Translations under genes and position numbers: made by a program
DNA from: a virus
Virus record (IMG/VR): IMGVR_UViG_3300048836_000042
Location: 1-51,893 of that record
Length of the DNA: 51,893 bases
Direction: 5' to 3' (one strand)
Notes under the pieces: model-generated
What the model was told of the DNA's origin: nothing
Seen by the model: the letters and a program-made list of their open reading frames with translations, nothing else
Databases searched by the model: none
Shown: one piece after another, positions 1-51,893 of the stretch
Layout of the letters: each line of letters begins with the position of its first letter
How positions within the stretch are numbered: position 1 is the stretch's first letter

Positions 1-127
1 TAGTGGTACCTGTTCCACAGTCGTCGATGCAGACCTCCCTTCGCCCCATGTACCACACCCGGTATATCTAGACGGATATATCTTTCTAGCCGATGCGGGT
101 TCAGGAGACATCTACAACTCAAATAAT
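1..127. repeat. 127-bp terminal direct repeat (left copy)
   Basis: Bases 1-127 are identical to bases 51767-51893. An overlap of exactly 127 bases is a common assembler k-mer length, so this most likely marks a circularly closed contig rather than a biological terminal repeat. The reading frame of a tail gene runs through the junction without interruption, which supports a true circular or circularly permuted molecule. The unique genome is then 51,766 bp. Confidence 0.95.
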
Positions 128-1048
128 GATGATCCTACGGCCTGGACAGCGGGTGACTTCATTAATGCAGAGATGAGCGCAGATTATATTGAAGTATTAA
201 TTCGCATTAAAAACTATATCTTAGTGATGGGTTATGACAGTATTGAGTATTTTTATGACGCCGGTATTGCCACAGGTAGCCCGCTACAGCGCAACGACTC
301 ACCATTTCAGTCTTTTGGAACTTTAGGTGGAGTATGTACGTTGGGAAATTTAGTTATATTTGTGGGGCACCAAAAGAATCAAAACCTTGGGGTGTATGTC
401 ATTAATGATTTTAAAATCAATAAAATCAGTTCGGATATTGTTGACCGTTCCATCCTGCCAGCCGGCACCACGATTAATGAAAAGAGCACTCTTACCCTAA
501 ATGTTAATGCCCACTCGATGTCCCTAGACGGCCATCATTTCTATGTTCTTAACTGCGAAAACGCCACTTGGGTTTATGATCTAGCGCATAATGAGTGGTA
601 TGAGTGGGCCGACACCACGAATGCGCCCATGAACATTGAGGCTGTTTGGAACATGCGTAACGGCCATTGCTACACAGCAATTGGATCAACAGACAAAATT
701 AAATTCTTTTCTCCAGCGGCGTACACAGATAATGGAGTTAATTTTAACTGTATTTATCGCACGGAGAAACTTGATTTTGGTACAAAAAACTGGAAATATA
801 TTAATCGGCTATTCCTTGACGTAAATCAACAGGAAGACAGTGGCACATCAAATATTGAAATTACCTGGTCGGACAAAGATTGGTCGGATACCGGGGTAGT
901 GGCAAGAAATATTAATTTGTTTAGCATCTCACCTTTTATCAATCGCTTGGGTCGCACAAGATCACGCAGTTTTCAAATTAAATATCGGGACGCATATCCG
1001 TTATTCTTAAAAGGTATGTATCTTGATATCAACGTGGGACAACACTAA
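1..1048 (+). CDS. Tail/stabilisation protein, C-terminal part (gene crosses contig ends)
   Basis: This is the 3' portion of a gene that starts at 51315. The frame is open from base 2 and continues the frame of the right end exactly; joined over the 127-bp overlap it makes a 499-residue protein. It is rich in short beta-strand-like stretches with Trp and Asp turns, as in beta-propeller tail hub or head-completion proteins. It directly follows a tail-adaptor gene by a short stop/start overlap and precedes a coiled-coil virion protein. By order and composition I infer a role in the tail tube or head-tail closure, analogous to podovirus tail accessory or stabilisation proteins. The exact family is not proven from sequence alone. 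Confidence 0.7.
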   Translation, partial: SGTCSTVVDADLPSPHVPHPVYLDGYIFLADAGSGDIYNSNNDDPTAWTAGDFINAEMSADYIEVLIRIKNYILVMGYDSIEYFYDAGIATGSPLQRNDSPFQSFGTLGGVCTLGNLVIFVGHQKNQNLGVYVINDFKINKISSDIVDRSILPAGTTINEKSTLTLNVNAHSMSLDGHHFYVLNCENATWVYDLAHNEWYEWADTTNAPMNIEAVWNMRNGHCYTAIGSTDKIKFFSPAAYTDNGVNFNCIYRTEKLDFGTKNWKYINRLFLDVNQQEDSGTSNIEITWSDKDWSDTGVVARNINLFSISPFINRLGRTRSRSFQIKYRDAYPLFLKGMYLDINVGQH

Positions 1049-1689
1049 TGCCGGTGGATTATTCAAAGATTCCACCACCGCCTTTTGGTGCAGAGCCCAA
1101 TGCCTACGTGTGGCGCGACTGGTATTCTAAAGTGCAACAAAGCTCTCAAATTGCCAGTGATGACGTAGATACAATTGAAACTAGGTTGACAACCGCTGAG
1201 TCAGACATTACTACACTTGAAAATGATGTAGTGGATATTGATGGCCGAGTGACAACACTAGAAGGTCTTGTTTCGCCTACAGGACCACAAAAGTTTTTAC
1301 CAGCAGTTAGCTACTTACGTGTTGGCACGTCTACTACCGGATATATTTCTATAGAAAATGATGGCACATTTGATGTAAGCAGTGACGGCGTAAGTTGGAC
1401 TCAAATACCCCATGCCAATTGGTACACACCAACTACAGCCTCTATCGGAAATAGCTATTGGGTTAGATACCGCGAGTTGTATGTCAGCGACCGAACAAAA
1501 TTGACACAAACAGGTAGCGCACTAGACACATGGTTGTCTTTAGCATCAGATAGAGCTATTGAATACGCCGCTTCCATAGTAGGTACAGATAAAGAAGTTG
1601 CTTTAATTCAAATAGAAATTTCCTCAGATAGTGGGGGAGCTACAATCGTAGGTTCCGGAGTGGCATATTTGCTATTCAATGGCAGTTAA
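1048..1689 (+). CDS. Virion protein with coiled coil, probable tail component
   Basis: Encodes 213 residues. The start ATG overlaps the stop of the preceding tail gene (TAATG), indicating translational coupling. Residues about 38-75 form a heptad-like helix with repeated T-L-E and D-V/I-D patterns (IETRLTTAESDITTLENDV), typical of a trimeric coiled coil. The C-terminal half is Gly/Ser/Thr/Val-rich and predicted beta, like a small fibre or tail-tip domain. It lies in the tail and internal-protein part of the late operon. No enzyme motif is visible. A minor tail or fibre-attachment protein is the best guess. Confidence 0.6.
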   Translation: MPVDYSKIPPPPFGAEPNAYVWRDWYSKVQQSSQIASDDVDTIETRLTTAESDITTLENDVVDIDGRVTTLEGLVSPTGPQKFLPAVSYLRVGTSTTGYISIENDGTFDVSSDGVSWTQIPHANWYTPTTASIGNSYWVRYRELYVSDRTKLTQTGSALDTWLSLASDRAIEYAASIVGTDKEVALIQIEISSDSGGATIVGSGVAYLLFNGS

Positions 1690-1705
1690 TTTGTAAGGAT
1701 AACGT

Positions 1706-1957
1706 ATGAAACTAGACAAAATTCTTCACGTCGGGGCTGGTTACGCCGTGTACCTAACTGTTGTACCCTTGGGTATGGAGTGGGCTGCTCTAGCGACGAT
1801 TGTTGCCGCCGTTGGTAAAGAAGTCTACGACAAATACTTTGGGGGCACAGTAGATCATTATGACGCTGTGGCAACAGTTGCCGGAGGTGTATTAGCTGGG
1901 GCGGTGAGCGCTGCCATCTCGAATCTTCTCTTCTCTTCTGGCGGCGCAGGGGTTTAA
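1706..1957 (+). CDS. Small membrane protein, possible lysis or ejection factor
   Basis: Encodes 83 residues with a good ribosome site (AAGGA) before the ATG. Hydrophobic segments at about residues 10-25, 26-38 and 56-76 are likely membrane helices, separated by KEVYDKY and a TVDHYDA loop. The N-terminal DKILHVGAGYA with KE.YD and T.D..D..AT resembles a widespread family of small phage and bacterial membrane proteins of unknown function. It sits between tail and internal virion genes, away from the holin at 37481. It could be a second holin-like protein or a membrane component of DNA ejection. Function is unproven. Confidence 0.5.
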   Translation: MKLDKILHVGAGYAVYLTVVPLGMEWAALATIVAAVGKEVYDKYFGGTVDHYDAVATVAGGVLAGAVSAAISNLLFSSGGAGV

Positions 1958-1958
1958 T

Positions 1959-3308
1959 ATGGCAACAAACTTTTGGGACTACGAATCTTGGGGGAACAAG
2001 TTCGACCCGTCGAAACTCGGCGGAGCACAGCAGACATTTCGCTACGATCCGTCATGGGGCGGCAGTGGCGAGAACTCGCTGGCATCGATGCTGCCGATGT
2101 TCGTGCAGCAGTCGCCGGGCGCCTTGCAGTCGCTCGGGTTGGCGGAAGCCGATCTAGGCTACGTGCCAGGCCGTTACGAACACGATTCCTATGTCGCCGA
2201 TCAATGGAACCTGAGTGATGCAGCGAAGAAGGCGCTGTCTGGTCTGTCCGTCGACGAGTTGGGCTACGGCGGCGGGAAGACGGCAAAGGCGTTGAAAGAC
2301 GGCGACGGCAACATTCTGGGCATGTCCAAACCGATCAGTCCGGCCGGCGGTGATCTGCTCGAAAATGCGATCATGGGCATCGTCGCCGCGGGCACGGGCG
2401 GAATTCTCGGGCAGGCACTCGGGTTTCTCCCTGGCGCAATGAATCCCCTACAACCTTCAACCTGGGGCGGAGCTGCAACTGCTTCTAACACTGGAGTTCC
2501 TTTTGAGCTAGGGAACATGGGTGGCGCCACGTCGCTACCTGTTTCTGGTGGTACCGCTACTGGCGCCGCTGGAAGCACCAATCCCCTATACCAACTAGGG
2601 GGTGCCAGCTTAGGCGGCACAGGTGGGGCTGCTGCCACAAGCCCGTACTCACTAGTTACTGGTAGCATGGCTCCCGGAACTACCGGAGCGCTTCTAGGTA
2701 ACACTCTGGGAGCAGCGCAAAGCGGACTCACTGCCACCGGTGCCGGACTTGGACTGACAGGACTTGGTTCTGTTCTAGGGGGCGGTATCGGAGATTCTAT
2801 TGGAGCAGGACTAGACTCAACTATCGGTAGTTCTTTAAAAGCCGCTATTCGCAAAGCTGTTGGTGGTCAGCAGGGTCAACCAGGCGGATTTAATCTCGGT
2901 AATCTCCTTGGTTCCCTTGGACAGATGTATCAAGCAAATCAGTATCAAAACAGTCTTGATAAACTGTATGGTACCCTGTCGGATACTGGCCCATACGAGG
3001 CCGCTCTTCGCCAAGAACTAGAGCGTAGGGATGCTGCCTCTGGCCGGCGTAGCCAGTACGGCCCCCGGGAAGTGGAACTACAAGCCAAGATGTATGACGC
3101 GCGCTCCAAGAATGCTACAACCCTTGCTGCATTGACTAGTAATCAGAACGCTGCTCTAGGTAGTATGCTGCAAGGCGGTATGCTTGCCAGTACTTCGAGT
3201 GGTCTACTTAATCCAAAGACTGGCGGGCTAGGACAGGTGGGGCAAGATATTTGGGACGGTATCACCGACAGTGATTGGTGGGGTGATCTCTTTGACTTCG
3301 GGGGCTAA
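1959..3308 (+). CDS. Gly/Ala-rich internal virion protein
   Basis: Encodes 449 residues, starting immediately after the preceding membrane-protein gene. The N-terminal ~160 residues (NFWDYESWGNKF onward) are followed by a long low-complexity region full of G, A, T, S and L (about 150-300), then a charged helical segment (LRQELERRDAASGRRSQYG) and an acidic Trp-rich end (SDWWGDLFDFGG). Such glycine-rich proteins next to very large virion proteins are typical of podovirus internal or ejection proteins that exit the capsid with DNA. The first ~480 bases are clearly more GC-rich than the rest, so the gene looks mosaic. No catalytic motif was seen. Confidence 0.55.
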   Translation: MATNFWDYESWGNKFDPSKLGGAQQTFRYDPSWGGSGENSLASMLPMFVQQSPGALQSLGLAEADLGYVPGRYEHDSYVADQWNLSDAAKKALSGLSVDELGYGGGKTAKALKDGDGNILGMSKPISPAGGDLLENAIMGIVAAGTGGILGQALGFLPGAMNPLQPSTWGGAATASNTGVPFELGNMGGATSLPVSGGTATGAAGSTNPLYQLGGASLGGTGGAAATSPYSLVTGSMAPGTTGALLGNTLGAAQSGLTATGAGLGLTGLGSVLGGGIGDSIGAGLDSTIGSSLKAAIRKAVGGQQGQPGGFNLGNLLGSLGQMYQANQYQNSLDKLYGTLSDTGPYEAALRQELERRDAASGRRSQYGPREVELQAKMYDARSKNATTLAALTSNQNAALGSMLQGGMLASTSSGLLNPKTGGLGQVGQDIWDGITDSDWWGDLFDFGG

Positions 3309-4247
3309 ATGAATAACTTAATGTACACTCCGCAGAATCTCCAACAGGTGTCACAACTGCCTCTTGGAATGTTTATGCAGGGCCTCGGTCAACTTGAACA
3401 ATTTAAACAAAACGATCAGGCCACTCTTGCTAATGTAATGGCGGAACGCCAACGTGCCTCTGAAACCCACGGTATGAATATGCGCCAAGGGGAAGCCACG
3501 TTGGCAGGAACCATGCTCGGCAATCAGAAAGCACAGATGACGAATGCGGCCACTGCTGCTACTCTTCCCTCTGAGATTCAAGCAAAGATTATCGAAAACA
3601 CCGGGAAGATGGATAAGCACCAGTTTGATATGTGGACTCGTAAAGTTGAGCGTGGTGTGGCCGAGGGAGATCCCCGTATGAAGGCTATCTGGGACAATAT
3701 GCCAGCTATCCGTACAAAACGAGAGGAGGCTGCCCAGGATAAGGAATTAGCCGAAATGGAGGACGCGACTAGGCGCCGGGGTCAAGATATGACGGCTGCT
3801 AGCGCCCGGTATACTGCTGACCAAGCAACGGCTCGTGCGGCGGCTAAGGGTGCGGCTGGTCCGCGTGTTCCTCGTTCTCCACGAGAACTCTATTCCATGT
3901 ATCAGTTTGAGGCCAACAACCCAGATCGCACGCCGGAACAACGGCAAGAAATGCAGATGCTTGCAGACAGGGAACTAGAGAAGATTGTTCAAGAGCAAAT
4001 TCTTAAAGCACAAGCCATGGGTGCCGGAAAGCCCGATGTCGCTGGTATGACACAAGGATCTATTCCAACCCGTCCGATGCCACAAGCGTCCGATATTCTC
4101 CCTAATCGTCAACCGCAACCTGCTGCTCAACCGGAACCAACAAACAAAGGACCAGCAAAAATTAGCACACAAGAAGAATACAACAAGCTTCCTCCTGGGG
4201 CTTTATATGTGCATCCTGATGGTACTGTCCGTAGAAAGCGTGTGTAA
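3309..4247 (+). CDS. Helical internal virion protein
   Basis: Encodes 312 residues beginning right after the preceding stop codon. It is almost entirely helix-favouring and rich in Q, A, M, E and R, with methionine-rich stretches (MNMRQGEATLAGTMLG) and long charged helices at about 130-215. The C-terminus is Pro/Gln-rich followed by a short basic end. Its stop overlaps the start of the 1440-residue virion gene. Position between two internal-protein genes and composition suggest an ejection protein that packs inside the head and helps build a trans-envelope channel. This is inference from context; no named domain is recognised. Confidence 0.55.
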   Translation: MNNLMYTPQNLQQVSQLPLGMFMQGLGQLEQFKQNDQATLANVMAERQRASETHGMNMRQGEATLAGTMLGNQKAQMTNAATAATLPSEIQAKIIENTGKMDKHQFDMWTRKVERGVAEGDPRMKAIWDNMPAIRTKREEAAQDKELAEMEDATRRRGQDMTAASARYTADQATARAAAKGAAGPRVPRSPRELYSMYQFEANNPDRTPEQRQEMQMLADRELEKIVQEQILKAQAMGAGKPDVAGMTQGSIPTRPMPQASDILPNRQPQPAAQPEPTNKGPAKISTQEEYNKLPPGALYVHPDGTVRRKRV

Positions 4248-7200
4248 TGGCTTGGGGTGATATGGACGTTATTGTCTCTTTCGGGGGCAATGACGAAATT
4301 ATTGGGCAGGACGACGAGATTATTTCTCAAGAGCCTAAAAAGAAAGGTTGGACTCCACTTGAGGATATCAAGGGGACTGGCATGGCTATTGCTGACGTAG
4401 TTGGTGGTATTGGCAAGTATGCTGTAAACGTACCAGCCGCCGCTATGGCGAAGATTGTGCGTCCATCCGGAAACTTTAAAGAGTATCTAGATGCTGCTGC
4501 ACAAGAGTTGGAGAGTAAAGTTCCTTCTTTTGGAAGTTCTTTAGCGGGTAGCAACACCGCGTATAATACTATTATGAAGCCGTTTGAGGCTTGGGATAAA
4601 TATGTGGTGCAGCCTGGTGCTACCAAAGCAGGAGAACTAACGGGTAGCAAAGATGTTCAAGGTGCGGCCGAGGTATTGTTAAACTTAGCTCCTATTCCTG
4701 GGCTGGCTTTAGCCGGTAAAGGATTGGCTAAGGGGGCCGCTGCTGTTGATCCCGGTCTTCGCAATGTGGAGTATCGTAAACCAGCTTCTATTCCTGATTC
4801 TGCTAGGATCGGGGAAAATGATCCTGTTGTAGCTAAGGCTGGTGAAGACCTGGGCCCACTCACCAACGAAGCACGCCAGTATGAGCTATTCGATCAACCA
4901 GAAATGGGACGAGTGGCAAATCCGTATGAAGCAAAGCTTGGTGATTGGCGTGTTGATGAGAATGGTATCCCGATCAAGGCAGACCTTTCCATGGAACTAC
5001 AGAACCTACAGAATCCTCTTCAGATGAACCTGTGGGGAGATGAGTTACCACAAACACGCAATCCTATCGGACAGTCAGCGGATCTTATGGATGCCCAGCG
5101 TCAACTGTTTGACGAGGGTATGCAGGAGGGGATTCCTCTTACGCAGGCCATTGACAGCATGGATTGGGCTCACCGCAGGGAAGCTATCAACCGTGAATTA
5201 AAAGGCGCTGTAGAGCCCTCTGGTGCCCTCGAAGGGGCTATTGCAGAGGCTAACAGTCCGTTCCGTGGTCCTGGATCAAAACAAGCCGGGGCCATAGACC
5301 TGGATTTGCTCACTTTGGGGTTAGTGAGGCTATTCCATGGTGGAAAGGAATTTAAAATCTGGGATCCAAGTACAGTAGGCAAGGGGGAGGGAATGGCCGC
5401 TTTGGGTCCGGGCCTCTATGCCGGTGACAACGTGGAACTCGCTCGCATTTATCAGAAATATGGTAACGATATTAAAATGGACCCAGTTACTGGGGATTTT
5501 ATTACAGTTCCGGGTGTTGTTAACGAAATGGCGGTTAATCCGAAGAATATCATTGATATTCGCACGGATAAATCCCCAGAAACAAAAGCAAAAATTCTTC
5601 AGGCACAAAAAAATCTTGATGATATCGGGGCAAAAGGTACGGCGCGTGGGATCGTGTCTGCATTGCAGCAACATTGGGATCCAAACGCCGCACGAAAAGC
5701 GTTAATTGATGCCGGCATTGACGGTTTGTCAGTTCAACTAGGCGGTAAACTGGGCAAAGAGATTGTGCTTTTCAATCCAGAAGCAATCGCACAAGTGTCT
5801 CGTGTTGACACGCCGGTTGAAAAGATGGATGTTTCCAAATATCTTAGCAAGGGAATGTCCCGTTCCCAGCGCGGTGTGGTTGACTTCAGTTCCCTACCAG
5901 AAACATTCAAGAAGATCGCAGGGCTAACCAGAGAATCTCCCGAAGTGGTAAGAGCACAGAAGACTGCCATCGCTAACGCTATTACTGGTATTGAAGGTTA
6001 TCGCCCAATCAAGACACCGGAGCAAGTGGTTGCTATGGCACCACAGGCTAAAGACCTCGGTCCTCTACAGAAGTTTAATGCTGACACTTGGCGGCCCGGT
6101 ATTCGTATTAATGCTATCAATACAAACAACCCACTGATTCGTTTTGCCAGCACGGCTATCCACGATGCTTGGACTAAAGCAGAGAACTATGCCCGCGAGT
6201 ACATTACTGACAACAAAACTGGCATTGGTCCTCTTTGGAATAAACTAAACAACCAAGAGAAAATCGAAATCCACGAACTGCTAAAAGCAGGAGATCGCGC
6301 CACTAAGAAATTTACTTCAGAAGAACTCACTGAGTCAGGTTTTACTGAAAAACAGATTCGTTTCATGCGTCGTTACTATGAGATGGACGACAAGAAGTAC
6401 GAAGTCTGGAACGATTTCCGTATGCAGACTGGGCAAGATCCTATTCCGTACCGTCCGGGGCACTTTGCTGGTGTCTTCAAAGGGGACTACAAAGCACTTG
6501 CACTAGATAAAGATGGGAAAGTCATCGGTTACATTGGGACAGATACTCGTCTTGGGTTTAGCAATGCAGTAAAAGAAATCGAGAAGAAATTCCCAGGAGC
6601 TACTTTCACGCCCGTCAAGCGTGCGAAGTTGGGCGGCTATGGTCAGCGTGGAGATATGTTTAGTGGTCTTAAAGACCTACTTGCTGTCCTAGCTAAGAAT
6701 GACCCACGTATAGCAGATGTAATGCAGGCTGTGGAACAAGCGGTTGTTCAAAAAGCAGATGCTACATTCGGTGCTAACGTACACGCACTGGACAAGAAAG
6801 GCATCTGGGGTAACGAGGGCAACAAGCCGTGGAAAGATGACCCTGTTGCTAACGCCAATGAAGCTATCAAGGCATTCCTTGGTTACTGGGAAGAGGGCAT
6901 GATCTCTCACCACATGATGCCCGTGGAGGGGCAGATTTCTTCCTTGATGCAGAATCCCGCACTTGATGGGATGCCTCGCGCTAAAGATTATGTCAATGAA
7001 TATATTAAAGGAATGACAGGTCGTCACGTAGGGGACTTGGGCTCTGCTTTAAACACATTAATTGATGCCCCGTTTAAACTCACGGGTATGGGACCAAGTA
7101 TTCCACGCGCGATAGTCAACCAAACCACCAAACGCATGGGGCAGCTAACTCAGGGCTTTATGAACCTCCCATACACTGCCATGCAGTTCACACAGATTGC

Positions 7201-8569
7201 ACAGACGGGTATGCCCATCTTCTTGAAGGCAGCAGAGGGGGTAGGTAAATCCCCCGCTTCTGTGGCACAGTCTGTGGCTGCTGGTACGTCCACTTCGATG
7301 AAGCTATGGATTTCCCGCCTAACGGGGGATGATAAATATTTGAATCCTCTTGAGAAGAGAGCGGCAGAGTATGCTGAAGGCAAAGGACTTCTACAATTCT
7401 CTGAATTTGAGGAAGTGTCTCACGTCACTCAAGGGCCTGTCGCTAAGCGCGCGGATCAGATCATTGACTTCAACCGGACCCTCGGAGAGAAGGCCACTCG
7501 TCCGCACGCTTTCTTCACATTTGTGGATATCCTGAAAGACAGCAATCTGCCAGAAGCAGAACTTTTTGACACCGCCTACAACTTGACACAGGACGCTATG
7601 GTGGACTATTCCGCCCGTGAACGTGCTCCCATGTTCAAGAACCTTGGTGTCACAGGACAGCTAGCTGGGAACCTACAACAGTTTGCTCTGACTTATATGG
7701 ATCAGATTGGACGCTGGCACAAAGCAGCAGCTAAGGGAGATCCCAAACCTCTCATCGCAGGTATGACCGCTCTATTTGCTTTCGCTGGTATTGTTGGAAT
7801 GCCATTCTATGGCACAGCCGACATGATTGTGGAAGAGCTAACAGACAAGTATTACGGCGAAAAGCAGAACATTCAAACTCTAGTTATGCGTAATGGACCT
7901 GAGTGGGCCAAGACTGACTGGGCTCAATACGGTCTGGTGTCGGATTTAACTGACCTGAACATCAGCAGCCGCCTTGGTATGGCAGATGTACTGCCGGAGT
8001 CTCCATTGGATGCTGTGTCCCCATATGCTTCTACGATTGGGCGTATGGGAGAGAGTATGATCGACCTTGCCAAGAACCAGGATCCACAGGCGGCTAAGAA
8101 TGCACTGCGCCAATTCGCACCATCGAGCCTTCGTGGTGTGGTGGAGAACAAACTGTTGACAACCCCTGACGGTGTAACGATTAACAAAGAAGGGCAGTTA
8201 GACTACCCCCGTACTGAGTTTGATCGTGAAGCACGTAAGTGGGCTATGACTTCTCTTGAAGAAGCCAAGGCCAAGGAAAAGCTATATAGCAAATCACAGA
8301 GCCTGAAGGCTGACCAAGAACGTCTGACCAAAGTACAGGATAAAGTCAACCGTCGCTTTGCCAACAAAGGTGCTGAGTTTGTGGGTACTGAAGAATGGAA
8401 TGAACTCGTTAATGAATATGTACAGCGTGGTGGAGAACCACAGACTCTAGTGCAGAGTCTAATCACTAGCGAGGAACAAAGGAAGCTGACGGCTAAGCAG
8501 CGTGCGGAAGGTGTGCAACTTAATACTGTTAAGGCACTGCGCCGTTGGATGAAACTAAACGAGGATTAA
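4247..8569 (+). CDS. Very large internal virion protein with ART-like segment
   Basis: Encodes 1440 residues, the largest gene. Its start overlaps the previous stop. The N-terminal ~120 residues include a hydrophobic Ala/Gly stretch. Residues about 365-470 contain LFHGGKEFKIWDPS, then GLGPGLYAGD-like spacing with a following A..Y, and VNEMAVNPKNIIDIR; this is the layout of ADP-ribosyltransferase-like domains (H-G, G-x-GLY, A-x-x-Y) embedded in phage 'polyvalent' and internal proteins. The remainder is helical with membrane-prone patches near 1000 and 1150 and a charged C-terminal helix. It probably enters the host with DNA and may modify a host protein. The virion role is likely by size and position; the ART activity is inferred. 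Confidence 0.65.
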   Translation: MAWGDMDVIVSFGGNDEIIGQDDEIISQEPKKKGWTPLEDIKGTGMAIADVVGGIGKYAVNVPAAAMAKIVRPSGNFKEYLDAAAQELESKVPSFGSSLAGSNTAYNTIMKPFEAWDKYVVQPGATKAGELTGSKDVQGAAEVLLNLAPIPGLALAGKGLAKGAAAVDPGLRNVEYRKPASIPDSARIGENDPVVAKAGEDLGPLTNEARQYELFDQPEMGRVANPYEAKLGDWRVDENGIPIKADLSMELQNLQNPLQMNLWGDELPQTRNPIGQSADLMDAQRQLFDEGMQEGIPLTQAIDSMDWAHRREAINRELKGAVEPSGALEGAIAEANSPFRGPGSKQAGAIDLDLLTLGLVRLFHGGKEFKIWDPSTVGKGEGMAALGPGLYAGDNVELARIYQKYGNDIKMDPVTGDFITVPGVVNEMAVNPKNIIDIRTDKSPETKAKILQAQKNLDDIGAKGTARGIVSALQQHWDPNAARKALIDAGIDGLSVQLGGKLGKEIVLFNPEAIAQVSRVDTPVEKMDVSKYLSKGMSRSQRGVVDFSSLPETFKKIAGLTRESPEVVRAQKTAIANAITGIEGYRPIKTPEQVVAMAPQAKDLGPLQKFNADTWRPGIRINAINTNNPLIRFASTAIHDAWTKAENYAREYITDNKTGIGPLWNKLNNQEKIEIHELLKAGDRATKKFTSEELTESGFTEKQIRFMRRYYEMDDKKYEVWNDFRMQTGQDPIPYRPGHFAGVFKGDYKALALDKDGKVIGYIGTDTRLGFSNAVKEIEKKFPGATFTPVKRAKLGGYGQRGDMFSGLKDLLAVLAKNDPRIADVMQAVEQAVVQKADATFGANVHALDKKGIWGNEGNKPWKDDPVANANEAIKAFLGYWEEGMISHHMMPVEGQISSLMQNPALDGMPRAKDYVNEYIKGMTGRHVGDLGSALNTLIDAPFKLTGMGPSIPRAIVNQTTKRMGQLTQGFMNLPYTAMQFTQIAQTGMPIFLKAAEGVGKSPASVAQSVAAGTSTSMKLWISRLTGDDKYLNPLEKRAAEYAEGKGLLQFSEFEEVSHVTQGPVAKRADQIIDFNRTLGEKATRPHAFFTFVDILKDSNLPEAELFDTAYNLTQDAMVDYSARERAPMFKNLGVTGQLAGNLQQFALTYMDQIGRWHKAAAKGDPKPLIAGMTALFAFAGIVGMPFYGTADMIVEELTDKYYGEKQNIQTLVMRNGPEWAKTDWAQYGLVSDLTDLNISSRLGMADVLPESPLDAVSPYASTIGRMGESMIDLAKNQDPQAAKNALRQFAPSSLRGVVENKLLTTPDGVTINKEGQLDYPRTEFDREARKWAMTSLEEAKAKEKLYSKSQSLKADQERLTKVQDKVNRRFANKGAEFVGTEEWNELVNEYVQRGGEPQTLVQSLITSEEQRKLTAKQRAEGVQLNTVKALRRWMKLNED

Positions 8570-8570
8570 T

Positions 8571-8951
8571 ATGATTGTAAAAGATTGGTCAAAGTACAAG
8601 AACTTCGAGAAGCATGAGTTTGACTGCAAGCATACAGGTAAGAATGAGATGCAGGAAGAATTCATGGACAATCTGCAAGCTCTCCGTGATATGTTCAAGA
8701 CGCCAATGAAGATCACTAGTGGCTATAGGGACAAGTCCCATCCTGCGGAACGAGACAAAGCGGGGATTGGTCCACATAATCAAGGACTGGCTTGTGATGT
8801 TGCTGTACGTGGTGCTGACGCTTACAAGCTGGTGGGGTTGGCTATCGGTATGGGCTTTACTGGTATCGGAGTAAGTCAGAAAGGTAACAGTAGGTTCATT
8901 CACCTGGATATGGTTAAATCCAGTATACGACCTACTATCTGGTCATATTAA
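8571..8951 (+). CDS. Endolysin, M15-type zinc peptidase
   Basis: Encodes 126 residues. It matches the peptidase M15A (D-Ala-D-Ala carboxypeptidase / VanY-like) fold used by several phage endolysins: SGYRDKSHP, then GPHNQGLACDVAV giving the zinc-ligand pattern H-x6-D, and RFIHLDM supplying the last His with H-x-D. It cuts peptide cross-links in peptidoglycan. No signal peptide is visible, so export would need a holin (candidate at 37481). It is the last gene of the rightward operon and is followed at once by a strong terminator. Confidence 0.85.
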   Translation: MIVKDWSKYKNFEKHEFDCKHTGKNEMQEEFMDNLQALRDMFKTPMKITSGYRDKSHPAERDKAGIGPHNQGLACDVAVRGADAYKLVGLAIGMGFTGIGVSQKGNSRFIHLDMVKSSIRPTIWSY

Positions 8952-8954
8952 CAA

Positions 8955-8980
8955 AAAGGGGGCTTTAAGCCCCCTTTCTT
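8955..8980. terminator. Bidirectional rho-independent terminator between convergent arms
   Basis: A seven-pair GC-rich hairpin (GGGGGCT at 8958 against AGCCCCC ending 8974) is flanked by A-rich sequence on the left and T-rich sequence on the right, so it can stop transcription in both directions. It lies between the endolysin stop at 8951 and the stop of the leftward HslV-like gene at 8979, exactly where the two arms meet. Confidence 0.9.
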
Positions 8981-9428
8981 ATTTCTCCTTCATAATTAGT
9001 TTAGTGAATCCCATACCAGTGTTAGGATCAAACTTACTGGCAATCTTGACTGCCTCGTAAGGATCTTTACCACTAGCCATAGCTGCTTGTGCGAAGTGCA
9101 TACCACTACCTACTGAGAAGTGTGGTTCAGTAATCCTCATCCAGTTGTTCAACGTAGTACCGTGCATGATATAGCCTTTGTCTGTTAACACAAGCATTTC
9201 AATACCGCGACACTTTGGTTGTTTTTCTAGTGGATTATATAGCCAAGTAATAATAGGTCCGAAATTATCTGCGTTACCACAGAAGCCAATGAATGCTTTC
9301 TTGCACTCAAAGACTTCCGGCAATGGTACTTGATGGATTTTGGTTACGCCAGTCAGCTTCATTCCCGAAGCATGTGTGAACTGGCGGTCACCTGCCATCA
9401 TGTACTTGTTAACCGCGATTGTAGTTAT
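8979..9428 (-). CDS. HslV/proteasome-like Ntn hydrolase, probable AUA start
   Basis: Encodes 149 residues if translation starts at an ATA codon at 9428. The product would then begin M-T-T-I-A-V-N, as HslV begins M-T-T, leaving the catalytic Thr at the N-terminus after Met removal. Further family features are YMMAGDRQFTH, GFCGNADNFGPI and HFSVGSGMHFAQAAM. An in-frame stop lies two codons upstream of the ATA, and the first ATG (9401) falls inside the fold and would remove the nucleophile. GGAG is centred 8 nt before the ATA. No HslU ATPase is encoded, so it may act alone or with host HslU. Last gene of the leftward operon. Confidence 0.75.
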   Translation of the reverse strand: MTTIAVNKYMMAGDRQFTHASGMKLTGVTKIHQVPLPEVFECKKAFIGFCGNADNFGPIITWLYNPLEKQPKCRGIEMLVLTDKGYIMHGTTLNNWMRITEPHFSVGSGMHFAQAAMASGKDPYEAVKIASKFDPNTGMGFTKLIMKEK

Positions 9429-9465
9429 TGCTTATACTCCGTCATCTACCCAGTCTGATCCCCAA

Positions 9466-12051
9466 TTAGACTCCGCAGGAACCCCCGTGCCCTGTGAGTT
9501 CACAGATATCCACTTCTTCGAAGACTGTTCCTTTGTGCTTGATTGCGTCCTCGTAGGGGACAACTGTGAGGGGCTGCCCTCCTCGTGATCCGTCGGGGTA
9601 GCACGTAAAACCTCTAAGACGAGGGGCATACCTCGCCAGGATACCAGCAAACGTGTTAACGTCTGATTCAGAATTTCCTCGTGAACCCCATGAGGGAAGG
9701 TTGATGGTAGAACTGATCGACATATCAACGTAGTCCTGAATGTCTGCTTGGAATTTGATTCGTCGTTCATAGTCATGTGCTAGGTCCAATGCTGTGTCAA
9801 TAGACTCAGGCTTTACTCCGTACTTTTCGATGAGGTTTTGAGCGGTCCCATCGACAACGAACTCGTATTTCCACTTTGTTCCATCCGTGAGATAACGTCG
9901 CTTATATGCCACTGCAAAGAGTGGTTCAATTCCTGTAGTTGTTCCAGCAAGAATTCCGATGGTACCAGTTGGTGCGATAGCGCGGTACGCAACGGGCCTG
10001 CTAATGTAATAACGGTCGCAGTGCTCATTTGCGCTTTTTTCAGACTCGGTTCGATATACTTCAAGCCATTGTTTGAGTTCATTTGTTACCTCGTATCTTT
10101 GTCCTCGTTGTAAGAGCCACTCGTGGATTCCCATGAGCCCAAGCCCAAGCCGACGATTCTTTTCTCGGACTCGATAAACTTTGTCATACGGGAGATCCGC
10201 ACGGAGAGTTCCGCAAACAAGGAACTTAGAGGCAAGTTGTACAACGGACTTGAACTGTTCAAGATTCTCAATATTCCCCATGTTGATGCTACCCAGATTA
10301 CAAACATCGCTGTCATCTTCCGAAGTAACCTCAGTGCAATTTGATACAATTATCCCCTCCGCCATAAAAGAGTGTTCATCTACCACAACGTCACAACAGT
10401 ATACATCAGAGTAGCCTGCATCCTCTACCGAAAGAACTTTGATTTTGGCTTTGCGGTAGGAATCATAAGAAGAAACTTTGAGCCGTTTAGTTGGAATGAT
10501 TTTAGCAAAACGAGAAGTGTATTCACTATATACCGTGAGCATATACCCCTGCGTTTGTCCATATGTAGAGAAACCAGCAGTTGAAATTCCGGCAAGGATA
10601 CCAAGACTTTCTAGCAGTCTACGAACTCCCTGCAAAAATGCTTCGTGCTTAGAGGCAACTCGTACTGCCCCCCTCTCGGCTACATAGTTTCCATCTGCAT
10701 CAAACAACCCGGCCAAGAAACTACATTGTTCTGCTGTAGGTTTGCCAAACAAATCCTCCGGGAATACCTCTTTGTGCCTATTAGCAAACAAGTTATGGTT
10801 CTTTGTGTATGCTCGCAAATATCCCCTAGAATCCGAGTAATTCCACGAAGTCAATAGATCCTTGTCAAAGTTATCAAAGCAGTCTCTACTCGCATCCGTA
10901 CAGAAAGATACGTCGGCCCGAGGATATGAACGATGAAATGTGCCATCACCATAGATATATCCTAGTGTGTAGTGTTTTGTGCAGAGAAAACTATCCACTT
11001 CATTGTTAAGTTGAATGAGTAGATTATCTCCCTCTTGGAGATCCTTTGCGGGTTTTTTAGTCCCATCTTCCAAGAAGAACTCATGGGTAGGTTCTGCAAC
11101 AATCTCCCGGCCACCGGACATATACACTCTAACTACCGAAGCGTTCTCCATTGTCTTGTTAAAGACAGTATTGGCCCACTGCTTACCTGTCCAGACCTTT
11201 ACTGTAGACCCGACAATATCCCTAATTTGCTTGTATCCATCAATGGTCAAGACATATGTATCTGGCCCCAATGGAGCGTTACGAAGTGTTTCATTCTCTT
11301 TATCCCCAAAGTTAAAGCTGAATCCTGGCTCACCAGTACGCATTGCTTGGTAGCAATTCTCAATAAACACGGAGTTATTTTCCAAGCCAAGACTGTGTCT
11401 GATTGAGGCGTCGTCATAGTTCACAGAAATATTGGTCATGTCAAGCGGAGCCCAAGCATTGAAGTTACGCTCTTTCATGGCCTTTACTTCATCTGACCAA
11501 TTCTTTGCTCTAAGGAAGTCAGGAATATCTTCATGTTGCCAATTAAGTGAAGCGTAGATTGCGGATCGCCTAGAGCCCCCTTGCATAATTCCACGTCCCA
11601 CCTCATTCATCATTTGCATCAGAGGGACCGGACCAGAGGCTAGTCCCCCGGTTTTTGACAAGGGTTTTCCAGCGGGGCGTAGCCTAGAATAATCTACCCC
11701 GATACCGCCACCAACCATTAAGCAGGAGCTAGCTCGCCAGAGAAGTTCCGCCCATTCTTCTCTGGTGTCATATTCTGCTCGTAATAGAAAACAGTTATTA
11801 TAATATTTATTCGGCCGCCCTGCGTAATAAAGGTATCGTCCTCCAGGTAGGAAGCGCATCTCTTTAATATGTTGGGCAAGTTCTCGTCGGTCCCCTTCCG
11901 ACATAAGTACAGGTAGGGTCCCCCCGCGACTGCCACAGACATCCTCAACCAGCCGGTCGGCGAGAGCATCCCAGTCATCACTTGGTCCTTGTGCATATTT
12001 TTGCCTAAAAATGTTTTGTGCAAAAGAAGTCTTAAATCGGTTTACCTGCAT
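9466..12051 (-). CDS. nrdJ: Adenosylcobalamin-dependent ribonucleotide reductase with intein
   Basis: Encodes 861 residues including a 312-residue intein. It reduces ribonucleotides for phage DNA synthesis. Class II features are FLPGGRYLYYAGRP with NNCF, the GGGIGVDYSRLRP loop, the active-site segment CTEVTSEDDSDVCNLGSIN, APTGTIG and a C-terminal redox tail ending GHGGSCGV. The start chosen is MQVNRF at 12051 with AGGGA upstream; a more upstream TTG exists. The intein sits just before the Cys of RNACTEV, an active-site cysteine, so the enzyme should be inactive until splicing. It belongs with ThyX, MazG and dCMP deaminase in a nucleotide-supply module. Confidence 0.9.
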   Translation of the reverse strand: MQVNRFKTSFAQNIFRQKYAQGPSDDWDALADRLVEDVCGSRGGTLPVLMSEGDRRELAQHIKEMRFLPGGRYLYYAGRPNKYYNNCFLLRAEYDTREEWAELLWRASSCLMVGGGIGVDYSRLRPAGKPLSKTGGLASGPVPLMQMMNEVGRGIMQGGSRRSAIYASLNWQHEDIPDFLRAKNWSDEVKAMKERNFNAWAPLDMTNISVNYDDASIRHSLGLENNSVFIENCYQAMRTGEPGFSFNFGDKENETLRNAPLGPDTYVLTIDGYKQIRDIVGSTVKVWTGKQWANTVFNKTMENASVVRVYMSGGREIVAEPTHEFFLEDGTKKPAKDLQEGDNLLIQLNNEVDSFLCTKHYTLGYIYGDGTFHRSYPRADVSFCTDASRDCFDNFDKDLLTSWNYSDSRGYLRAYTKNHNLFANRHKEVFPEDLFGKPTAEQCSFLAGLFDADGNYVAERGAVRVASKHEAFLQGVRRLLESLGILAGISTAGFSTYGQTQGYMLTVYSEYTSRFAKIIPTKRLKVSSYDSYRKAKIKVLSVEDAGYSDVYCCDVVVDEHSFMAEGIIVSNCTEVTSEDDSDVCNLGSINMGNIENLEQFKSVVQLASKFLVCGTLRADLPYDKVYRVREKNRRLGLGLMGIHEWLLQRGQRYEVTNELKQWLEVYRTESEKSANEHCDRYYISRPVAYRAIAPTGTIGILAGTTTGIEPLFAVAYKRRYLTDGTKWKYEFVVDGTAQNLIEKYGVKPESIDTALDLAHDYERRIKFQADIQDYVDMSISSTINLPSWGSRGNSESDVNTFAGILARYAPRLRGFTCYPDGSRGGQPLTVVPYEDAIKHKGTVFEEVDICELTGHGGSCGV
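10339..11274 (-). mobile_element. LAGLIDADG intein inside nrdJ, with Pro1
   Basis: 312 residues interrupt NrdJ between ..LRNA and CTEV... Block A reads PLGPDTYVLTIDG, with Pro where Cys or Ser is usual. Block B has EPTHEFFL. The endonuclease motifs are TLGYIYGDG and FLAGLFDADG. The C-terminal block is SDVYCCDVVVDEHSFMAEG, ending IIVSN followed by Cys+1 of the extein, so the usual penultimate His is Ser. It is a homing element invading an essential, conserved site. Lack of residue-1 nucleophile suggests a non-canonical splicing mechanism, perhaps using a block-F Cys. Confidence 0.85.
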
Positions 12052-12235
12052 CGTTTTCCCTGTTGTAGTATTCTTCACCAATTAGTTCATCTTTATATTC
12101 TTTAATCTCGGCAACAGCCTCTCTCTCTTGTTGCACTCGCAAGCGAAACCGCACACTCTTTGAATGATTGTGTGACAACACACTGTCGTCTGACTTTTCG
12201 TGTTTACGGTTGGATTTCTTTTCGGATGAACTCAT
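12032..12235 (-). CDS. Small highly charged protein, unknown
   Basis: Encodes 67 residues. It is very hydrophilic and charged (MSSSEKKSNRKHEKSDDS at the N-terminus; EREAVAEIKEYKDELIGEEYY later) and probably helical. It overlaps both the 50-residue gene upstream and the nrdJ start downstream, so it may mainly serve translational coupling of nrdJ. No family is recognised. It is real by frame continuity and packing, with modest certainty. Confidence 0.5.
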   Translation of the reverse strand: MSSSEKKSNRKHEKSDDSVLSHNHSKSVRFRLRVQQEREAVAEIKEYKDELIGEEYYNRENDAGKPI

Positions 12236-12356
12236 CTTTTTCTAGGATCCTGTCTCGAAAGGTATCTACTAATTCTTCGGAGGTAATCTCTAGCAACTCA
12301 AGCAGAGTTACCTCATCAATATGGCGAAGCTCTTCTAGCAGCTCAATGTGGTTCAT
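12204..12356 (-). CDS. Small acidic helical protein between mazG and nrdJ
   Basis: Encodes 50 residues (MNHIELLEELRHIDEVTLLE... to KEIQP). The ATG overlaps the mazG stop as ATGA, the tightest coupling seen in this operon. It is Leu/Glu rich and predicted as two amphipathic helices, suggesting a small dimeric or partner-binding protein. Too short for routine gene calling at a 60-residue cut-off. Function unknown; its place between MazG and NrdJ hints at nucleotide metabolism. Confidence 0.65.
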   Translation of the reverse strand: MNHIELLEELRHIDEVTLLELLEITSEELVDTFRDRILEKDEFIRKEIQP

Positions 12357-12685
12357 CGCTCACTGCCAGATCCCATGATCAAATTACGTGCCTTACGGGA
12401 CTCCAGCTTTTCAATATTGCCTTTGGCTACATCCTCCAAGGACCAGTCATTGTCTCCAGCAATCTGACTGACGTACCATAGGATATCTCCGAGTTCCTTA
12501 TACAGCTTAGTAGCGGCCATATCTGGGCCGTAGTCCCCACGCAGAAGTCGCTTGAAGACAGCAGCCACTTCCCCGGCCTCTTCCAGCAGACCCATTACCC
12601 GCTCCTCTGGGGGAGCTGAGGGTACCCGGAAATCTGCGGCCTTACTCTGGTATTCGTTCAACGTCATGTCATTTTGCACCATCAT
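12353..12685 (-). CDS. mazG: MazG-like nucleotide pyrophosphohydrolase
   Basis: Encodes 110 residues. The MazG helical core is visible: GLLEEAGEVAAVFKR gives the E-E-x-x-E metal site and KELGDILWYVSQIA gives the E-x-x-D site. MazG-type enzymes hydrolyse NTPs, dNTPs or (p)ppGpp-like nucleotides and are common phage metabolic genes. It is a single-domain form. The exact start is uncertain among several Met codons at the N-terminus (MMVQNDM). It lies in the nucleotide module near nrdJ. Confidence 0.85.
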   Translation of the reverse strand: MMVQNDMTLNEYQSKAADFRVPSAPPEERVMGLLEEAGEVAAVFKRLLRGDYGPDMAATKLYKELGDILWYVSQIAGDNDWSLEDVAKGNIEKLESRKARNLIMGSGSER

Positions 12686-12854
12686 CTTCCTCCCAATACC
12701 TTACATAGAAAAACTCACCTAGATCCCTAATTCGTTCCCGGGGATACCCCTGCTCTACTAGCCAGTCTTCCGTGCTAGGAACAGCGTGAGGAATCTCCTT
12801 GGGAAATCCATAGCGCCAGCCCTCGGGTGGGTCACAAATCAATCGTTTAGCCAT
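12669..12854 (-). CDS. Small hypothetical protein
   Basis: Encodes 61 residues (MAKRLICDPPEGWRYGFPKEIP...), acidic at the C-terminus (WEEDDGAK), with an AGGAA ribosome site and a short overlap with mazG downstream. Pro- and Trp-containing N-terminus of the kind seen in many phage accessory proteins that bind other proteins. No family recognised. Confidence 0.6.
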   Translation of the reverse strand: MAKRLICDPPEGWRYGFPKEIPHAVPSTEDWLVEQGYPRERIRDLGEFFYVRYWEEDDGAK

Positions 12855-12865
12855 AGGTGTTATTC

Positions 12866-13075
12866 CTAAATTTTATTAACATTACTCTTTGCTTCATCCA
12901 CCTGAACTGAAATATTAAATTTATCTAAGGAATCTTTATCACAGAAGATTCGCAACGTATCGTCTTTTCCAAGGGGAATTGTTGCTTCCCTCATTATTTC
13001 AGTATTAAATACAATCTTTGTAGGTGGGTCATAAAAATCCGTGTCAAAGAGCGCGTAGTAGTATTTAACGTTCAT
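12866..13075 (-). CDS. Small hypothetical protein
   Basis: Encodes 69 residues (MNVKYYYALFDTDFYD...). The start at 13075 is chosen because GGAGT lies upstream and the ATG is coupled to the end of the DUF3310 gene; an earlier Met would overlap more. Alternating hydrophobic and polar residues suggest a small beta-rich fold. Function unknown. Confidence 0.55.
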   Translation of the reverse strand: MNVKYYYALFDTDFYDPPTKIVFNTEIMREATIPLGKDDTLRIFCDKDSLDKFNISVQVDEAKSNVNKI

Positions 13076-13331
13076 TTTTGGCGGACTCCACTTCAATAAA
13101 CTTCTCTAGAAAATGGATGGCTTTGCGAATGTCATCAATACCACCCTTATCACGCCACCGTGCGATGTACTTTAGAGCCGTACCATCCAGGTAGCCAAGG
13201 CCCCACTCTGTAATCACATCCCACGGCTGGAGGTCACCATACTTCTTATAGTGATTCCCAGCGACTTGCTTTTCATTGGCTTTGGGTTGTTTATAACCCT
13301 GCATGTCGGCGATATCGTGTTCATTTACCAT
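13065..13331 (-). CDS. DUF3310 family protein
   Basis: Encodes 88 residues. It carries the DUF3310 signature: QVAGNHYKKYGDLQPWDVI, then GYLDGTALKYIARWRDKGGIDDIRKAIHFLEKFIE. This family is widespread in phages, sometimes annotated as nucleotide-kinase-like or SaV-like, without an established function. The ATG at 13331 has GGAGAG upstream and overlaps the preceding phosphoesterase stop. Confidence 0.85.
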   Translation of the reverse strand: MVNEHDIADMQGYKQPKANEKQVAGNHYKKYGDLQPWDVITEWGLGYLDGTALKYIARWRDKGGIDDIRKAIHFLEKFIEVESAKNER

Positions 13332-14085
13332 ATCGTCTCTCCAGATACCCAAGTGAGACAGGCATGAGGTCAAATTCACCGTCATGTACTTCATGAAGCA
13401 TCAGGCAACCACGCCAGTGCTTGTTCCCTTGTGGTCCCATGTAATCTTCGTCATGCTGATAACAACTCCCTGCAATAATGCTAGTTAATCGAGTTCCGTC
13501 CGCCCGGTGTCCTGTGGCGATTTGTAGACCTTGCTGATGACCGGCAACACAGGACATATGCTTTTTGTTAAGCTGTGCAGCGGCTGTAGTGCAAGGGCGA
13601 CCGAGAACACCAGAGGTAAAATAGTGACTGTAAGCAATCCCGTCGATAACAACAACGTCGAGAAATGGATATACCTCCCAACCGAACTCTTTATACTGGA
13701 GATCCTCGATAGAGAGAACCCCATCTAGTTTCGGGTCGTTGTTTGTAGCCTTGACAATTCTTTGCTCATGATTGCCGAGAGTAAGAACAAGTCGTGGTAG
13801 GTACCTTTCTCGATGACCTTTACGAGCTTTGCTGTTATACTCTCGGAGAGGGGAGAGTAAATGTTCCATAGCTCGGTGTGTAGCTGCGATGTCATCTTTG
13901 TACCGTCTGCCTTCAAACGATTTAGTACCGACATCATAACTAGAGAGTGAAGGCATGTCTGCAAAGTCTCCTCCACAGATAACAACTTCTGGCTTTTTGT
14001 CAACGATGTACTGTCCAACTCGGGTGAGGTAACTCGTATCATGTGTGGGCTTTACTTGGCAGTCTGGTATATAAAAATGTTTAAT
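13321..14085 (-). CDS. Calcineurin-like metallophosphoesterase, probable AUU start
   Basis: Encodes 254 residues from an ATT at 14085. Metal-binding motifs are HFYIPDCQVKPTHD, GGDFAD, LGNHEQR and AGHQQG plus a YSHYF segment, as in calcineurin-like phosphoesterases of phages (phosphatase or DNA-end nuclease). Family members begin about at M-K-H-x-x-I-P-D, which corresponds to ATT-AAA-CAT here. The ATT overlaps the preceding stop (ATTAA) and has AAAGGGGG 7 nt upstream. Upstream ATG (14112) and TTG (14091) are in frame, but the first lacks a ribosome site and the second is too close to it. Confidence 0.8.
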   Translation of the reverse strand: MKHFYIPDCQVKPTHDTSYLTRVGQYIVDKKPEVVICGGDFADMPSLSSYDVGTKSFEGRRYKDDIAATHRAMEHLLSPLREYNSKARKGHRERYLPRLVLTLGNHEQRIVKATNNDPKLDGVLSIEDLQYKEFGWEVYPFLDVVVIDGIAYSHYFTSGVLGRPCTTAAAQLNKKHMSCVAGHQQGLQIATGHRADGTRLTSIIAGSCYQHDEDYMGPQGNKHWRGCLMLHEVHDGEFDLMPVSLGYLERRYGK

Positions 14086-14257
14086 CGACAAACCCCCTTT
14101 CTTCGGTGTCATCAATTGAATTGAAAACATTCATGCCTTGAGCAGTCAGGAAATTAAGAGAGAAAGTAAGGAGTGCTTTAGCTTCCTCTGGACTGATGGA
14201 CTGAGTAAATTTAATAGAACCATCCTCTTCAAATACAGGCACATCAATAATTTTCAT
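14081..14257 (-). CDS. Small hypothetical protein
   Basis: Encodes 58 residues (MKIIDVPVFEEDGSIKFTQSISPEEAKALLTFSLNFLTAQG...). The start at 14257 has AAAGGAAAA upstream. It has a beta hairpin-like beginning and a helical middle. It lies between a PD-(D/E)xK nuclease and the phosphoesterase and overlaps both ends closely, so it is part of the same translational unit. Function unknown. Confidence 0.65.
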   Translation of the reverse strand: MKIIDVPVFEEDGSIKFTQSISPEEAKALLTFSLNFLTAQGMNVFNSIDDTEERGFVD

Positions 14258-14595
14258 TCTTGTTTTCCTTTTAGTAATTCGATGAAATGATCCAGGCTGA
14301 TAATTGCTAAGGGAATATGCCTGTCCATCTTCACTACAACTAGTGGTTCGTGGTTGCCATGCTCCTTTGCCTGGGAATAATAGGTATGAATCTGGGACTT
14401 TGCTTTGGACTTGCATTCGATCTGATATGGAATCAGTTTACGGGCGGCTGGTGATAGCTGGAGATCTTCTCCCCCGGCCCCCATACTAGTGCTTCTTACA
14501 TCATCCGGCTCCAAAGAAGGAAATGCTCTAAGTAGCTTGCCACGAACATACTTCTGGAAGTTCCGGCCTTTCGCTTTACAACTTTGCGGGGTCAC
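14254..14595 (-). CDS. PD-(D/E)xK nuclease, junction-resolving endonuclease candidate
   Basis: Encodes 113 residues, GTG start with GGAGGA upstream. The fold signature is a helix (RNFQKYVRGKLLRAFP) followed by SMGAGGEDLQLSPAARKLIPYQIECKSKAK, i.e. D...E-x-K of the PD-(D/E)xK superfamily. Small phage proteins of this form next to exonuclease and polymerase are usually endonucleases that resolve branched DNA or nick DNA, doing the job of T7 endonuclease I. Substrate is inferred from context. Confidence 0.75.
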   Translation of the reverse strand: MTPQSCKAKGRNFQKYVRGKLLRAFPSLEPDDVRSTSMGAGGEDLQLSPAARKLIPYQIECKSKAKSQIHTYYSQAKEHGNHEPLVVVKMDRHIPLAIISLDHFIELLKGKQE

Positions 14596-15283
14596 CTATA
14601 ATGTTCCTCCAATGATCGCCTAGTTTACGGTGAATATACACACACTGGGCATTAAGGTCTAATTCTTCTTCCGAAGAATACCGTCCAAGTACGGCTTCAT
14701 AGCGTTCCCGATTGGACTCACACCCGTGTAGAATCCCGGCCGCTTTCTTAGGTCCGATTCCCCGGACACCTTTGATGTTGTCGGTAGTATCACCAACCAA
14801 TAGCTGATAAAAAAACCAATAATCCGCTTCCTCATTTGAGACAGTGTAGATTCGCTTTTCACGTACTACCTCTCCTAATCGTCGCAGTTCCCAATTATAG
14901 TGTAGTCCTTTAATTTGATTAAGGTCTTTGTCCAGATGTGCCAGGATGGTATCAGTGCACTCTAGCTGGCGGATACCAAGCATATCATCTGCCTCGATAT
15001 CATCCGTCCAGTTAGCTTCCCACTTCTCTGTGATATACTGCTTTACTTCTTTTTCCCAAAGGGGTCTGTAGGAGGCTTTACGATTACCTTTGTATTCTGG
15101 GTAGACATTATATCGGAAGTTGTTATCCCCGGAAAACCAAAGCTCGTATTCAGTGGCTCCGGTTTCTGCAAGGATGTTCTCGATGAAGCTGTCTGCTCTT
15201 GTGCAGGCAACTTCAACGTCTTCTTCTTCTGCGCTTGCAGCACAGGCAAACGCGAGGTTATCGGCATCAATTAACGCTCGCAC
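14576..15283 (-). CDS. 5'-3' exonuclease (FEN family)
   Basis: Encodes 235 residues. Acidic metal-binding motifs of the PolI-type 5' nuclease / FEN family are visible: LIDADNLAF at the N-terminus, YKGNRK, DDIEADDMLG, AHLDKDLNQI and GDTTDNIKGVRGIGPKKAA, the last being the helix-hairpin-helix that binds DNA. It probably removes RNA primers and degrades host DNA, complementing a phage polymerase that lacks this domain. It overlaps the dCMP deaminase gene upstream. Confidence 0.9.
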   Translation of the reverse strand: MRALIDADNLAFACAASAEEEDVEVACTRADSFIENILAETGATEYELWFSGDNNFRYNVYPEYKGNRKASYRPLWEKEVKQYITEKWEANWTDDIEADDMLGIRQLECTDTILAHLDKDLNQIKGLHYNWELRRLGEVVREKRIYTVSNEEADYWFFYQLLVGDTTDNIKGVRGIGPKKAAGILHGCESNRERYEAVLGRYSSEEELDLNAQCVYIHRKLGDHWRNIIGDPAKL

Positions 15284-15629
15284 TTACAGTGGTCCCGTAA
15301 TCAGTAGTATAATGGATACGCTTAATGCCAACAGATTCAATAAGAGCCATACACTCAGAGCAAGGGCGAGCCATCCCAATGGCACCTCCTTTAGTAAACC
15401 TTGTAACATATAGGTCACTTCCTGCAAGGTCTTCAAGACGCTTTTCCTTTAATAGTTTTAAGATAGCAGCAGCTTCGGCGTGTAGTGTCTCAGTATGAAG
15501 CAAAGAGGAGGGACGCCTGCTATTGAATCCCGTAGCCAGGATACGCCCTCCCTTTACAATCACTGCTCCTAGCCGATGCTGCGCAAACTCTGATTTAAGA
15601 GCTTGCTTTGCAGCCATGCGAAAGCTCAA
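15267..15629 (-). CDS. dCMP/cytidine deaminase family protein
   Basis: Encodes 120 residues. Zinc site: HAEAAA (His and catalytic Glu) and PCSEC (two Cys), with a substrate-loop region GFNSRRPSSLLHTETLHAE. Likely deaminates dCMP to dUMP, feeding ThyX. It is shorter than allosteric dCMP deaminases and lacks a visible regulatory extension. Overlaps its neighbours by a few bases. Confidence 0.85.
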   Translation of the reverse strand: MSFRMAAKQALKSEFAQHRLGAVIVKGGRILATGFNSRRPSSLLHTETLHAEAAAILKLLKEKRLEDLAGSDLYVTRFTKGGAIGMARPCSECMALIESVGIKRIHYTTDYGTTVSASVN

Positions 15630-15916
15630 AAATCAAACTCCCGTTTACGGTGTTGTGAAGTGAGCATTACTTTCAGCCGGTACTTTCCATCTGCCACAGG
15701 GAATCTCTCGGTGCTAACACGCTTCTTGTGGTAGTAAGCCCAATTCTTCACTGCGATAAACATCCTGTACATATCAGCGTATTCCATAGGATGGGTGAGA
15801 ATATAATCACCCACCTTTTTTAGATGCTTACTGAACCCGTACTTATCAGTAGGGAACGTCTTCGATAGCTGATTCCATCTTAGCCATGTTTTCTTCGGCG
15901 CCGACTCCGTAGACAT
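15626..15916 (-). CDS. Small basic hypothetical protein
   Basis: Encodes 96 residues from MSTESAPKKTW at 15916, chosen because AGGAG lies about 10 nt upstream; it then overlaps the SSB-like gene by 71 nt. Lys/Tyr/Trp-rich (YGFSKHLKKVGDYILTHPMEYADMYRMF...VKNWAYYHKKR), suggesting nucleic-acid or protein binding. It lies in the replication block between SSB-like and deaminase genes. No family recognised. Confidence 0.55.
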   Translation of the reverse strand: MSTESAPKKTWLRWNQLSKTFPTDKYGFSKHLKKVGDYILTHPMEYADMYRMFIAVKNWAYYHKKRVSTERFPVADGKYRLKVMLTSQHRKREFDF

Positions 15917-16358
15917 AATCAACAAACTCCTGTGCGACAGATAGAACATCTTGAACGCTAGGGGGCGTCTTGGCACCAGTGGTAAGCAGTTCTACTGCAT
16001 GACCGATACTAGACTGCTTGACAATAAGCATCTGGCGTAGCTTCCGCTCTTCAGATGTTTCGTAGTTGCTACCAGTTACCTTGCCACCACCATAGGCTGG
16101 CTTAGCTGCGGCGGGTTCGTCACCCATGGGCTTGATTGCCACCCAGTCCCAGTAATCCCCATTCTTTTTGGTTTCTACATCCCAGTTGCTACCCCTAGTA
16201 GCATCCTTGACAATATCAAAGACTTGTGGGTTGGCGAAGGAGAAAATCTTCTTGTTGCTGTTCTTGCCGTTAGCAGAATAAACAACGCTAGCAACGGTGT
16301 AGCCCTTCGGGCCTTTCTTTACGAACTCAGTCGTGACTTCTTGGATTGTGACTTGCAT
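15846..16358 (-). CDS. Single-stranded DNA-binding-like protein
   Basis: Encodes 170 residues. The first ~90 residues are beta-rich with conserved-looking aromatic and basic residues (FVKKGPKGYTVASVVYSANGKNSNKKIFSF, GDYWDWVAIKP), followed by a Pro/Ala/Gly linker, a helical domain, and an acidic tail ending ESAIEDVPY. That tail resembles the acidic protein-docking tip of bacterial SSB (D-D-I-P-F). It sits directly downstream of the DNA polymerase, the expected place for a phage SSB. The assignment rests on tail, composition and context, not on a detected OB-fold. Confidence 0.6.
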   Translation of the reverse strand: MQVTIQEVTTEFVKKGPKGYTVASVVYSANGKNSNKKIFSFANPQVFDIVKDATRGSNWDVETKKNGDYWDWVAIKPMGDEPAAAKPAYGGGKVTGSNYETSEERKLRQMLIVKQSSIGHAVELLTTGAKTPPSVQDVLSVAQEFVDYVYGVGAEENMAKMESAIEDVPY

Positions 16359-16367
16359 TTATTTCCT

Positions 16368-16914
16368 TTAATTAAAGTTAATCTCTCGCATATCGGCTTT
16401 GTTCGGCCCAACCTTGATCTCACACATGAGAGGCAGTCGTAGGGCATAGTCGAACTCTTCTTTGCAGTAGATGTGTGTGTTCTCCACTGCATCTTTTAAC
16501 ATCACACTAATATTATACACGTTTTTCTCCGGCGTGTCAAGGACCAGGCTATCGTGGATGGTTTGAATAAATTCTCCTTCTAGACCAGACTCTTTAAAGC
16601 GTTTGAAGAACGCAACTCTGGCGAGCTTAACAAGATCAGCACCAAAGGACTGGATAGGGTAGTTCTTGATCTTAGTCTCAGGCCACTTCCATCCGTATGC
16701 TGTTTGCTTGGGAGCAAAGTTAAAGTAGCGTCCTGCCGGTGTTTCGAGGTATCCATTCTCCTTTACAAATTTGATGTCGTTGTAGTGTCCTCTGGCGATC
16801 CCTTTGTATTTCTCGTAGAACTCATCAATGACTCGTTGCCACTGACGCTCTGTAAAGCCAACGTCGATAAAGTCTGAATCCATCGAATAGCCATATGCAG
16901 ATGCTCCGTATAAT
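16368..16914 (-). CDS. DNA polymerase (PolA family), 3' exon
   Basis: This second exon supplies the C-terminal 181 residues of the polymerase. Reading from 16914 it gives LYGASAYGYS right after the intron, i.e. the end of motif B, then helical fingers, a KIKNYPIQSFGADLVKLARVAFF segment and motif C as TIHDSLVLDTP with the catalytic His-Asp. The apparent ATG at 16883 (MDSDFID) is internal and not the true start. Joined in frame to exon 1 through a codon split 2+1 across the intron. Confidence 0.88.
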
Positions 16915-17523
16915 CCTATATGTTAGCTGCATGTTCCCATGCAGAGCAGACTATATCATCACCCATTTGCATGGGTGGGGTGCGCTTCCACAGTCTCCTG
17001 TGTACTCTCTTTCGAGATAGTCGTTACACCTTCAAAGGAGTTCCAACACTTGTGTTCAATTTGATGGCATCGCTTGCACAATACCTCCAGATTGCTATCA
17101 ACATTGTTGGTCCGGTTGTGATCTTTGTGGTGCCCTGCCCAAGTTCCTCGCTTGGAGGCGTCGATATCTGTACCACATCGTTCACAACAATAATTAAGAT
17201 ATTCCAAACGTTCTCTTGCAAGTCGCTGGAATACTGACAAACCATGGCGGTAGCCGGAAGCATCCGGCCCCCTTTTACTGCCCCGCCCCACACCTTTGAA
17301 TAGACCTTTCTTAATAGTCCATTCTTTAATCTGCTGCTTCTGTTTTGCTTTTGCGCAGGGCTTGCAACGCTTCTGGTTTCTTCCAGTACGTTGAAGGACA
17401 ACACCACAGTCTGTACACTGCATAATTATTTTCCTTTGCTTGGCTCGGGATTGTCCGGTCTGGAGTTCCCCCGAATTCACACCCTTCAACTAATACATTA
17501 CTGTATTAGCGGCCTTTATTCAA
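16915..17523 (-). mobile_element. Group I intron in the DNA polymerase gene
   Basis: A 609-nt interruption falls inside polymerase motif B. Exon 1 ends ...AAGCT (last base T, able to form the U-G pair with AAGGC in the intron start). The intron begins TTGAATAAAGGCC, carries GGGGGAACTCCAGACC and GACAATCCCGAGCC, the P4-P6 core seen in T4 td-like introns. Its 3' part has GATGATATAGTCTG (P7 region), a GCATG-GGAA-CATGC hairpin (P9) and ends in G before ATTATACGG. Splicing restores the reading frame exactly. An HNH gene is carried inside. Confidence 0.92.
16959..17423 (-). CDS. Intron-encoded HNH homing endonuclease
   Basis: Encodes 154 residues from MQCTDCG at 17423, with AAAGGAAA upstream. The N-terminus has a zinc ribbon (CTDCG...CKPCA) and basic DNA-binding region. 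The HNH core is CERCG, WAGHHKDHNRTNNVDSNLEVLCKRCHQIEH, with catalytic His and Asn and paired cysteines. It lies wholly within the group I intron and its 3' end is close to the conserved intron core. It presumably cuts intronless polymerase alleles to spread the intron. Confidence 0.9.
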   Translation of the reverse strand: MQCTDCGVVLQRTGRNQKRCKPCAKAKQKQQIKEWTIKKGLFKGVGRGSKRGPDASGYRHGLSVFQRLARERLEYLNYCCERCGTDIDASKRGTWAGHHKDHNRTNNVDSNLEVLCKRCHQIEHKCWNSFEGVTTISKESTQETVEAHPTHANG

Positions 17524-17693
17524 AGCTTGAAGATGAAGATTTTAGCGATTGTTCTAGTCGGTAGTTTGAATCGCTCTTGATTGAGCGCATGGAGATCCAG
17601 TTTGTTAGAAAGTTCTGTGTGTAATACGTCATCTTTGTACCTATCCTCTGCTACGAAGATCTCAAGGCTTTTTACGTCTGCATTAATCAGCAT
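17524..17693 (-). pseudogene. DNA polymerase exon 1, 3' portion after frameshift (motif A)
   Basis: This stretch encodes MLINADVKSLEIFVAED... to LPTRTIAKIFIFKL, the polymerase motif A and start of motif B (T7-like LPTR-x-x-AK-x-F). It is in the +1 frame relative to the upstream polymerase part, which ends prematurely at 17683. The local sequence GGTATGCTGAT would restore the frame if present twice in tandem (giving ..SRYADGMLINAD..). Either a real slip deletion, a sequencing or assembly error, or a recoding site. An ATG at 17693 could allow re-initiation. Confidence 0.8.
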
Positions 17694-18870
17694 ACCTACT
17701 CACGAGTAGCTCGTCTACTTCCACAGGGGTGTTCTGCATGTTAGGCGCAGATGAGCTAAGTCGGCCGGTGATGACCACATTTTGATTATATTGCGGATGG
17801 ATTAGATCATCTTGCCAATTCATGTTTTTAATCTTCCCCTTTATGCTTTCAACCATTTCCACGACCTTGATTTTCCCGGACCTCTCAGCAAGTAGTTCCA
17901 GAAGTACCCCATTTTCTTTCTTACGACTCTTAAGTTGCTTGAGCGTCGGAGCGTCAGTCTGGTAAAAGCGTGTAGTGGCACTTGGATCCTCCGCCGTTTT
18001 CTTAACCTCTGTCCCCTCCAGCGGTTTAAAACGTTGGTCAAACGGAATGGCTGTAGTAAACCATCGTCTTTGAATATAGCTTTGCCCCGCCTTCTCACCA
18101 GTTTTGTATACGGCCGGACTTTCGGTTGCCCATTTAAATTGTATTTCGCCACCATAGAGGAGGGCACTTAGATGATCTCCAGAATCGTAATTGAAAGCAC
18201 CTTCAGGAATCCCATCAGGAAGATAGCCATTAAGCAAACGCTCAATACCGTTAATATCAGATGTGTACTTAGCCACCTTCTCATCTGCTTTAGCAGTATC
18301 AAACTTAACACCAGCCCACTCGGCAGCTTGTAAGGTCTTGAGGTCTTCACCTTCTAACCAGACCAATCTTTTCTGTTTTTCAGAGAGCATTCGCTGCTGT
18401 ACGTCAAAGAGCATTTTTGTAAGCTGCACGTCCCAGCAGTTGTACTCTTTGAGAATGGACAGTGGAATGTTTTCGGTACTGACACCCTGGTTCCAGTATT
18501 CGGCCACCAAGTCTGTTTTAACTGGTAGACCATATTCTTTACAAGTGTCATTAAGCGATGCAAACCTGTGCTCCTGCCCAGTGTAGATAAATTCCGCTAA
18601 TTGGCAGTCCCAGACTTTGTGGTTAGTTCGGAGCTTAATACCCACATTAGCAAGCCAGTGGATGTCGAACTTGATATTAAACCCAATGAGGCAATCAGCA
18701 CGCTCCACTGCCCTACTAAGAAAGGAAATAAAATCAGGGTCAGTGTAATATTTAAACACGATGCCATTACTGCTAAGGCAAGAATAACTGATGAGTCGGT
18801 TAAGCGGATCAAAAGGATGTCCTTTGTTATGTGTGGAAGTTTCAACGTCAAATACTAGGATGTTACTCAT
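17683..18870 (-). CDS. DNA polymerase (PolA family), N-terminal part
   Basis: Encodes 395 residues before a premature stop. The 3'-5' proofreading domain is intact: FDVETSTHN (Exo I, D and E), CLIGFNIKFDIHWL (Exo II) and EYNCWDVQLTKML (Exo III). The thumb and the GRLSSSAPNMQNTP segment follow, then the frame breaks right before motif A. The ATG overlaps the upstream stop (ATGA). With the downstream fragment and 3' exon the full enzyme would be about 635 residues, normal for a T7-like polymerase. As assembled, it would not produce an active polymerase without frame correction. Confidence 0.88.
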   Translation of the reverse strand: MSNILVFDVETSTHNKGHPFDPLNRLISYSCLSSNGIVFKYYTDPDFISFLSRAVERADCLIGFNIKFDIHWLANVGIKLRTNHKVWDCQLAEFIYTGQEHRFASLNDTCKEYGLPVKTDLVAEYWNQGVSTENIPLSILKEYNCWDVQLTKMLFDVQQRMLSEKQKRLVWLEGEDLKTLQAAEWAGVKFDTAKADEKVAKYTSDINGIERLLNGYLPDGIPEGAFNYDSGDHLSALLYGGEIQFKWATESPAVYKTGEKAGQSYIQRRWFTTAIPFDQRFKPLEGTEVKKTAEDPSATTRFYQTDAPTLKQLKSRKKENGVLLELLAERSGKIKVVEMVESIKGKIKNMNWQDDLIHPQYNQNVVITGRLSSSAPNMQNTPVEVDELLVSRYAD

Positions 18871-19061
18871 AAATCATTTAGTGTCGCCCATTCAAGAATA
18901 TCTGCGATAGCATCATTGACATTGGGATATTTCCTGACAAATTCTTGGGCAGCTTCTTCATTTAACCATTTGACGCCATGCTCCAGATCATTTTGTAAAG
19001 CAAATTCCAGGTTGTCAATCAAATCTGATAATGTCTTTGTATCTTGCAAAGGTGGGTTCAA
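18867..19061 (-). CDS. Small hypothetical protein, TTG start
   Basis: Encodes 64 residues (TTG start at 19061, GAGGT 5 nt upstream). Acidic and helical: LSDLIDNLEFALQND, WLNEEAAQEFVRKYPNVNDAIADILEWATLNDL. It begins inside a 3' remnant of the helicase gene, in another frame, and ends by ATGA overlap with the DNA polymerase start, so it probably couples helicase and polymerase translation. No family recognised. Confidence 0.6.
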   Translation of the reverse strand: MNPPLQDTKTLSDLIDNLEFALQNDLEHGVKWLNEEAAQEFVRKYPNVNDAIADILEWATLNDL

Positions 19062-19075
19062 TCATTACCTCAAAC
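19014..19075 (-). pseudogene. Remnant of the original helicase 3' end
   Basis: Just after the HNH stop, the minus strand reads KFEVMIEPTFARYKDIIRFD then a stop. It aligns codon for codon, stop included, with the present helicase end RFETIIKPEIARYADIIKFE. This is best explained as the old helicase C-terminus displaced when the HNH element arrived with its own copy of the gene end. Boundaries are approximate. Confidence 0.8.
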
Positions 19076-19498
19076 TTTGCACCATAATCTACGAATGTGA
19101 CCAACACTCACATTAAATTTAGCAGCAAGTATTTTACCCATACCATATTTGCGATTTGCTTTAATATAAGCAATATCGTCATCACTTAGGATGGCTCTTG
19201 GATTTTTAGTACCACGCCTATCATATCCTTTCCAACCAGTATTGTTGCCCGCTAGTTTGCGATCTCGCATATTATCATATCCATCCCCTAAATATAGGTG
19301 ATCTAAATTTACACAGGATGGATTATTACATCGGTGGAGCACCATTTTCCCATTCGGGATTTCTCCGTATTTAGCTTTATAAGCTTCACGATGAGCCCTA
19401 GCAGTTTTACCCTGTGAATTTTTACATAGGCCATATCCATCTTTATCTTTGCAAAATTTCCAAATTTTACAATCACTCAAATTTAATGATGTCTGCAT
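19070..19498 (-). CDS. HNH homing endonuclease inserted at helicase 3' end
   Basis: Encodes 142 residues from MQTSLNL at 19498 (GGAG about 9 nt upstream, inside the helicase end, 26-nt overlap). Features: RAHREAYKAKYGEIPNGKMVLHRCNNPSCVNLDHLYLGDGYDNMRDR, the HNH_3-type core with H, N and H plus two Cys, and a C-terminal helix-turn-helix (ILSDDDIAYIKANR..MGKILAAKFNVSVGHIRRL) of the NUMOD/HEG kind. Free-standing rather than intronic, because the helicase frame terminates normally before it. Confidence 0.9.
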   Translation of the reverse strand: MQTSLNLSDCKIWKFCKDKDGYGLCKNSQGKTARAHREAYKAKYGEIPNGKMVLHRCNNPSCVNLDHLYLGDGYDNMRDRKLAGNNTGWKGYDRRGTKNPRAILSDDDIAYIKANRKYGMGKILAAKFNVSVGHIRRLWCKV

Positions 19499-20726
19499 AA
19501 CGTGCAATCTCCGGTTTTATAATCGTTTCAAATCTGCCGTGACGTAGATCAGGAATACTGTCTTTGTCACCAAATAATTTGTTTTTACTGATATTAATAA
19601 ATCTTACGTATTCTTGGTTTTGGTCATGGGTTTTCCCAAGTCCAAGAATGAAGTCTGCTTCAGCTTGCTTGCTAGTCTTAGCATTGGCAACGTGCTCCAT
19701 AGTGAGGTAACGTACTCCTTCTGCGGTTCCGTCAGCTTGGCATACTCCGATGGCGGCATGTGAGTTTTTAGCCAACTCTCTAGCCCATTGATAAATTGCT
19801 CCAAGTCGAAGGTCATCTCGGTCAGCGGCGAATCCTCGGATCTTGTCGATTTGGTCGTAGACAACGAGTGCTGGTTGGTACTTCGCCACGATCTTTTCCA
19901 CATCGCCTTTTCCAATGATCGCCGAGTCAAAAAGTTTGAAATTCCCATTTGTTTCCTCGTTGAATTTCTCGTTGAAGTATCTAGCATTTGCCAGTAACTT
20001 ATCAAGCTCGATACCGAAGTATGCTTGATAGATACGAAGCATTACTTTCTTGCCGTCTTCCTCGTTGTTGAACCATACCGCAGGTCGTGTATTAGACATG
20101 AGCATCTGTGTAATCTCGCTTGCGAGGAAGGTAGTTTTGCCAGTTTCGGGTCTAGCGAATATAAATCCGAAATCGCCCTCTCTAAGCGAGCCAAGACTCT
20201 TGTTAAGACAGTCAAGTCGCCATCTGAGTCCTTGGTCTTTGTAGGATTGGTCAAGAATATCCTCTAAGTTGGTAGTTATTTCCGTTAATGAGTCTTCTTG
20301 CTGGGTATGATCGACCTTCTCGAACGCTTCAGTGTAGTAACTTTGGAGATCCTGCACTGTCTCGATGCCCTGGGCCACCTTATAAGCCTTCTCAGACAGC
20401 TTCAGAGCCCCGCTGCGCGTTTTAATCTCAAGCAGGATACCCTGCCCTACCTCCGGTGAAATGCGAAGCTCTGAGAGGCTTTCAAGCATTCCATCGTAGA
20501 TGGTCTTGTCTGCCGTAGGATACTTAACCCAGAAGTAGGCAGACAGTTCATCAATCGTTAAGTCATTGTCTGGGAATTTCTCATGTAATTCAAATAGAGA
20601 TGAATATAAATAACTTAATTCCCTATATGTTTCTTTGATATAATCTAAATTAACTAAGTCTTTATATTTACTATAGTTATCTTTAGATAACAATAATACT
20701 ATTAATTGTTTTTCAGGTATTACCAA
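19473..20726 (-). CDS. Replicative DNA helicase (DnaB/T7 gp4-like RecA fold)
   Basis: Encodes 417 residues, TTG start at 20726 with AGGGTG upstream. The N-terminal ~170 residues are helical. The RecA core has Walker A FARPETGKTTFLASE, a WFNNEEDGKKV segment and Walker B ALVVYDQIDKIRG. It unwinds DNA ahead of the phage polymerase; the primase is a separate gene at 21571. Its 3' end was rebuilt by HNH insertion (see remnant). A promoter lies upstream at 20827-20856. Confidence 0.85.
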   Translation of the reverse strand: MVIPEKQLIVLLLSKDNYSKYKDLVNLDYIKETYRELSYLYSSLFELHEKFPDNDLTIDELSAYFWVKYPTADKTIYDGMLESLSELRISPEVGQGILLEIKTRSGALKLSEKAYKVAQGIETVQDLQSYYTEAFEKVDHTQQEDSLTEITTNLEDILDQSYKDQGLRWRLDCLNKSLGSLREGDFGFIFARPETGKTTFLASEITQMLMSNTRPAVWFNNEEDGKKVMLRIYQAYFGIELDKLLANARYFNEKFNEETNGNFKLFDSAIIGKGDVEKIVAKYQPALVVYDQIDKIRGFAADRDDLRLGAIYQWARELAKNSHAAIGVCQADGTAEGVRYLTMEHVANAKTSKQAEADFILGLGKTHDQNQEYVRFINISKNKLFGDKDSIPDLRHGRFETIIKPEIARYADIIKFE

Positions 20727-20924
20727 TATATTTCACCCTAAGAAATGACAAACCCCCCCTTACCCCCCGTTGTTTCTAAGCAACAGTTGGAATTACGTGT
20801 CAAGCACGAAAGCTAAAGAAGCCAATAGTTTAGCACACTTTAGGTACTCTTGTCAAGCTTTTTTTTCTTCTGAAGCTCTGGAGGGGGCTCCGGAGGGGCC
20901 ATTCCTAGGGGAGCACAACTCACA
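20727..20924 (-). other. Intergenic leader of the helicase gene
   Basis: About 200 bp without a gene between thyX and the helicase. It holds the promoter described separately, a second TTGACA-like box (20798-20803), GC-rich inverted segments around 20880-20905 and, on the transcribed strand, two runs of six and seven G close to the helicase ribosome site (20749-20769). No ORF is convincing. Confidence 0.6.
20827..20856 (-). promoter_or_regulatory. Sigma-70-like promoter for the helicase-polymerase block
   Basis: On the minus strand TTGACA (20851-20856) is followed after 18 bp by TAAACT (20827-20832) with an upstream TG. It lies in the only sizeable gap of the replication block and reads toward the helicase. 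A second TTGACA at 20798-20803 has a poorer -10. Confidence 0.65.
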
Positions 20925-21605
20925 TTAGTTCTCCAGCATAGCTTTGTAGGACACAGGGAACAATGCCTCTAGATGGCTTTTAATGCCCTCTACAAGCTCA
21001 CGAGTCTCTTGTTGGGCATGGGGATCAAGGCGGAGCTTACAAACGCGACAGAAGGCCGCTAATGAGCCCGACCAAATCCACTCAGTCATGGTGTTTTGTG
21101 GCAGTACCATACGTGCTTGTTCCGGGGCAACGCCAGCATCAAGAAGATCATTATACACAAAACACATTTCTTGCACTTGAGTGCCTACTCGTGCGGAAAT
21201 CAACATATTAGGCTGGGCGTCATCCACTACTCCGCTACTGCCTTGTTTTGCATTCTCTGGCTTACCTCGCCACTCATTAGGGAACCAGAATTCTGGCTCG
21301 TCGTCAACATACCGTCTACTGACTTCATTCCACGCTAAACCGACCTGATGTTTCACTAACTGTCGTGCAACAAAGATAGGAGCTTTGATGCGGAAGCTCA
21401 GGAAAGCATGTGCAAACGGAGTCCAATGGTTGTGTCGTGCAAGATAATTGATTAACTTGCAGTCTTTTTCAGATAGTTCACCAATACTGTCCCGACTATA
21501 ATCCCAGTCGCTTTCTTTAGCAAAAGATACTCGGGCCGCGTTAACGACGCTAAGATCAGAACCCATGTGATCAACCAATTCCACCGACATTGGAGAGATT
21601 TTCAT
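20925..21605 (-). CDS. thyX: Flavin-dependent thymidylate synthase ThyX
   Basis: Encodes 226 residues; AAGGAAA precedes the ATG, which lies inside the end of the primase gene. ThyX converts dUMP to dTMP with FAD, NADPH and methylene-tetrahydrofolate. Family features: RHNHWTPFAHAFLSFRIKAPIFVARQLVKHQ, then VGLAWNEVSRRYVDDEPEFW, and QARMVLPQNTMTEWIWSGSLAAFCRVCKLR with the substrate Arg/Gln region. The usual RHR-x2-S motif is KHQVGLA here, a variation worth noting. Works with dCMP deaminase and NrdJ. Confidence 0.9.
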   Translation of the reverse strand: MKISPMSVELVDHMGSDLSVVNAARVSFAKESDWDYSRDSIGELSEKDCKLINYLARHNHWTPFAHAFLSFRIKAPIFVARQLVKHQVGLAWNEVSRRYVDDEPEFWFPNEWRGKPENAKQGSSGVVDDAQPNMLISARVGTQVQEMCFVYNDLLDAGVAPEQARMVLPQNTMTEWIWSGSLAAFCRVCKLRLDPHAQQETRELVEGIKSHLEALFPVSYKAMLEN

Positions 21606-22302
21606 TAATTTCCTTAAAGGTTAGAGATTTAGGATCTTTATCAGTAGAGATAATACTGACTGGATTATCAATAATACTCTCTAACTGTAATGCTTTCTTC
21701 TTTACGTTTAGTTCCTGGTCTTTATCCAACCATAGAACAACAGGTTTATTTGCTTGTCTCAGGTAATAGTAATGACAGGGATGAAAAGCAGTCCCGAATA
21801 AACAAATAGTGGTATTAATTTGACCTACTTTATGTAGTGATACTACATCTTCGACAACCACAATTCGATCGGATCGTTGATCTTCTCCGACAACTTCTGT
21901 GTGTCGGTGGCAGTCCCCCCAGACGTACCACTTTCGGGTGCGTCTGTCTGGTTCTCCCAGAAATCTTCCGATGGAAAAGGCCATCGGGGAACCGACCGTG
22001 AATACGAGTCGGTTGAAGGCTTCAGAATAGCCGGTATATTCTTTCCAGTAGGTGTATGGGAGTCCGTATTGTAGGAGCCATTCCCAGGCTTTTGCTGGGA
22101 CTTCTCTGGTGAAGTCAAAAGGTAACAGACTTTTTGCGACATCTGGCTTAGCCTCAATGCGTTGAAAGAATTTGGGGTATACATGGAATCCACAAGCAAA
22201 GCAGTGAGAATGCCCATTGCCATATACAACAAGGTTATCCCCCCGGCTATCTTTACCGTTTGCTACACATCGTGGACAAGACTCATAGTGATAATTAGCA
22301 AT
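21571..22302 (-). CDS. DNA primase (zinc finger plus TOPRIM), probable AUU start
   Basis: Encodes 243 residues if initiated at ATT 22302. The zinc site is YESCPRCVANGKD...GNGHSHCFACGF, as in T7 gp4-type primases. The TOPRIM domain follows with IVVVEDVVSLHKVG (catalytic Glu) and VLWLDKDQELNVK (D-x-D). Upstream of the zinc site the frame has no ATG, GTG or TTG back to a stop codon; the first ATG in frame would delete the zinc finger. GGAAAGGGG sits 8 nt before the ATT, which follows the preceding stop almost directly. Standalone primase; the helicase is separate. Confidence 0.82.
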   Translation of the reverse strand: MANYHYESCPRCVANGKDSRGDNLVVYGNGHSHCFACGFHVYPKFFQRIEAKPDVAKSLLPFDFTREVPAKAWEWLLQYGLPYTYWKEYTGYSEAFNRLVFTVGSPMAFSIGRFLGEPDRRTRKWYVWGDCHRHTEVVGEDQRSDRIVVVEDVVSLHKVGQINTTICLFGTAFHPCHYYYLRQANKPVVLWLDKDQELNVKKKALQLESIIDNPVSIISTDKDPKSLTFKEINENLSNVGGIG

Positions 22303-22303
22303 A

Positions 22304-22564
22304 TTAATATCCCCTTTCCATCCTGCGTTCCCATGCCCCCATGGCCGCGTCGATGGAGGCGTCTAGTGATGGTGCGGGCGCGTGTTGCGTGCCGTCTGCC
22401 GCTAGGTAGTGGGTGGAGACAAACCGAGTGCCATCGGATGCTGTCCAGTGGGTTCCGTCTGTGCGCAAATCAAGGCTGCGGCGGGAGCGCAGCCACCGAT
22501 ACCGCTCCGCGTCCTCCCGCAGCGCATCGCGCTCGGCCCGCAGCGCCTGGTACTTGTCACTCAT
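22304..22564 (-). CDS. GC-rich small accessory protein
   Basis: Encodes 86 residues from MSDKYQALRAERDALREDAERYRWLRSRR at 22564, with GGAGG upstream; a Met one codon earlier is also possible. The N-terminal coiled coil followed by RYRWLR is a pattern found in many unrelated phage hypothetical proteins. The gene is much more GC-rich than its neighbours, suggesting recent import. Its ribosome site and start lie in a 22-nt sequence shared exactly with the gene starting at 32516. Confidence 0.65.
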   Translation of the reverse strand: MSDKYQALRAERDALREDAERYRWLRSRRSLDLRTDGTHWTASDGTRFVSTHYLAADGTQHAPAPSLDASIDAAMGAWERRMERGY

Positions 22565-22847
22565 CATTAACCTCCTCAAATTCAAAGATCATAAGAACAT
22601 TCCTAGCGGGTTCGTGCCGATAATTCGTATTAATTGCCGGTGGAGAGATATACAGGAAATTAGCCCCCTTCTCCTTAAGAATACGTATGAAGTTCTCCCG
22701 GTGCTCATCTTGATTTAACCCGGAGATAGCAATGTATGTGTCACTAGTATTGGGTTTGAAGTCACTATTGAGCTGGTACTGGGTACCAGACTGCCGGGAA
22801 TACCAATATTGGACATACTGGTCCAGGCTACCATGACGCAGAGCCAT
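22557..22847 (-). CDS. Hypothetical protein
   Basis: Encodes 96 residues (MALRHGSLDQYVQYWYSRQ...), ending FEFEEVNDE. Mixed alpha/beta with ..NTSDTYIAISGLNQDEHRENFIRILKEKGANFLYISP.., reminiscent of a small Rossmann-like or macro-like strand/helix repeat, but no family is recognised. Its stop region doubles as the ribosome site of the next gene. Confidence 0.6.
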   Translation of the reverse strand: MALRHGSLDQYVQYWYSRQSGTQYQLNSDFKPNTSDTYIAISGLNQDEHRENFIRILKEKGANFLYISPPAINTNYRHEPARNVLMIFEFEEVNDE

Positions 22848-23158
22848 TACAATTCCTTCCTGATTGCTACCGTCAGAGGACCGTTCTTGGTATTAATGTG
22901 TTTATATTCGTTCTTGGGCGTGCGTGATCGTCCTCGTCCAACGTGTCCGGCGTATACCATGATACCCTTACCGGTAGTTACTTTGGTCTTCTCGCCGGTT
23001 TCCTCTACGTAATTCGCACCACAGCACGCAGCGAACATACTATATGCTCTCGTGTTATGCCACTCGTCTTCTTCGGGACCATACCGCCCTCGGCCCGTCA
23101 CATAATCATAACCGAGGAATGGCCGAAAAGGATGTGCCAGCTTACAGAGTATCTTCAT
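22847..23158 (-). CDS. Hypothetical protein
   Basis: Encodes 103 residues from MKILCKLAHPF at 23158, start chosen for GGAGG six bases upstream; it overlaps the acidic zinc-ribbon gene. Contains GYDYVTGRGRYGPEEDEWHN and a CC pair (AACCGANYVEE). No family is recognised. Packed in the operon with 1-nt spacing. Confidence 0.55.
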   Translation of the reverse strand: MKILCKLAHPFRPFLGYDYVTGRGRYGPEEDEWHNTRAYSMFAACCGANYVEETGEKTKVTTGKGIMVYAGHVGRGRSRTPKNEYKHINTKNGPLTVAIRKEL

Positions 23159-23369
23159 CTTCATCCTCCCCATAGAAGAGATCATTGATATCCTCATCCT
23201 CTTCAAAATCATCATAAGAGGTGGTGTTCACCTTGTCCTTTGGTTCCACTGGCTGAATCGGAATGTCTTTAAGACATTTAACACAGATATCCAGATACTC
23301 CAGAGTGACAGGATGCTTTAGCACCGACTCATAGTCACTGAGGTTTCGATTACAGCATTGACAGCGCAT
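23142..23369 (-). CDS. Small zinc-ribbon protein with acidic tail
   Basis: Encodes 75 residues. Cys pairs CQCC...CVKC (residues about 3-6 and 30-33) suggest a zinc-binding knuckle. The C-terminal 25 residues are almost all D and E, which may mimic nucleic acid or bind a basic protein. Next to a GNAT gene. Function unknown. Confidence 0.6.
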   Translation of the reverse strand: MRCQCCNRNLSDYESVLKHPVTLEYLDICVKCLKDIPIQPVEPKDKVNTTSYDDFEEDEDINDLFYGEDEDEDTL

Positions 23370-23674
23370 TACAATCCCTTAATAAAAATTCCAACAAGAT
23401 TACCTGTTTTAGTGGAGGTAAAGGATTTTACTAATTCCCACTTGTTTTCTTCAAGAATACGAACTTGTGCGGTGTTACTTAGCTGTGCTGTGCATAAACA
23501 GATATCATACCCTAAATTTTCCGCTTCTACAAGTCTTTCTGCGTGAGCAACTCTCCCCAATCCTTTACCCCGTTGTCCCGAAGGAACAAAAACAGAATGA
23601 AACACTGCAACTTGGCTACATCCCGGAAGATTATCAATCTCACCAATGACATCCCCATGATTAAAGCGCATCAC
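23369..23674 (-). CDS. GNAT-family N-acetyltransferase
   Basis: Encodes 101 residues. Motif A of GNAT enzymes is clear: VFHSVFVPSGQRGKGLGRVAHAERL (acetyl-CoA pyrophosphate loop Q-R-G-K-G-L-G), followed by ICLCTAQLSNTAQVRILEENKWELVKSF with the typical beta-4/helix arrangement. It is a compact form. It adjoins the ATP-grasp gene by a 4-nt overlap, consistent with predicted phage operons in which an acetyltransferase acts with amide ligases. Substrate unknown. Confidence 0.85.
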   Translation of the reverse strand: MMRFNHGDVIGEIDNLPGCSQVAVFHSVFVPSGQRGKGLGRVAHAERLVEAENLGYDICLCTAQLSNTAQVRILEENKWELVKSFTSTKTGNLVGIFIKGL

Positions 23675-24393
23675 TTACTCCTCAGATTATACATGTTAAT
23701 CAGTGCTTCTGCGTATTTTTCAAGCGTTGTACCCATGAGCCCCGGCCTCGAATTGACTTCCAGGACATAGCATTGATCCCGCTTCTCATTGTAGATGAGA
23801 TCCACAGCGCCATACTCATAGCCACATGCCGCAACTGCACGTATAGCCAGATCGGCAGCGCCATTAGGAGGATTAATCCCATCACGACAATAGACATAAC
23901 CATTGTTAACATTGCGAATACGAGTATCACGAGTGGACTCAAATCCGTGCTTCTTTCTTTTCTGCTGTACATCAATTACTTCTCCTCCGAAGACATGGAA
24001 GCGGTACTCTGATTTCTTGGGGATGTATTCCGTATACAGAGGTGCCATTGGTACGTCCACAATGCCCGGCTCAAACTGAACAATCCCCCGGCCATTCGTC
24101 GAGTTAACAAGGGTGCGTGCAAATACAGTTTTAGCAGAAAGATGCTCAATATCCGCAGCAGAAATGCAAAACTTAGGACAAGATACCGCTGCAAGTTGGA
24201 AGCGATGGAATTGTTCAACTTTATCCAGCGCCTGTTGAGTTACTTGGAAGAATGATCGACCTTGCTTTGCAGTTCGCCGCCGATAAACAGAATTAACTAC
24301 CCGCTCCTTGAGGGCGGATTGTAGTGCTTTGGCAAACTTACTACCAGGGGGGTTGACAACGATATAGAAGGGTTTGGTGTACATTAGTGGCAT
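23671..24393 (-). CDS. ATP-grasp ligase
   Basis: Encodes 240 residues. ATP-grasp signatures: ARTLVNSTNGRGIVQFEPG, PLYTEYIPKKSEYRFHVFGGEVIDVQQKRKK and the metal-binding AVDLIYNEKRDQCYVLEVNSRPGL (D...E-x-N). These enzymes join a carboxylate to an amine through an acyl-phosphate. It overlaps the class II amidotransferase gene, so amide nitrogen could be supplied locally. Substrate unknown; peptide or cell-wall-like amidation is predicted for such phage clusters. Confidence 0.88.
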   Translation of the reverse strand: MPLMYTKPFYIVVNPPGSKFAKALQSALKERVVNSVYRRRTAKQGRSFFQVTQQALDKVEQFHRFQLAAVSCPKFCISAADIEHLSAKTVFARTLVNSTNGRGIVQFEPGIVDVPMAPLYTEYIPKKSEYRFHVFGGEVIDVQQKRKKHGFESTRDTRIRNVNNGYVYCRDGINPPNGAADLAIRAVAACGYEYGAVDLIYNEKRDQCYVLEVNSRPGLMGTTLEKYAEALINMYNLRSK

Positions 24394-25688
24394 TCAAGTT
24401 GTTTAACTTCCGTTGTGAGGACAGGAACAGGGTGCGTACAGAAGAGAGTCACTAGATTGTATTTCTCTCCCTCTGTTGGAGTAACTGTGTGGTGAACCAC
24501 TCCGCTTGTTGGTTCTACTTGATACAAGGAAACACTGGTGAAGTTCAAGGCTTCGATCTCCGTTACTCTTTGCAGCCGCAAATAGACTAGCGGGCTAGGC
24601 TTGCTGGGATCTGACGTAACCATAGAACCATACACAAGCCATTGTAGATTCTTTGGATCGTCATACAACTGCACATAGTCTGTGAACTCAACCAGAACTG
24701 TGTCGGGTTTGTTGACGCGGAACAGCTCCTTTATCTCGTCGGCTTCTGCGTCGCTTACCCGGAACTCCTCAAATTTATTTTCTATAATGTAATCGTATAG
24801 AGTCTTCTCGTTGTAGCTCCGGGTGGAATGCTCTACTGCTTGCCTAACCGTGTTAAGGTCCACTGGAGGACTGTAGTCATGGCGGTATGAGCCCGTTCCC
24901 ATGTACTGCCTGTAGTTTTGCCAGTGGGTGAGATCCTCGTCGTATTCTGTGCTGGCAGGAGCGTGTTGGTGCTGAAATTTATAGTCCAGCGGACCCACCT
25001 CGTATTTCCATTGACGCCCGTCAATTGTAAAGGTGTGCAGCTCACCCGGGGTAAGTAGCTGAACGTGGTCCTTAAGCTTCACCTTAGCCCTGCTTGCGGC
25101 ATAGAGGATCGTTTCACACTCGGATGCAAACAGATATCCGCCGTCCGTGGTCTCAACAATCCACAGGGGCCGCTCGTTATTCCGAATCAAGTGCAGTGAT
25201 TTCGTCTTGACATTATACCACACCAGAGCATAAGCGGCATTAATCTTTTGTAGAGCCTCCTCGATGTTGTCGTGGTCCGCAAGAACATGTGCAATTGCTT
25301 CGGAGTCCACCTCGACATCCTTATGGTGCTTATGGCTGCCGATATACGTGCCATTCTGCACCAGCACAATCTTGTCCTCTACCCAGAAAGGGTGGGCATT
25401 AGTGTCATTAACTGTGCCCCGAGTAGCAGCCCGGTTATGCCCCACCATGAACATCCCGGTAGACCAGCCCTTTCGCTCTAGGGCCTGGTATTCCCTATGC
25501 TGAATGAAATCAGGACCATGGATAGCAGCCTTGCGAATGTGCACATTGCTGTTGTTCTCCACAAGAAATACTCCGGTGCTGTCCCATCCACGCTGGGTAT
25601 CAAGAAACAGCATATCTTTGAACATCTTCTGCTCATTGGTGCTGAAACCATTCTGGAAACTAGCAACCATTCCAACGATGCCACACAT
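24384..25688 (-). CDS. Class II glutamine amidotransferase
   Basis: Encodes 434 residues. The N-terminal ~220 residues are a GlmS/PurF-type Ntn glutaminase: catalytic Cys2 (MCGIVGMV), RGWDSTGVFLV, GHNRAATRGTVNDTNAHPF, VLVQNGTYIG and DSEAIAHVLADHD. It releases ammonia from glutamine. The remaining ~210 residues match no synthase domain I know, so ammonia is probably passed to the adjacent ATP-grasp or amidoligase. Start Met must be removed to expose Cys. Overlaps both neighbours by 1-10 nt. Confidence 0.9.
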   Translation of the reverse strand: MCGIVGMVASFQNGFSTNEQKMFKDMLFLDTQRGWDSTGVFLVENNSNVHIRKAAIHGPDFIQHREYQALERKGWSTGMFMVGHNRAATRGTVNDTNAHPFWVEDKIVLVQNGTYIGSHKHHKDVEVDSEAIAHVLADHDNIEEALQKINAAYALVWYNVKTKSLHLIRNNERPLWIVETTDGGYLFASECETILYAASRAKVKLKDHVQLLTPGELHTFTIDGRQWKYEVGPLDYKFQHQHAPASTEYDEDLTHWQNYRQYMGTGSYRHDYSPPVDLNTVRQAVEHSTRSYNEKTLYDYIIENKFEEFRVSDAEADEIKELFRVNKPDTVLVEFTDYVQLYDDPKNLQWLVYGSMVTSDPSKPSPLVYLRLQRVTEIEALNFTSVSLYQVEPTSGVVHHTVTPTEGEKYNLVTLFCTHPVPVLTTEVKQLECH

Positions 25689-26680
25689 TACAGCTCTACC
25701 TCCAAATTATTTACGATAGCTTGGTCATGGTCGAGGAAGTCGGCCGGTTCCGGCGCTGGCGGAACCACATCCTCGAACAGCTCGGGGTAATTTGCCCTAA
25801 GCTCATTAATCATCTGCGTGGTGCTTCTACTGACCTGCACCCCTGGTTTAATCTTGTTATTCAACAGGGCGTACTTCAGATTCAAGACACCGTTCTCCAT
25901 CAAAGCCGCCACATCTGCTCCTTGTAGGCATTCTGCATCTTCTCGGAAAACATCCCGCATGACACTAAAGTAGTGTGAGGTAGTGTTCAAGTCAATGAAA
26001 AGATTCTTCACCTGTTCAAAGGGAAGATTCCGGGCCAGATGAAAAATGTGCCCAATTAGACGGCACCACTCATAGATGAGTTCCTTGTTGTTGGTTCCGG
26101 GGAGATGCCGCCACTCAATGGTGCCCAGCGAAGTTACCGGAAGCAGGTTTAGGGCAGTGTATTTCTGCCAGTCATGGAACACTACGTCCTCCTTGTTTAG
26201 CATCTTCGTAATGGAGCGGTAATTCAATTGTGTTTCCGCCCAGGGAACACAGAAGATATTACGTCGCCGATCCATACCGGCATAGTTGAACAGCACCCCC
26301 TCAAACACCTGATAAATCATGCTAATAGAGGCTAGCTGTTCCACAGTCAGATCCTGCACATTGGTGTGGACATGGACTGAGCATCGCTCGCTGTAATTAG
26401 CGGGGCCCAACCAGTCATTGTGGGAAAAGAATGTGTCCAGAGCCCACACTAGGTTGCTGTAGGTCATGGGCTTCGTAATGAATTCCAATCCGCTATTGCG
26501 GAGAGAACCATCTTCCGTTACGTCTAGCCCCGGAGTCTGCATGTCGGGCCGGCAGCCCTCAATCTCAAGCTCGACTCCGTAGATAAGGGATGGGTCCGGG
26601 GGATTTCGCCGGGTCGCTTTGCTTGTTTTCCAGGGAGATACCGGCTTTAGCCCGTAGCGCATACAGATGGTGTCAGGCAT
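25688..26680 (-). CDS. Amidoligase family protein (COOH-NH2 ligase)
   Basis: Encodes 330 residues. Glutamine-synthetase-like amidoligase signatures: YGVELEIEG (metal Glu residues), EDGSLRNSGLEFITKPMTY, CSVHVHTNVQDL (H-x-H) and GTIEWRHLPGTNN (E..R). These phage and bacterial ligases are predicted to form amide bonds on peptides or proteins. Shares a stop/start overlap with the glutaminase gene, fitting one complex. A Pro/Ala-rich C-terminal end may be a tether. Confidence 0.85.
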   Translation of the reverse strand: MPDTICMRYGLKPVSPWKTSKATRRNPPDPSLIYGVELEIEGCRPDMQTPGLDVTEDGSLRNSGLEFITKPMTYSNLVWALDTFFSHNDWLGPANYSERCSVHVHTNVQDLTVEQLASISMIYQVFEGVLFNYAGMDRRRNIFCVPWAETQLNYRSITKMLNKEDVVFHDWQKYTALNLLPVTSLGTIEWRHLPGTNNKELIYEWCRLIGHIFHLARNLPFEQVKNLFIDLNTTSHYFSVMRDVFREDAECLQGADVAALMENGVLNLKYALLNNKIKPGVQVSRSTTQMINELRANYPELFEDVVPPAPEPADFLDHDQAIVNNLEVEL

Positions 26681-27287
26681 TCAGCTCCTCCACACGGTAC
26701 GGGAATCCGTTCCGATGAATAACATCATTAAGTTCCTGTGTAACTTTGAAAGAGGGGTCAATTGAGAGTACCCTCGTGGTGTGATCGACCGTGCCGATCT
26801 CTGTCGCATAGAAGTAGACCGCGCCCTGAGTCATTGCGAAGTGTTTAGACAAGGCAACTGTTGGAGCAGTGGGATCGACATCGGCATACTGGTACGTCTG
26901 GGGACTTCCAAAGATACCTGCAAGAAGCCGCAGAGACAATTTCTGTGGAATCAAACCGAGAGCAGTCAGCTTCTGGATACTGGTATTATTTCGGCTAATA
27001 CCCCTTTTCCACTGTCGTGCTGGAATTCGACTCATGTAGTATACCGAGGAATCCTCTCCGGTGAAGTATCCCCTGTCCACCTGAATAAACTCAAACATCA
27101 CATTAGAGTCAATGTTTGCGTGGAAGAGCATACCATCGTCATCCGTATTGAAGTACACAGCATCCCGGGTATTCTCCCGGATGTAGATCAGACGCTTTTG
27201 ATTATCCGATTTAATTAGGAACCCGTAGGTGTCCAGATAGCGAGGACCGAAGTCCCGCATGTTCTCGTGCGTGTATGTCTCAAGCAT
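26673..27287 (-). CDS. Hypothetical protein of the amidoligase island
   Basis: Encodes 204 residues from MLETYTHENMRDFG at 27287; that ATG overlaps the stop of the downstream-strand neighbour (ATGCTTGA), indicating coupling. Aromatic, beta-rich (AVYFNTDDDGMLFHANIDSNVMFEFIQVDRGYF). Lies between two amidoligase genes, so it is a candidate substrate, adaptor or modifying subunit of the system. No family recognised. Confidence 0.65.
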   Translation of the reverse strand: MLETYTHENMRDFGPRYLDTYGFLIKSDNQKRLIYIRENTRDAVYFNTDDDGMLFHANIDSNVMFEFIQVDRGYFTGEDSSVYYMSRIPARQWKRGISRNNTSIQKLTALGLIPQKLSLRLLAGIFGSPQTYQYADVDPTAPTVALSKHFAMTQGAVYFYATEIGTVDHTTRVLSIDPSFKVTQELNDVIHRNGFPYRVEELNA

Positions 27288-28077
27288 GTTGTGGCATAGG
27301 CAGTTGAAGTGACTCAATCAGCAGGCGGGCTCCCGCCTTGTCATTGTTGTTGATAACACCTTGAATATCGTCGGCAAGAACATCCACATTAATAGTCTTA
27401 TTATGCCATGCCTCCATAGCAGCGGAAGTTGCGTCCCAAATCCAGGCAGTCAACACAGGATCAAGCACCCAGAAGTTGGAAAGACTGCGGTACTCCACTC
27501 CATACGGTTTGATTCGGCAGGCGCCAGCTTTACCATACAGATTCTTACGCAGATCCCCCTCATCCAACAGGGTACTCGGTACACCGAGGAATAGATCAAG
27601 GTATTTAACAAAGTTAAAGGCTTGCTTACGGGACTTGAACTTGTGTCCAACGTGGACGTGTCCACCGCAGGTACGCAGTCGCCTATCCGTAGCAGCAGGT
27701 CGCGGATTAGCCTTACCGTCAAGCCAAGCATTGAAGTCTGGGTCACACCCGAACTGCATTGCGGCAGGATGCAGCAACTCCTGCATTGGGAAGGAAACAG
27801 CCGAGGTACTAGCGAACTTGTACCCTTTCTGCTGCACCATATCTGTCAGGTAGGACATCGCCCGATTAATGGTATTAACGAACTGCTCCTTGTCCTGGGA
27901 AGGGGGCACATTGTACTCCAGTGCCACGTTGTCCTCTTGCACAGCGAACCCATCCCCGATAGGGAGGGGCATCGGGTTGCTCTTGGAGCCTCCGATACGT
28001 CCACACGCTGCGATGTAAGCACCAGCAGCATCTTGCAGGAACAACTCGGGATCAGCACCAATTACGAATTTACGCAT
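27280..28077 (-). CDS. COOH-NH2 ligase, phiEco32-like type 2
   Basis: Encodes 265 residues. Signatures: FVIGADPELFL, VQEDNVALEYNVPP (metal Glu/Asn), TCGGHVHVGH (H-x-H) and PYGVEYRSLSNFWV (E-x-R), as in the phage phiEco32-like COOH-NH2 ligase type 2 family. Together with 25688-26680 the phage carries two distinct amidoligases, suggesting sequential additions to a carrier. AAGGA ribosome site. Confidence 0.88.
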   Translation of the reverse strand: MRKFVIGADPELFLQDAAGAYIAACGRIGGSKSNPMPLPIGDGFAVQEDNVALEYNVPPSQDKEQFVNTINRAMSYLTDMVQQKGYKFASTSAVSFPMQELLHPAAMQFGCDPDFNAWLDGKANPRPAATDRRLRTCGGHVHVGHKFKSRKQAFNFVKYLDLFLGVPSTLLDEGDLRKNLYGKAGACRIKPYGVEYRSLSNFWVLDPVLTAWIWDATSAAMEAWHNKTINVDVLADDIQGVINNNDKAGARLLIESLQLPMPQHA

Positions 28078-28078
28078 A

Positions 28079-28519
28079 TTAATCCTTGTAATGGAAAATG
28101 AACGCCTTCAAGCAATGGTAGACCTTGCGCTCTGGGTAGTTGCTATTCCCAGCCCAGTCTGTCTCAAACACCTTGTACTTCCAAAGATCAAACTCTTGCA
28201 TGAATCTCTTGAACGTAGCCTCTTGGATATTAGTGAGAATAAATATGTGTGTCTCGTTATCTTTCTTGGCATCCACATACGCGCTTTTGAAGCCGGCTTT
28301 ACTCATCGCCAGCAGGTCGTCATAGGTTTTTTTTCCCCCCGGATGTGTACGTTCGTATGCTTCCGTATAGGTTTCGCATAGCCTCTCAAAAGATTCGCAC
28401 CCGAATATCTTCCCACCATTAATCCGAGCATAGCTATCGTATTCCTCTTGAGTGGTGCAGTACCACCCTGCATCAGGAATAGTCCGAAGAGCATCAAAGT
28501 GACAGCTCTTAATCTTCAT
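28079..28519 (-). CDS. Hypothetical protein
   Basis: Encodes 146 residues, helical and charged with many Tyr, Lys and Asp (YTEAYERTHPGGKKTYDDLLAMSKAGFKSAYVDAKKDNETHIFILTN). No motif recognised. In the amidoligase island, one base from the COOH-NH2 ligase gene, so it could be part of the pathway. Confidence 0.6.
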   Translation of the reverse strand: MKIKSCHFDALRTIPDAGWYCTTQEEYDSYARINGGKIFGCESFERLCETYTEAYERTHPGGKKTYDDLLAMSKAGFKSAYVDAKKDNETHIFILTNIQEATFKRFMQEFDLWKYKVFETDWAGNSNYPERKVYHCLKAFIFHYKD

Positions 28520-28784
28520 ACTCTCTCCGATTCAGTTTGAAGTTAAACCAGACACCATCAATTTCAAAAGACTGGATTTTTTGATACGAGGTGCTTCGTA
28601 CTTTGGTTTTATGGGCATTAATCGCCAGAGTAATTCCCTTGTTCCTGCGATCTATGGTGAGATCCTCCACTAGCTGGCTGCCACAGCATTCCGCAATCCT
28701 CCCCCCTAAACAGTATTCGGCGTCCGGCTTTGTGAGAGCAGGCTGGATCTCCCAGTTTTTGAGGAACTCAATCAACTGTGGCAT
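28509..28784 (-). CDS. Hypothetical protein
   Basis: Encodes 91 residues (MPQLIEFLKNWEIQPALTKPDAEYCLGG...). Alternating hydrophobic/charged beta strands (SFEIDGVWFNFKLNRREYED) at the C-terminus. Contains a Cys pair (ECCG). It overlaps the C26-type gene upstream and the next gene downstream. Function unknown. Confidence 0.55.
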   Translation of the reverse strand: MPQLIEFLKNWEIQPALTKPDAEYCLGGRIAECCGSQLVEDLTIDRRNKGITLAINAHKTKVRSTSYQKIQSFEIDGVWFNFKLNRREYED

Positions 28785-29415
28785 ATTGTTGCAGCTTTTC
28801 GTTAACGTAGTTAATCACATACCGATTGGCAGGAGTATTTTCGTCCATCATCTCCGGATGCCATTGAATGGCAAAGCCTTTGAGTTGTGGGAAGTACACG
28901 AACTCTGGTTCGATAGGCATCTCCACATCGACATCCACATCGTAATGCACAGCACTCCGGATTCGATCCGACCAAGCAATCATTTCATGCTCAACTTCAA
29001 ACGGATACAACATCTGATGGTGGATGCTGTTGACATTAATCCGTTTATTGTCATAAGTGAGCACGTCGTGCATCCCCATGTGATTGTCAACGTGTTGGAT
29101 GAGATAGCCTCCAGCCAGGGCACACAACATCTGCGCCCCACGGCACACACCAATGATGGGAATACCGATCTCTTTGGCACGTCGCATCAGGTCCCACTCG
29201 ATCCTGTCACGTTGACTGAGCGTGTCCATCGCGTGAGTGTATCGTGATCGACCTCGATTGTATAGGGCGGGGCTGATGTCACCACCACCCCAGACAATTA
29301 GAACGTCGTCTTCTCGCAACAGATCCGGGTTACTGCTGTGTGCAGTATCAATAACTCCATTAATCAGATGGAAGGGATGGAAATCATCGTAAATAGCGGA
29401 GAAAAGGCGAATCAT
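28768..29415 (-). CDS. Class I glutamine-amidotransferase-like / peptidase C26
   Basis: Encodes 215 residues. The triad is visible: nucleophile Cys in GIPIIGVCRGAQMLCALAGG, then HHQML and QWHPE (His-Glu). WGGGDISPALY with RDRIEWDLMRRAKE matches PuuD-like gamma-glutamyl hydrolases. It may cleave gamma-glutamyl amides, i.e. an editing or removal enzyme for the ligases nearby, or act as a glutaminase. Confidence 0.88.
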   Translation of the reverse strand: MIRLFSAIYDDFHPFHLINGVIDTAHSSNPDLLREDDVLIVWGGGDISPALYNRGRSRYTHAMDTLSQRDRIEWDLMRRAKEIGIPIIGVCRGAQMLCALAGGYLIQHVDNHMGMHDVLTYDNKRINVNSIHHQMLYPFEVEHEMIAWSDRIRSAVHYDVDVDVEMPIEPEFVYFPQLKGFAIQWHPEMMDENTPANRYVINYVNEKLQQYATVD

Positions 29416-29729
29416 ACGGGCATCAGTCCTTGGTCAGTAAATTCAGCACGAACACTCGGGGTTTCTGGGACATAGGTCACTTCCTCTACTTTGCAAAGGG
29501 CGTAAGAGTTCCTCCGGTTAGTGCGTTGCATATAGTCCAGCGTGATCTCAGCATCCCGCCGATTGTCACACCAAACAACCATTGTATCCGCCGTAATTTC
29601 TCCCATCCAGCTTTGATCACGGCCCTGCTGTACATAACTTTGGACAGCCAGGCCCCGGTCACGATCTCGTACAACAAAGTTGAACTGTGGAAGAATCTGC
29701 ACTACAGCATATCGACGAGGTGTCGTCAT
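29412..29729 (-). CDS. Hypothetical protein
   Basis: Encodes 105 residues, basic with many Arg (PRRYAVVQ.., NRRDAEITLDYMQRTNRRNS). Alpha/beta, no motif recognised. Four-base overlap with the C26-type gene. Confidence 0.6.
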   Translation of the reverse strand: MTTPRRYAVVQILPQFNFVVRDRDRGLAVQSYVQQGRDQSWMGEITADTMVVWCDNRRDAEITLDYMQRTNRRNSYALCKVEEVTYVPETPSVRAEFTDQGLMPV

Positions 29730-30010
29730 TATTTACTCCGTTTCAATTGGGAAGGAATACACATTCTGGTTACACCAGAGTCGAAGTCTACTTCGAGGAA
29801 GAAGGGTTTGTTATTAACCCAGTTAACTTTGGTATGATCGGTTTCTACGTGACTGACGGTTCCTCTGTTAGATGTCCCTCGCTGCTTAACACGATGTCCG
29901 GCTACAAAACGATTGGCCTTGACGTGCCTAGCGAGGACTAGTTCCCTATAGTTAGGGTCTTTGGGATCGAAGTGTGTCCGCGTTTCCTTCTGGTCACGCG
30001 GGTGATTCAC
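29729..30010 (-). CDS. Hypothetical protein, start uncertain
   Basis: Encodes about 93 residues if started at GTG 30010 (..NHPRDQKETRTHFDPKDP..). Upstream ATG codons at 30061 and 30094 are in frame but overlap the previous gene more deeply, and none has a good ribosome site. Later part LVLARHVKANRFVAGHRVKQRG..FFLEVDFDSGVTRMCIP suggests a small beta-barrel-like fold. Function unknown. Confidence 0.5.
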   Translation of the reverse strand: MNHPRDQKETRTHFDPKDPNYRELVLARHVKANRFVAGHRVKQRGTSNRGTVSHVETDHTKVNWVNNKPFFLEVDFDSGVTRMCIPSQLKRSK

Positions 30011-30407
30011 TATGATTGCGTAGCTGATCAAGGTATGGTTTAACCACGTTAATGTACTCATTCTCAGTAATGCGACGGACCAATTGGATGTCATCCCAAC
30101 GGGCCATCCCCTTTAGCGAGACAAGATACAGGAGTTCAGGGTGATGCGGACCATACTTCTTGATGGTCATCTGTTCAAAATTATCCTGGATTTTCTCCAC
30201 TTTCAGTACAGCATAGGCAACGTCCGCTCCCGAGAGAGTCTGTGTCCGATAAGTAACGTAGTCACCAACCTGGATGCCGAACTTTTCCCGCCACTTGTCT
30301 AGGTCGGCTTGAGACTTGATGTCTGGATTCGGCCGCCCTCGGTTGGTCCAGTTCGACGAATTGTAGGTGTGCGGCGGTTTAACAACAATAATCTCATGTG
30401 AGATCAT
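29994..30407 (-). CDS. Hypothetical protein
   Basis: Encodes 137 residues. A beta-rich middle (FGIQVGDYVTYRTQTLSGADVAYAVLKVEKIQDNFEQMTIKKYG) resembles small SH3-like barrel folds. No catalytic residues are obvious. Overlaps neighbours by 4-17 nt. Confidence 0.6.
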   Translation of the reverse strand: MISHEIIVVKPPHTYNSSNWTNRGRPNPDIKSQADLDKWREKFGIQVGDYVTYRTQTLSGADVAYAVLKVEKIQDNFEQMTIKKYGPHHPELLYLVSLKGMARWDDIQLVRRITENEYINVVKPYLDQLRNHSESPA

Positions 30408-30712
30408 ACCACGTATTTCCAGACGTAGTAAAAATTGTGCTCATCCTCGTCGAAGTTGCACACTTCGCATAGCGCACCAAGCAAGCGCGGAAGATCCTTC
30501 TTTCTGATGGGTTTCTTTTCCGTAAGCGCAGCCATTTCGCGCCCGATACGTTTGCAGAATTGATCCTTGGGATTGCAGAAGGTAACCTGCACCAGCACCG
30601 ACGTATGATCGTCCTTCTTGGGACTGATTAATGCTGTAAATGCACGCGGCTCCCGGTTGGGCAATTTGCCAGGGGCACTGTACCGGTGCACATAGAAGGG
30701 TTTGAAACTCAT
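30404..30712 (-). CDS. Hypothetical protein
   Basis: Encodes 102 residues, basic N-terminal half (PGKLPNREPRAFTALISPKKDD) and acidic C-terminal part (CEVCNFDEDEHNFYYVWKYVV) with C-x-x-C. No family recognised. Confidence 0.6.
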   Translation of the reverse strand: MSFKPFYVHRYSAPGKLPNREPRAFTALISPKKDDHTSVLVQVTFCNPKDQFCKRIGREMAALTEKKPIRKKDLPRLLGALCEVCNFDEDEHNFYYVWKYVV

Positions 30713-30915
30713 TTCGTTCCTTTGTGCGAGGAATTAAGACCTTTTAATAACGAATAATCAGTCACAACGATATAGTTGGACTTTGGCATTGGTACTATGC
30801 AATGACGATGTTCTTTTGCTTGGCGTTCTCCACAGCTAAGGCACAGATGATGACCAAGATTCCAACGCGCAGGAACCACATCATCGCCGCAAGCAGCGCA
30901 GTGGTGTCCATTCAT
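30709..30915 (-). CDS. Small zinc-ribbon protein
   Basis: Encodes 68 residues. Two Cys pairs, CAACGD and CLSCGE, with several His (GHHC, GHHLC, EHRHC), indicate a zinc ribbon. Four-base overlap with the RNA ligase gene, so the two are co-translated. Possibly nucleic-acid binding. Confidence 0.7.
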   Translation of the reverse strand: MNGHHCAACGDDVVPARWNLGHHLCLSCGERQAKEHRHCIVPMPKSNYIVVTDYSLLKGLNSSHKGTK

Positions 30916-31421
30916 TTATCAATAATAATTTTAAAGTAAGTATCCGTGTCGGGTTCATACATCATAACCCCTTCCGGCCGCATATATCCCGGGGCCACCA
31001 AACTCCCATTTTGAATAAGAAAATTACGGGCTTCCTCCCAAGATGTCGCATGAATTACTGGAACCACCGAACAACATTTTGGAGTTTCTGGATTGTGTTC
31101 TCCCCACCGCCTTGTGTTAAACAAGCTGAATTTCTTCTCAGTTTGGTCATATCCTCTCTGAATCCCAGCTCCCCACCACTCACCAAAATGGTAACCGGGG
31201 CCTAATTTTAATAATTCTTCGTAATTTTCCATTGCCCATCTAGCGAACCCATAATTATCGTCTTCTGGGGAAATGAATCTCGTGCGAGACTGACAACGTA
31301 GATCCCCAGGATCTTCAGCACTAATCACCACACAAGCGTTTGTGCCGTCAATTTTTTCTGTGAAAACCGCCGGCCTCTTTTTTTCGAGTCGGATGATTTT
31401 TGGCCAAGGTTTGAATTCCAT
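30912..31421 (-). CDS. Short RNA-ligase-like nucleotidyltransferase
   Basis: Encodes 169 residues. Motif I is EKIDGTN (nucleotidyl-Lys in K-x-D-G); motif Ia-like SRTRF; motif III-like YHFGEWWG; motif IV-like PEGVMMY; motif V may be FKIIID. This is the adenylyltransferase core of RNA/DNA ligases without a C-terminal domain. It may repair tRNA cut by host defence; a phage tRNA-Leu lies 1.5 kb upstream. Activity inferred. Confidence 0.8.
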   Translation of the reverse strand: MEFKPWPKIIRLEKKRPAVFTEKIDGTNACVVISAEDPGDLRCQSRTRFISPEDDNYGFARWAMENYEELLKLGPGYHFGEWWGAGIQRGYDQTEKKFSLFNTRRWGEHNPETPKCCSVVPVIHATSWEEARNFLIQNGSLVAPGYMRPEGVMMYEPDTDTYFKIIIDK

Positions 31422-31664
31422 TTATCGGCTCGCAATAATAGCGTTATTGTTGCAGATCATGGTGTTTATGTCCTGCCCATACGTGATAGGCATGTCTCGC
31501 GCCAGCACGCCATGCAGCCAACGCAGCAGGTCATGCCCAACGCGCATACCCGCCAGCCTGTATGTCGATGATCGACCTTGACGAACCCTAACCCAGTCAC
31601 CCCATTGGGTACCTAGGAACAGGTCATACGTGTTGTTGTCGATACGTCGTGCTTCGATTAGCAT
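31422..31664 (-). CDS. Hypothetical protein
   Basis: Encodes 80 residues from MLIEARRIDNNTYDLFLG at 31664 with GGAG upstream. Small alpha/beta protein (WGDWVRVRQGRSSTYRLAGMRVGHDLLRWLHGVL). First gene after a leftward terminator, so its level depends on read-through. Function unknown. Confidence 0.6.
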   Translation of the reverse strand: MLIEARRIDNNTYDLFLGTQWGDWVRVRQGRSSTYRLAGMRVGHDLLRWLHGVLARDMPITYGQDINTMICNNNAIIASR

Positions 31665-31688
31665 GATTAACTCCAATTAATTAGGAGG

Positions 31689-31716
31689 AAAAAGAAAAGG
31701 GTGGCCGAAGCCACCC
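31689..31716 (-). terminator. Rho-independent terminator in the early arm
   Basis: Minus strand: GGGTGGC, loop TTCG, GCCACCC, then TTTTCTTTTT. A perfect seven-pair stem with a UUCG tetraloop and U-tract. It lies 23 bp after the gene ending at 31739 and no clear promoter follows, so it likely attenuates rather than ends the early transcript. Confidence 0.9.
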
Positions 31717-31738
31717 AGGCGAGATACCGATACATCCG

Positions 31739-31909
31739 TTATTGGACGTGCTCGGTAGTAGGTGCCACGGCAACGTGGTCTTTAAACAGATTAATTGCCT
31801 TGTCAAGAGCCATTGACGCTTCCGCGTATGGATCTTGATTCTTGGGAACAGAAACATACCCAATCACTTCAGTGCAATCAGGTGAGTAAACAGCATAACG
31901 CGCTTCCAT
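31739..31909 (-). CDS. Small hypothetical protein
   Basis: Encodes 56 residues from MEARYAVYSPDCTEVIGYVSVPK at 31909, AAGGA upstream. The longer upstream frame runs through the neighbour's repeat region and is not real. Followed by the terminator at 31689. Function unknown. Confidence 0.6.
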   Translation of the reverse strand: MEARYAVYSPDCTEVIGYVSVPKNQDPYAEASMALDKAINLFKDHVAVAPTTEHVQ

Positions 31910-31922
31910 TTGCAATCCTTTG

Positions 31923-32516
31923 CTAAATGCCATAGACCAAAGCGTTGAAGTCTTTTCTCGCCGAAGCCCACGCCGCGTCCCACGCCGCAGCACCGCCGGC
32001 AGCCCTCGCCGAAGCCCTCGCCGCGTCCCACGCCGAAGCCCACGCCGCGTCCCACGCCGCGTCCCTCGCCGAAGCCCACGCCGCAGCACCGCCGGCAGCC
32101 CTCGCCGAAGCCCACGCCGCGTCCCTCGCCGCAGCCCGGATTGACTCATCGCCGGTCATGAGGTAGTCGAGCACTACATCCGGCGGTGACCACATATGCA
32201 CCACAGACAGCGCCTGCATCCGCGCGTAGTAGCGGAGCATCTCTGTCGCGTCCATCCGCGCGATGATGGTGCGTTCGCTGCACGCGATCTTTTCCTCCGG
32301 GTCGCCGTGATGGACGATGACGCCGCCGCATTTGACGAGGCACAAGACCGGGCCGGGCGCGTATCGCAGGGCGTCGAATGGCTCACGACTAGCGTGCAGG
32401 CCAGATTGGCACGGCACGACTGGCCCGGTGTGAATCAGCTTCACTCCGTCAGCAGGAACGGGCCCTCCGTTGCGCAGGGTGTCACCGACAAAGTGCCACG
32501 CGAATACGTCACTCAT
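31923..32516 (-). CDS. DUF7666-like protein with Ala-rich tandem repeats
   Basis: Encodes 197 residues from [11 protein letters not shown] at 32516 (GGAGG upstream). The N-terminal domain has [35 protein letters not shown], the pattern of the phage DUF7666 family (CxxGLHAS). The C-terminal ~65 residues are repeats of A-W-D/A-S-A-R/A-A (e.g. [11 protein letters not shown]), predicted long helix, coded by a highly repetitive GC-rich DNA stretch. Function unknown; composition indicates import. Confidence 0.8.
31950..32145. repeat. GC-rich tandem repeat tract
   Basis: The + strand repeats CGCCGAAGCCCACGCCGCG-like units of about 15-18 bp with TCCCACGCCG and GCACCGCCGG variants, so open frames appear by chance in several frames on both strands. 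It codes the Ala-rich helix of the DUF7666-like protein. Length is likely to vary between isolates by slippage. Confidence 0.85.
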
Positions 32517-32661
32517 CATTAACCTCCTCGTGATAAAGCTTGACGGCCTGCCGGATCTCATCATCCGAATACCCGGTATTCCGGAGATACTGCCACACAT
32601 TATACCAAGGGCTGTTCTCCATCCAGATGATCTTTTCGAGAACTTCACGAACGCGGTCCAT
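32509..32661 (-). CDS. Small hypothetical protein
   Basis: Encodes 50 residues from MDRVREVLEKIIWMENSPW at 32661 with GGAG upstream, ending YHEEVNDE. The ending is the same as that of the unrelated gene at 22557, because both carry the same stop/ribosome-site/start cassette for the next gene. Helical; a UBA-like helix (GYSDDEIRQAVKLYHEE) is possible. Confidence 0.6.
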   Translation of the reverse strand: MDRVREVLEKIIWMENSPWYNVWQYLRNTGYSDDEIRQAVKLYHEEVNDE

Positions 32662-32672
32662 GATTAACTCCT

Positions 32673-32876
32673 TTATTGATTGGCAAATTCCTGGGCAAAC
32701 TCCGGCCGCAGACCGAACTTCAAGGCGTTGCGATAAGCGTTTCCACGGCACACTGACACGTACCGTGGCCCGAGCTTCTGATTAGCGGCTGCATTGCACC
32801 AATGCCACATACTCCACTCAGAGTGGTGCCGCATTCCATTGGTGTTCAACTGCTCCGGGCGAAACAAATCAAACAT
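32673..32876 (-). CDS. Small hypothetical protein
   Basis: Encodes 67 residues from MFDLFRPEQLNTNGMRHHSEWSMWHWCNA at 32876; GGAG precedes the ATG. The longer frame runs backward through the tRNA and is rejected. Trp-rich N-terminal part and basic C-terminus (RYVSVCRGNAYRNALKFG). Function unknown. Confidence 0.6.
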   Translation of the reverse strand: MFDLFRPEQLNTNGMRHHSEWSMWHWCNAAANQKLGPRYVSVCRGNAYRNALKFGLRPEFAQEFANQ

Positions 32877-32896
32877 GATTAGCTCCATTAAAGGAC

Positions 32897-32981
32897 TGGT
32901 GCGACCGATGGGACTCGAACCCATACGGATTACTCCGGCAGATTTTAAGTCTGCTGTGGCTACCAATTACACCACGGTCGC
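32897..32981 (-). tRNA. tRNA-Leu (UAA) with encoded CCA
   Basis: Cloverleaf on the minus strand: acceptor GCGACCG/CGGTCGC, discriminator A and encoded CCA; anticodon stem GCAGA/TCTGC with loop CTTAAAA (anticodon TAA); long variable arm CGGA-GTAA-TCCG as expected for tRNA-Leu; T-arm ATGGG-TTCGAGT-CCCAT. It reads UUA/UUG codons, useful for the AT-richer late genes. Lies in the early operon. Confidence 0.95.
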
Positions 32982-32988
32982 GGTTAGG

Positions 32989-33201
32989 TTACAGGATGCC
33001 GGCCTTTTCCAGCTTCTTGGCGGTGCTGTACTTCAGCTTCGCGTTGCCACTCTGATCGGCAGTGACACCCAGCTTGGTGTGCTCCGCATTGTAGAGCGTG
33101 CGGCGTGCCACCCAGTTGCCCGGCTGTTGATGATCGACCTTCATGGCGGCCATCGCCAGCGCTGCGCCCATCGAAGTGGGCCGATAAACCTTGTTAATCA
33201 T
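32989..33201 (-). CDS. Small basic hypothetical protein
   Basis: Encodes 70 residues from MINKVYRPTSMGAALAMAAM at 33201, GGAG upstream. Basic (KLKYSTAKKLEKAGIL), GC-rich. It contains one copy of the 12-mer ATGATCGACCTT (complement strand). Located just upstream of the tRNA in the transcript. Function unknown. Confidence 0.6.
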   Translation of the reverse strand: MINKVYRPTSMGAALAMAAMKVDHQQPGNWVARRTLYNAEHTKLGVTADQSGNAKLKYSTAKKLEKAGIL

Positions 33202-33202
33202 G

Positions 33203-33379
33203 TTAGTTCTCCACACGATGCCCACAACCCGGGGCGTAGTTGTTGATTGCCTCTTCCAGCCGACGCTCGCATGCTTTCTCATCCAACGGCGAGCAAAGCT
33301 CCAAGAAACACTCCAGTGCGATCTGCTTCAACGCTTTACAGCGTGCCACAAGCATCTCATACCCATCAGCTTCGGTCAT
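33203..33379 (-). CDS. Small hypothetical protein (58 aa)
   Basis: Reading the minus strand gives MTEADGYEMLVARCKALKQI... to GCGHRVEN. The ATG overlaps the previous stop as ATGA, and GGAG follows for the next gene. Helical with five Cys. Not found by length cut-offs near 60 residues, but the tight packing of three such genes supports it. Confidence 0.65.
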   Translation of the reverse strand: MTEADGYEMLVARCKALKQIALECFLELCSPLDEKACERRLEEAINNYAPGCGHRVEN

Positions 33380-33534
33380 TCCTCATTCTCCATGTAAGCA
33401 TAGCCCGCTTCTTGGGCCATGCGGTTGATAATCTCACACTCGGCAATATCCATGATCTGCCGCAGTGCCTCATCGTCGAGCAAGCCTACGCTATCGCGCA
33501 GACCGTCGAGCAACTCACGCGCGGACATGAGCAT
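33376..33534 (-). CDS. Small acidic hypothetical protein (52 aa)
   Basis: MLMSARELLDGLRDSVGLLDDEALRQ... to YMENEE. AAGG precedes the ATG. Overlaps the preceding small gene by 20 nt and the next by 4 nt. Acidic amphipathic helices suggest a protein-binding host-takeover factor, an inference from size and early position only. Confidence 0.6.
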   Translation of the reverse strand: MLMSARELLDGLRDSVGLLDDEALRQIMDIAECEIINRMAQEAGYAYMENEE

Positions 33535-33679
33535 GATCGACCTTCCGGCGTTGCTTGGTGTAGACGCTGGCGTAGTAGGGGCGACAGTAGCTGTGACCGC
33601 GCTCGCCGTAGACGACAGGCTTCTCGCTGGTGTGTGCCTCGCTGCGCACGAGGCGGGGGAACTTCATGTAATTAAGCAT
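33515..33679 (-). CDS. Small basic hypothetical protein (54 aa)
   Basis: MLNYMKFPRLVRSEAHTSEK... to VDHAHVRA, with GGAG seven bases before the ATG at 33679. Basic and Tyr-rich (SYCRPYYASVYTKQRRK), likely nucleic-acid binding. It follows directly the structured RNA element at 33712-33814, which lies in its leader. Confidence 0.6.
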   Translation of the reverse strand: MLNYMKFPRLVRSEAHTSEKPVVYGERGHSYCRPYYASVYTKQRRKVDHAHVRA

Positions 33680-33711
33680 GTTAATGCTCCGGTTGACTGT
33701 GCCACCATGAC

Positions 33712-33814
33712 ACAGAGGATTAGTCCCGTTAATGCCCTGGCCTCACAGCCCATCGAACCAGGGTTTACATTTGCCCAGTAACAGGGCGAGCCATTAACAG
33801 AACTAATCCCCTGT
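33712..33814 (-). ncRNA. Structured RNA element with 23-bp helix
   Basis: In the minus-strand transcript, positions 33792-33814 and 33712-33734 form 23 consecutive pairs, three of them G-U. The G-U pairs exist only in the minus-strand RNA, so that is the sense strand. The 57-nt inside holds GCCC/GGGC and CCCTGG/CCAGGG hairpins. A CCCCTG-GCAA-CAGGGG hairpin and a CTGTG/CACAG hairpin on either side compete with the main helix. It lies between two early genes. Could be a processing site, leader switch or small RNA. No known family recognised. Confidence 0.6.
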
Positions 33815-33840
33815 TGCCAGGGGAAGGGAAGGGGAGGGGA

Positions 33841-34470
33841 TCAGACCTCGTTCGCCTTGTTGCTGATCTCGACAAGAGTCTCGTACAGCCGCTGCTCCGT
33901 GGCGTCAGCATCCTGACTCGGGGCATTGTTCTTGAGAAACTTGGCAAGCTTCACCGCCAGGGTATCCGCCTTTCGGCCGGCCTTGGACTGCGAGAACGTC
34001 CGAGCATAGGCCACGAGCGTGTCATAGCCCGCATGTTCCAACATCTCCTTGTCGGTCTGGGCGTGCTTGCTCTTGTCGTCCAGGTTCTGGTTCACGTAGT
34101 CGCGCCAACCCTCGACACTGCCACCGCTGTTGAATGCATTGGCGATGGTTTGAAGCTTCGACACTTCGACAGACATGGAAGCCGTGTTCACCTTCGCGAA
34201 CTTCTCACCGAAGCCGGCCTCCTTCTGCGCCTTCGTCATCGATGCCTTGTCCGCCTTGATGGTGTTCAGGAACACGGTGCGGGCTTCCACTGTCATGTCG
34301 ATGATGCGGATAGCGAAGGCACGCCACTGACTGCGGCCACCCTTCGCATACGCCATGACTTCCGCCGCCAGCATGGTGCCGGCGAGCCTGTCATCCCTGG
34401 ATTCCACCCGAAGCGGTGCCTTCGTCATCGGACGGGAGCCAGTCTCGGCAATCACTTGCATCGAATGCAT
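33841..34470 (-). CDS. Early hypothetical protein, GC-rich
   Basis: Encodes 209 residues; AGGAG before the ATG, with two hairpins in the leader. Highly helical and charged (EARTVFLNTIKADKASMTKAQKEAGFGEKFAKV; KAGRKADTLAVKLAKFLKNNAPSQDADATEQRLYETL), without transmembrane or catalytic signatures. First full-size gene after the early promoter, so it is probably abundant and expressed first; a DNA-binding or host-modifying role is possible but unproven. Confidence 0.75.
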   Translation of the reverse strand: MHSMQVIAETGSRPMTKAPLRVESRDDRLAGTMLAAEVMAYAKGGRSQWRAFAIRIIDMTVEARTVFLNTIKADKASMTKAQKEAGFGEKFAKVNTASMSVEVSKLQTIANAFNSGGSVEGWRDYVNQNLDDKSKHAQTDKEMLEHAGYDTLVAYARTFSQSKAGRKADTLAVKLAKFLKNNAPSQDADATEQRLYETLVEISNKANEV

Positions 34471-34485
34471 TTCAATCTCCTAGGT

Positions 34486-34531
34486 TAATACGCTCGACAT
34501 TGAACGTATTAGATAAGAGATTAATCTTATC
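34486..34531 (-). promoter_or_regulatory. Two leader hairpins before the first early gene
   Basis: Minus-strand leader contains GATAAG...CTTATC (34512-34531) followed by TAATACG...CGTATTA (34486-34511 span) and then the AGGAG ribosome site. Such paired hairpins may protect the mRNA 5' part or mark an RNase processing site. Confidence 0.5.
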
Positions 34532-34570
34532 AATCGGACACTCTAAGGATCTAGTCACAGTCTCACGACG

Positions 34571-34720
34571 TTAAAAGTGTTTCCATGTGCGTGCTCGCCT
34601 AGCATGGTGCCACCCATGCATGTATCCGATAAAGCTGTGACCGATTTTTGTAGTGCCGTCCACGTTTCTAACTAACCCTGCTGCTCGCATCCTCCAGAAC
34701 ATTCTACCGGGCAGAGTCAT
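34571..34720 (-). CDS. Small basic early protein (49 aa)
   Basis: MTLPGRMFWRMRAAGLVRN... to ARRARTWKHF, start 34720 with GGGAG eight bases upstream. Very basic and aromatic with HGWHHARRARTW near the end. It is the first ORF after the strong promoter at 34919, the usual place for host-takeover peptides. Too short for standard calling; evidence is ribosome site, promoter and composition. Confidence 0.55.
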   Translation of the reverse strand: MTLPGRMFWRMRAAGLVRNVDGTTKIGHSFIGYMHGWHHARRARTWKHF

Positions 34721-34918
34721 GACATATGCTCCCACATAGTCACGTAACTAACCTTCCGTTTGTCCTATGGTATCGCGCATTACCTAGGTTAATCTTCTCG
34801 CTACTAGGTCAACGTCTAGCGTATAGCTAGTATCACAGTATGCGTTACCCGTGTGGTTGCATTCGCGGCCTTCGCCACGCGGGAATACATCAATTAAGTT
34901 TTTAAAGAGCGTGCTCAC
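34721..34918 (-). other. Early transcript 5' leader
   Basis: About 200 nt between the early promoter and the first small ORF. Contains CTAGCTATACGCTAG-type partial palindromes and CCTAGGTTAAT-like blocks (also seen at 34479-34489). A 24-codon ORF is present but lacks a ribosome site. No convincing gene. Confidence 0.5.
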
Positions 34919-34947
34919 ACTATAATCGAACTGAAAACCCGAGTCAA
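34919..34947 (-). promoter_or_regulatory. Strong early sigma-70 promoter
   Basis: Minus strand TTGACT (34942-34947), 17-bp spacer, TATAGT (34919-34924). Start expected near 34912. It reads into the small basic ORF and the whole leftward early arm. Confidence 0.85.
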
Positions 34948-35113
34948 GCGCAGGGGCATTACCACCGAGCGGGTATGCGCCGCTACCTGTGAACCCTGCC
35001 AACTAGGACAGTTCGATTAACCGTGTTAAAGAGCGTTGATATTTAATGTCATCTCTGACGGTTCCCATTATGCACACTAATGTGTTGTTTGGACGCCACA
35101 AATGGTAAGAATT

Positions 35114-35288
35114 TGTAACAGCGTAAGTGTGTACTCACTAACCTGGTCTGCGCCCGCGTCGCGCGATAGTCCAGAACGCGCGTAACGCACGCGCCCAGGC
35201 GCGCTAGGCGTGCCATGATACCACGTAGGCCAGGGGATGCAATAGGGGTTTACCCTGGGAATGTAACAGTGTGTGTGTTCTGTAACAG
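35114..35288. repeat. Three TGTAACAG direct repeats near the origin
   Basis: TGTAACAG occurs at 35114-35121, 35262-35269 and 35281-35288 in the same orientation, close to the DnaA boxes. They may be iteron-like binding sites. A GC-rich block of CGCG repeats lies between (35150-35205). Confidence 0.5.
35215..35242 (-). promoter_or_regulatory. Possible weak leftward promoter by the origin
   Basis: TTGCAT (35237-35242), 16-bp spacer, TATCAT with an upstream TGG (35215-35220). Could prime or activate the origin or add early transcription. Weak match. Confidence 0.3.
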
Positions 35289-35296
35289 GATGTAGC

Positions 35297-35371
35297 TTAT
35301 CCACAGGCTTGATAACATGTGAACAACCTGTGGATTCACCTATGAAAACGGGTGTGGATAACATGTGAACA
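35297..35371. other. Probable replication origin with DnaA boxes
   Basis: A perfect DnaA box TTATCCACA (35297-35305), an inverted perfect box TGTGGATAA (35353-35361) and a near-match TGTGGATT (35329-35336). The 15-mer GATAACATGTGAACA is repeated at 35311-35325 and 35357-35371. Located in the non-coding control region, with TGTAACAG repeats beside it. Suggests host DnaA helps start phage replication. Confidence 0.7.
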
Positions 35372-35797
35372 GCCGCAGGCTGGGCAGATAACTTTTCCCT
35401 AGGGGTAGGGTACCTGGACGCTAGAAAAACGCTCTACGAGCCTTCTAGGGGCTTTGCTGGGGGTGCTCACATGGTGGGATGAAAGGGCACAGGATGGAAT
35501 GGCACGACGCTTGCTAGTGCCACTTGAGTCAACTCTGACGAGTTGGCATGGGCCTTGCTTGGGGGGCCTTATACGGTACCGGGTGGGGTATATACCCCCC
35601 TAGGTATCTCTATCCCTGGAGACGGTAGCACCTATTCATTTGATAAATGTTGGTTTATCATGCTATAAAATATAGCAATTAATCGACTCTGTCCCCAATT
35701 TCAAGGGGGTGTGGGGGGAAAATTCTTGTGTTGGTGATGGGGTGTAATACACCATACTAAAATTCTTATAGTTTTTACACAATGGTCCTATAGGTCT
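35372..35797. other. Non-coding control region with palindromes
   Basis: No convincing gene. Perfect palindromic sites: GGGGTATATACCCC (35585-35598), TGATAAA/TTTATCA (35641-35660), TGCTATA/TATAGCA (35661-35677, directly adjacent) and GGTGT/ACACC (35741-35753). These are candidate operators or RNA hairpins. G-rich tracts lie at 35705-35718. Confidence 0.55.
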
Positions 35798-35834
35798 AAA
35801 AAGAAAACCCCGGGGGTCGCTGACGCTCCCGGGG
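35798..35834 (-). terminator. Rho-independent terminator ending the structured RNA
   Basis: Minus strand: CCCCGGG arm (35828-35834 side) pairs with CCCGGGG (35808-35814 side) around a short GCGTCAGCG-type loop, followed by TTTTCTTTTT (35798-35807). It faces leftward and has no protein gene upstream of it, so it ends a short transcript. Confidence 0.9.
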
Positions 35835-36139
35835 CTATAGACTTCTTATCGAAGATAAGACTAACTTTTATTGTTTTTATTATACATCACACGTAACACG
35901 TAGTGTTACAGTAGATATATTACATATATCACCCTTGGTGAAGACAAAGGTTAGCCATCCCACAATAAAGAGGATTAACCTTCATCTGCATCAAGGACAT
36001 CACCCTCGGAGCCAGACTGTACCTTGGACTGTTTTCACCACACGCTCTCAGGACACGTTGCACATCTGTGGATTTCCCGGTGGTATGTGCTTATTCAAGA
36101 CTGGAACCACCCGTTGAGTCCCCGTTCTTCCAGTCTATG
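35798..36139 (-). ncRNA. Highly structured ~340-nt non-coding RNA
   Basis: Own consensus promoter (36146-36174) and own terminator (35798-35834), with no convincing ORF between (best is 20 codons). Predicted hairpins in order: GACTGGAA/TTCCAGTC (36099-36135), GCACAT/ATGTGC (36060-36090), AAGGTTA-ATCC/GGAT-TAACCTT (35947-35982), TCACC/GGTGA, then three perfect 7-pair stems with 3-nt loops (35914-35930, 35893-35909, 35844-35860) and the terminator. A loop GGTGG may pair with CCACC as a pseudoknot. No known family recognised. Confidence 0.75.
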
Positions 36140-36145
36140 TCTAAT

Positions 36146-36174
36146 AGTATACCACAAATTTAGTAAAAAGTCAA
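36146..36174 (-). promoter_or_regulatory. Strong promoter of the structured RNA
   Basis: Minus strand TTGACT (36169-36174), 17-bp spacer, TATACT (36146-36151) preceded by TGG (extended -10). Start near 36139. Divergent from the late promoter across an A/T-tract spacer. Confidence 0.88.
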
Positions 36175-36224
36175 GGGGTTTTATAAAAAAAGTTAAAAAA
36201 AGTTGCATTTTTATAAAAAAAGAC

Positions 36225-36253
36225 TTGACAAAAACAAAAAAGTGTGATATACT
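36225..36253 (+). promoter_or_regulatory. Strong sigma-70 promoter of the late arm
   Basis: TTGACA (36225-36230), 17-bp spacer, TATACT (36248-36253) with TGA just upstream (extended -10), after A-tracts that may act as UP elements or bends. Drives terminase and downstream genes. Its consensus nature implies early availability unless repressed. Confidence 0.9.
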
Positions 36254-36274
36254 ATATGTATAGGATGAAAATTT

Positions 36275-36799
36275 ATGTCTGAAGTCACAAAATTACCAAA
36301 CGGTTTTTACCCAGAAATCCCGATGGAGAAGAAAATGGAGCTGATCAAAGCTTACGTTTCTCTTGGGAATATGCGGTTAGCCTCCGAAATGGTTGGTATC
36401 AACTATGAGACCGCTCGGTATTGGCGTAAAACCAAAGATTGGTGGCCTAAACTCATGGAGGAGGCCAAGCAGGAGCAGCGCCAGGAACTTCAAGGGCGTC
36501 TTGGTAAGATTACAGAAACCGCTCTTTCGATCATGGAAGATCGGCTTAAGAATGGTGAGTACATTCTGAACATAAAAACCGGAGATATTATCAGAAAACC
36601 CGTGGGCCTGCGGGACGCAAACCAGGCCGCCAATAATCTGATGACTCAAGCCACCAAGCTGGAAGAAATGAATAGTAAGTCGCATACAGTGGATGAGTCT
36701 ACAGCAGAAGTTCTTAAGCAACTGGCCAATGAGTTCGCTAAGTTTGCTAAGAAGAAAGTTAATACTGAAATTATAGACGTGGAAGTCAAGGAGATTTGA
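36275..36799 (+). CDS. terS: Terminase small subunit
   Basis: Encodes 174 residues. Helix-turn-helix near residues 25-50 (IKAYVSLGNMRLASEMVGINYETARYWRKT) for binding packaging sites, a long charged middle helix and an oligomerising C-terminal region with basic/acidic end. First gene of the late arm, 1.4 kb before the large subunit. Assignment from HTH, size and position. Confidence 0.75.
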   Translation: MSEVTKLPNGFYPEIPMEKKMELIKAYVSLGNMRLASEMVGINYETARYWRKTKDWWPKLMEEAKQEQRQELQGRLGKITETALSIMEDRLKNGEYILNIKTGDIIRKPVGLRDANQAANNLMTQATKLEEMNSKSHTVDESTAEVLKQLANEFAKFAKKKVNTEIIDVEVKEI

Positions 36800-37138
36800 A
36801 TGCTAGTTGTGAATCCAATTTTATCTTATGGTCCCGGATTTTTGCAAGTACGGCCGAACGAGAATTTGTACCAAAAACAAATTGGGACAATTCAAGGGCT
36901 AAACGAGTATGTTCGTTGGACCCTATCAACAGACTCCTCCGGGCCTTTCACCCTGGAACTTAGCCATAATTATGGGGATCAGACTACAGTAATGCTCTCA
37001 GGAAATGTCCCTGAACACAAAGGAACGTACCTTATCAATGCTCGAATTAAAGCCTCTGTACAAGTTGTATATGGGTACATTATGCCTGAACCAGCCGAAC
37101 AAGAAATTACGTTCAGTATTCAACTTAATGTTCGGTAA
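36800..37138 (+). CDS. Hypothetical beta-rich protein
   Basis: Encodes 112 residues; start follows the terS stop directly (TGAATG). Predicted all-beta, Ig-like (FTLELSHNYGDQTTVMLSGNVPEHKGTYLINARI). May be a head decoration or accessory protein. Function unknown. Confidence 0.6.
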   Translation: MLVVNPILSYGPGFLQVRPNENLYQKQIGTIQGLNEYVRWTLSTDSSGPFTLELSHNYGDQTTVMLSGNVPEHKGTYLINARIKASVQVVYGYIMPEPAEQEITFSIQLNVR

Positions 37139-37141
37139 TTT

Positions 37142-37441
37142 ATGCCGTACATGACCGACGGAAAGCGGGACTACAAAAAAGAGGTGGCCAAATACACCTC
37201 CAAGCCCGAAGTAGTAAAGAAGCGTGTGGAGCAGAATAAAGCTCGTCGTATGGCTGAAAAAGAGGGTTTGGTGAAGAAGGGGGATGGCAAAGAGGTAGAT
37301 CATCGTAAACCCCTCTCTAAAGGGGGCACTACGACAAAATCAAATCTTCGTGTGGTTCCCGCCAAAGAAAACCGTTCGTTTAGCCGAAATAAAGATGGCT
37401 CTTTAAAAAATCAAACTAGTCGCCGTGAACGAAAAAAATAA
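37142..37441 (+). CDS. HNH endonuclease, packaging-associated
   Basis: Encodes 99 residues, strongly basic. HNH core VDHRKPLSKGGTTTKSNLRVVPAKENRSF (Asp-His, Asn). Small HNH proteins beside terminase are often needed for terminase-mediated DNA cutting. No zinc Cys pairs are seen. Confidence 0.8.
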   Translation: MPYMTDGKRDYKKEVAKYTSKPEVVKKRVEQNKARRMAEKEGLVKKGDGKEVDHRKPLSKGGTTTKSNLRVVPAKENRSFSRNKDGSLKNQTSRRERKK

Positions 37442-37480
37442 TTGCTCTAAATGTGGTTTATTTGCAGGGCAGGGTAAATA

Positions 37481-37918
37481 ATGTCTTTCTGGGGTAAACT
37501 GTTTGGCACTGATGAAGCCATCAGCAAAACAATTGATGTTGTTAGCGAAGGGCTTGACAAGCTAGTTTACACCTCTGAAGAGAAGGCGGATGCCGCCGCC
37601 AGGGAGCGGACAGAAGCTCGCTCCATGCTTGTTAAGTGGATGGAAGCCACGCAGGGCCAAAATCTTGCACGTAGGCTTATTAGTCTTGCTATCACAGGTG
37701 TCTGGTTATCCCAATACGTTATTGCTACTACTGCTTCCTCCGTTGCTATTTTCTGGGATACGCAATCAATTAATCTAAATAAATTGGCTGCTGTTCAAAT
37801 CGGTACTGCTGAACAGATGAACGGACCAGTAATGCTGATCTTAGCTTTCTACTTTGCTGCACCACACATGGGAGATTTTGCCCAGGCAATCGTCGGTAGA
37901 TTTAAGCAAAAAGTATAA
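37481..37918 (+). CDS. Holin-like membrane protein
   Basis: Encodes 145 residues. N-terminal amphipathic part, then hydrophobic segments at about 63-80 (LARRLISLAITGVWLSQY), 80-95 and 113-135 (VMLILAFYFAAPHMG), matching the three-helix holin family found near terminase in gene-transfer-agent-like clusters. Could time lysis with the M15 endolysin. The genes are far apart on the map but in one operon on the circle. Confidence 0.7.
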   Translation: MSFWGKLFGTDEAISKTIDVVSEGLDKLVYTSEEKADAAARERTEARSMLVKWMEATQGQNLARRLISLAITGVWLSQYVIATTASSVAIFWDTQSINLNKLAAVQIGTAEQMNGPVMLILAFYFAAPHMGDFAQAIVGRFKQKV

Positions 37919-38202
37919 TGTACTCGAATTGCCTGTTCTGGTCAATCCGACGGTTTTGCCAGTTACAAAAAGAATGGATTGAAAACGGGGAGCAGAAAGG
38001 CTACGAGCCTGTCTGGTATCTCCGATCAAGTAGACTAGCCCCTTGGTGGGTTCCATCATGGGGTGTTGAGCGCCGAGTAGGCAATAAGATTATCACTGAA
38101 AAGTTTTCTCCAGAAAATAAAGAACGATTGAAGTGGTATCAAGTCTGGCGAAAATTCTGGTTTAAGGGTTATGTTGAAGTAACATATGCAGTTAACAAGT
38201 GA
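37918..38202 (+). CDS. Hypothetical protein
   Basis: Encodes 94 residues, Trp/Arg-rich (YLRSSRLAPWWVPSWGVERR). TAATG coupling with the holin gene and 17-nt overlap with the large terminase. May be a small membrane-surface or packaging factor. No family recognised. Confidence 0.55.
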   Translation: MYSNCLFWSIRRFCQLQKEWIENGEQKGYEPVWYLRSSRLAPWWVPSWGVERRVGNKIITEKFSPENKERLKWYQVWRKFWFKGYVEVTYAVNK

Positions 38203-39685
38203 AATTATTGCCGGTTTTAGTGGAAGTTTATTACAAAAAAGTTATGATCAAGCCGTCGAATCCCCTGAATGTCACGCCGAATGGTGGGACTTATGTACAT
38301 CCAAGGCCCCGAAGGTCGCAATTGCCGCTCCGAGGCGACATGCGAAAAGTACCGCAATTACTTTGGCCTACGTACTGGCGTGTCTACTGTTTCGCAACAG
38401 GAAATATGCCCTAATTGTTTCTGATACCATCACTCAGGCAACTCAGTTCCTGGGAGATATCAAGAAAGAGTTAGCAGACAACGATAGAATTATCAAGCTC
38501 TTTGGGATCAAAGAGTTTCTAAAAGACACCGAAGACGATGTGATTATCGCCTTCACAGATGGAGAACAGTTCCGTATTACTGCCAAAGGCTCCGAACAAA
38601 AACTTCGTGGTTTAAAGTGGAACAACAAACGACCCGATTTAATTGTAGGAGACGACCTTGAAAACGATGAAATCGTTCTCAACGCTGAACGTAGACAAAA
38701 GTTTAAACGCTGGTTCTACGGTGCTCTGGTTCCTTCTCTGGCTGTTAATGGCGTCATTAGGATTGTGGGGACTATTCTACACGAAGACAGCCTACTGAAC
38801 AACCTGATGCCCTCTGACTACGATAGAGATACCGTAGTAGAAGAGCTAAAGACGTACAACCCAAGAGCAACCAACAGTTGGAAAGCTCTTAAGTATCGAG
38901 CCCACTCAGATGATTTCAAGTACATCTTGTGGCCCCAGCGATACAAAGCAGATTGGTTCTTGTCCGAAAGACAGGATTTTATTGACCGCGGATTGGCGGA
39001 TGTATATTCTCAGGAATACCTGAACATCCCAATTGATGAAAGTGTTGCTTACTTCCGAAAGAGTGACTTCGTAGCTGAACATTCGGAAGACAAGAAAGCC
39101 AAGCTTAACTATTATATCACAGCGGACTTGGCAATTTCCCAGAAAGAAACAGCGGACTACTCCGTTTTTCTTATTGCTGGTGTGGATGAGAACAGAGTTA
39201 TCCATGTACGAAATGTGATCCGTGAGCGGTTGGATGGTAAAGAGATTGTAGACACCCTACTTAATTTACAAAAAGTCTACAACCCAGAGCTAGTCGGTAT
39301 CGAAGAAATGCAGGTGTCCAAGGCAATTGGACCGTTCCTTCGAGAAGAGATGATCAAGACCGGCAATTATATCAATCTTATTCCCCTGAAACACGGGGGT
39401 AAAGACAAGATTGCCAGGGCAAAGTCAGTACAGGCCCGGGTTAGGGCAAGAGCAGTAAAGTTTGATAAGTCAGGTGATTGGTACTCTATTTTCGAGGATG
39501 AACTTTGTAAGTTTCCTCGTGGAACGAAAGATGACCAAGTTGACGCATTCGCCTATTTGGGGCTAATGTTAGATTCATTAATCGAAGCCCCAACACGAGC
39601 AGAAGAAGAGGAAGAACAATACTACGATGATTTATCCAGAGCAAACCTCGGGAATGATGGCAAATCAGCCCTCTGTGGATACTAA
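38186..39685 (+). CDS. terL: Terminase large subunit
   Basis: Encodes 499 residues. ATPase: Walker A APRRHAKST, adjacent NRKYALIVSDT, Walker B RPDLIVGDDLEND. RNase H-like nuclease: YYITADLAISQKETADYSV (Asp), ELVGIEEMQVSKAIGPFL (Glu), and KDDQVDAFAYLG (Asp). Pumps and cuts DNA during packaging. Confidence 0.93.
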   Translation: MQLTSEIIAGFSGSLLQKSYDQAVESPECHAEWWDLCTSKAPKVAIAAPRRHAKSTAITLAYVLACLLFRNRKYALIVSDTITQATQFLGDIKKELADNDRIIKLFGIKEFLKDTEDDVIIAFTDGEQFRITAKGSEQKLRGLKWNNKRPDLIVGDDLENDEIVLNAERRQKFKRWFYGALVPSLAVNGVIRIVGTILHEDSLLNNLMPSDYDRDTVVEELKTYNPRATNSWKALKYRAHSDDFKYILWPQRYKADWFLSERQDFIDRGLADVYSQEYLNIPIDESVAYFRKSDFVAEHSEDKKAKLNYYITADLAISQKETADYSVFLIAGVDENRVIHVRNVIRERLDGKEIVDTLLNLQKVYNPELVGIEEMQVSKAIGPFLREEMIKTGNYINLIPLKHGGKDKIARAKSVQARVRARAVKFDKSGDWYSIFEDELCKFPRGTKDDQVDAFAYLGLMLDSLIEAPTRAEEEEEQYYDDLSRANLGNDGKSALCGY

Positions 39686-41720
39686 AGAATCCATGCGTGC
39701 TCTGGTAGAGAGCACTAACCTGATTAAGAAGTTTAAAGAAGATCAGTTAATGGAGCTTGCTGAGCAAGTCTCTACTGGTTTCGAGCATGATCTACTTTCC
39801 CGTGCAGAGTGGGATAAGGCCGCCAAAGAGTGGACAGAACTAGCCCTACAGGTACGTCGGGAAAAGACTTATCCATGGCCAGGCGCAGCAAACGTTAAGT
39901 ATCCCCTACTGTCCACCGCTGCAATGCAGTTCAATGCTCGCTCTTATCCTTCTCTCGTTCCCTCAGACGGCAATATTGTAAAAACTATTGTTGTGGGCTC
40001 TGACCCCACTGGGGAAAAGAAAACCCGGGCAGAGCGGGTTGGGAAGTACATGTCGTACCAGATCCTCCATGAAATGGATGGCTGGGAAGAAGACATGGAC
40101 AAACTCCTGATTATGCTTCCTATTGTTGGAATGGCATTCAAGAAGACATACTTCAGTCCGATTACTAAAAAGAATGTCAGTGAATTGGTCTTTCCTAAGA
40201 ATCTTGTTGTTAACTACTGGACTAAGAACTTAGAAGAAGCTGACCGCATTTCTGAGATCATCATGATGCCACAGCGCGTCCTGAAATCTCGTCAAATGTC
40301 TGGTATTTTTGACAAGAACGTTGATTTAGGGGAACCCCATGCCCACATTGAACAAGATCAAGCAGTCGCTATCCGCCAAGATGAAACACTTCCGTACTTC
40401 ATTGTCGAGCAGCATTGCTACTATGACAAAGACGGTGACGGATACCCTGAACCGTACATTGTCACATTTGAGCGTTACAGCAAAAAGCTTCTACGAGTCG
40501 TCGCTAGATTCGATGAAGAGTGTGTTTCAGTCGGAGAGGATGGAAAACTTCAAGAAATCCGTCCAATCCAGTATTACACCAAGTATGGCTTTATTCCTAA
40601 TCCTGATGGCTCTTTTTATGACATTGGCTTTGGTGTCCTGCTTGGCCCGCTAAACGAATCTGTAAACACCCTGATTAACCAGCTTCTGGATTCAGGGCAC
40701 CTCTACAACCTACAAGCCGGCTTCTTAGGCAAAGGCTTGAAGATGAAAATGGGTGAGGCCCAGTTCAAACCCGGTGAGTGGAAAGTTCTCACTGGAGCTA
40801 TCGGGGATGATCTGAAGAAACAGATCATGCCTCTTCCGGTCAAGGAACCCTCAAACGTTCTATTCCAGCTTATGGGTACATTAGTGACCTCGGGTAAGGA
40901 ACTCGCTTCTGTAGCTGAAATCTTCACAGGCAAGATGCCAGGGCAGAACACCCCTGCTACTACGACTATGGCTACGGTAGAGCAGGGCATGAAGGTATTC
41001 ACGGCTGTCTATAAGCGGATTTACCGCGCCCTTGCCCTTGAATTCAAAAAGCTGTATGAACTGAATCGTTTATACGCCGAACCAAATAAGTATCAAATGA
41101 TTGTGGACACAGCGATTGGTCCCGATGATTTTGATAAGCAAAGCTATGATGTTTGTCCTGCTGCTGATCCTAATGCGCTATCGCAATCAGAAAGGTTGAT
41201 GAAAGCCCAAGGTCTGCTGGAACTACTTCCGTCAGGGATGCTTGATCCTGTCAAGGTCATTTCTCGTGTTCTAGAAGCACAAGAACAACCCAACTGGCAA
41301 GAGCTTCTTAATCAGCAGGTCAGAGAGACCGGGCAACCTCCCCCACCTCCGCCTGATCCGAAACTGATGGCTATCCAAGCTAAAGCAGAAACAGATCAGA
41401 AGAAAGCTGCTGTTGATATTCAGAAGAAACAAATGGACATGGAGCTAAGTGCCCGTGACCAGCAACTGAAAGCAGCCATGGAGCAACAGAAGCATGCACA
41501 AGACATGCAGAACAAGACCCAGATGGCACAACTAGATGCTGCCAGCAAACTACAGATGAGCGAGATTTTCGCCGCCGAGGCTAAAGCCAAGGCAATGCAA
41601 GGGCTCACACAGGGCGAGCAACAGCATCAGCAGAAACTTCAACAGATGAAGGAGAAATCAAAATCGCAACAAGGGAACAGTGGCGGGACTGGAAAGAATC
41701 AGTCTGCACGAAAGAAATAA
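39627..41720 (+). CDS. Portal protein
   Basis: Encodes 697 residues, overlapping the terminase end by 59 nt. Follows terL as portals do and shows features of podovirus portals: TYPWPGAANVKYPLL, FIVEQHCYYDKDGDGYPEPYIVTFER, YGFIPNPDGSFYDIGFGVLLGPLNESVNTLINQLLDSGHL. The C-terminal ~150 residues are a Gln/Ala/Lys-rich helical barrel-like extension. A start at the MM pair near 39654 is possible. Confidence 0.9.
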   Translation: MIYPEQTSGMMANQPSVDTKESMRALVESTNLIKKFKEDQLMELAEQVSTGFEHDLLSRAEWDKAAKEWTELALQVRREKTYPWPGAANVKYPLLSTAAMQFNARSYPSLVPSDGNIVKTIVVGSDPTGEKKTRAERVGKYMSYQILHEMDGWEEDMDKLLIMLPIVGMAFKKTYFSPITKKNVSELVFPKNLVVNYWTKNLEEADRISEIIMMPQRVLKSRQMSGIFDKNVDLGEPHAHIEQDQAVAIRQDETLPYFIVEQHCYYDKDGDGYPEPYIVTFERYSKKLLRVVARFDEECVSVGEDGKLQEIRPIQYYTKYGFIPNPDGSFYDIGFGVLLGPLNESVNTLINQLLDSGHLYNLQAGFLGKGLKMKMGEAQFKPGEWKVLTGAIGDDLKKQIMPLPVKEPSNVLFQLMGTLVTSGKELASVAEIFTGKMPGQNTPATTTMATVEQGMKVFTAVYKRIYRALALEFKKLYELNRLYAEPNKYQMIVDTAIGPDDFDKQSYDVCPAADPNALSQSERLMKAQGLLELLPSGMLDPVKVISRVLEAQEQPNWQELLNQQVRETGQPPPPPPDPKLMAIQAKAETDQKKAAVDIQKKQMDMELSARDQQLKAAMEQQKHAQDMQNKTQMAQLDAASKLQMSEIFAAEAKAKAMQGLTQGEQQHQQKLQQMKEKSKSQQGNSGGTGKNQSARKK

Positions 41721-41881
41721 CATACGCTTATAAGCAGCGTATTCTAGCCATCCAGGAGTTACTGGGTGTTTCCGCAGGATTAGATCCTGCTCAAGATCGG
41801 TTCCATACAGGTTATATTGCAGCAGTCAATGATTTCTTGAACATGGAACTAATTGATGAGGAGACTCAAGAGGATGATTAA
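41663..41881 (+). CDS. Small post-portal protein, probable AUC start
   Basis: Encodes 72 residues if started at ATC 41663: MATREQWRDWKES, then VCTKEITYAYKQRILAIQELLG and a C-terminal GYIAAVNDFLNMELIDEE. Small proteins of this form (W-x-x-S..T-K-E..helix..L-N-x-E) commonly follow phage portal genes. AAGGAG lies 8 nt before the ATC. No ATG/GTG/TTG gives the same product: the only in-frame ATG leaves 12 residues. Overlaps the portal end by 58 nt and the next gene by 8 nt. Confidence 0.7.
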   Translation: MATREQWRDWKESVCTKEITYAYKQRILAIQELLGVSAGLDPAQDRFHTGYIAAVNDFLNMELIDEETQEDD

Positions 41882-42200
41882 AACCCCTCTACATCGTGTT
41901 ACAGTTATTCCATTTGACGTAGATGAATGGGATGAAACACGGAAAAAGGCCAAGTCTCTTGGCTTTGCACTACCTGATGCAGACATGGGTGGTGTACGCG
42001 CTAAAGCTAGCGTGGATATAGGCAGTGTCTTCCAGATTGGTAGCACAGCCTTTAAAGATTTCGGAGATACTCCGATTAAAGTCGGCGATACAGTAGCCTA
42101 CGTTAAGAACTCAGGTAAGTTCGTTAAAGATCCCTTCGATCAAAAAGAATACCTAGTTCTCAATGATGAGGATATTGTGGCCATTTTTGAGAAAGAATAA
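41874..42200 (+). CDS. GroES-like co-chaperonin candidate
   Basis: Encodes 108 residues from MIKTPLHRVTVIPFDVDEWDE at 41874 (GAGGAG upstream). The C-terminal part IKVGDTVAYVKNSGKFVKDPFDQKEYLVLNDEDIVAIFE closely follows the Cpn10 layout (G-D-x-V..., E-Y-L-x-L...D-I-x-A). Phages use such proteins to fold capsid proteins with host GroEL. The N-terminal mobile loop region is ALPDADMGG-like. Confidence 0.75.
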   Translation: MIKTPLHRVTVIPFDVDEWDETRKKAKSLGFALPDADMGGVRAKASVDIGSVFQIGSTAFKDFGDTPIKVGDTVAYVKNSGKFVKDPFDQKEYLVLNDEDIVAIFEKE

Positions 42201-42201
42201 C

Positions 42202-42981
42202 ATGGAAGAAAACCAAAACCAAGAAGCTCCAGTAGAGCAATCTACGGAAGAGGTAAAACAGGATCCATTTACTGAACGGGCAATGGAACTGGGTTGGAGG
42301 CCACAAGAAGAGTGGCAAGGTGCTCCAGAAGATTTCATTGACGCAAAGGAGTTTGTTCGCCGTCAACCGTTGTTTGAAAAGATCGAGCACCAGTCTCGTG
42401 AACTCAAACAACTGAAGCAGGCTTTTGATGCCTTTAAAACGCATCACTCCAAAGTCAAAGAAGCAGAATACAATCGCGCTCTAGCGGCATTAAAAACAGA
42501 ACGTCGTCGCGCACTGTCAGATGGTGAGACTGATCGAGCACTGGCTATCGAGGATCAAATCGAAGATATCCAGGGGCAGAAACAACAGTTTGAGCGAGAA
42601 GTATCCACAAAAGAACAAGAGGCTCCAGTAGCCCGTCCAGAGTTTGTTCGCTGGACACAAGAGAATTCATGGTATGGTAAAGACCGAGCAATGACTGCTT
42701 TTGCAGACAAACTCGGGGTTGAACTAGCGCAGCAAGGGTACACTCCTATGGATGTTCTACGGGAAGTAACAGTAGAAATCAAAAAGGAATTCCAGCACAA
42801 GTTCAACAATCCACGCCGAGAGCGAGCAGGTCAAGTAGAGGGAGGTTCCCGTACTTCTAACAGTGCGGAACCAGATTTCCAGATGACTGACGACGAGCGT
42901 CGAATTATGAATCGACTAGTTAGTGCGGGTGCACTGACGAAAGATGAGTATGTCAAAGAGTTGAAGCGAACCAGGGGTTAA
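42202..42981 (+). CDS. Scaffolding protein
   Basis: Encodes 259 residues, highly charged and coiled-coil-forming (ESRELKQLKQAFDAFKTHHSKVKEAEYNRALAALKTERRRAL) with acidic N-terminus and a basic helix near the end. Location just before capsid genes and the composition match head scaffolds, which are removed during maturation. Confidence 0.75.
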   Translation: MEENQNQEAPVEQSTEEVKQDPFTERAMELGWRPQEEWQGAPEDFIDAKEFVRRQPLFEKIEHQSRELKQLKQAFDAFKTHHSKVKEAEYNRALAALKTERRRALSDGETDRALAIEDQIEDIQGQKQQFEREVSTKEQEAPVARPEFVRWTQENSWYGKDRAMTAFADKLGVELAQQGYTPMDVLREVTVEIKKEFQHKFNNPRRERAGQVEGGSRTSNSAEPDFQMTDDERRIMNRLVSAGALTKDEYVKELKRTRG

Positions 42982-42983
42982 TC

Positions 42984-43394
42984 ATGACGAGAGAAACAGC
43001 AACCCGAGTATCGCGTCCTAAGCGGACGCCTATCAACGGTCGTAATATCCTGACTGTTACGGGAAAAGATCCCAACTACGTTTATCGTATTGTGAATGAT
43101 GTGGGAGATCGCATCGCTATGTTTAAAGAAGCATGCTATGAGCTTGTTGACAGCGACTCTGTAAAAGTCGGTGATCGGCGAGTTAACGTGGCATCTGCCG
43201 AGGGCTCTAAAGCTCAAGTATCTGTTGACCGAGAAGGCACTAAAGCTTTCGTTATGCGTATTCCGAAGGAATTGTATGAGGAAGACCAACGTGCCAAACA
43301 GGTCCATGTAGATGAGCTAGAGCAATCTATTAAAAAGGAAGCTCTCTCTAAAAATGAACTTCAATCCGGTAAGATGGAAATCCTCCGCGACTAA
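42984..43394 (+). CDS. Head-region hypothetical protein
   Basis: Encodes 136 residues, N-terminal basic (RPKRTPINGRN), then VTGKDPNYVYRIVNDVGDRIAMFKEACYELVD and a charged C-terminal helix. Sits between scaffold and decoration genes, so it is likely a head-assembly factor. No family recognised. Confidence 0.6.
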   Translation: MTRETATRVSRPKRTPINGRNILTVTGKDPNYVYRIVNDVGDRIAMFKEACYELVDSDSVKVGDRRVNVASAEGSKAQVSVDREGTKAFVMRIPKELYEEDQRAKQVHVDELEQSIKKEALSKNELQSGKMEILRD

Positions 43395-43430
43395 GAAATT
43401 TTTAGGGGAGCTATTTTTGGAGTAATCTAA

Positions 43431-44033
43431 ATGGCATCTGTTCTTTCGGGCTTTCGCCCTGTAAAACACATGAACGGCTCCCCCTATAATGGGCAAGTCA
43501 ATCGCTATATGATTAGCGCCAGCGATTCGCAAGTAACTAACGTGGGTGACCTCGTAGTTCTTTCGGATAACGACGCGCTAATTGACACCGCTGGTGGCGG
43601 TGTTTATCCCGCTGTCGAGCGGGCTGCCTCTGCAACTTCGTCAGCAATTGTTGGTGCTATTGTTGGTTTCGAACCCGACTACAGCAACCTAAACACTGGC
43701 AACTATCGTGCTGCTTCCACGCGGCGTGTTGTGCTAGTTGCTGACTCTCCTGACCTAATCTTTGCTTGCCCTCAAGACGGCAACATTTCTCCTCCGGCAG
43801 TTGGTCTAAACTGTTCCCTAGTCATTGGCTCAGGTGCTGCAACTGCTCCTTATGCGTCAACTATGAAGGTTGACAGCTCGGAGGTTGCTACCACGGCCAC
43901 TGACCCAGTGCAGATTGTAGGTATTGTTAACTCACCAGACAACGCCAATCGTCTGGCGGACAGCGGCCGGCCCGAACTACTTGTCCGTATCAACACCCAT
44001 GCGTTTAGCGCAGCGGGTCTAGCCGGCGTTTAA
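43431..44033 (+). CDS. Head decoration or structural protein
   Basis: Encodes 200 residues, beta-rich and Ala/Ser/Val-rich, strong ribosome site (TTTGGAG). It has SASDSQVTNVGDLVVLSDN and INSPDNA-like segments with no enzyme motif. Directly precedes the major capsid gene, the usual place for a decoration protein. Confidence 0.65.
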   Translation: MASVLSGFRPVKHMNGSPYNGQVNRYMISASDSQVTNVGDLVVLSDNDALIDTAGGGVYPAVERAASATSSAIVGAIVGFEPDYSNLNTGNYRAASTRRVVLVADSPDLIFACPQDGNISPPAVGLNCSLVIGSGAATAPYASTMKVDSSEVATTATDPVQIVGIVNSPDNANRLADSGRPELLVRINTHAFSAAGLAGV

Positions 44034-44049
44034 TAGGGGGTAATGTATT

Positions 44050-44958
44050 ATGGCTATTATCAATAGCGGTTCTTTTGCAAAAGCCCTCTGGCCCGGTGTT
44101 AATGCTTGGTACGGTAAGGCTTACAGTGAGTATCCTGTAGAATACACGAAGCTGTTCGAGACTTTCAAGTCCAGCCGTGCATTTGAAGAGGATGTTGGTG
44201 TTTCGAGCTTTGGTCTGGCGGTTGTCAAGCCGGAAGGCAGCCCAATCAGCTATGACTCTGAGCGTCAGGCTTACATCACTCGCTACTCGCACGTAGTGTA
44301 TGCCCTTGGTTTCATGATCACTCGTGAAATCATGGACGATGACCTGTATGATGTTGTTGGTCAGCGTAAGGCCCAAGGTCTTGCCTTCTCAATGCGTCAA
44401 ACCAAGGAAGTTGTTGCGGCTAACGTGTACAACCGTGCATTTACAGCAGCTTACGCCGGCGGTGATGGTAAAGAACTCTGCGCCACTGACCACCCACTAT
44501 TCGCTGGTGGTGATTGGTCGAACGAGCTTTCGACTGCTGCCGATCTGAGTGAAGCTGCTCTTGAGCAAGCTCATATCGACATCGCTGGTTTCACCAACGA
44601 CCGCGGTCTGCTGATCTCTGTTCGTCCGAAGGCGCTGATTATCCCACGTCAACTGATGTTCGAGGCCAAGCGTATTACTGCACCTACTGGTCGCCCTGGC
44701 ACTGACACTAACGATGTCAACGCCATGAAGGCTATGGGTCTGGTTCCTGAAGTTGTGGTTAACCATTATCTGACGGATGCTGATGCTTGGTTCCTGCGCA
44801 CTGATGTGCCCCACGGTATGAAGCACTTCGAGCGTCGTGCTGACAGCTTCGATATGGATAACGATTTTGACACCGAGAACGCCAAGTTCAAGGCCACTGC
44901 TCGTTATTCGTTCGGTTGGACCGATCCTCGCGGCCTGTTTGGCAGCCCTGGCGCCTAA
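44050..44958 (+). CDS. Major capsid protein
   Basis: Encodes 302 residues. Features fit an HK97-fold phage capsid: long N-terminal helix, AYITRYSHVVYALGFMITREIMDDDLYDVV, FSMRQTKEVVAANVYN, ALIIPRQLMFEAKRI and C-terminal DFDTENAKFKATARYSFGWTDPRGLFGSPGA. Highly biased codon use, as for abundant proteins. Followed by a terminator-like hairpin. Confidence 0.9.
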   Translation: MAIINSGSFAKALWPGVNAWYGKAYSEYPVEYTKLFETFKSSRAFEEDVGVSSFGLAVVKPEGSPISYDSERQAYITRYSHVVYALGFMITREIMDDDLYDVVGQRKAQGLAFSMRQTKEVVAANVYNRAFTAAYAGGDGKELCATDHPLFAGGDWSNELSTAADLSEAALEQAHIDIAGFTNDRGLLISVRPKALIIPRQLMFEAKRITAPTGRPGTDTNDVNAMKAMGLVPEVVVNHYLTDADAWFLRTDVPHGMKHFERRADSFDMDNDFDTENAKFKATARYSFGWTDPRGLFGSPGA

Positions 44959-44965
44959 TTAACTT

Positions 44966-44990
44966 GGGGGAGATTTCCTCCCCCTAATTT
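44966..44990 (+). terminator. Possible weak terminator or processing hairpin after capsid gene
   Basis: GGGGGAG (44966) pairs with CTCCCCC (44978-44984) and is followed by TAATTT. A weak U-tract suggests partial termination or an mRNA-stabilising end that raises capsid over later genes. Confidence 0.5.
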
Positions 44991-45002
44991 AAGGAGGTCT
45001 AA

Positions 45003-45401
45003 ATGGCTGTTAATATTTCATATCCAAAGCCCCGGAGTGTTATGCAGAAGACGTTTGCAATTGCACGCACGGATTCATCGACTGTAAAGTGCGTTCTTCC
45101 AAAGGACGCAGTGATTACTGAAGTGATCTGCTATCAAAACGTAAACGCTGGTACGAACCCTGCAACGTGGACTGTTGGCTGGACTGGTGCCACGGATGCT
45201 GTTCTAAATGCGTTCTCTGCTGCTACTACGGCCGTTGGCCTAGTACTGGCTGGTACAGCAATTGGTTCGGGCGTGTATGCAAAGCTTGACTCTGACAAGG
45301 CAGTGTTTTCCACCTTTGGTGGTACATCGGTTTCCGGTGGCACAGGCTATGTCACGATCAAGTACTTTGTTCCAGGCCCAGGTGAGGGTGTAGACGACTA
45401 A
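45003..45401 (+). CDS. Head-region structural protein
   Basis: Encodes 132 residues, beta-rich (VITEVICYQNVNAGTNPATWTVGWTGATDAVL..GGTGYVTIKYFVPGP). AAGGAGG before the ATG. Likely a decoration or head fibre protein; family unknown. A second GGGGG/CCCCC hairpin (45411-45427) follows it. Confidence 0.6.
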   Translation: MAVNISYPKPRSVMQKTFAIARTDSSTVKCVLPKDAVITEVICYQNVNAGTNPATWTVGWTGATDAVLNAFSAATTAVGLVLAGTAIGSGVYAKLDSDKAVFSTFGGTSVSGGTGYVTIKYFVPGPGEGVDD

Positions 45402-45410
45402 TCGTCCGAT

Positions 45411-45427
45411 GGGGGTGAAAAGCCCCC
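45411..45427 (+). terminator. Second GC hairpin in the capsid region
   Basis: GGGGG-TGAAAAG-CCCCC followed by TATTAACATTATAG. No T-run, so processing or partial termination is more likely than full termination. Confidence 0.4.
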
Positions 45428-45453
45428 TATTAACATTATAGGTAGGGAACAAA

Positions 45454-45786
45454 ATGGGAAATGTATTTGTTAAATCTGGACATGTGCGGGATATTCTTTC
45501 TGATGCCACAACTACCGTTACTGGAGCATGGCAATTTAAAGACGCACCAAAGGTAGCTATTCAAGCAACGGTAGTTGGTACTGGGGCTGTCACTGCTACA
45601 ATTGTAATCGAAGCGTCTAATGACGGCACGTATGCCTTGGCAACAGTACTTGGCACAATTACTCTGTCTGGGACTACAAGCGACTCAGATGGATTCACTA
45701 CGGATGCTCCTTGGAAATTTATCCGGGCGAGAATTACAGCTATTTCAGGTACAAGTGCCACCGTTAACGTGACAGCGAGCGCATAA
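45454..45786 (+). CDS. Head-region structural protein
   Basis: Encodes 110 residues, Thr/Val/Ala-rich and all beta (VAIQATVVGTGAVTATIVIEASNDGTYALATVLGTITLSG), like a small Ig-like decoration protein. Stop overlaps the tail-spike start. Confidence 0.6.
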   Translation: MGNVFVKSGHVRDILSDATTTVTGAWQFKDAPKVAIQATVVGTGAVTATIVIEASNDGTYALATVLGTITLSGTTSDSDGFTTDAPWKFIRARITAISGTSATVNVTASA

Positions 45787-47477
45787 TGAGTGTCTCTACC
45801 AATTCATCAGTTTCTGGTATCCTTAACCTGACCGCGGCGCAGGTGGCGCTGCTGGAGCCGCAATATGTCGTTACTGCGTCAGGCGATACGTCCGGTGTGG
45901 ATGATGCTGCTGCGATTAATGCAGCAGTTGCACTTGCTGTTGCTGCCGGCGTCCCGTCCGTTGTGCGTTTCGCCGCAGGTCAATACTATCTGTCAGCGCC
46001 CATCAAGTTGACGAACGCTACCGCTGTAGTTCTTGCGGGCGACAACGGATCTGCAAGGCTCAAGTTGGCCGACAACATGGACGCTGCTGTGCCTGGCGAT
46101 ATGGTCAATCTGATCGAACTCAGCGGTTGCACCCGCTGCGGAATCGTCGGCCTGAGCCTTGACGGCAACTACCAGCAGCAGAACATGGCCAATCTGGCTA
46201 TGTCGTTTGGTGATGCCGCACAAGGCGGATCAGGCAACCGCCGTGACCCGATTTCGATTAGGTATACCGGCGCCGGCTCCGCGTGTTCGATGGTAATTTC
46301 AGGAAGCACGCTGACAACCACCGTGACCGGCGGCCCCGGCAGCGAAAACCTGAACATCGACCTTACCGCAGCCGGCTATGACACCATCGCAGAACTGGTC
46401 GAATACATTCATGCGTTCGGTGGTACTGCTGGCGCGACATACAGCTGCACCATCATTCATGACAGTTTTGGGGATCAGAAGTCCGCACGGCTTTATGGCC
46501 GCACCTACGCTGACATCAAGACATCGACAACTGGAGTCGATTTTGCCAACGCCAGCAACGCGGCAACACATGAAATTTACGGCAATTGCATCTACCTGAT
46601 TAACTCTAACGAGTGCGAGGTCGTTGGTTGCGACTTGAGTAATGCGCCGCACATGGGCGTCCTGATTACTAAAGACTCTTCGCGCAACAGAATCATCAAC
46701 AACACAGGCCAGCTTAATAACTGGCGTGCGTGCGAGATTTGGCCCAACGAAGGAACGGACTCATCACACAATCTGATCGCAGGCAATCAGTTCAAGAACT
46801 CATATCACGACTCCATCGTCGTTGAATTTCCAGGCACATTTCGCAATAGCATCGTTGGAAATACTATCCTGCTTGATGACCTGGCTTTTAACAGTGGTAT
46901 GCATGAAGGGATTGTGGTTTATGATTCCGTCGGCAACGTAGTTCAAGGCAACACGCTGGAAGGCTGCGGTATCACGGTGCAGCACGGCGCCTGTCACTAC
47001 AACGTCATTCAAGGCAATACGGTAGACGCGCAAGACCGGAGTGCTTTGCCCTACAGGACACGAGGCGTGCACATCAGAGCGGGGATTGGCAACGTGGTTG
47101 AGGGCAACTCGCTACATGACCCTTACTACGACACAATCCGCGTAGAGGCGTCCGCCTCAAAAACCGTCATAAAGAATAACGTGCTGACGCTGAACAACAA
47201 TGCGCCCAGGTATCCAATTTTTGTGGAAGCCAGCAGCGCACAGACGATCATCGGCGACAACGTGCTCGACGGCAATACGAACGGCATTAATGACCTCGGC
47301 ACGCGAACCATCCTGAATGGCGTCGGACAGAACGGATCGAATGATCCAGCCAGCGCCGGCAACTGGAATGGTAACGGCGTCGAAGGTGTGATTGTGCAAT
47401 GGGACAACGGCGCCGGCAAAAAACGCCTGAGCCAGTACAGCGGTGGCGCGTGGATTAACTATTATCTCGAACCGTGA
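45786..47477 (+). CDS. Beta-helix tail spike, imported cassette
   Basis: Encodes 563 residues. N-terminal short capsid/tail-binding part, then right-handed parallel beta-helix repeats with N-x-I/V-x-G-N rungs (FRNSIVGNTILLDD, NVVQGNTLEGCGITV, NVIQGNTVDAQ, NVVEGNSLHDP, TVIKNNVLTLNNN). Likely binds and may cut a host polysaccharide. GC-rich relative to neighbours and followed by a truncated gene start, indicating horizontal replacement. Confidence 0.8.
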   Translation: MSVSTNSSVSGILNLTAAQVALLEPQYVVTASGDTSGVDDAAAINAAVALAVAAGVPSVVRFAAGQYYLSAPIKLTNATAVVLAGDNGSARLKLADNMDAAVPGDMVNLIELSGCTRCGIVGLSLDGNYQQQNMANLAMSFGDAAQGGSGNRRDPISIRYTGAGSACSMVISGSTLTTTVTGGPGSENLNIDLTAAGYDTIAELVEYIHAFGGTAGATYSCTIIHDSFGDQKSARLYGRTYADIKTSTTGVDFANASNAATHEIYGNCIYLINSNECEVVGCDLSNAPHMGVLITKDSSRNRIINNTGQLNNWRACEIWPNEGTDSSHNLIAGNQFKNSYHDSIVVEFPGTFRNSIVGNTILLDDLAFNSGMHEGIVVYDSVGNVVQGNTLEGCGITVQHGACHYNVIQGNTVDAQDRSALPYRTRGVHIRAGIGNVVEGNSLHDPYYDTIRVEASASKTVIKNNVLTLNNNAPRYPIFVEASSAQTIIGDNVLDGNTNGINDLGTRTILNGVGQNGSNDPASAGNWNGNGVEGVIVQWDNGAGKKRLSQYSGGAWINYYLEP

Positions 47478-47497
47478 CCTGCCGGTAAAGGAACACC

Positions 47498-47536
47498 ATG
47501 ACCATCGAAACCGCCACCTACATCGCCGAGCAGTAG
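47498..47536 (+). pseudogene. 12-codon remnant of a tail fibre gene
   Basis: ATG-ACC-ATC-GAA... gives MTIETATYIAEQ and a stop, preceded by AAAGGAA. This is the standard opening of many phage tail fibre proteins, cut off abruptly at the cassette border. Native sequence resumes at 47538. Confidence 0.7.
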
Positions 47537-47537
47537 A

Positions 47538-47783
47538 ATGCTTCGACACGAGCTACGTCAGTCCTGCCTTCGTTTATACCAAGACCCAGCAGCAGATTAT
47601 TGGGCAGTACCAGACGCAGTAGGTAATGTGTTGTGGTTGGATAACAAAACAATCGTTCTATCGGAATTGCGTGGTAAATTTACAAGAATCACATGGCGGG
47701 AAATGCTGGACTGGCTTAGACAGCAAAGTATCCAAACAATACTATGTGAACGCGCAGAGGCGCATATCCTCCCTTGTGCGTAA
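47538..47783 (+). CDS. Small hypothetical protein
   Basis: Encodes 81 residues (MLRHELRQSCLRLYQDPAADYWAVPDAVG...), with RITWREMLDWLRQQSIQT near the end. Starts two bases after the imported cassette's stop. Could be a spike chaperone by position. No family recognised. Confidence 0.55.
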   Translation: MLRHELRQSCLRLYQDPAADYWAVPDAVGNVLWLDNKTIVLSELRGKFTRITWREMLDWLRQQSIQTILCERAEAHILPCA

Positions 47784-47901
47784 CCTTCTACAGTAGGGGC
47801 AGGGTGGTTTCGGATTGATGTTATGGAATTGCTGGCTCACTTCCGTCACAGTCCGGATTAAGTCAGTTAATTCAACTAGTTCAATTTTTATGGAGTCCAC
47901 C

Positions 47902-48150
47902 ATGTCCCCCGAGTATATCGCAACCGCTGGCATCCTGATTAATCTTTTGTTTGGAGGGGTTATTTGGTTTATGAAACAATCTTACACAGATTTAAAATCT
48001 CAAGTAAAAGAACATAAGATTGAGCTGGATCATGTTAAAGATAAATACTATAAAAAAGAAGACTTTCGTGATTTCCGTGACGAACTTTGGACCCGCCTAG
48101 ACAAAATGGAAGTAGCTTGGACGCACCAACTAAATGAGCTACGTAAATAG
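47902..48150 (+). CDS. Small membrane-anchored coiled-coil protein, spanin-like
   Basis: Encodes 82 residues from MSPEYIATAGILINLLFGGVIWF (GGAG upstream). One N-terminal transmembrane helix and a long charged coiled coil (SQVKEHKIELDHVKDKYYKKEDFRDFRDELWTRLDKME). This is the layout of inner-membrane spanins, but an outer partner was not found, so the role is inferred. Confidence 0.6.
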   Translation: MSPEYIATAGILINLLFGGVIWFMKQSYTDLKSQVKEHKIELDHVKDKYYKKEDFRDFRDELWTRLDKMEVAWTHQLNELRK

Positions 48151-48176
48151 TAGTTATTTCAAAAGAGGGTGCTGAT

Positions 48177-48500
48177 GTGAGCTATATTAACAACAGTTAT
48201 TTCAAGCATGGCTCCTACAATGTTATCTGTGATGTATGTGGTTTCCAGTTTAAATCAGATGCTGTAAGGTTTCGGTGGGATGGCCTTATCGTCTGCAAAG
48301 AAGACTGGGAACCAGACCATCCACAGAAATATATTAGGGTCCGGAGCGATCCTAAACCAGTCCCATTTGTGCGGTATGAGGGGGACTCTACTTATGTCTC
48401 TACCCCACCCGCAACATGCAATGTGCTCACCCAACAAGGTCGCGCAGACATCGGTATCGCAGACTGCGCACAAGCTGACGTAAACAACTTTTTAGGATAA
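48177..48500 (+). CDS. CxxC protein of tail region
   Basis: Encodes 107 residues, GTG start with GAGGGTG upstream. Zinc-like CDVCGFQF followed by RWDGLIVCKEDWEPDHPQKYIRVRSDPKPVP, a conserved phage pattern (C-x-x-C...C..D-W-E..H-P-Q). Found beside tail fibre genes in many phages. Function unknown, perhaps virion assembly. Confidence 0.7.
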   Translation: MSYINNSYFKHGSYNVICDVCGFQFKSDAVRFRWDGLIVCKEDWEPDHPQKYIRVRSDPKPVPFVRYEGDSTYVSTPPATCNVLTQQGRADIGIADCAQADVNNFLG

Positions 48501-48502
48501 AT

Positions 48503-50605
48503 ATGGCAGATACAACTTTTAGCAGTGGTACAGTAATTACTTCTGACTGGCTGAATGACGTAAATGATCATGTATACGACACAGAGTTTGAAACTGTGGC
48601 GTCCCTACGAGCATCAACCTCTCCTGGTGAGAGGGTTACGACAAGAGGCTATTACACCGCTGGAGATGGCGGGGGTGGGACCTACTGGCGTGATGACAGC
48701 GATACAGTCACGGCAGACAACAACGGTACTGTACTTGTAACTGCTGACGGTAGTCGGATGAAACTAATGGTGACCGGTGGACATTTATCCACGAAGCAAT
48801 GTGGCGTTCGCGGGGATGGCACCACAGGTGAAACCGAAGAACTACTCGCCGCAGACGTGATGGCTAGGGCGATTAAGAAGGCATTGTTCATTGAAGGTAT
48901 TGTTCTCCTTGATGAACAAGTTTGGCTAGAGAATCCCACACATTGGATTTTCTCTGGTTGGCCAAACAACGGCAACACTAATGATGGCCCCACTGCCTCT
49001 ACGGTGTCAGGGTCTTGGCTGAAAGTGCCTGCTTCTATGCCTAGTGGCAGTTCGGCAGTAGTCGTTGCCCACCCAGGTATCATCTTTACCCACGGCGCCA
49101 TCGGCTGTGATCCATCGTTTACATGGCCTTACGACGGACTAACAATCCTAGCCAATGGGTTCCGATGGGACAAGGGCTTGGTCTTCGGGATGGGCCGTGA
49201 TGGCATCTTTTTGGGGACGCCTTCCGGGACAACTGGTGGGTACAATAGTAACTCAGTAGTTCTTGACCAAGTCGCTTCTGTGTGGAACGGAAGGCATGGT
49301 ATCAACATTTCCGACGACGACGGTGCCTTGGATGCAAACACATTCCTGCTACTGTCACCACGTTGTTTCAATAACGCGGGACATGGTATCCGTTTTGGTA
49401 AAACATACCTAGGTGGCACAGTGATCACCCCCACCATTGAATTTAACGCTGTGGGGTTATACTTTGAAGCTAACGCCTCACAAATTCTTATCCTAGGTGG
49501 TGATATTGAGGCTAACGTAGGCCCGCACACTTCGGGTGGTGTTGAAGGAACAGGCCCGCTACAGAACGTTATTGAGGTAACTCCAGGCGCTAATAATTTT
49601 TCTTATGTGACCATTCAAGGCGTATTGCGGAACGACGTAGGGACTCCTTTAACTACTAAAGGAGATGTTTACACTTACAGCACGACTAACGCACGACTTC
49701 CAGTGGGTACGGATGGACAGGTACTCGTGGCGGACAGTGCTGAGGCCACAGGGCTGCGTTGGGGTGACCCAGGAACACCAACTATTATAAACCCTCTTCT
49801 GGTGAAAGAGGACTACGCTGGCATTACAAAGATGACGGCTGAGAACCTATCAACCTCCTCAGGTGCGTCGACACAGGTTCACCTAAAAACAGACAAGGGG
49901 ACAGCAGGACTATGGCAAAGGGCTAACGTAGACGGTGGTGAGTTCATTTTCGGGACCGTTGACCATACTGGAAACATCGGTTTGATGTCCAACGGGGTTA
50001 TCCGGTTTGGTTTCCCATCAGACGGTTCCCTCGCTATCGGTGGCTACTCAGCAGTAGGCACAGCCGGTCAGGTACTTACCAGTGGGGGACCCGGCGCTGC
50101 GGTGTCGTGGACATCAGCCGGTTCTGGGACCGTGTCCAGCGTGGCAATGACAGTTCCTACAGGAATGACTGTAACAGGTTCTCCCATTACTACCTCCGGT
50201 ACTCTCGGACTAGGGTATGCCGCTGGATATCGAGCCTACACCGATGCGGAGAACACGAAGCTGGCAGGACTGCCGACCACCGCCGTTAATAAGACTGGTG
50301 ACACCATGTCGGGGGACCTTACGGTTTCCAAAGCAGACGCCGCCGTCACCGCGAGTGCTACCTCCGGGAACGGCAACCTGGTGGCGCAGAGTGGCTCGAT
50401 CATCGGAGGGATGCGAGCCGGGGGTGGTGCTGTCGAACTTGGGGGATTGAGTGCAAACGAAGTTCGACTGCTGGGGGCTAGTGGCGCCCAACGGATTATC
50501 TTCACGACGGGGGGACTGATTCGACTTCTCGGCCTCCCAACAACGGACCCAGGAGTTTCGGGAGCGATTTGGAACAGTAGTGGCACATTGCGGATTTCTC
50601 CGTAA
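48503..50605 (+). CDS. Tail fibre/spike with beta-helix and fibre repeats
   Basis: Encodes 700 residues. N-terminal MADTTFSSGTVITSDWLNDVNDHVYDT is a common virion-attachment start; then a GDGGGGTYWR domain and beta-helix region (ANTFLLLSPRCFNNAGHGIRFG). The C-terminal part has GTVSSVAMTVPTGMTVTG and NKTGDTMSGDLTV fibre repeats. Second receptor-binding protein besides the spike at 45786. Confidence 0.82.
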   Translation: MADTTFSSGTVITSDWLNDVNDHVYDTEFETVASLRASTSPGERVTTRGYYTAGDGGGGTYWRDDSDTVTADNNGTVLVTADGSRMKLMVTGGHLSTKQCGVRGDGTTGETEELLAADVMARAIKKALFIEGIVLLDEQVWLENPTHWIFSGWPNNGNTNDGPTASTVSGSWLKVPASMPSGSSAVVVAHPGIIFTHGAIGCDPSFTWPYDGLTILANGFRWDKGLVFGMGRDGIFLGTPSGTTGGYNSNSVVLDQVASVWNGRHGINISDDDGALDANTFLLLSPRCFNNAGHGIRFGKTYLGGTVITPTIEFNAVGLYFEANASQILILGGDIEANVGPHTSGGVEGTGPLQNVIEVTPGANNFSYVTIQGVLRNDVGTPLTTKGDVYTYSTTNARLPVGTDGQVLVADSAEATGLRWGDPGTPTIINPLLVKEDYAGITKMTAENLSTSSGASTQVHLKTDKGTAGLWQRANVDGGEFIFGTVDHTGNIGLMSNGVIRFGFPSDGSLAIGGYSAVGTAGQVLTSGGPGAAVSWTSAGSGTVSSVAMTVPTGMTVTGSPITTSGTLGLGYAAGYRAYTDAENTKLAGLPTTAVNKTGDTMSGDLTVSKADAAVTASATSGNGNLVAQSGSIIGGMRAGGGAVELGGLSANEVRLLGASGAQRIIFTTGGLIRLLGLPTTDPGVSGAIWNSSGTLRISP

Positions 50606-50620
50606 ACCAAAGGAAATATA

Positions 50621-51322
50621 ATGGCTGTTAGCGGTTCCACCACTTGGGAATTAACCCGAAATGAAATTATCACTGCGGCATACCGTAAATTAGGTATTCC
50701 AGGAGAAGGTAATTCTCTTTCTACTGCTCAGATCAATGATGGGGCAGAGGCGTTGAACGCCATTATCAATCTCGCGGTGACAGATGGGATGCCTCTGTGG
50801 AAACGCTCGGAGGCAACACTTGTTCCTAATAATGTATTACAGCAATATACTATTCCTTCAGCCGTTAAAATTCCTGCGGTATTCCTCCGGGACACATCTA
50901 ATGGAACGCAATACGAACTACAGAATAAGAGTATGTATGATTTCCACCAGCTTCCTCGGAACACCACCCCGGCGACACCAATAGCGTACTATGCCCAGCC
51001 CACGATTAGTGGTTACACAGTATTTATTTGGCCCCTATATAGTGATGCAGACACTATTGCCAACAAACGATTAATTGTTGTATACCAAGATGAGTTTGAT
51101 TCCTTCACTTCTAGTGGACAGACTCTGGATTTCCCCGCATACTGGACGCAAGCCATGATTTTTCAAACTGCTTTGTCCTTGGCACCAGAAAATGGAATCC
51201 CTATTGAAGACCAAAAGATTCTAGCTGCAAATGCAAAGATGGCCTGGGATAAAGCATCAGCATATGGTGATGAGGAAGGTTCTTTGTTTATTACTCCAAA
51301 TTACTGGGGCCGACATGGCTAA
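50621..51322 (+). CDS. Head-tail adaptor / tail accessory protein
   Basis: Encodes 233 residues. ELTRNEIITAAYRKLGIPGEGNSLSTAQINDGAEALNAIIN and IFQTALSLAPENGIPIEDQKILAANAKMAW resemble podovirus head-tail adaptor proteins of the P22 gp4/tail tubular A type, with LIVVYQDEFDSF in the middle. Stop overlaps the next gene start. Confidence 0.75.
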   Translation: MAVSGSTTWELTRNEIITAAYRKLGIPGEGNSLSTAQINDGAEALNAIINLAVTDGMPLWKRSEATLVPNNVLQQYTIPSAVKIPAVFLRDTSNGTQYELQNKSMYDFHQLPRNTTPATPIAYYAQPTISGYTVFIWPLYSDADTIANKRLIVVYQDEFDSFTSSGQTLDFPAYWTQAMIFQTALSLAPENGIPIEDQKILAANAKMAWDKASAYGDEEGSLFITPNYWGRHG

Positions 51323-51893
51323 TACCAATAGTCCGCAATTTAGCACTTATAAAACCGAGTATATTGCGTTTAATAAAACGGCAAACTATCGTGATGGTAA
51401 TTTAAGTGATAAACGTGACTCGTACATTTTAAATATGTACTATGACTATGAGAGCAATAAAGACAAAAATAGTCCAGTACGTTTAAAAAAGCGCCCCGGG
51501 TTGGTAGACACAACTTACGCTCTTACACGGAGCGTCTCTACTGATCCCATCAGAGGTAGTTATTACAACGTAAATGCAAATACCTTCTACTGGGCGGTTA
51601 GTAATAAAGTTTTTTCAGTTAGCCCCGACCTGGGGGCTTCCATAAGAACTGTGGCTACTCTGGTTACTTCGGAAGGCTATGTGGGATTTACTGACTTCTT
51701 AAAGAGCGATAATACCCGCTATGTTATTTTTACAGATGGGACAGACCTCTGGGTAGATAACTACGCTAGTGGTACCTGTTCCACAGTCGTCGATGCAGAC
51801 CTCCCTTCGCCCCATGTACCACACCCGGTATATCTAGACGGATATATCTTTCTAGCCGATGCGGGTTCAGGAGACATCTACAACTCAAATAAT
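51315..51893 (+). CDS. Tail/stabilisation protein, N-terminal part (continues at base 1)
   Basis: The ATG at 51315 overlaps the adaptor stop. N-terminal YDYESNKDKNSPVRLKKRPGL, then repeated beta segments. The frame runs off the right end and continues at 1-1048, giving 499 residues on the circle. Early KKRPG and propeller-like beta repeats are typical of podovirus tail hub or stabilisation proteins. Confidence 0.7.
   Translation, partial: MANTNSPQFSTYKTEYIAFNKTANYRDGNLSDKRDSYILNMYYDYESNKDKNSPVRLKKRPGLVDTTYALTRSVSTDPIRGSYYNVNANTFYWAVSNKVFSVSPDLGASIRTVATLVTSEGYVGFTDFLKSDNTRYVIFTDGTDLWVDNYASGTCSTVVDADLPSPHVPHPVYLDGYIFLADAGSGDIYNSNN
51767..51893. repeat. 127-bp terminal direct repeat (right copy)
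   Basis: Identical to 1-127; assembly overlap of a circular contig. Confidence 0.95.

Follow-up and report, generated by a model that had tools for sequence, protein, structure and literature searches.

A conserved structured RNA family behind the leftward promoter in the early/late gap of related uncultured phages

What does a phage make from a near-consensus promoter that reads into DNA without a gene? The question is raised by IMG/VR virus record IMGVR_UViG_3300048836_000042, all 51,893 bases of which were analysed here and are called the window. In the window a 1.8-kb non-coding gap (34471-36274) separates an early/DNA-metabolism module, read leftward, from a late module that is read rightward and begins with terS and terL; the gap is bordered on its far side by the first leftward early gene, gene A (209 aa, 33841-34470, minus strand), and on its near side by the terminase small subunit gene terS (36275-36799, plus strand). 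The leftward promoter lies at 36146-36174 on the minus strand, with TTGACT at 36174, a 17-nt spacer and TATACT ending at 36146, the latter preceded by TGG as an extended -10. The promoter of the terS/late operon, TTGACA-17-TATACT (36225-36253, plus strand), lies next to it and points the other way, and a near-consensus counterpart of the leftward promoter is found at the same spot, likewise back to back with the terS promoter, in most of the TerL relatives that were read. The site at 36174 is one of the two top promoter-like sites within 34-38 kb, while the number of promoter matches in that interval (6 versus 5.8 expected) is not above chance. A second leftward promoter-like site, TTGACT-17-TATAGT (34919-34947, minus strand), is located ahead of the early operon. 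A first-pass annotation of the sequence had described just such a promoter, divergent from the late one and reading into about 340 nt with no convincing ORF, and our analysis bore this out: the minus strand of the span contains no convincing ORF, and a protein-coding reading was ruled out as no conserved ORF is present.

When the window RNA was used as a query, neither BLAST nor single-sequence nhmmer found a homologue in phages, plasmids or 66 related loci. Homologues surfaced when the equivalent slot upstream of terS was read in TerL relatives. Two of them, L017 and L016, have structured RNAs in that slot that are homologous to each other (nhmmer E 2e-16), and L078 (the same as L092) and L090 were added through a motif scan and a second TerL search. 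RNAalifold predicted 55 pairs for the set of four relatives, 14 of them with double changes; the four-relative counts, for which the structure was drawn by hand upon a MAFFT alignment, give the same picture as the five-member result. A covariance model, R1, built from these four relatives with the window excluded, found the window at 36135-35921 on the minus strand (E 1.4e-8, model positions 1-239 of 239). This was its only match in the 52-kb window, and over 0.99 Mb of related loci nothing else rose above noise. A sequence-only profile made from the same four relatives had its top match at the same place (E 5e-4). In the five-member alignment, which was fitted to the model and hence leans toward it, 91% of the pair cells hold standard pairs (80.0 +- 1.5 after shuffling, 34-46% after sliding), 18 pairs show double changes (7.2 +- 2.0 shuffled) and the covariation score is 0.434 (0.200 +- 0.027 shuffled); the observed paired fraction, double-change count or covariation score was reached in 0 of 500 shuffles. 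Covariation in relatives, which had been named as the support to look for, is thus present, and we regard it as practically certain that the family is real: a conserved structured RNA of about 220 nt, found in at least five related uncultured phages and starting near the predicted start of transcription from the strong leftward promoter.

Because of the R1 match and the five-member covariation, the conserved fold is assigned to the first ~218 nt of the transcript (core of about 218-220 nt, 35921-36140, minus strand). The first-pass annotation had treated all 342 nt as one structured RNA; the fold holds for 36140-35921, but the whole span is not conserved. Folding of the 344-nt transcript as a single sequence gave z = -2.4, with 3 of 100 shuffles equally stable, and the minimum free energy fold of the window RNA differs from the conserved fold. 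L060 and other slots with stable folds were not family members by either model, and a 15.9-bit match in L173 was taken as chance.

The family is absent from the resources that were searched. A scan of 35.7-36.3 kb against Rfam 15 yielded no match at the gathering threshold, including to 6S, tmRNA, GOLLD, ROOL and the group I intron, in agreement with the earlier judgement that the RNA does not resemble 6S, tmRNA, GOLLD or ROOL. Permissive Rfam searches of the window, L017 and L078 gave only chance-level matches to unrelated families, and a limited search of the open-access literature found no description of the family. The homologues, the covariation and the lack of an Rfam match therefore back the claim that this is a structured phage RNA, previously undescribed, that has a promoter of its own. 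As a kind, non-coding RNA in the early/late intergenic region of phages is already known. GOLLD and ROOL are likewise structured non-coding phage RNAs without an assigned function, but they are about 660-800+ nt long and often lie near tRNA islands (PMC12286853), whereas the core described here is about 220 nt, lies beside terS and has no covariance-model match to either. The Vibrio phage ICP1 also has a non-coding RNA in an ORF-less gap, an abundant one, but it is about 800 nt long and located at the lysis cluster, and the likeness is one of kind (PMC7567579).

The core begins with three helices. P1 (AGACUGGAA/UUCCAGUCU, 36098-36136) closes a 21-nt loop and shows double changes at 4 pairs across the family; in four members it begins near the predicted start of transcription, in the window a few nt behind it, and in L016 an extra hairpin lies ahead of P1. 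P2 (GCACAU/AUGUGC, loop ACCA..GGG..CCAC, 36060-36090) also has double changes at 4 pairs, and most of its pairs change between members while the loop keeps ACYA..GGG. P3 (ACGU/GCGU, loop ..GAGA, 36042-36058) is paired in all cells, two pairs having double changes. The 3' part of the P2 loop may also pair with the strand that follows P3; such a pseudoknot is plausible, though short of proof. In the window it would join CCAC (~36071-36068) to GUGG (~36041-36038), as picked out by eye; equivalent pairings fit L017 (AUCACC/GGUGAU), L078 (UCUCC/GGGGA) and L090 (UUCCC/GGGGA), and those of L016 and the window are shorter. In the four relatives 94% of the pseudoknot cells are paired and one pair has a double change, which taken alone is not significant. 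By eye we also noticed that the loops of P1 and P2 could form a kissing interaction, GGUGG with CCACC in the window RNA. Besides its helices, the family keeps conserved unpaired stretches.

The 3' half of the core is occupied by P7 (35930-35998), a long irregular hairpin of -26 kcal/mol with UCCUUG..CAAGGG as its outer part and AAGGUUA/UAACCUU plus AUCC/GGAU as its inner part. A direct repeat of 8-12 nt accompanies it in all five RNAs, one copy before P7 and the other at its base, identical within each RNA and different between phages: AGGGUGAU in the window, AGGGUAAUG in L078, AGGAAGAUGUAU in L016, AGGGUCAUA in L017 and AGGUUGAAG in L090 (shuffle P from 0 to 0.015 for each RNA). In the window, copy 1 (35999-36006) pairs locally with CCUU to form P6, and copy 2 (35928-35935) forms the base of P7 with that same strand, CCUUG. 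Across the family the hairpin of copy 1 with the intervening strand gives a segment energy of -6 to -10 kcal/mol, and the pairing of copy 2 with that strand, as P7, -26 to -34 kcal/mol. Since the two copies compete for one strand and P7 is the more stable, the computed energies suggest that a transient local hairpin, P6, is replaced by P7 as transcription proceeds. The P6 pairing alone is not significant by covariation, and this, together with the like result for the pseudoknot, counts against the origin-transcript reading favoured below.

The last ~120 nt of the window RNA form a variable 3' extension outside the conserved core. It contains three perfect 7-bp hairpins with 3-nt loops on the minus strand, namely GATATAT-GTA-ATATATC (35914-35930), GTAACAC-TAC-GTGTTAC (35893-35909) and TCTTATC-TTC-GATAAGA (35844-35860); 0.014 such hairpins would be expected in the stretch, and more than one never occurred in 5000 resamples. 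These stems, to which the first-pass annotation had drawn attention, are present as described but belong to the variable part and not to the conserved fold. In a similar manner, the transcript's own intrinsic terminator, CCCCGGGAGCGTCAGCGACCCCCGGGG then TTTTCTTTTT (about 35836-35798, minus strand), follows the core in the window and has a counterpart in L017; immediately behind the core of L016, L078 or L090 no such terminator was seen. The stem of the window terminator contains GGGAGC-GUCA-GCGACC, a hairpin motif with tandem G-A mismatches that recurs there in relatives. Hairpins of this type (GGGAGC-loop-GCGACC or GCGAGC-loop-GCGAGC) were seen upstream of terS in L005, L014, L022, L027, L059, L061 and others; across the group they would be part of the leftward transcript, and their outer pairs appear to covary. 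Relatives without the core (for example L097, L105, L109 and L117) have tandem AT-rich hairpins in the same slot: one or two long perfect hairpins right after the leftward promoter, mostly with CCCTTAAGGG-like tips and with strong folding z-scores (to -9).

All five members have the RNA immediately after the leftward promoter that lies upstream of terS, within the gap that parts the divergent early and late modules. Two scans of 2.9 million IMG/VR viral contigs with core motifs returned only the four known member contigs, one strict pattern found no copy in 85,000 bacterial and archaeal genomes, and no copy beyond the known members was found elsewhere in whole related records (sets of 33 and 38, many of them fragments). 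A TerL tree was made of 49 phages, those whose slot could be read and some added kin. Four of the RNA-positive phages form one clade, and the fifth, the window, is nested elsewhere among RNA-negative phages; well supported branches force two gains or losses. As the RNA-positive phages sit in two separate places of the tree, the patchy distribution indicates transfer or repeated loss. The window's nearest phages, L004 and L005, are without the RNA, and so is the nearest cultured phage, Alcaligenes phage vB_Af_QDWS535 (TerL 54%), which has the leftward promoter and a C tract; both features persist in relatives that lack the RNA. Because of the patchiness the RNA is not needed for packaging, and a phi29-like packaging RNA is ruled out. 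A cos or pac end was rejected as well, since related contigs, as read from the loci, break here at scattered points and not at one site.

The slot also holds small ORFs, in L016 (545-1051, minus strand), L021 (about 3365-3908, minus), L026 (4423-4737, minus) and L117; by eye they are HTH- or HNH-like, and that of L026 has a weak PDDEXK-like Pfam match. The slot thus appears to take cargo, and L016 combines the RNA with an ORF that is preceded by a promoter of its own.

The structured RNA occupies the promoter-proximal part of the gap and is read toward the early module. Just downstream of it lies a conserved block on the minus strand, TATAG..AAGAATTTTAGTATGGTGTATTAC..TTTTCCCCCCACACCCCC (35690-35775); 45 of 111 related loci have its C tract upstream of terL, and many of the remainder stop short of this position. 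Further on are two perfect DnaA boxes, TTATCCACA, at 35297 (plus) and 35353-35361 (minus; together 35297-35361), the only two perfect ones in the 52-kb contig. The cumulative GC skew turns at ~35 kb, where it is confounded by gene direction. The order of elements is therefore leftward promoter, non-coding stretch, C-tract block, DnaA boxes, second leftward promoter and early gene, and the promoter-like sites at 36174 and 34947 flank a non-coding region with no ORF of note between them. This plan resembles that of the c2-type phages of Lactococcus (Ceduovirus), in which the replication origin lies in the intergenic region between divergent early and late modules, between the promoters PE1 and PE2, and the transcript of the first of the two early promoters, PE1-T, is non-coding (PMC7150918). 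The length and the sequence/structure of PE1-T define the c2 ori type, of which there are several, so that unrelated types occupy the same place in related phages (PMC7150918). The host groups are unrelated and the likeness rests on plan, not on sequence homology; moreover, the window phage has a conserved structured RNA family with covariation, and its origin is putative. On the C-tract block, the sole DnaA boxes, the GC skew turn and the c2-like plan, we consider the early/late gap a probable phage replication origin.

Because the gap resembles an origin and its plan matches that of c2, we favour, tentatively and at somewhat less than even chances, the reading that the RNA is a structured accessory domain at the 5' end of an origin transcript like the c2 PE1 transcript. 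The leftward transcript would then be an origin transcript, in which P1-P3 fold first, with the probable pseudoknot, followed by the local hairpin P6 and then the more stable P7. The fold would decide whether the transcript is stabilised, stops before the conserved AT/C-tract block or enters it, and its fate would in turn set the time at which replication starts. The folding order, an effect on priming and any partner protein are parts of this scheme that we infer. Several findings count against it. In the window and L017 transcription may end before the conserved block, as a terminator separates it from the RNA; the RNA is patchy, being absent from L004 and L005; the slot holds ORFs in four relatives, as a cargo site would; and DnaA boxes were not seen at the equivalent place in L004, L059, L060 or the Alcaligenes phage. 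A bolder version, that co-transcriptional strand exchange, in which the 8-12 nt repeat competes for one strand, defines a new class of phage RNA that licenses origin replication in lytic phages of Proteobacteria, appears rather unlikely.

Almost as likely as the origin role is a trans-acting cargo RNA that would serve in regulation, counter-defence or the take-over of the host and would occupy a variable slot, expressed early, next to the origin, since the RNA is patchy, the slot takes ORFs and a terminator intervenes in two members, which would give a discrete RNA. Its location would then reflect the strong promoter and not a role in replication, and the conserved unpaired stretches resemble a binding surface. 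On the other hand, the RNA was never found outside the spot upstream of terS in the records searched, three of the five members are without a terminator directly after the core, and complementarity to the phage genome is not above chance. No partner gene co-occurs with it except one 110-aa ORF (45454-45786), common to the window and L017 and absent from the RNA-negative genomes compared; an RNA ligase gene (PF09414, 30912-31421, minus strand), considered as a partner, was in none of the other 17 related records searched. Antisense control of the phage's own genes was rejected because the longest complementarity, 12-13 nt, equals that in shuffled sequence, and the functions as a regulator sponge or DNA mimic that the first-pass annotation had suggested are likewise without support. 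Its third proposal, control of the early/late switch, agrees with the position in the divergent early/late gap only, and the context points rather to a replication origin.

HK022 put RNAs are structured RNAs at the start of an early phage transcript, as is the RNA described here, but the put sites are smaller, about 65-75 nt. A larger element of that kind, acting as nascent RNA on RNA polymerase by antitermination or attenuation of the leftward early transcript, would suit a strongly structured RNA that starts near +1 of an early promoter, has competing helices that share one strand and, in two members, stands ahead of a terminator. We consider it improbable: a second promoter past the origin serves the early operon, the first early gene is more than 1 kb of non-coding DNA away from the RNA, and the plan is unchanged in relatives that lack the RNA. 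A purely DNA-level role, with the three perfect 17-bp palindromes and the adjoining origin-like block as operator or origin DNA and a leftward RNA that does nothing by itself, is most improbable: the palindromes lie outside the conserved core, and compensatory changes over the 220-nt promoter-read fold, which include G-U pairs, together with the start of that fold near the transcription start, fit RNA better than protein-binding DNA.

What stands in either case is a structured RNA family that is backed by covariation and missing from Rfam. Acting in cis, as in the favoured origin-transcript reading, it would represent RNA-based control of a phage replication origin; acting in trans, it would be a compact phage RNA effector. 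Its fixed position in a phage group that is widespread and has a cultured relative makes its role testable.

Several other features of the window genome were recorded. A group I intron (16927-17533, Rfam Intron_gpI) with an HNH ORF inside it (16959-17489) splits the family A DNA polymerase gene (16368-18870, minus strand), and an intein in the ribonucleotide reductase large subunit (9466-12081, minus) has a domain of the LAGLIDADG homing endonuclease type (Pfam). A tRNA-Leu is located at 32897-32981. The region 23671-29415 (minus) encodes a cluster of a phiEco32-like COOH-NH2 ligase, an amidoligase, glutamine amidotransferases and an ATP-grasp enzyme, and the COOH-NH2 ligase/amidoligase cluster is also present in the Alcaligenes phage. 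Finally, an isolated GGGGGGTAAGGGGGGG tract lies at 20750-20770 (minus) in an intergenic gap adjoining the helicase gene.
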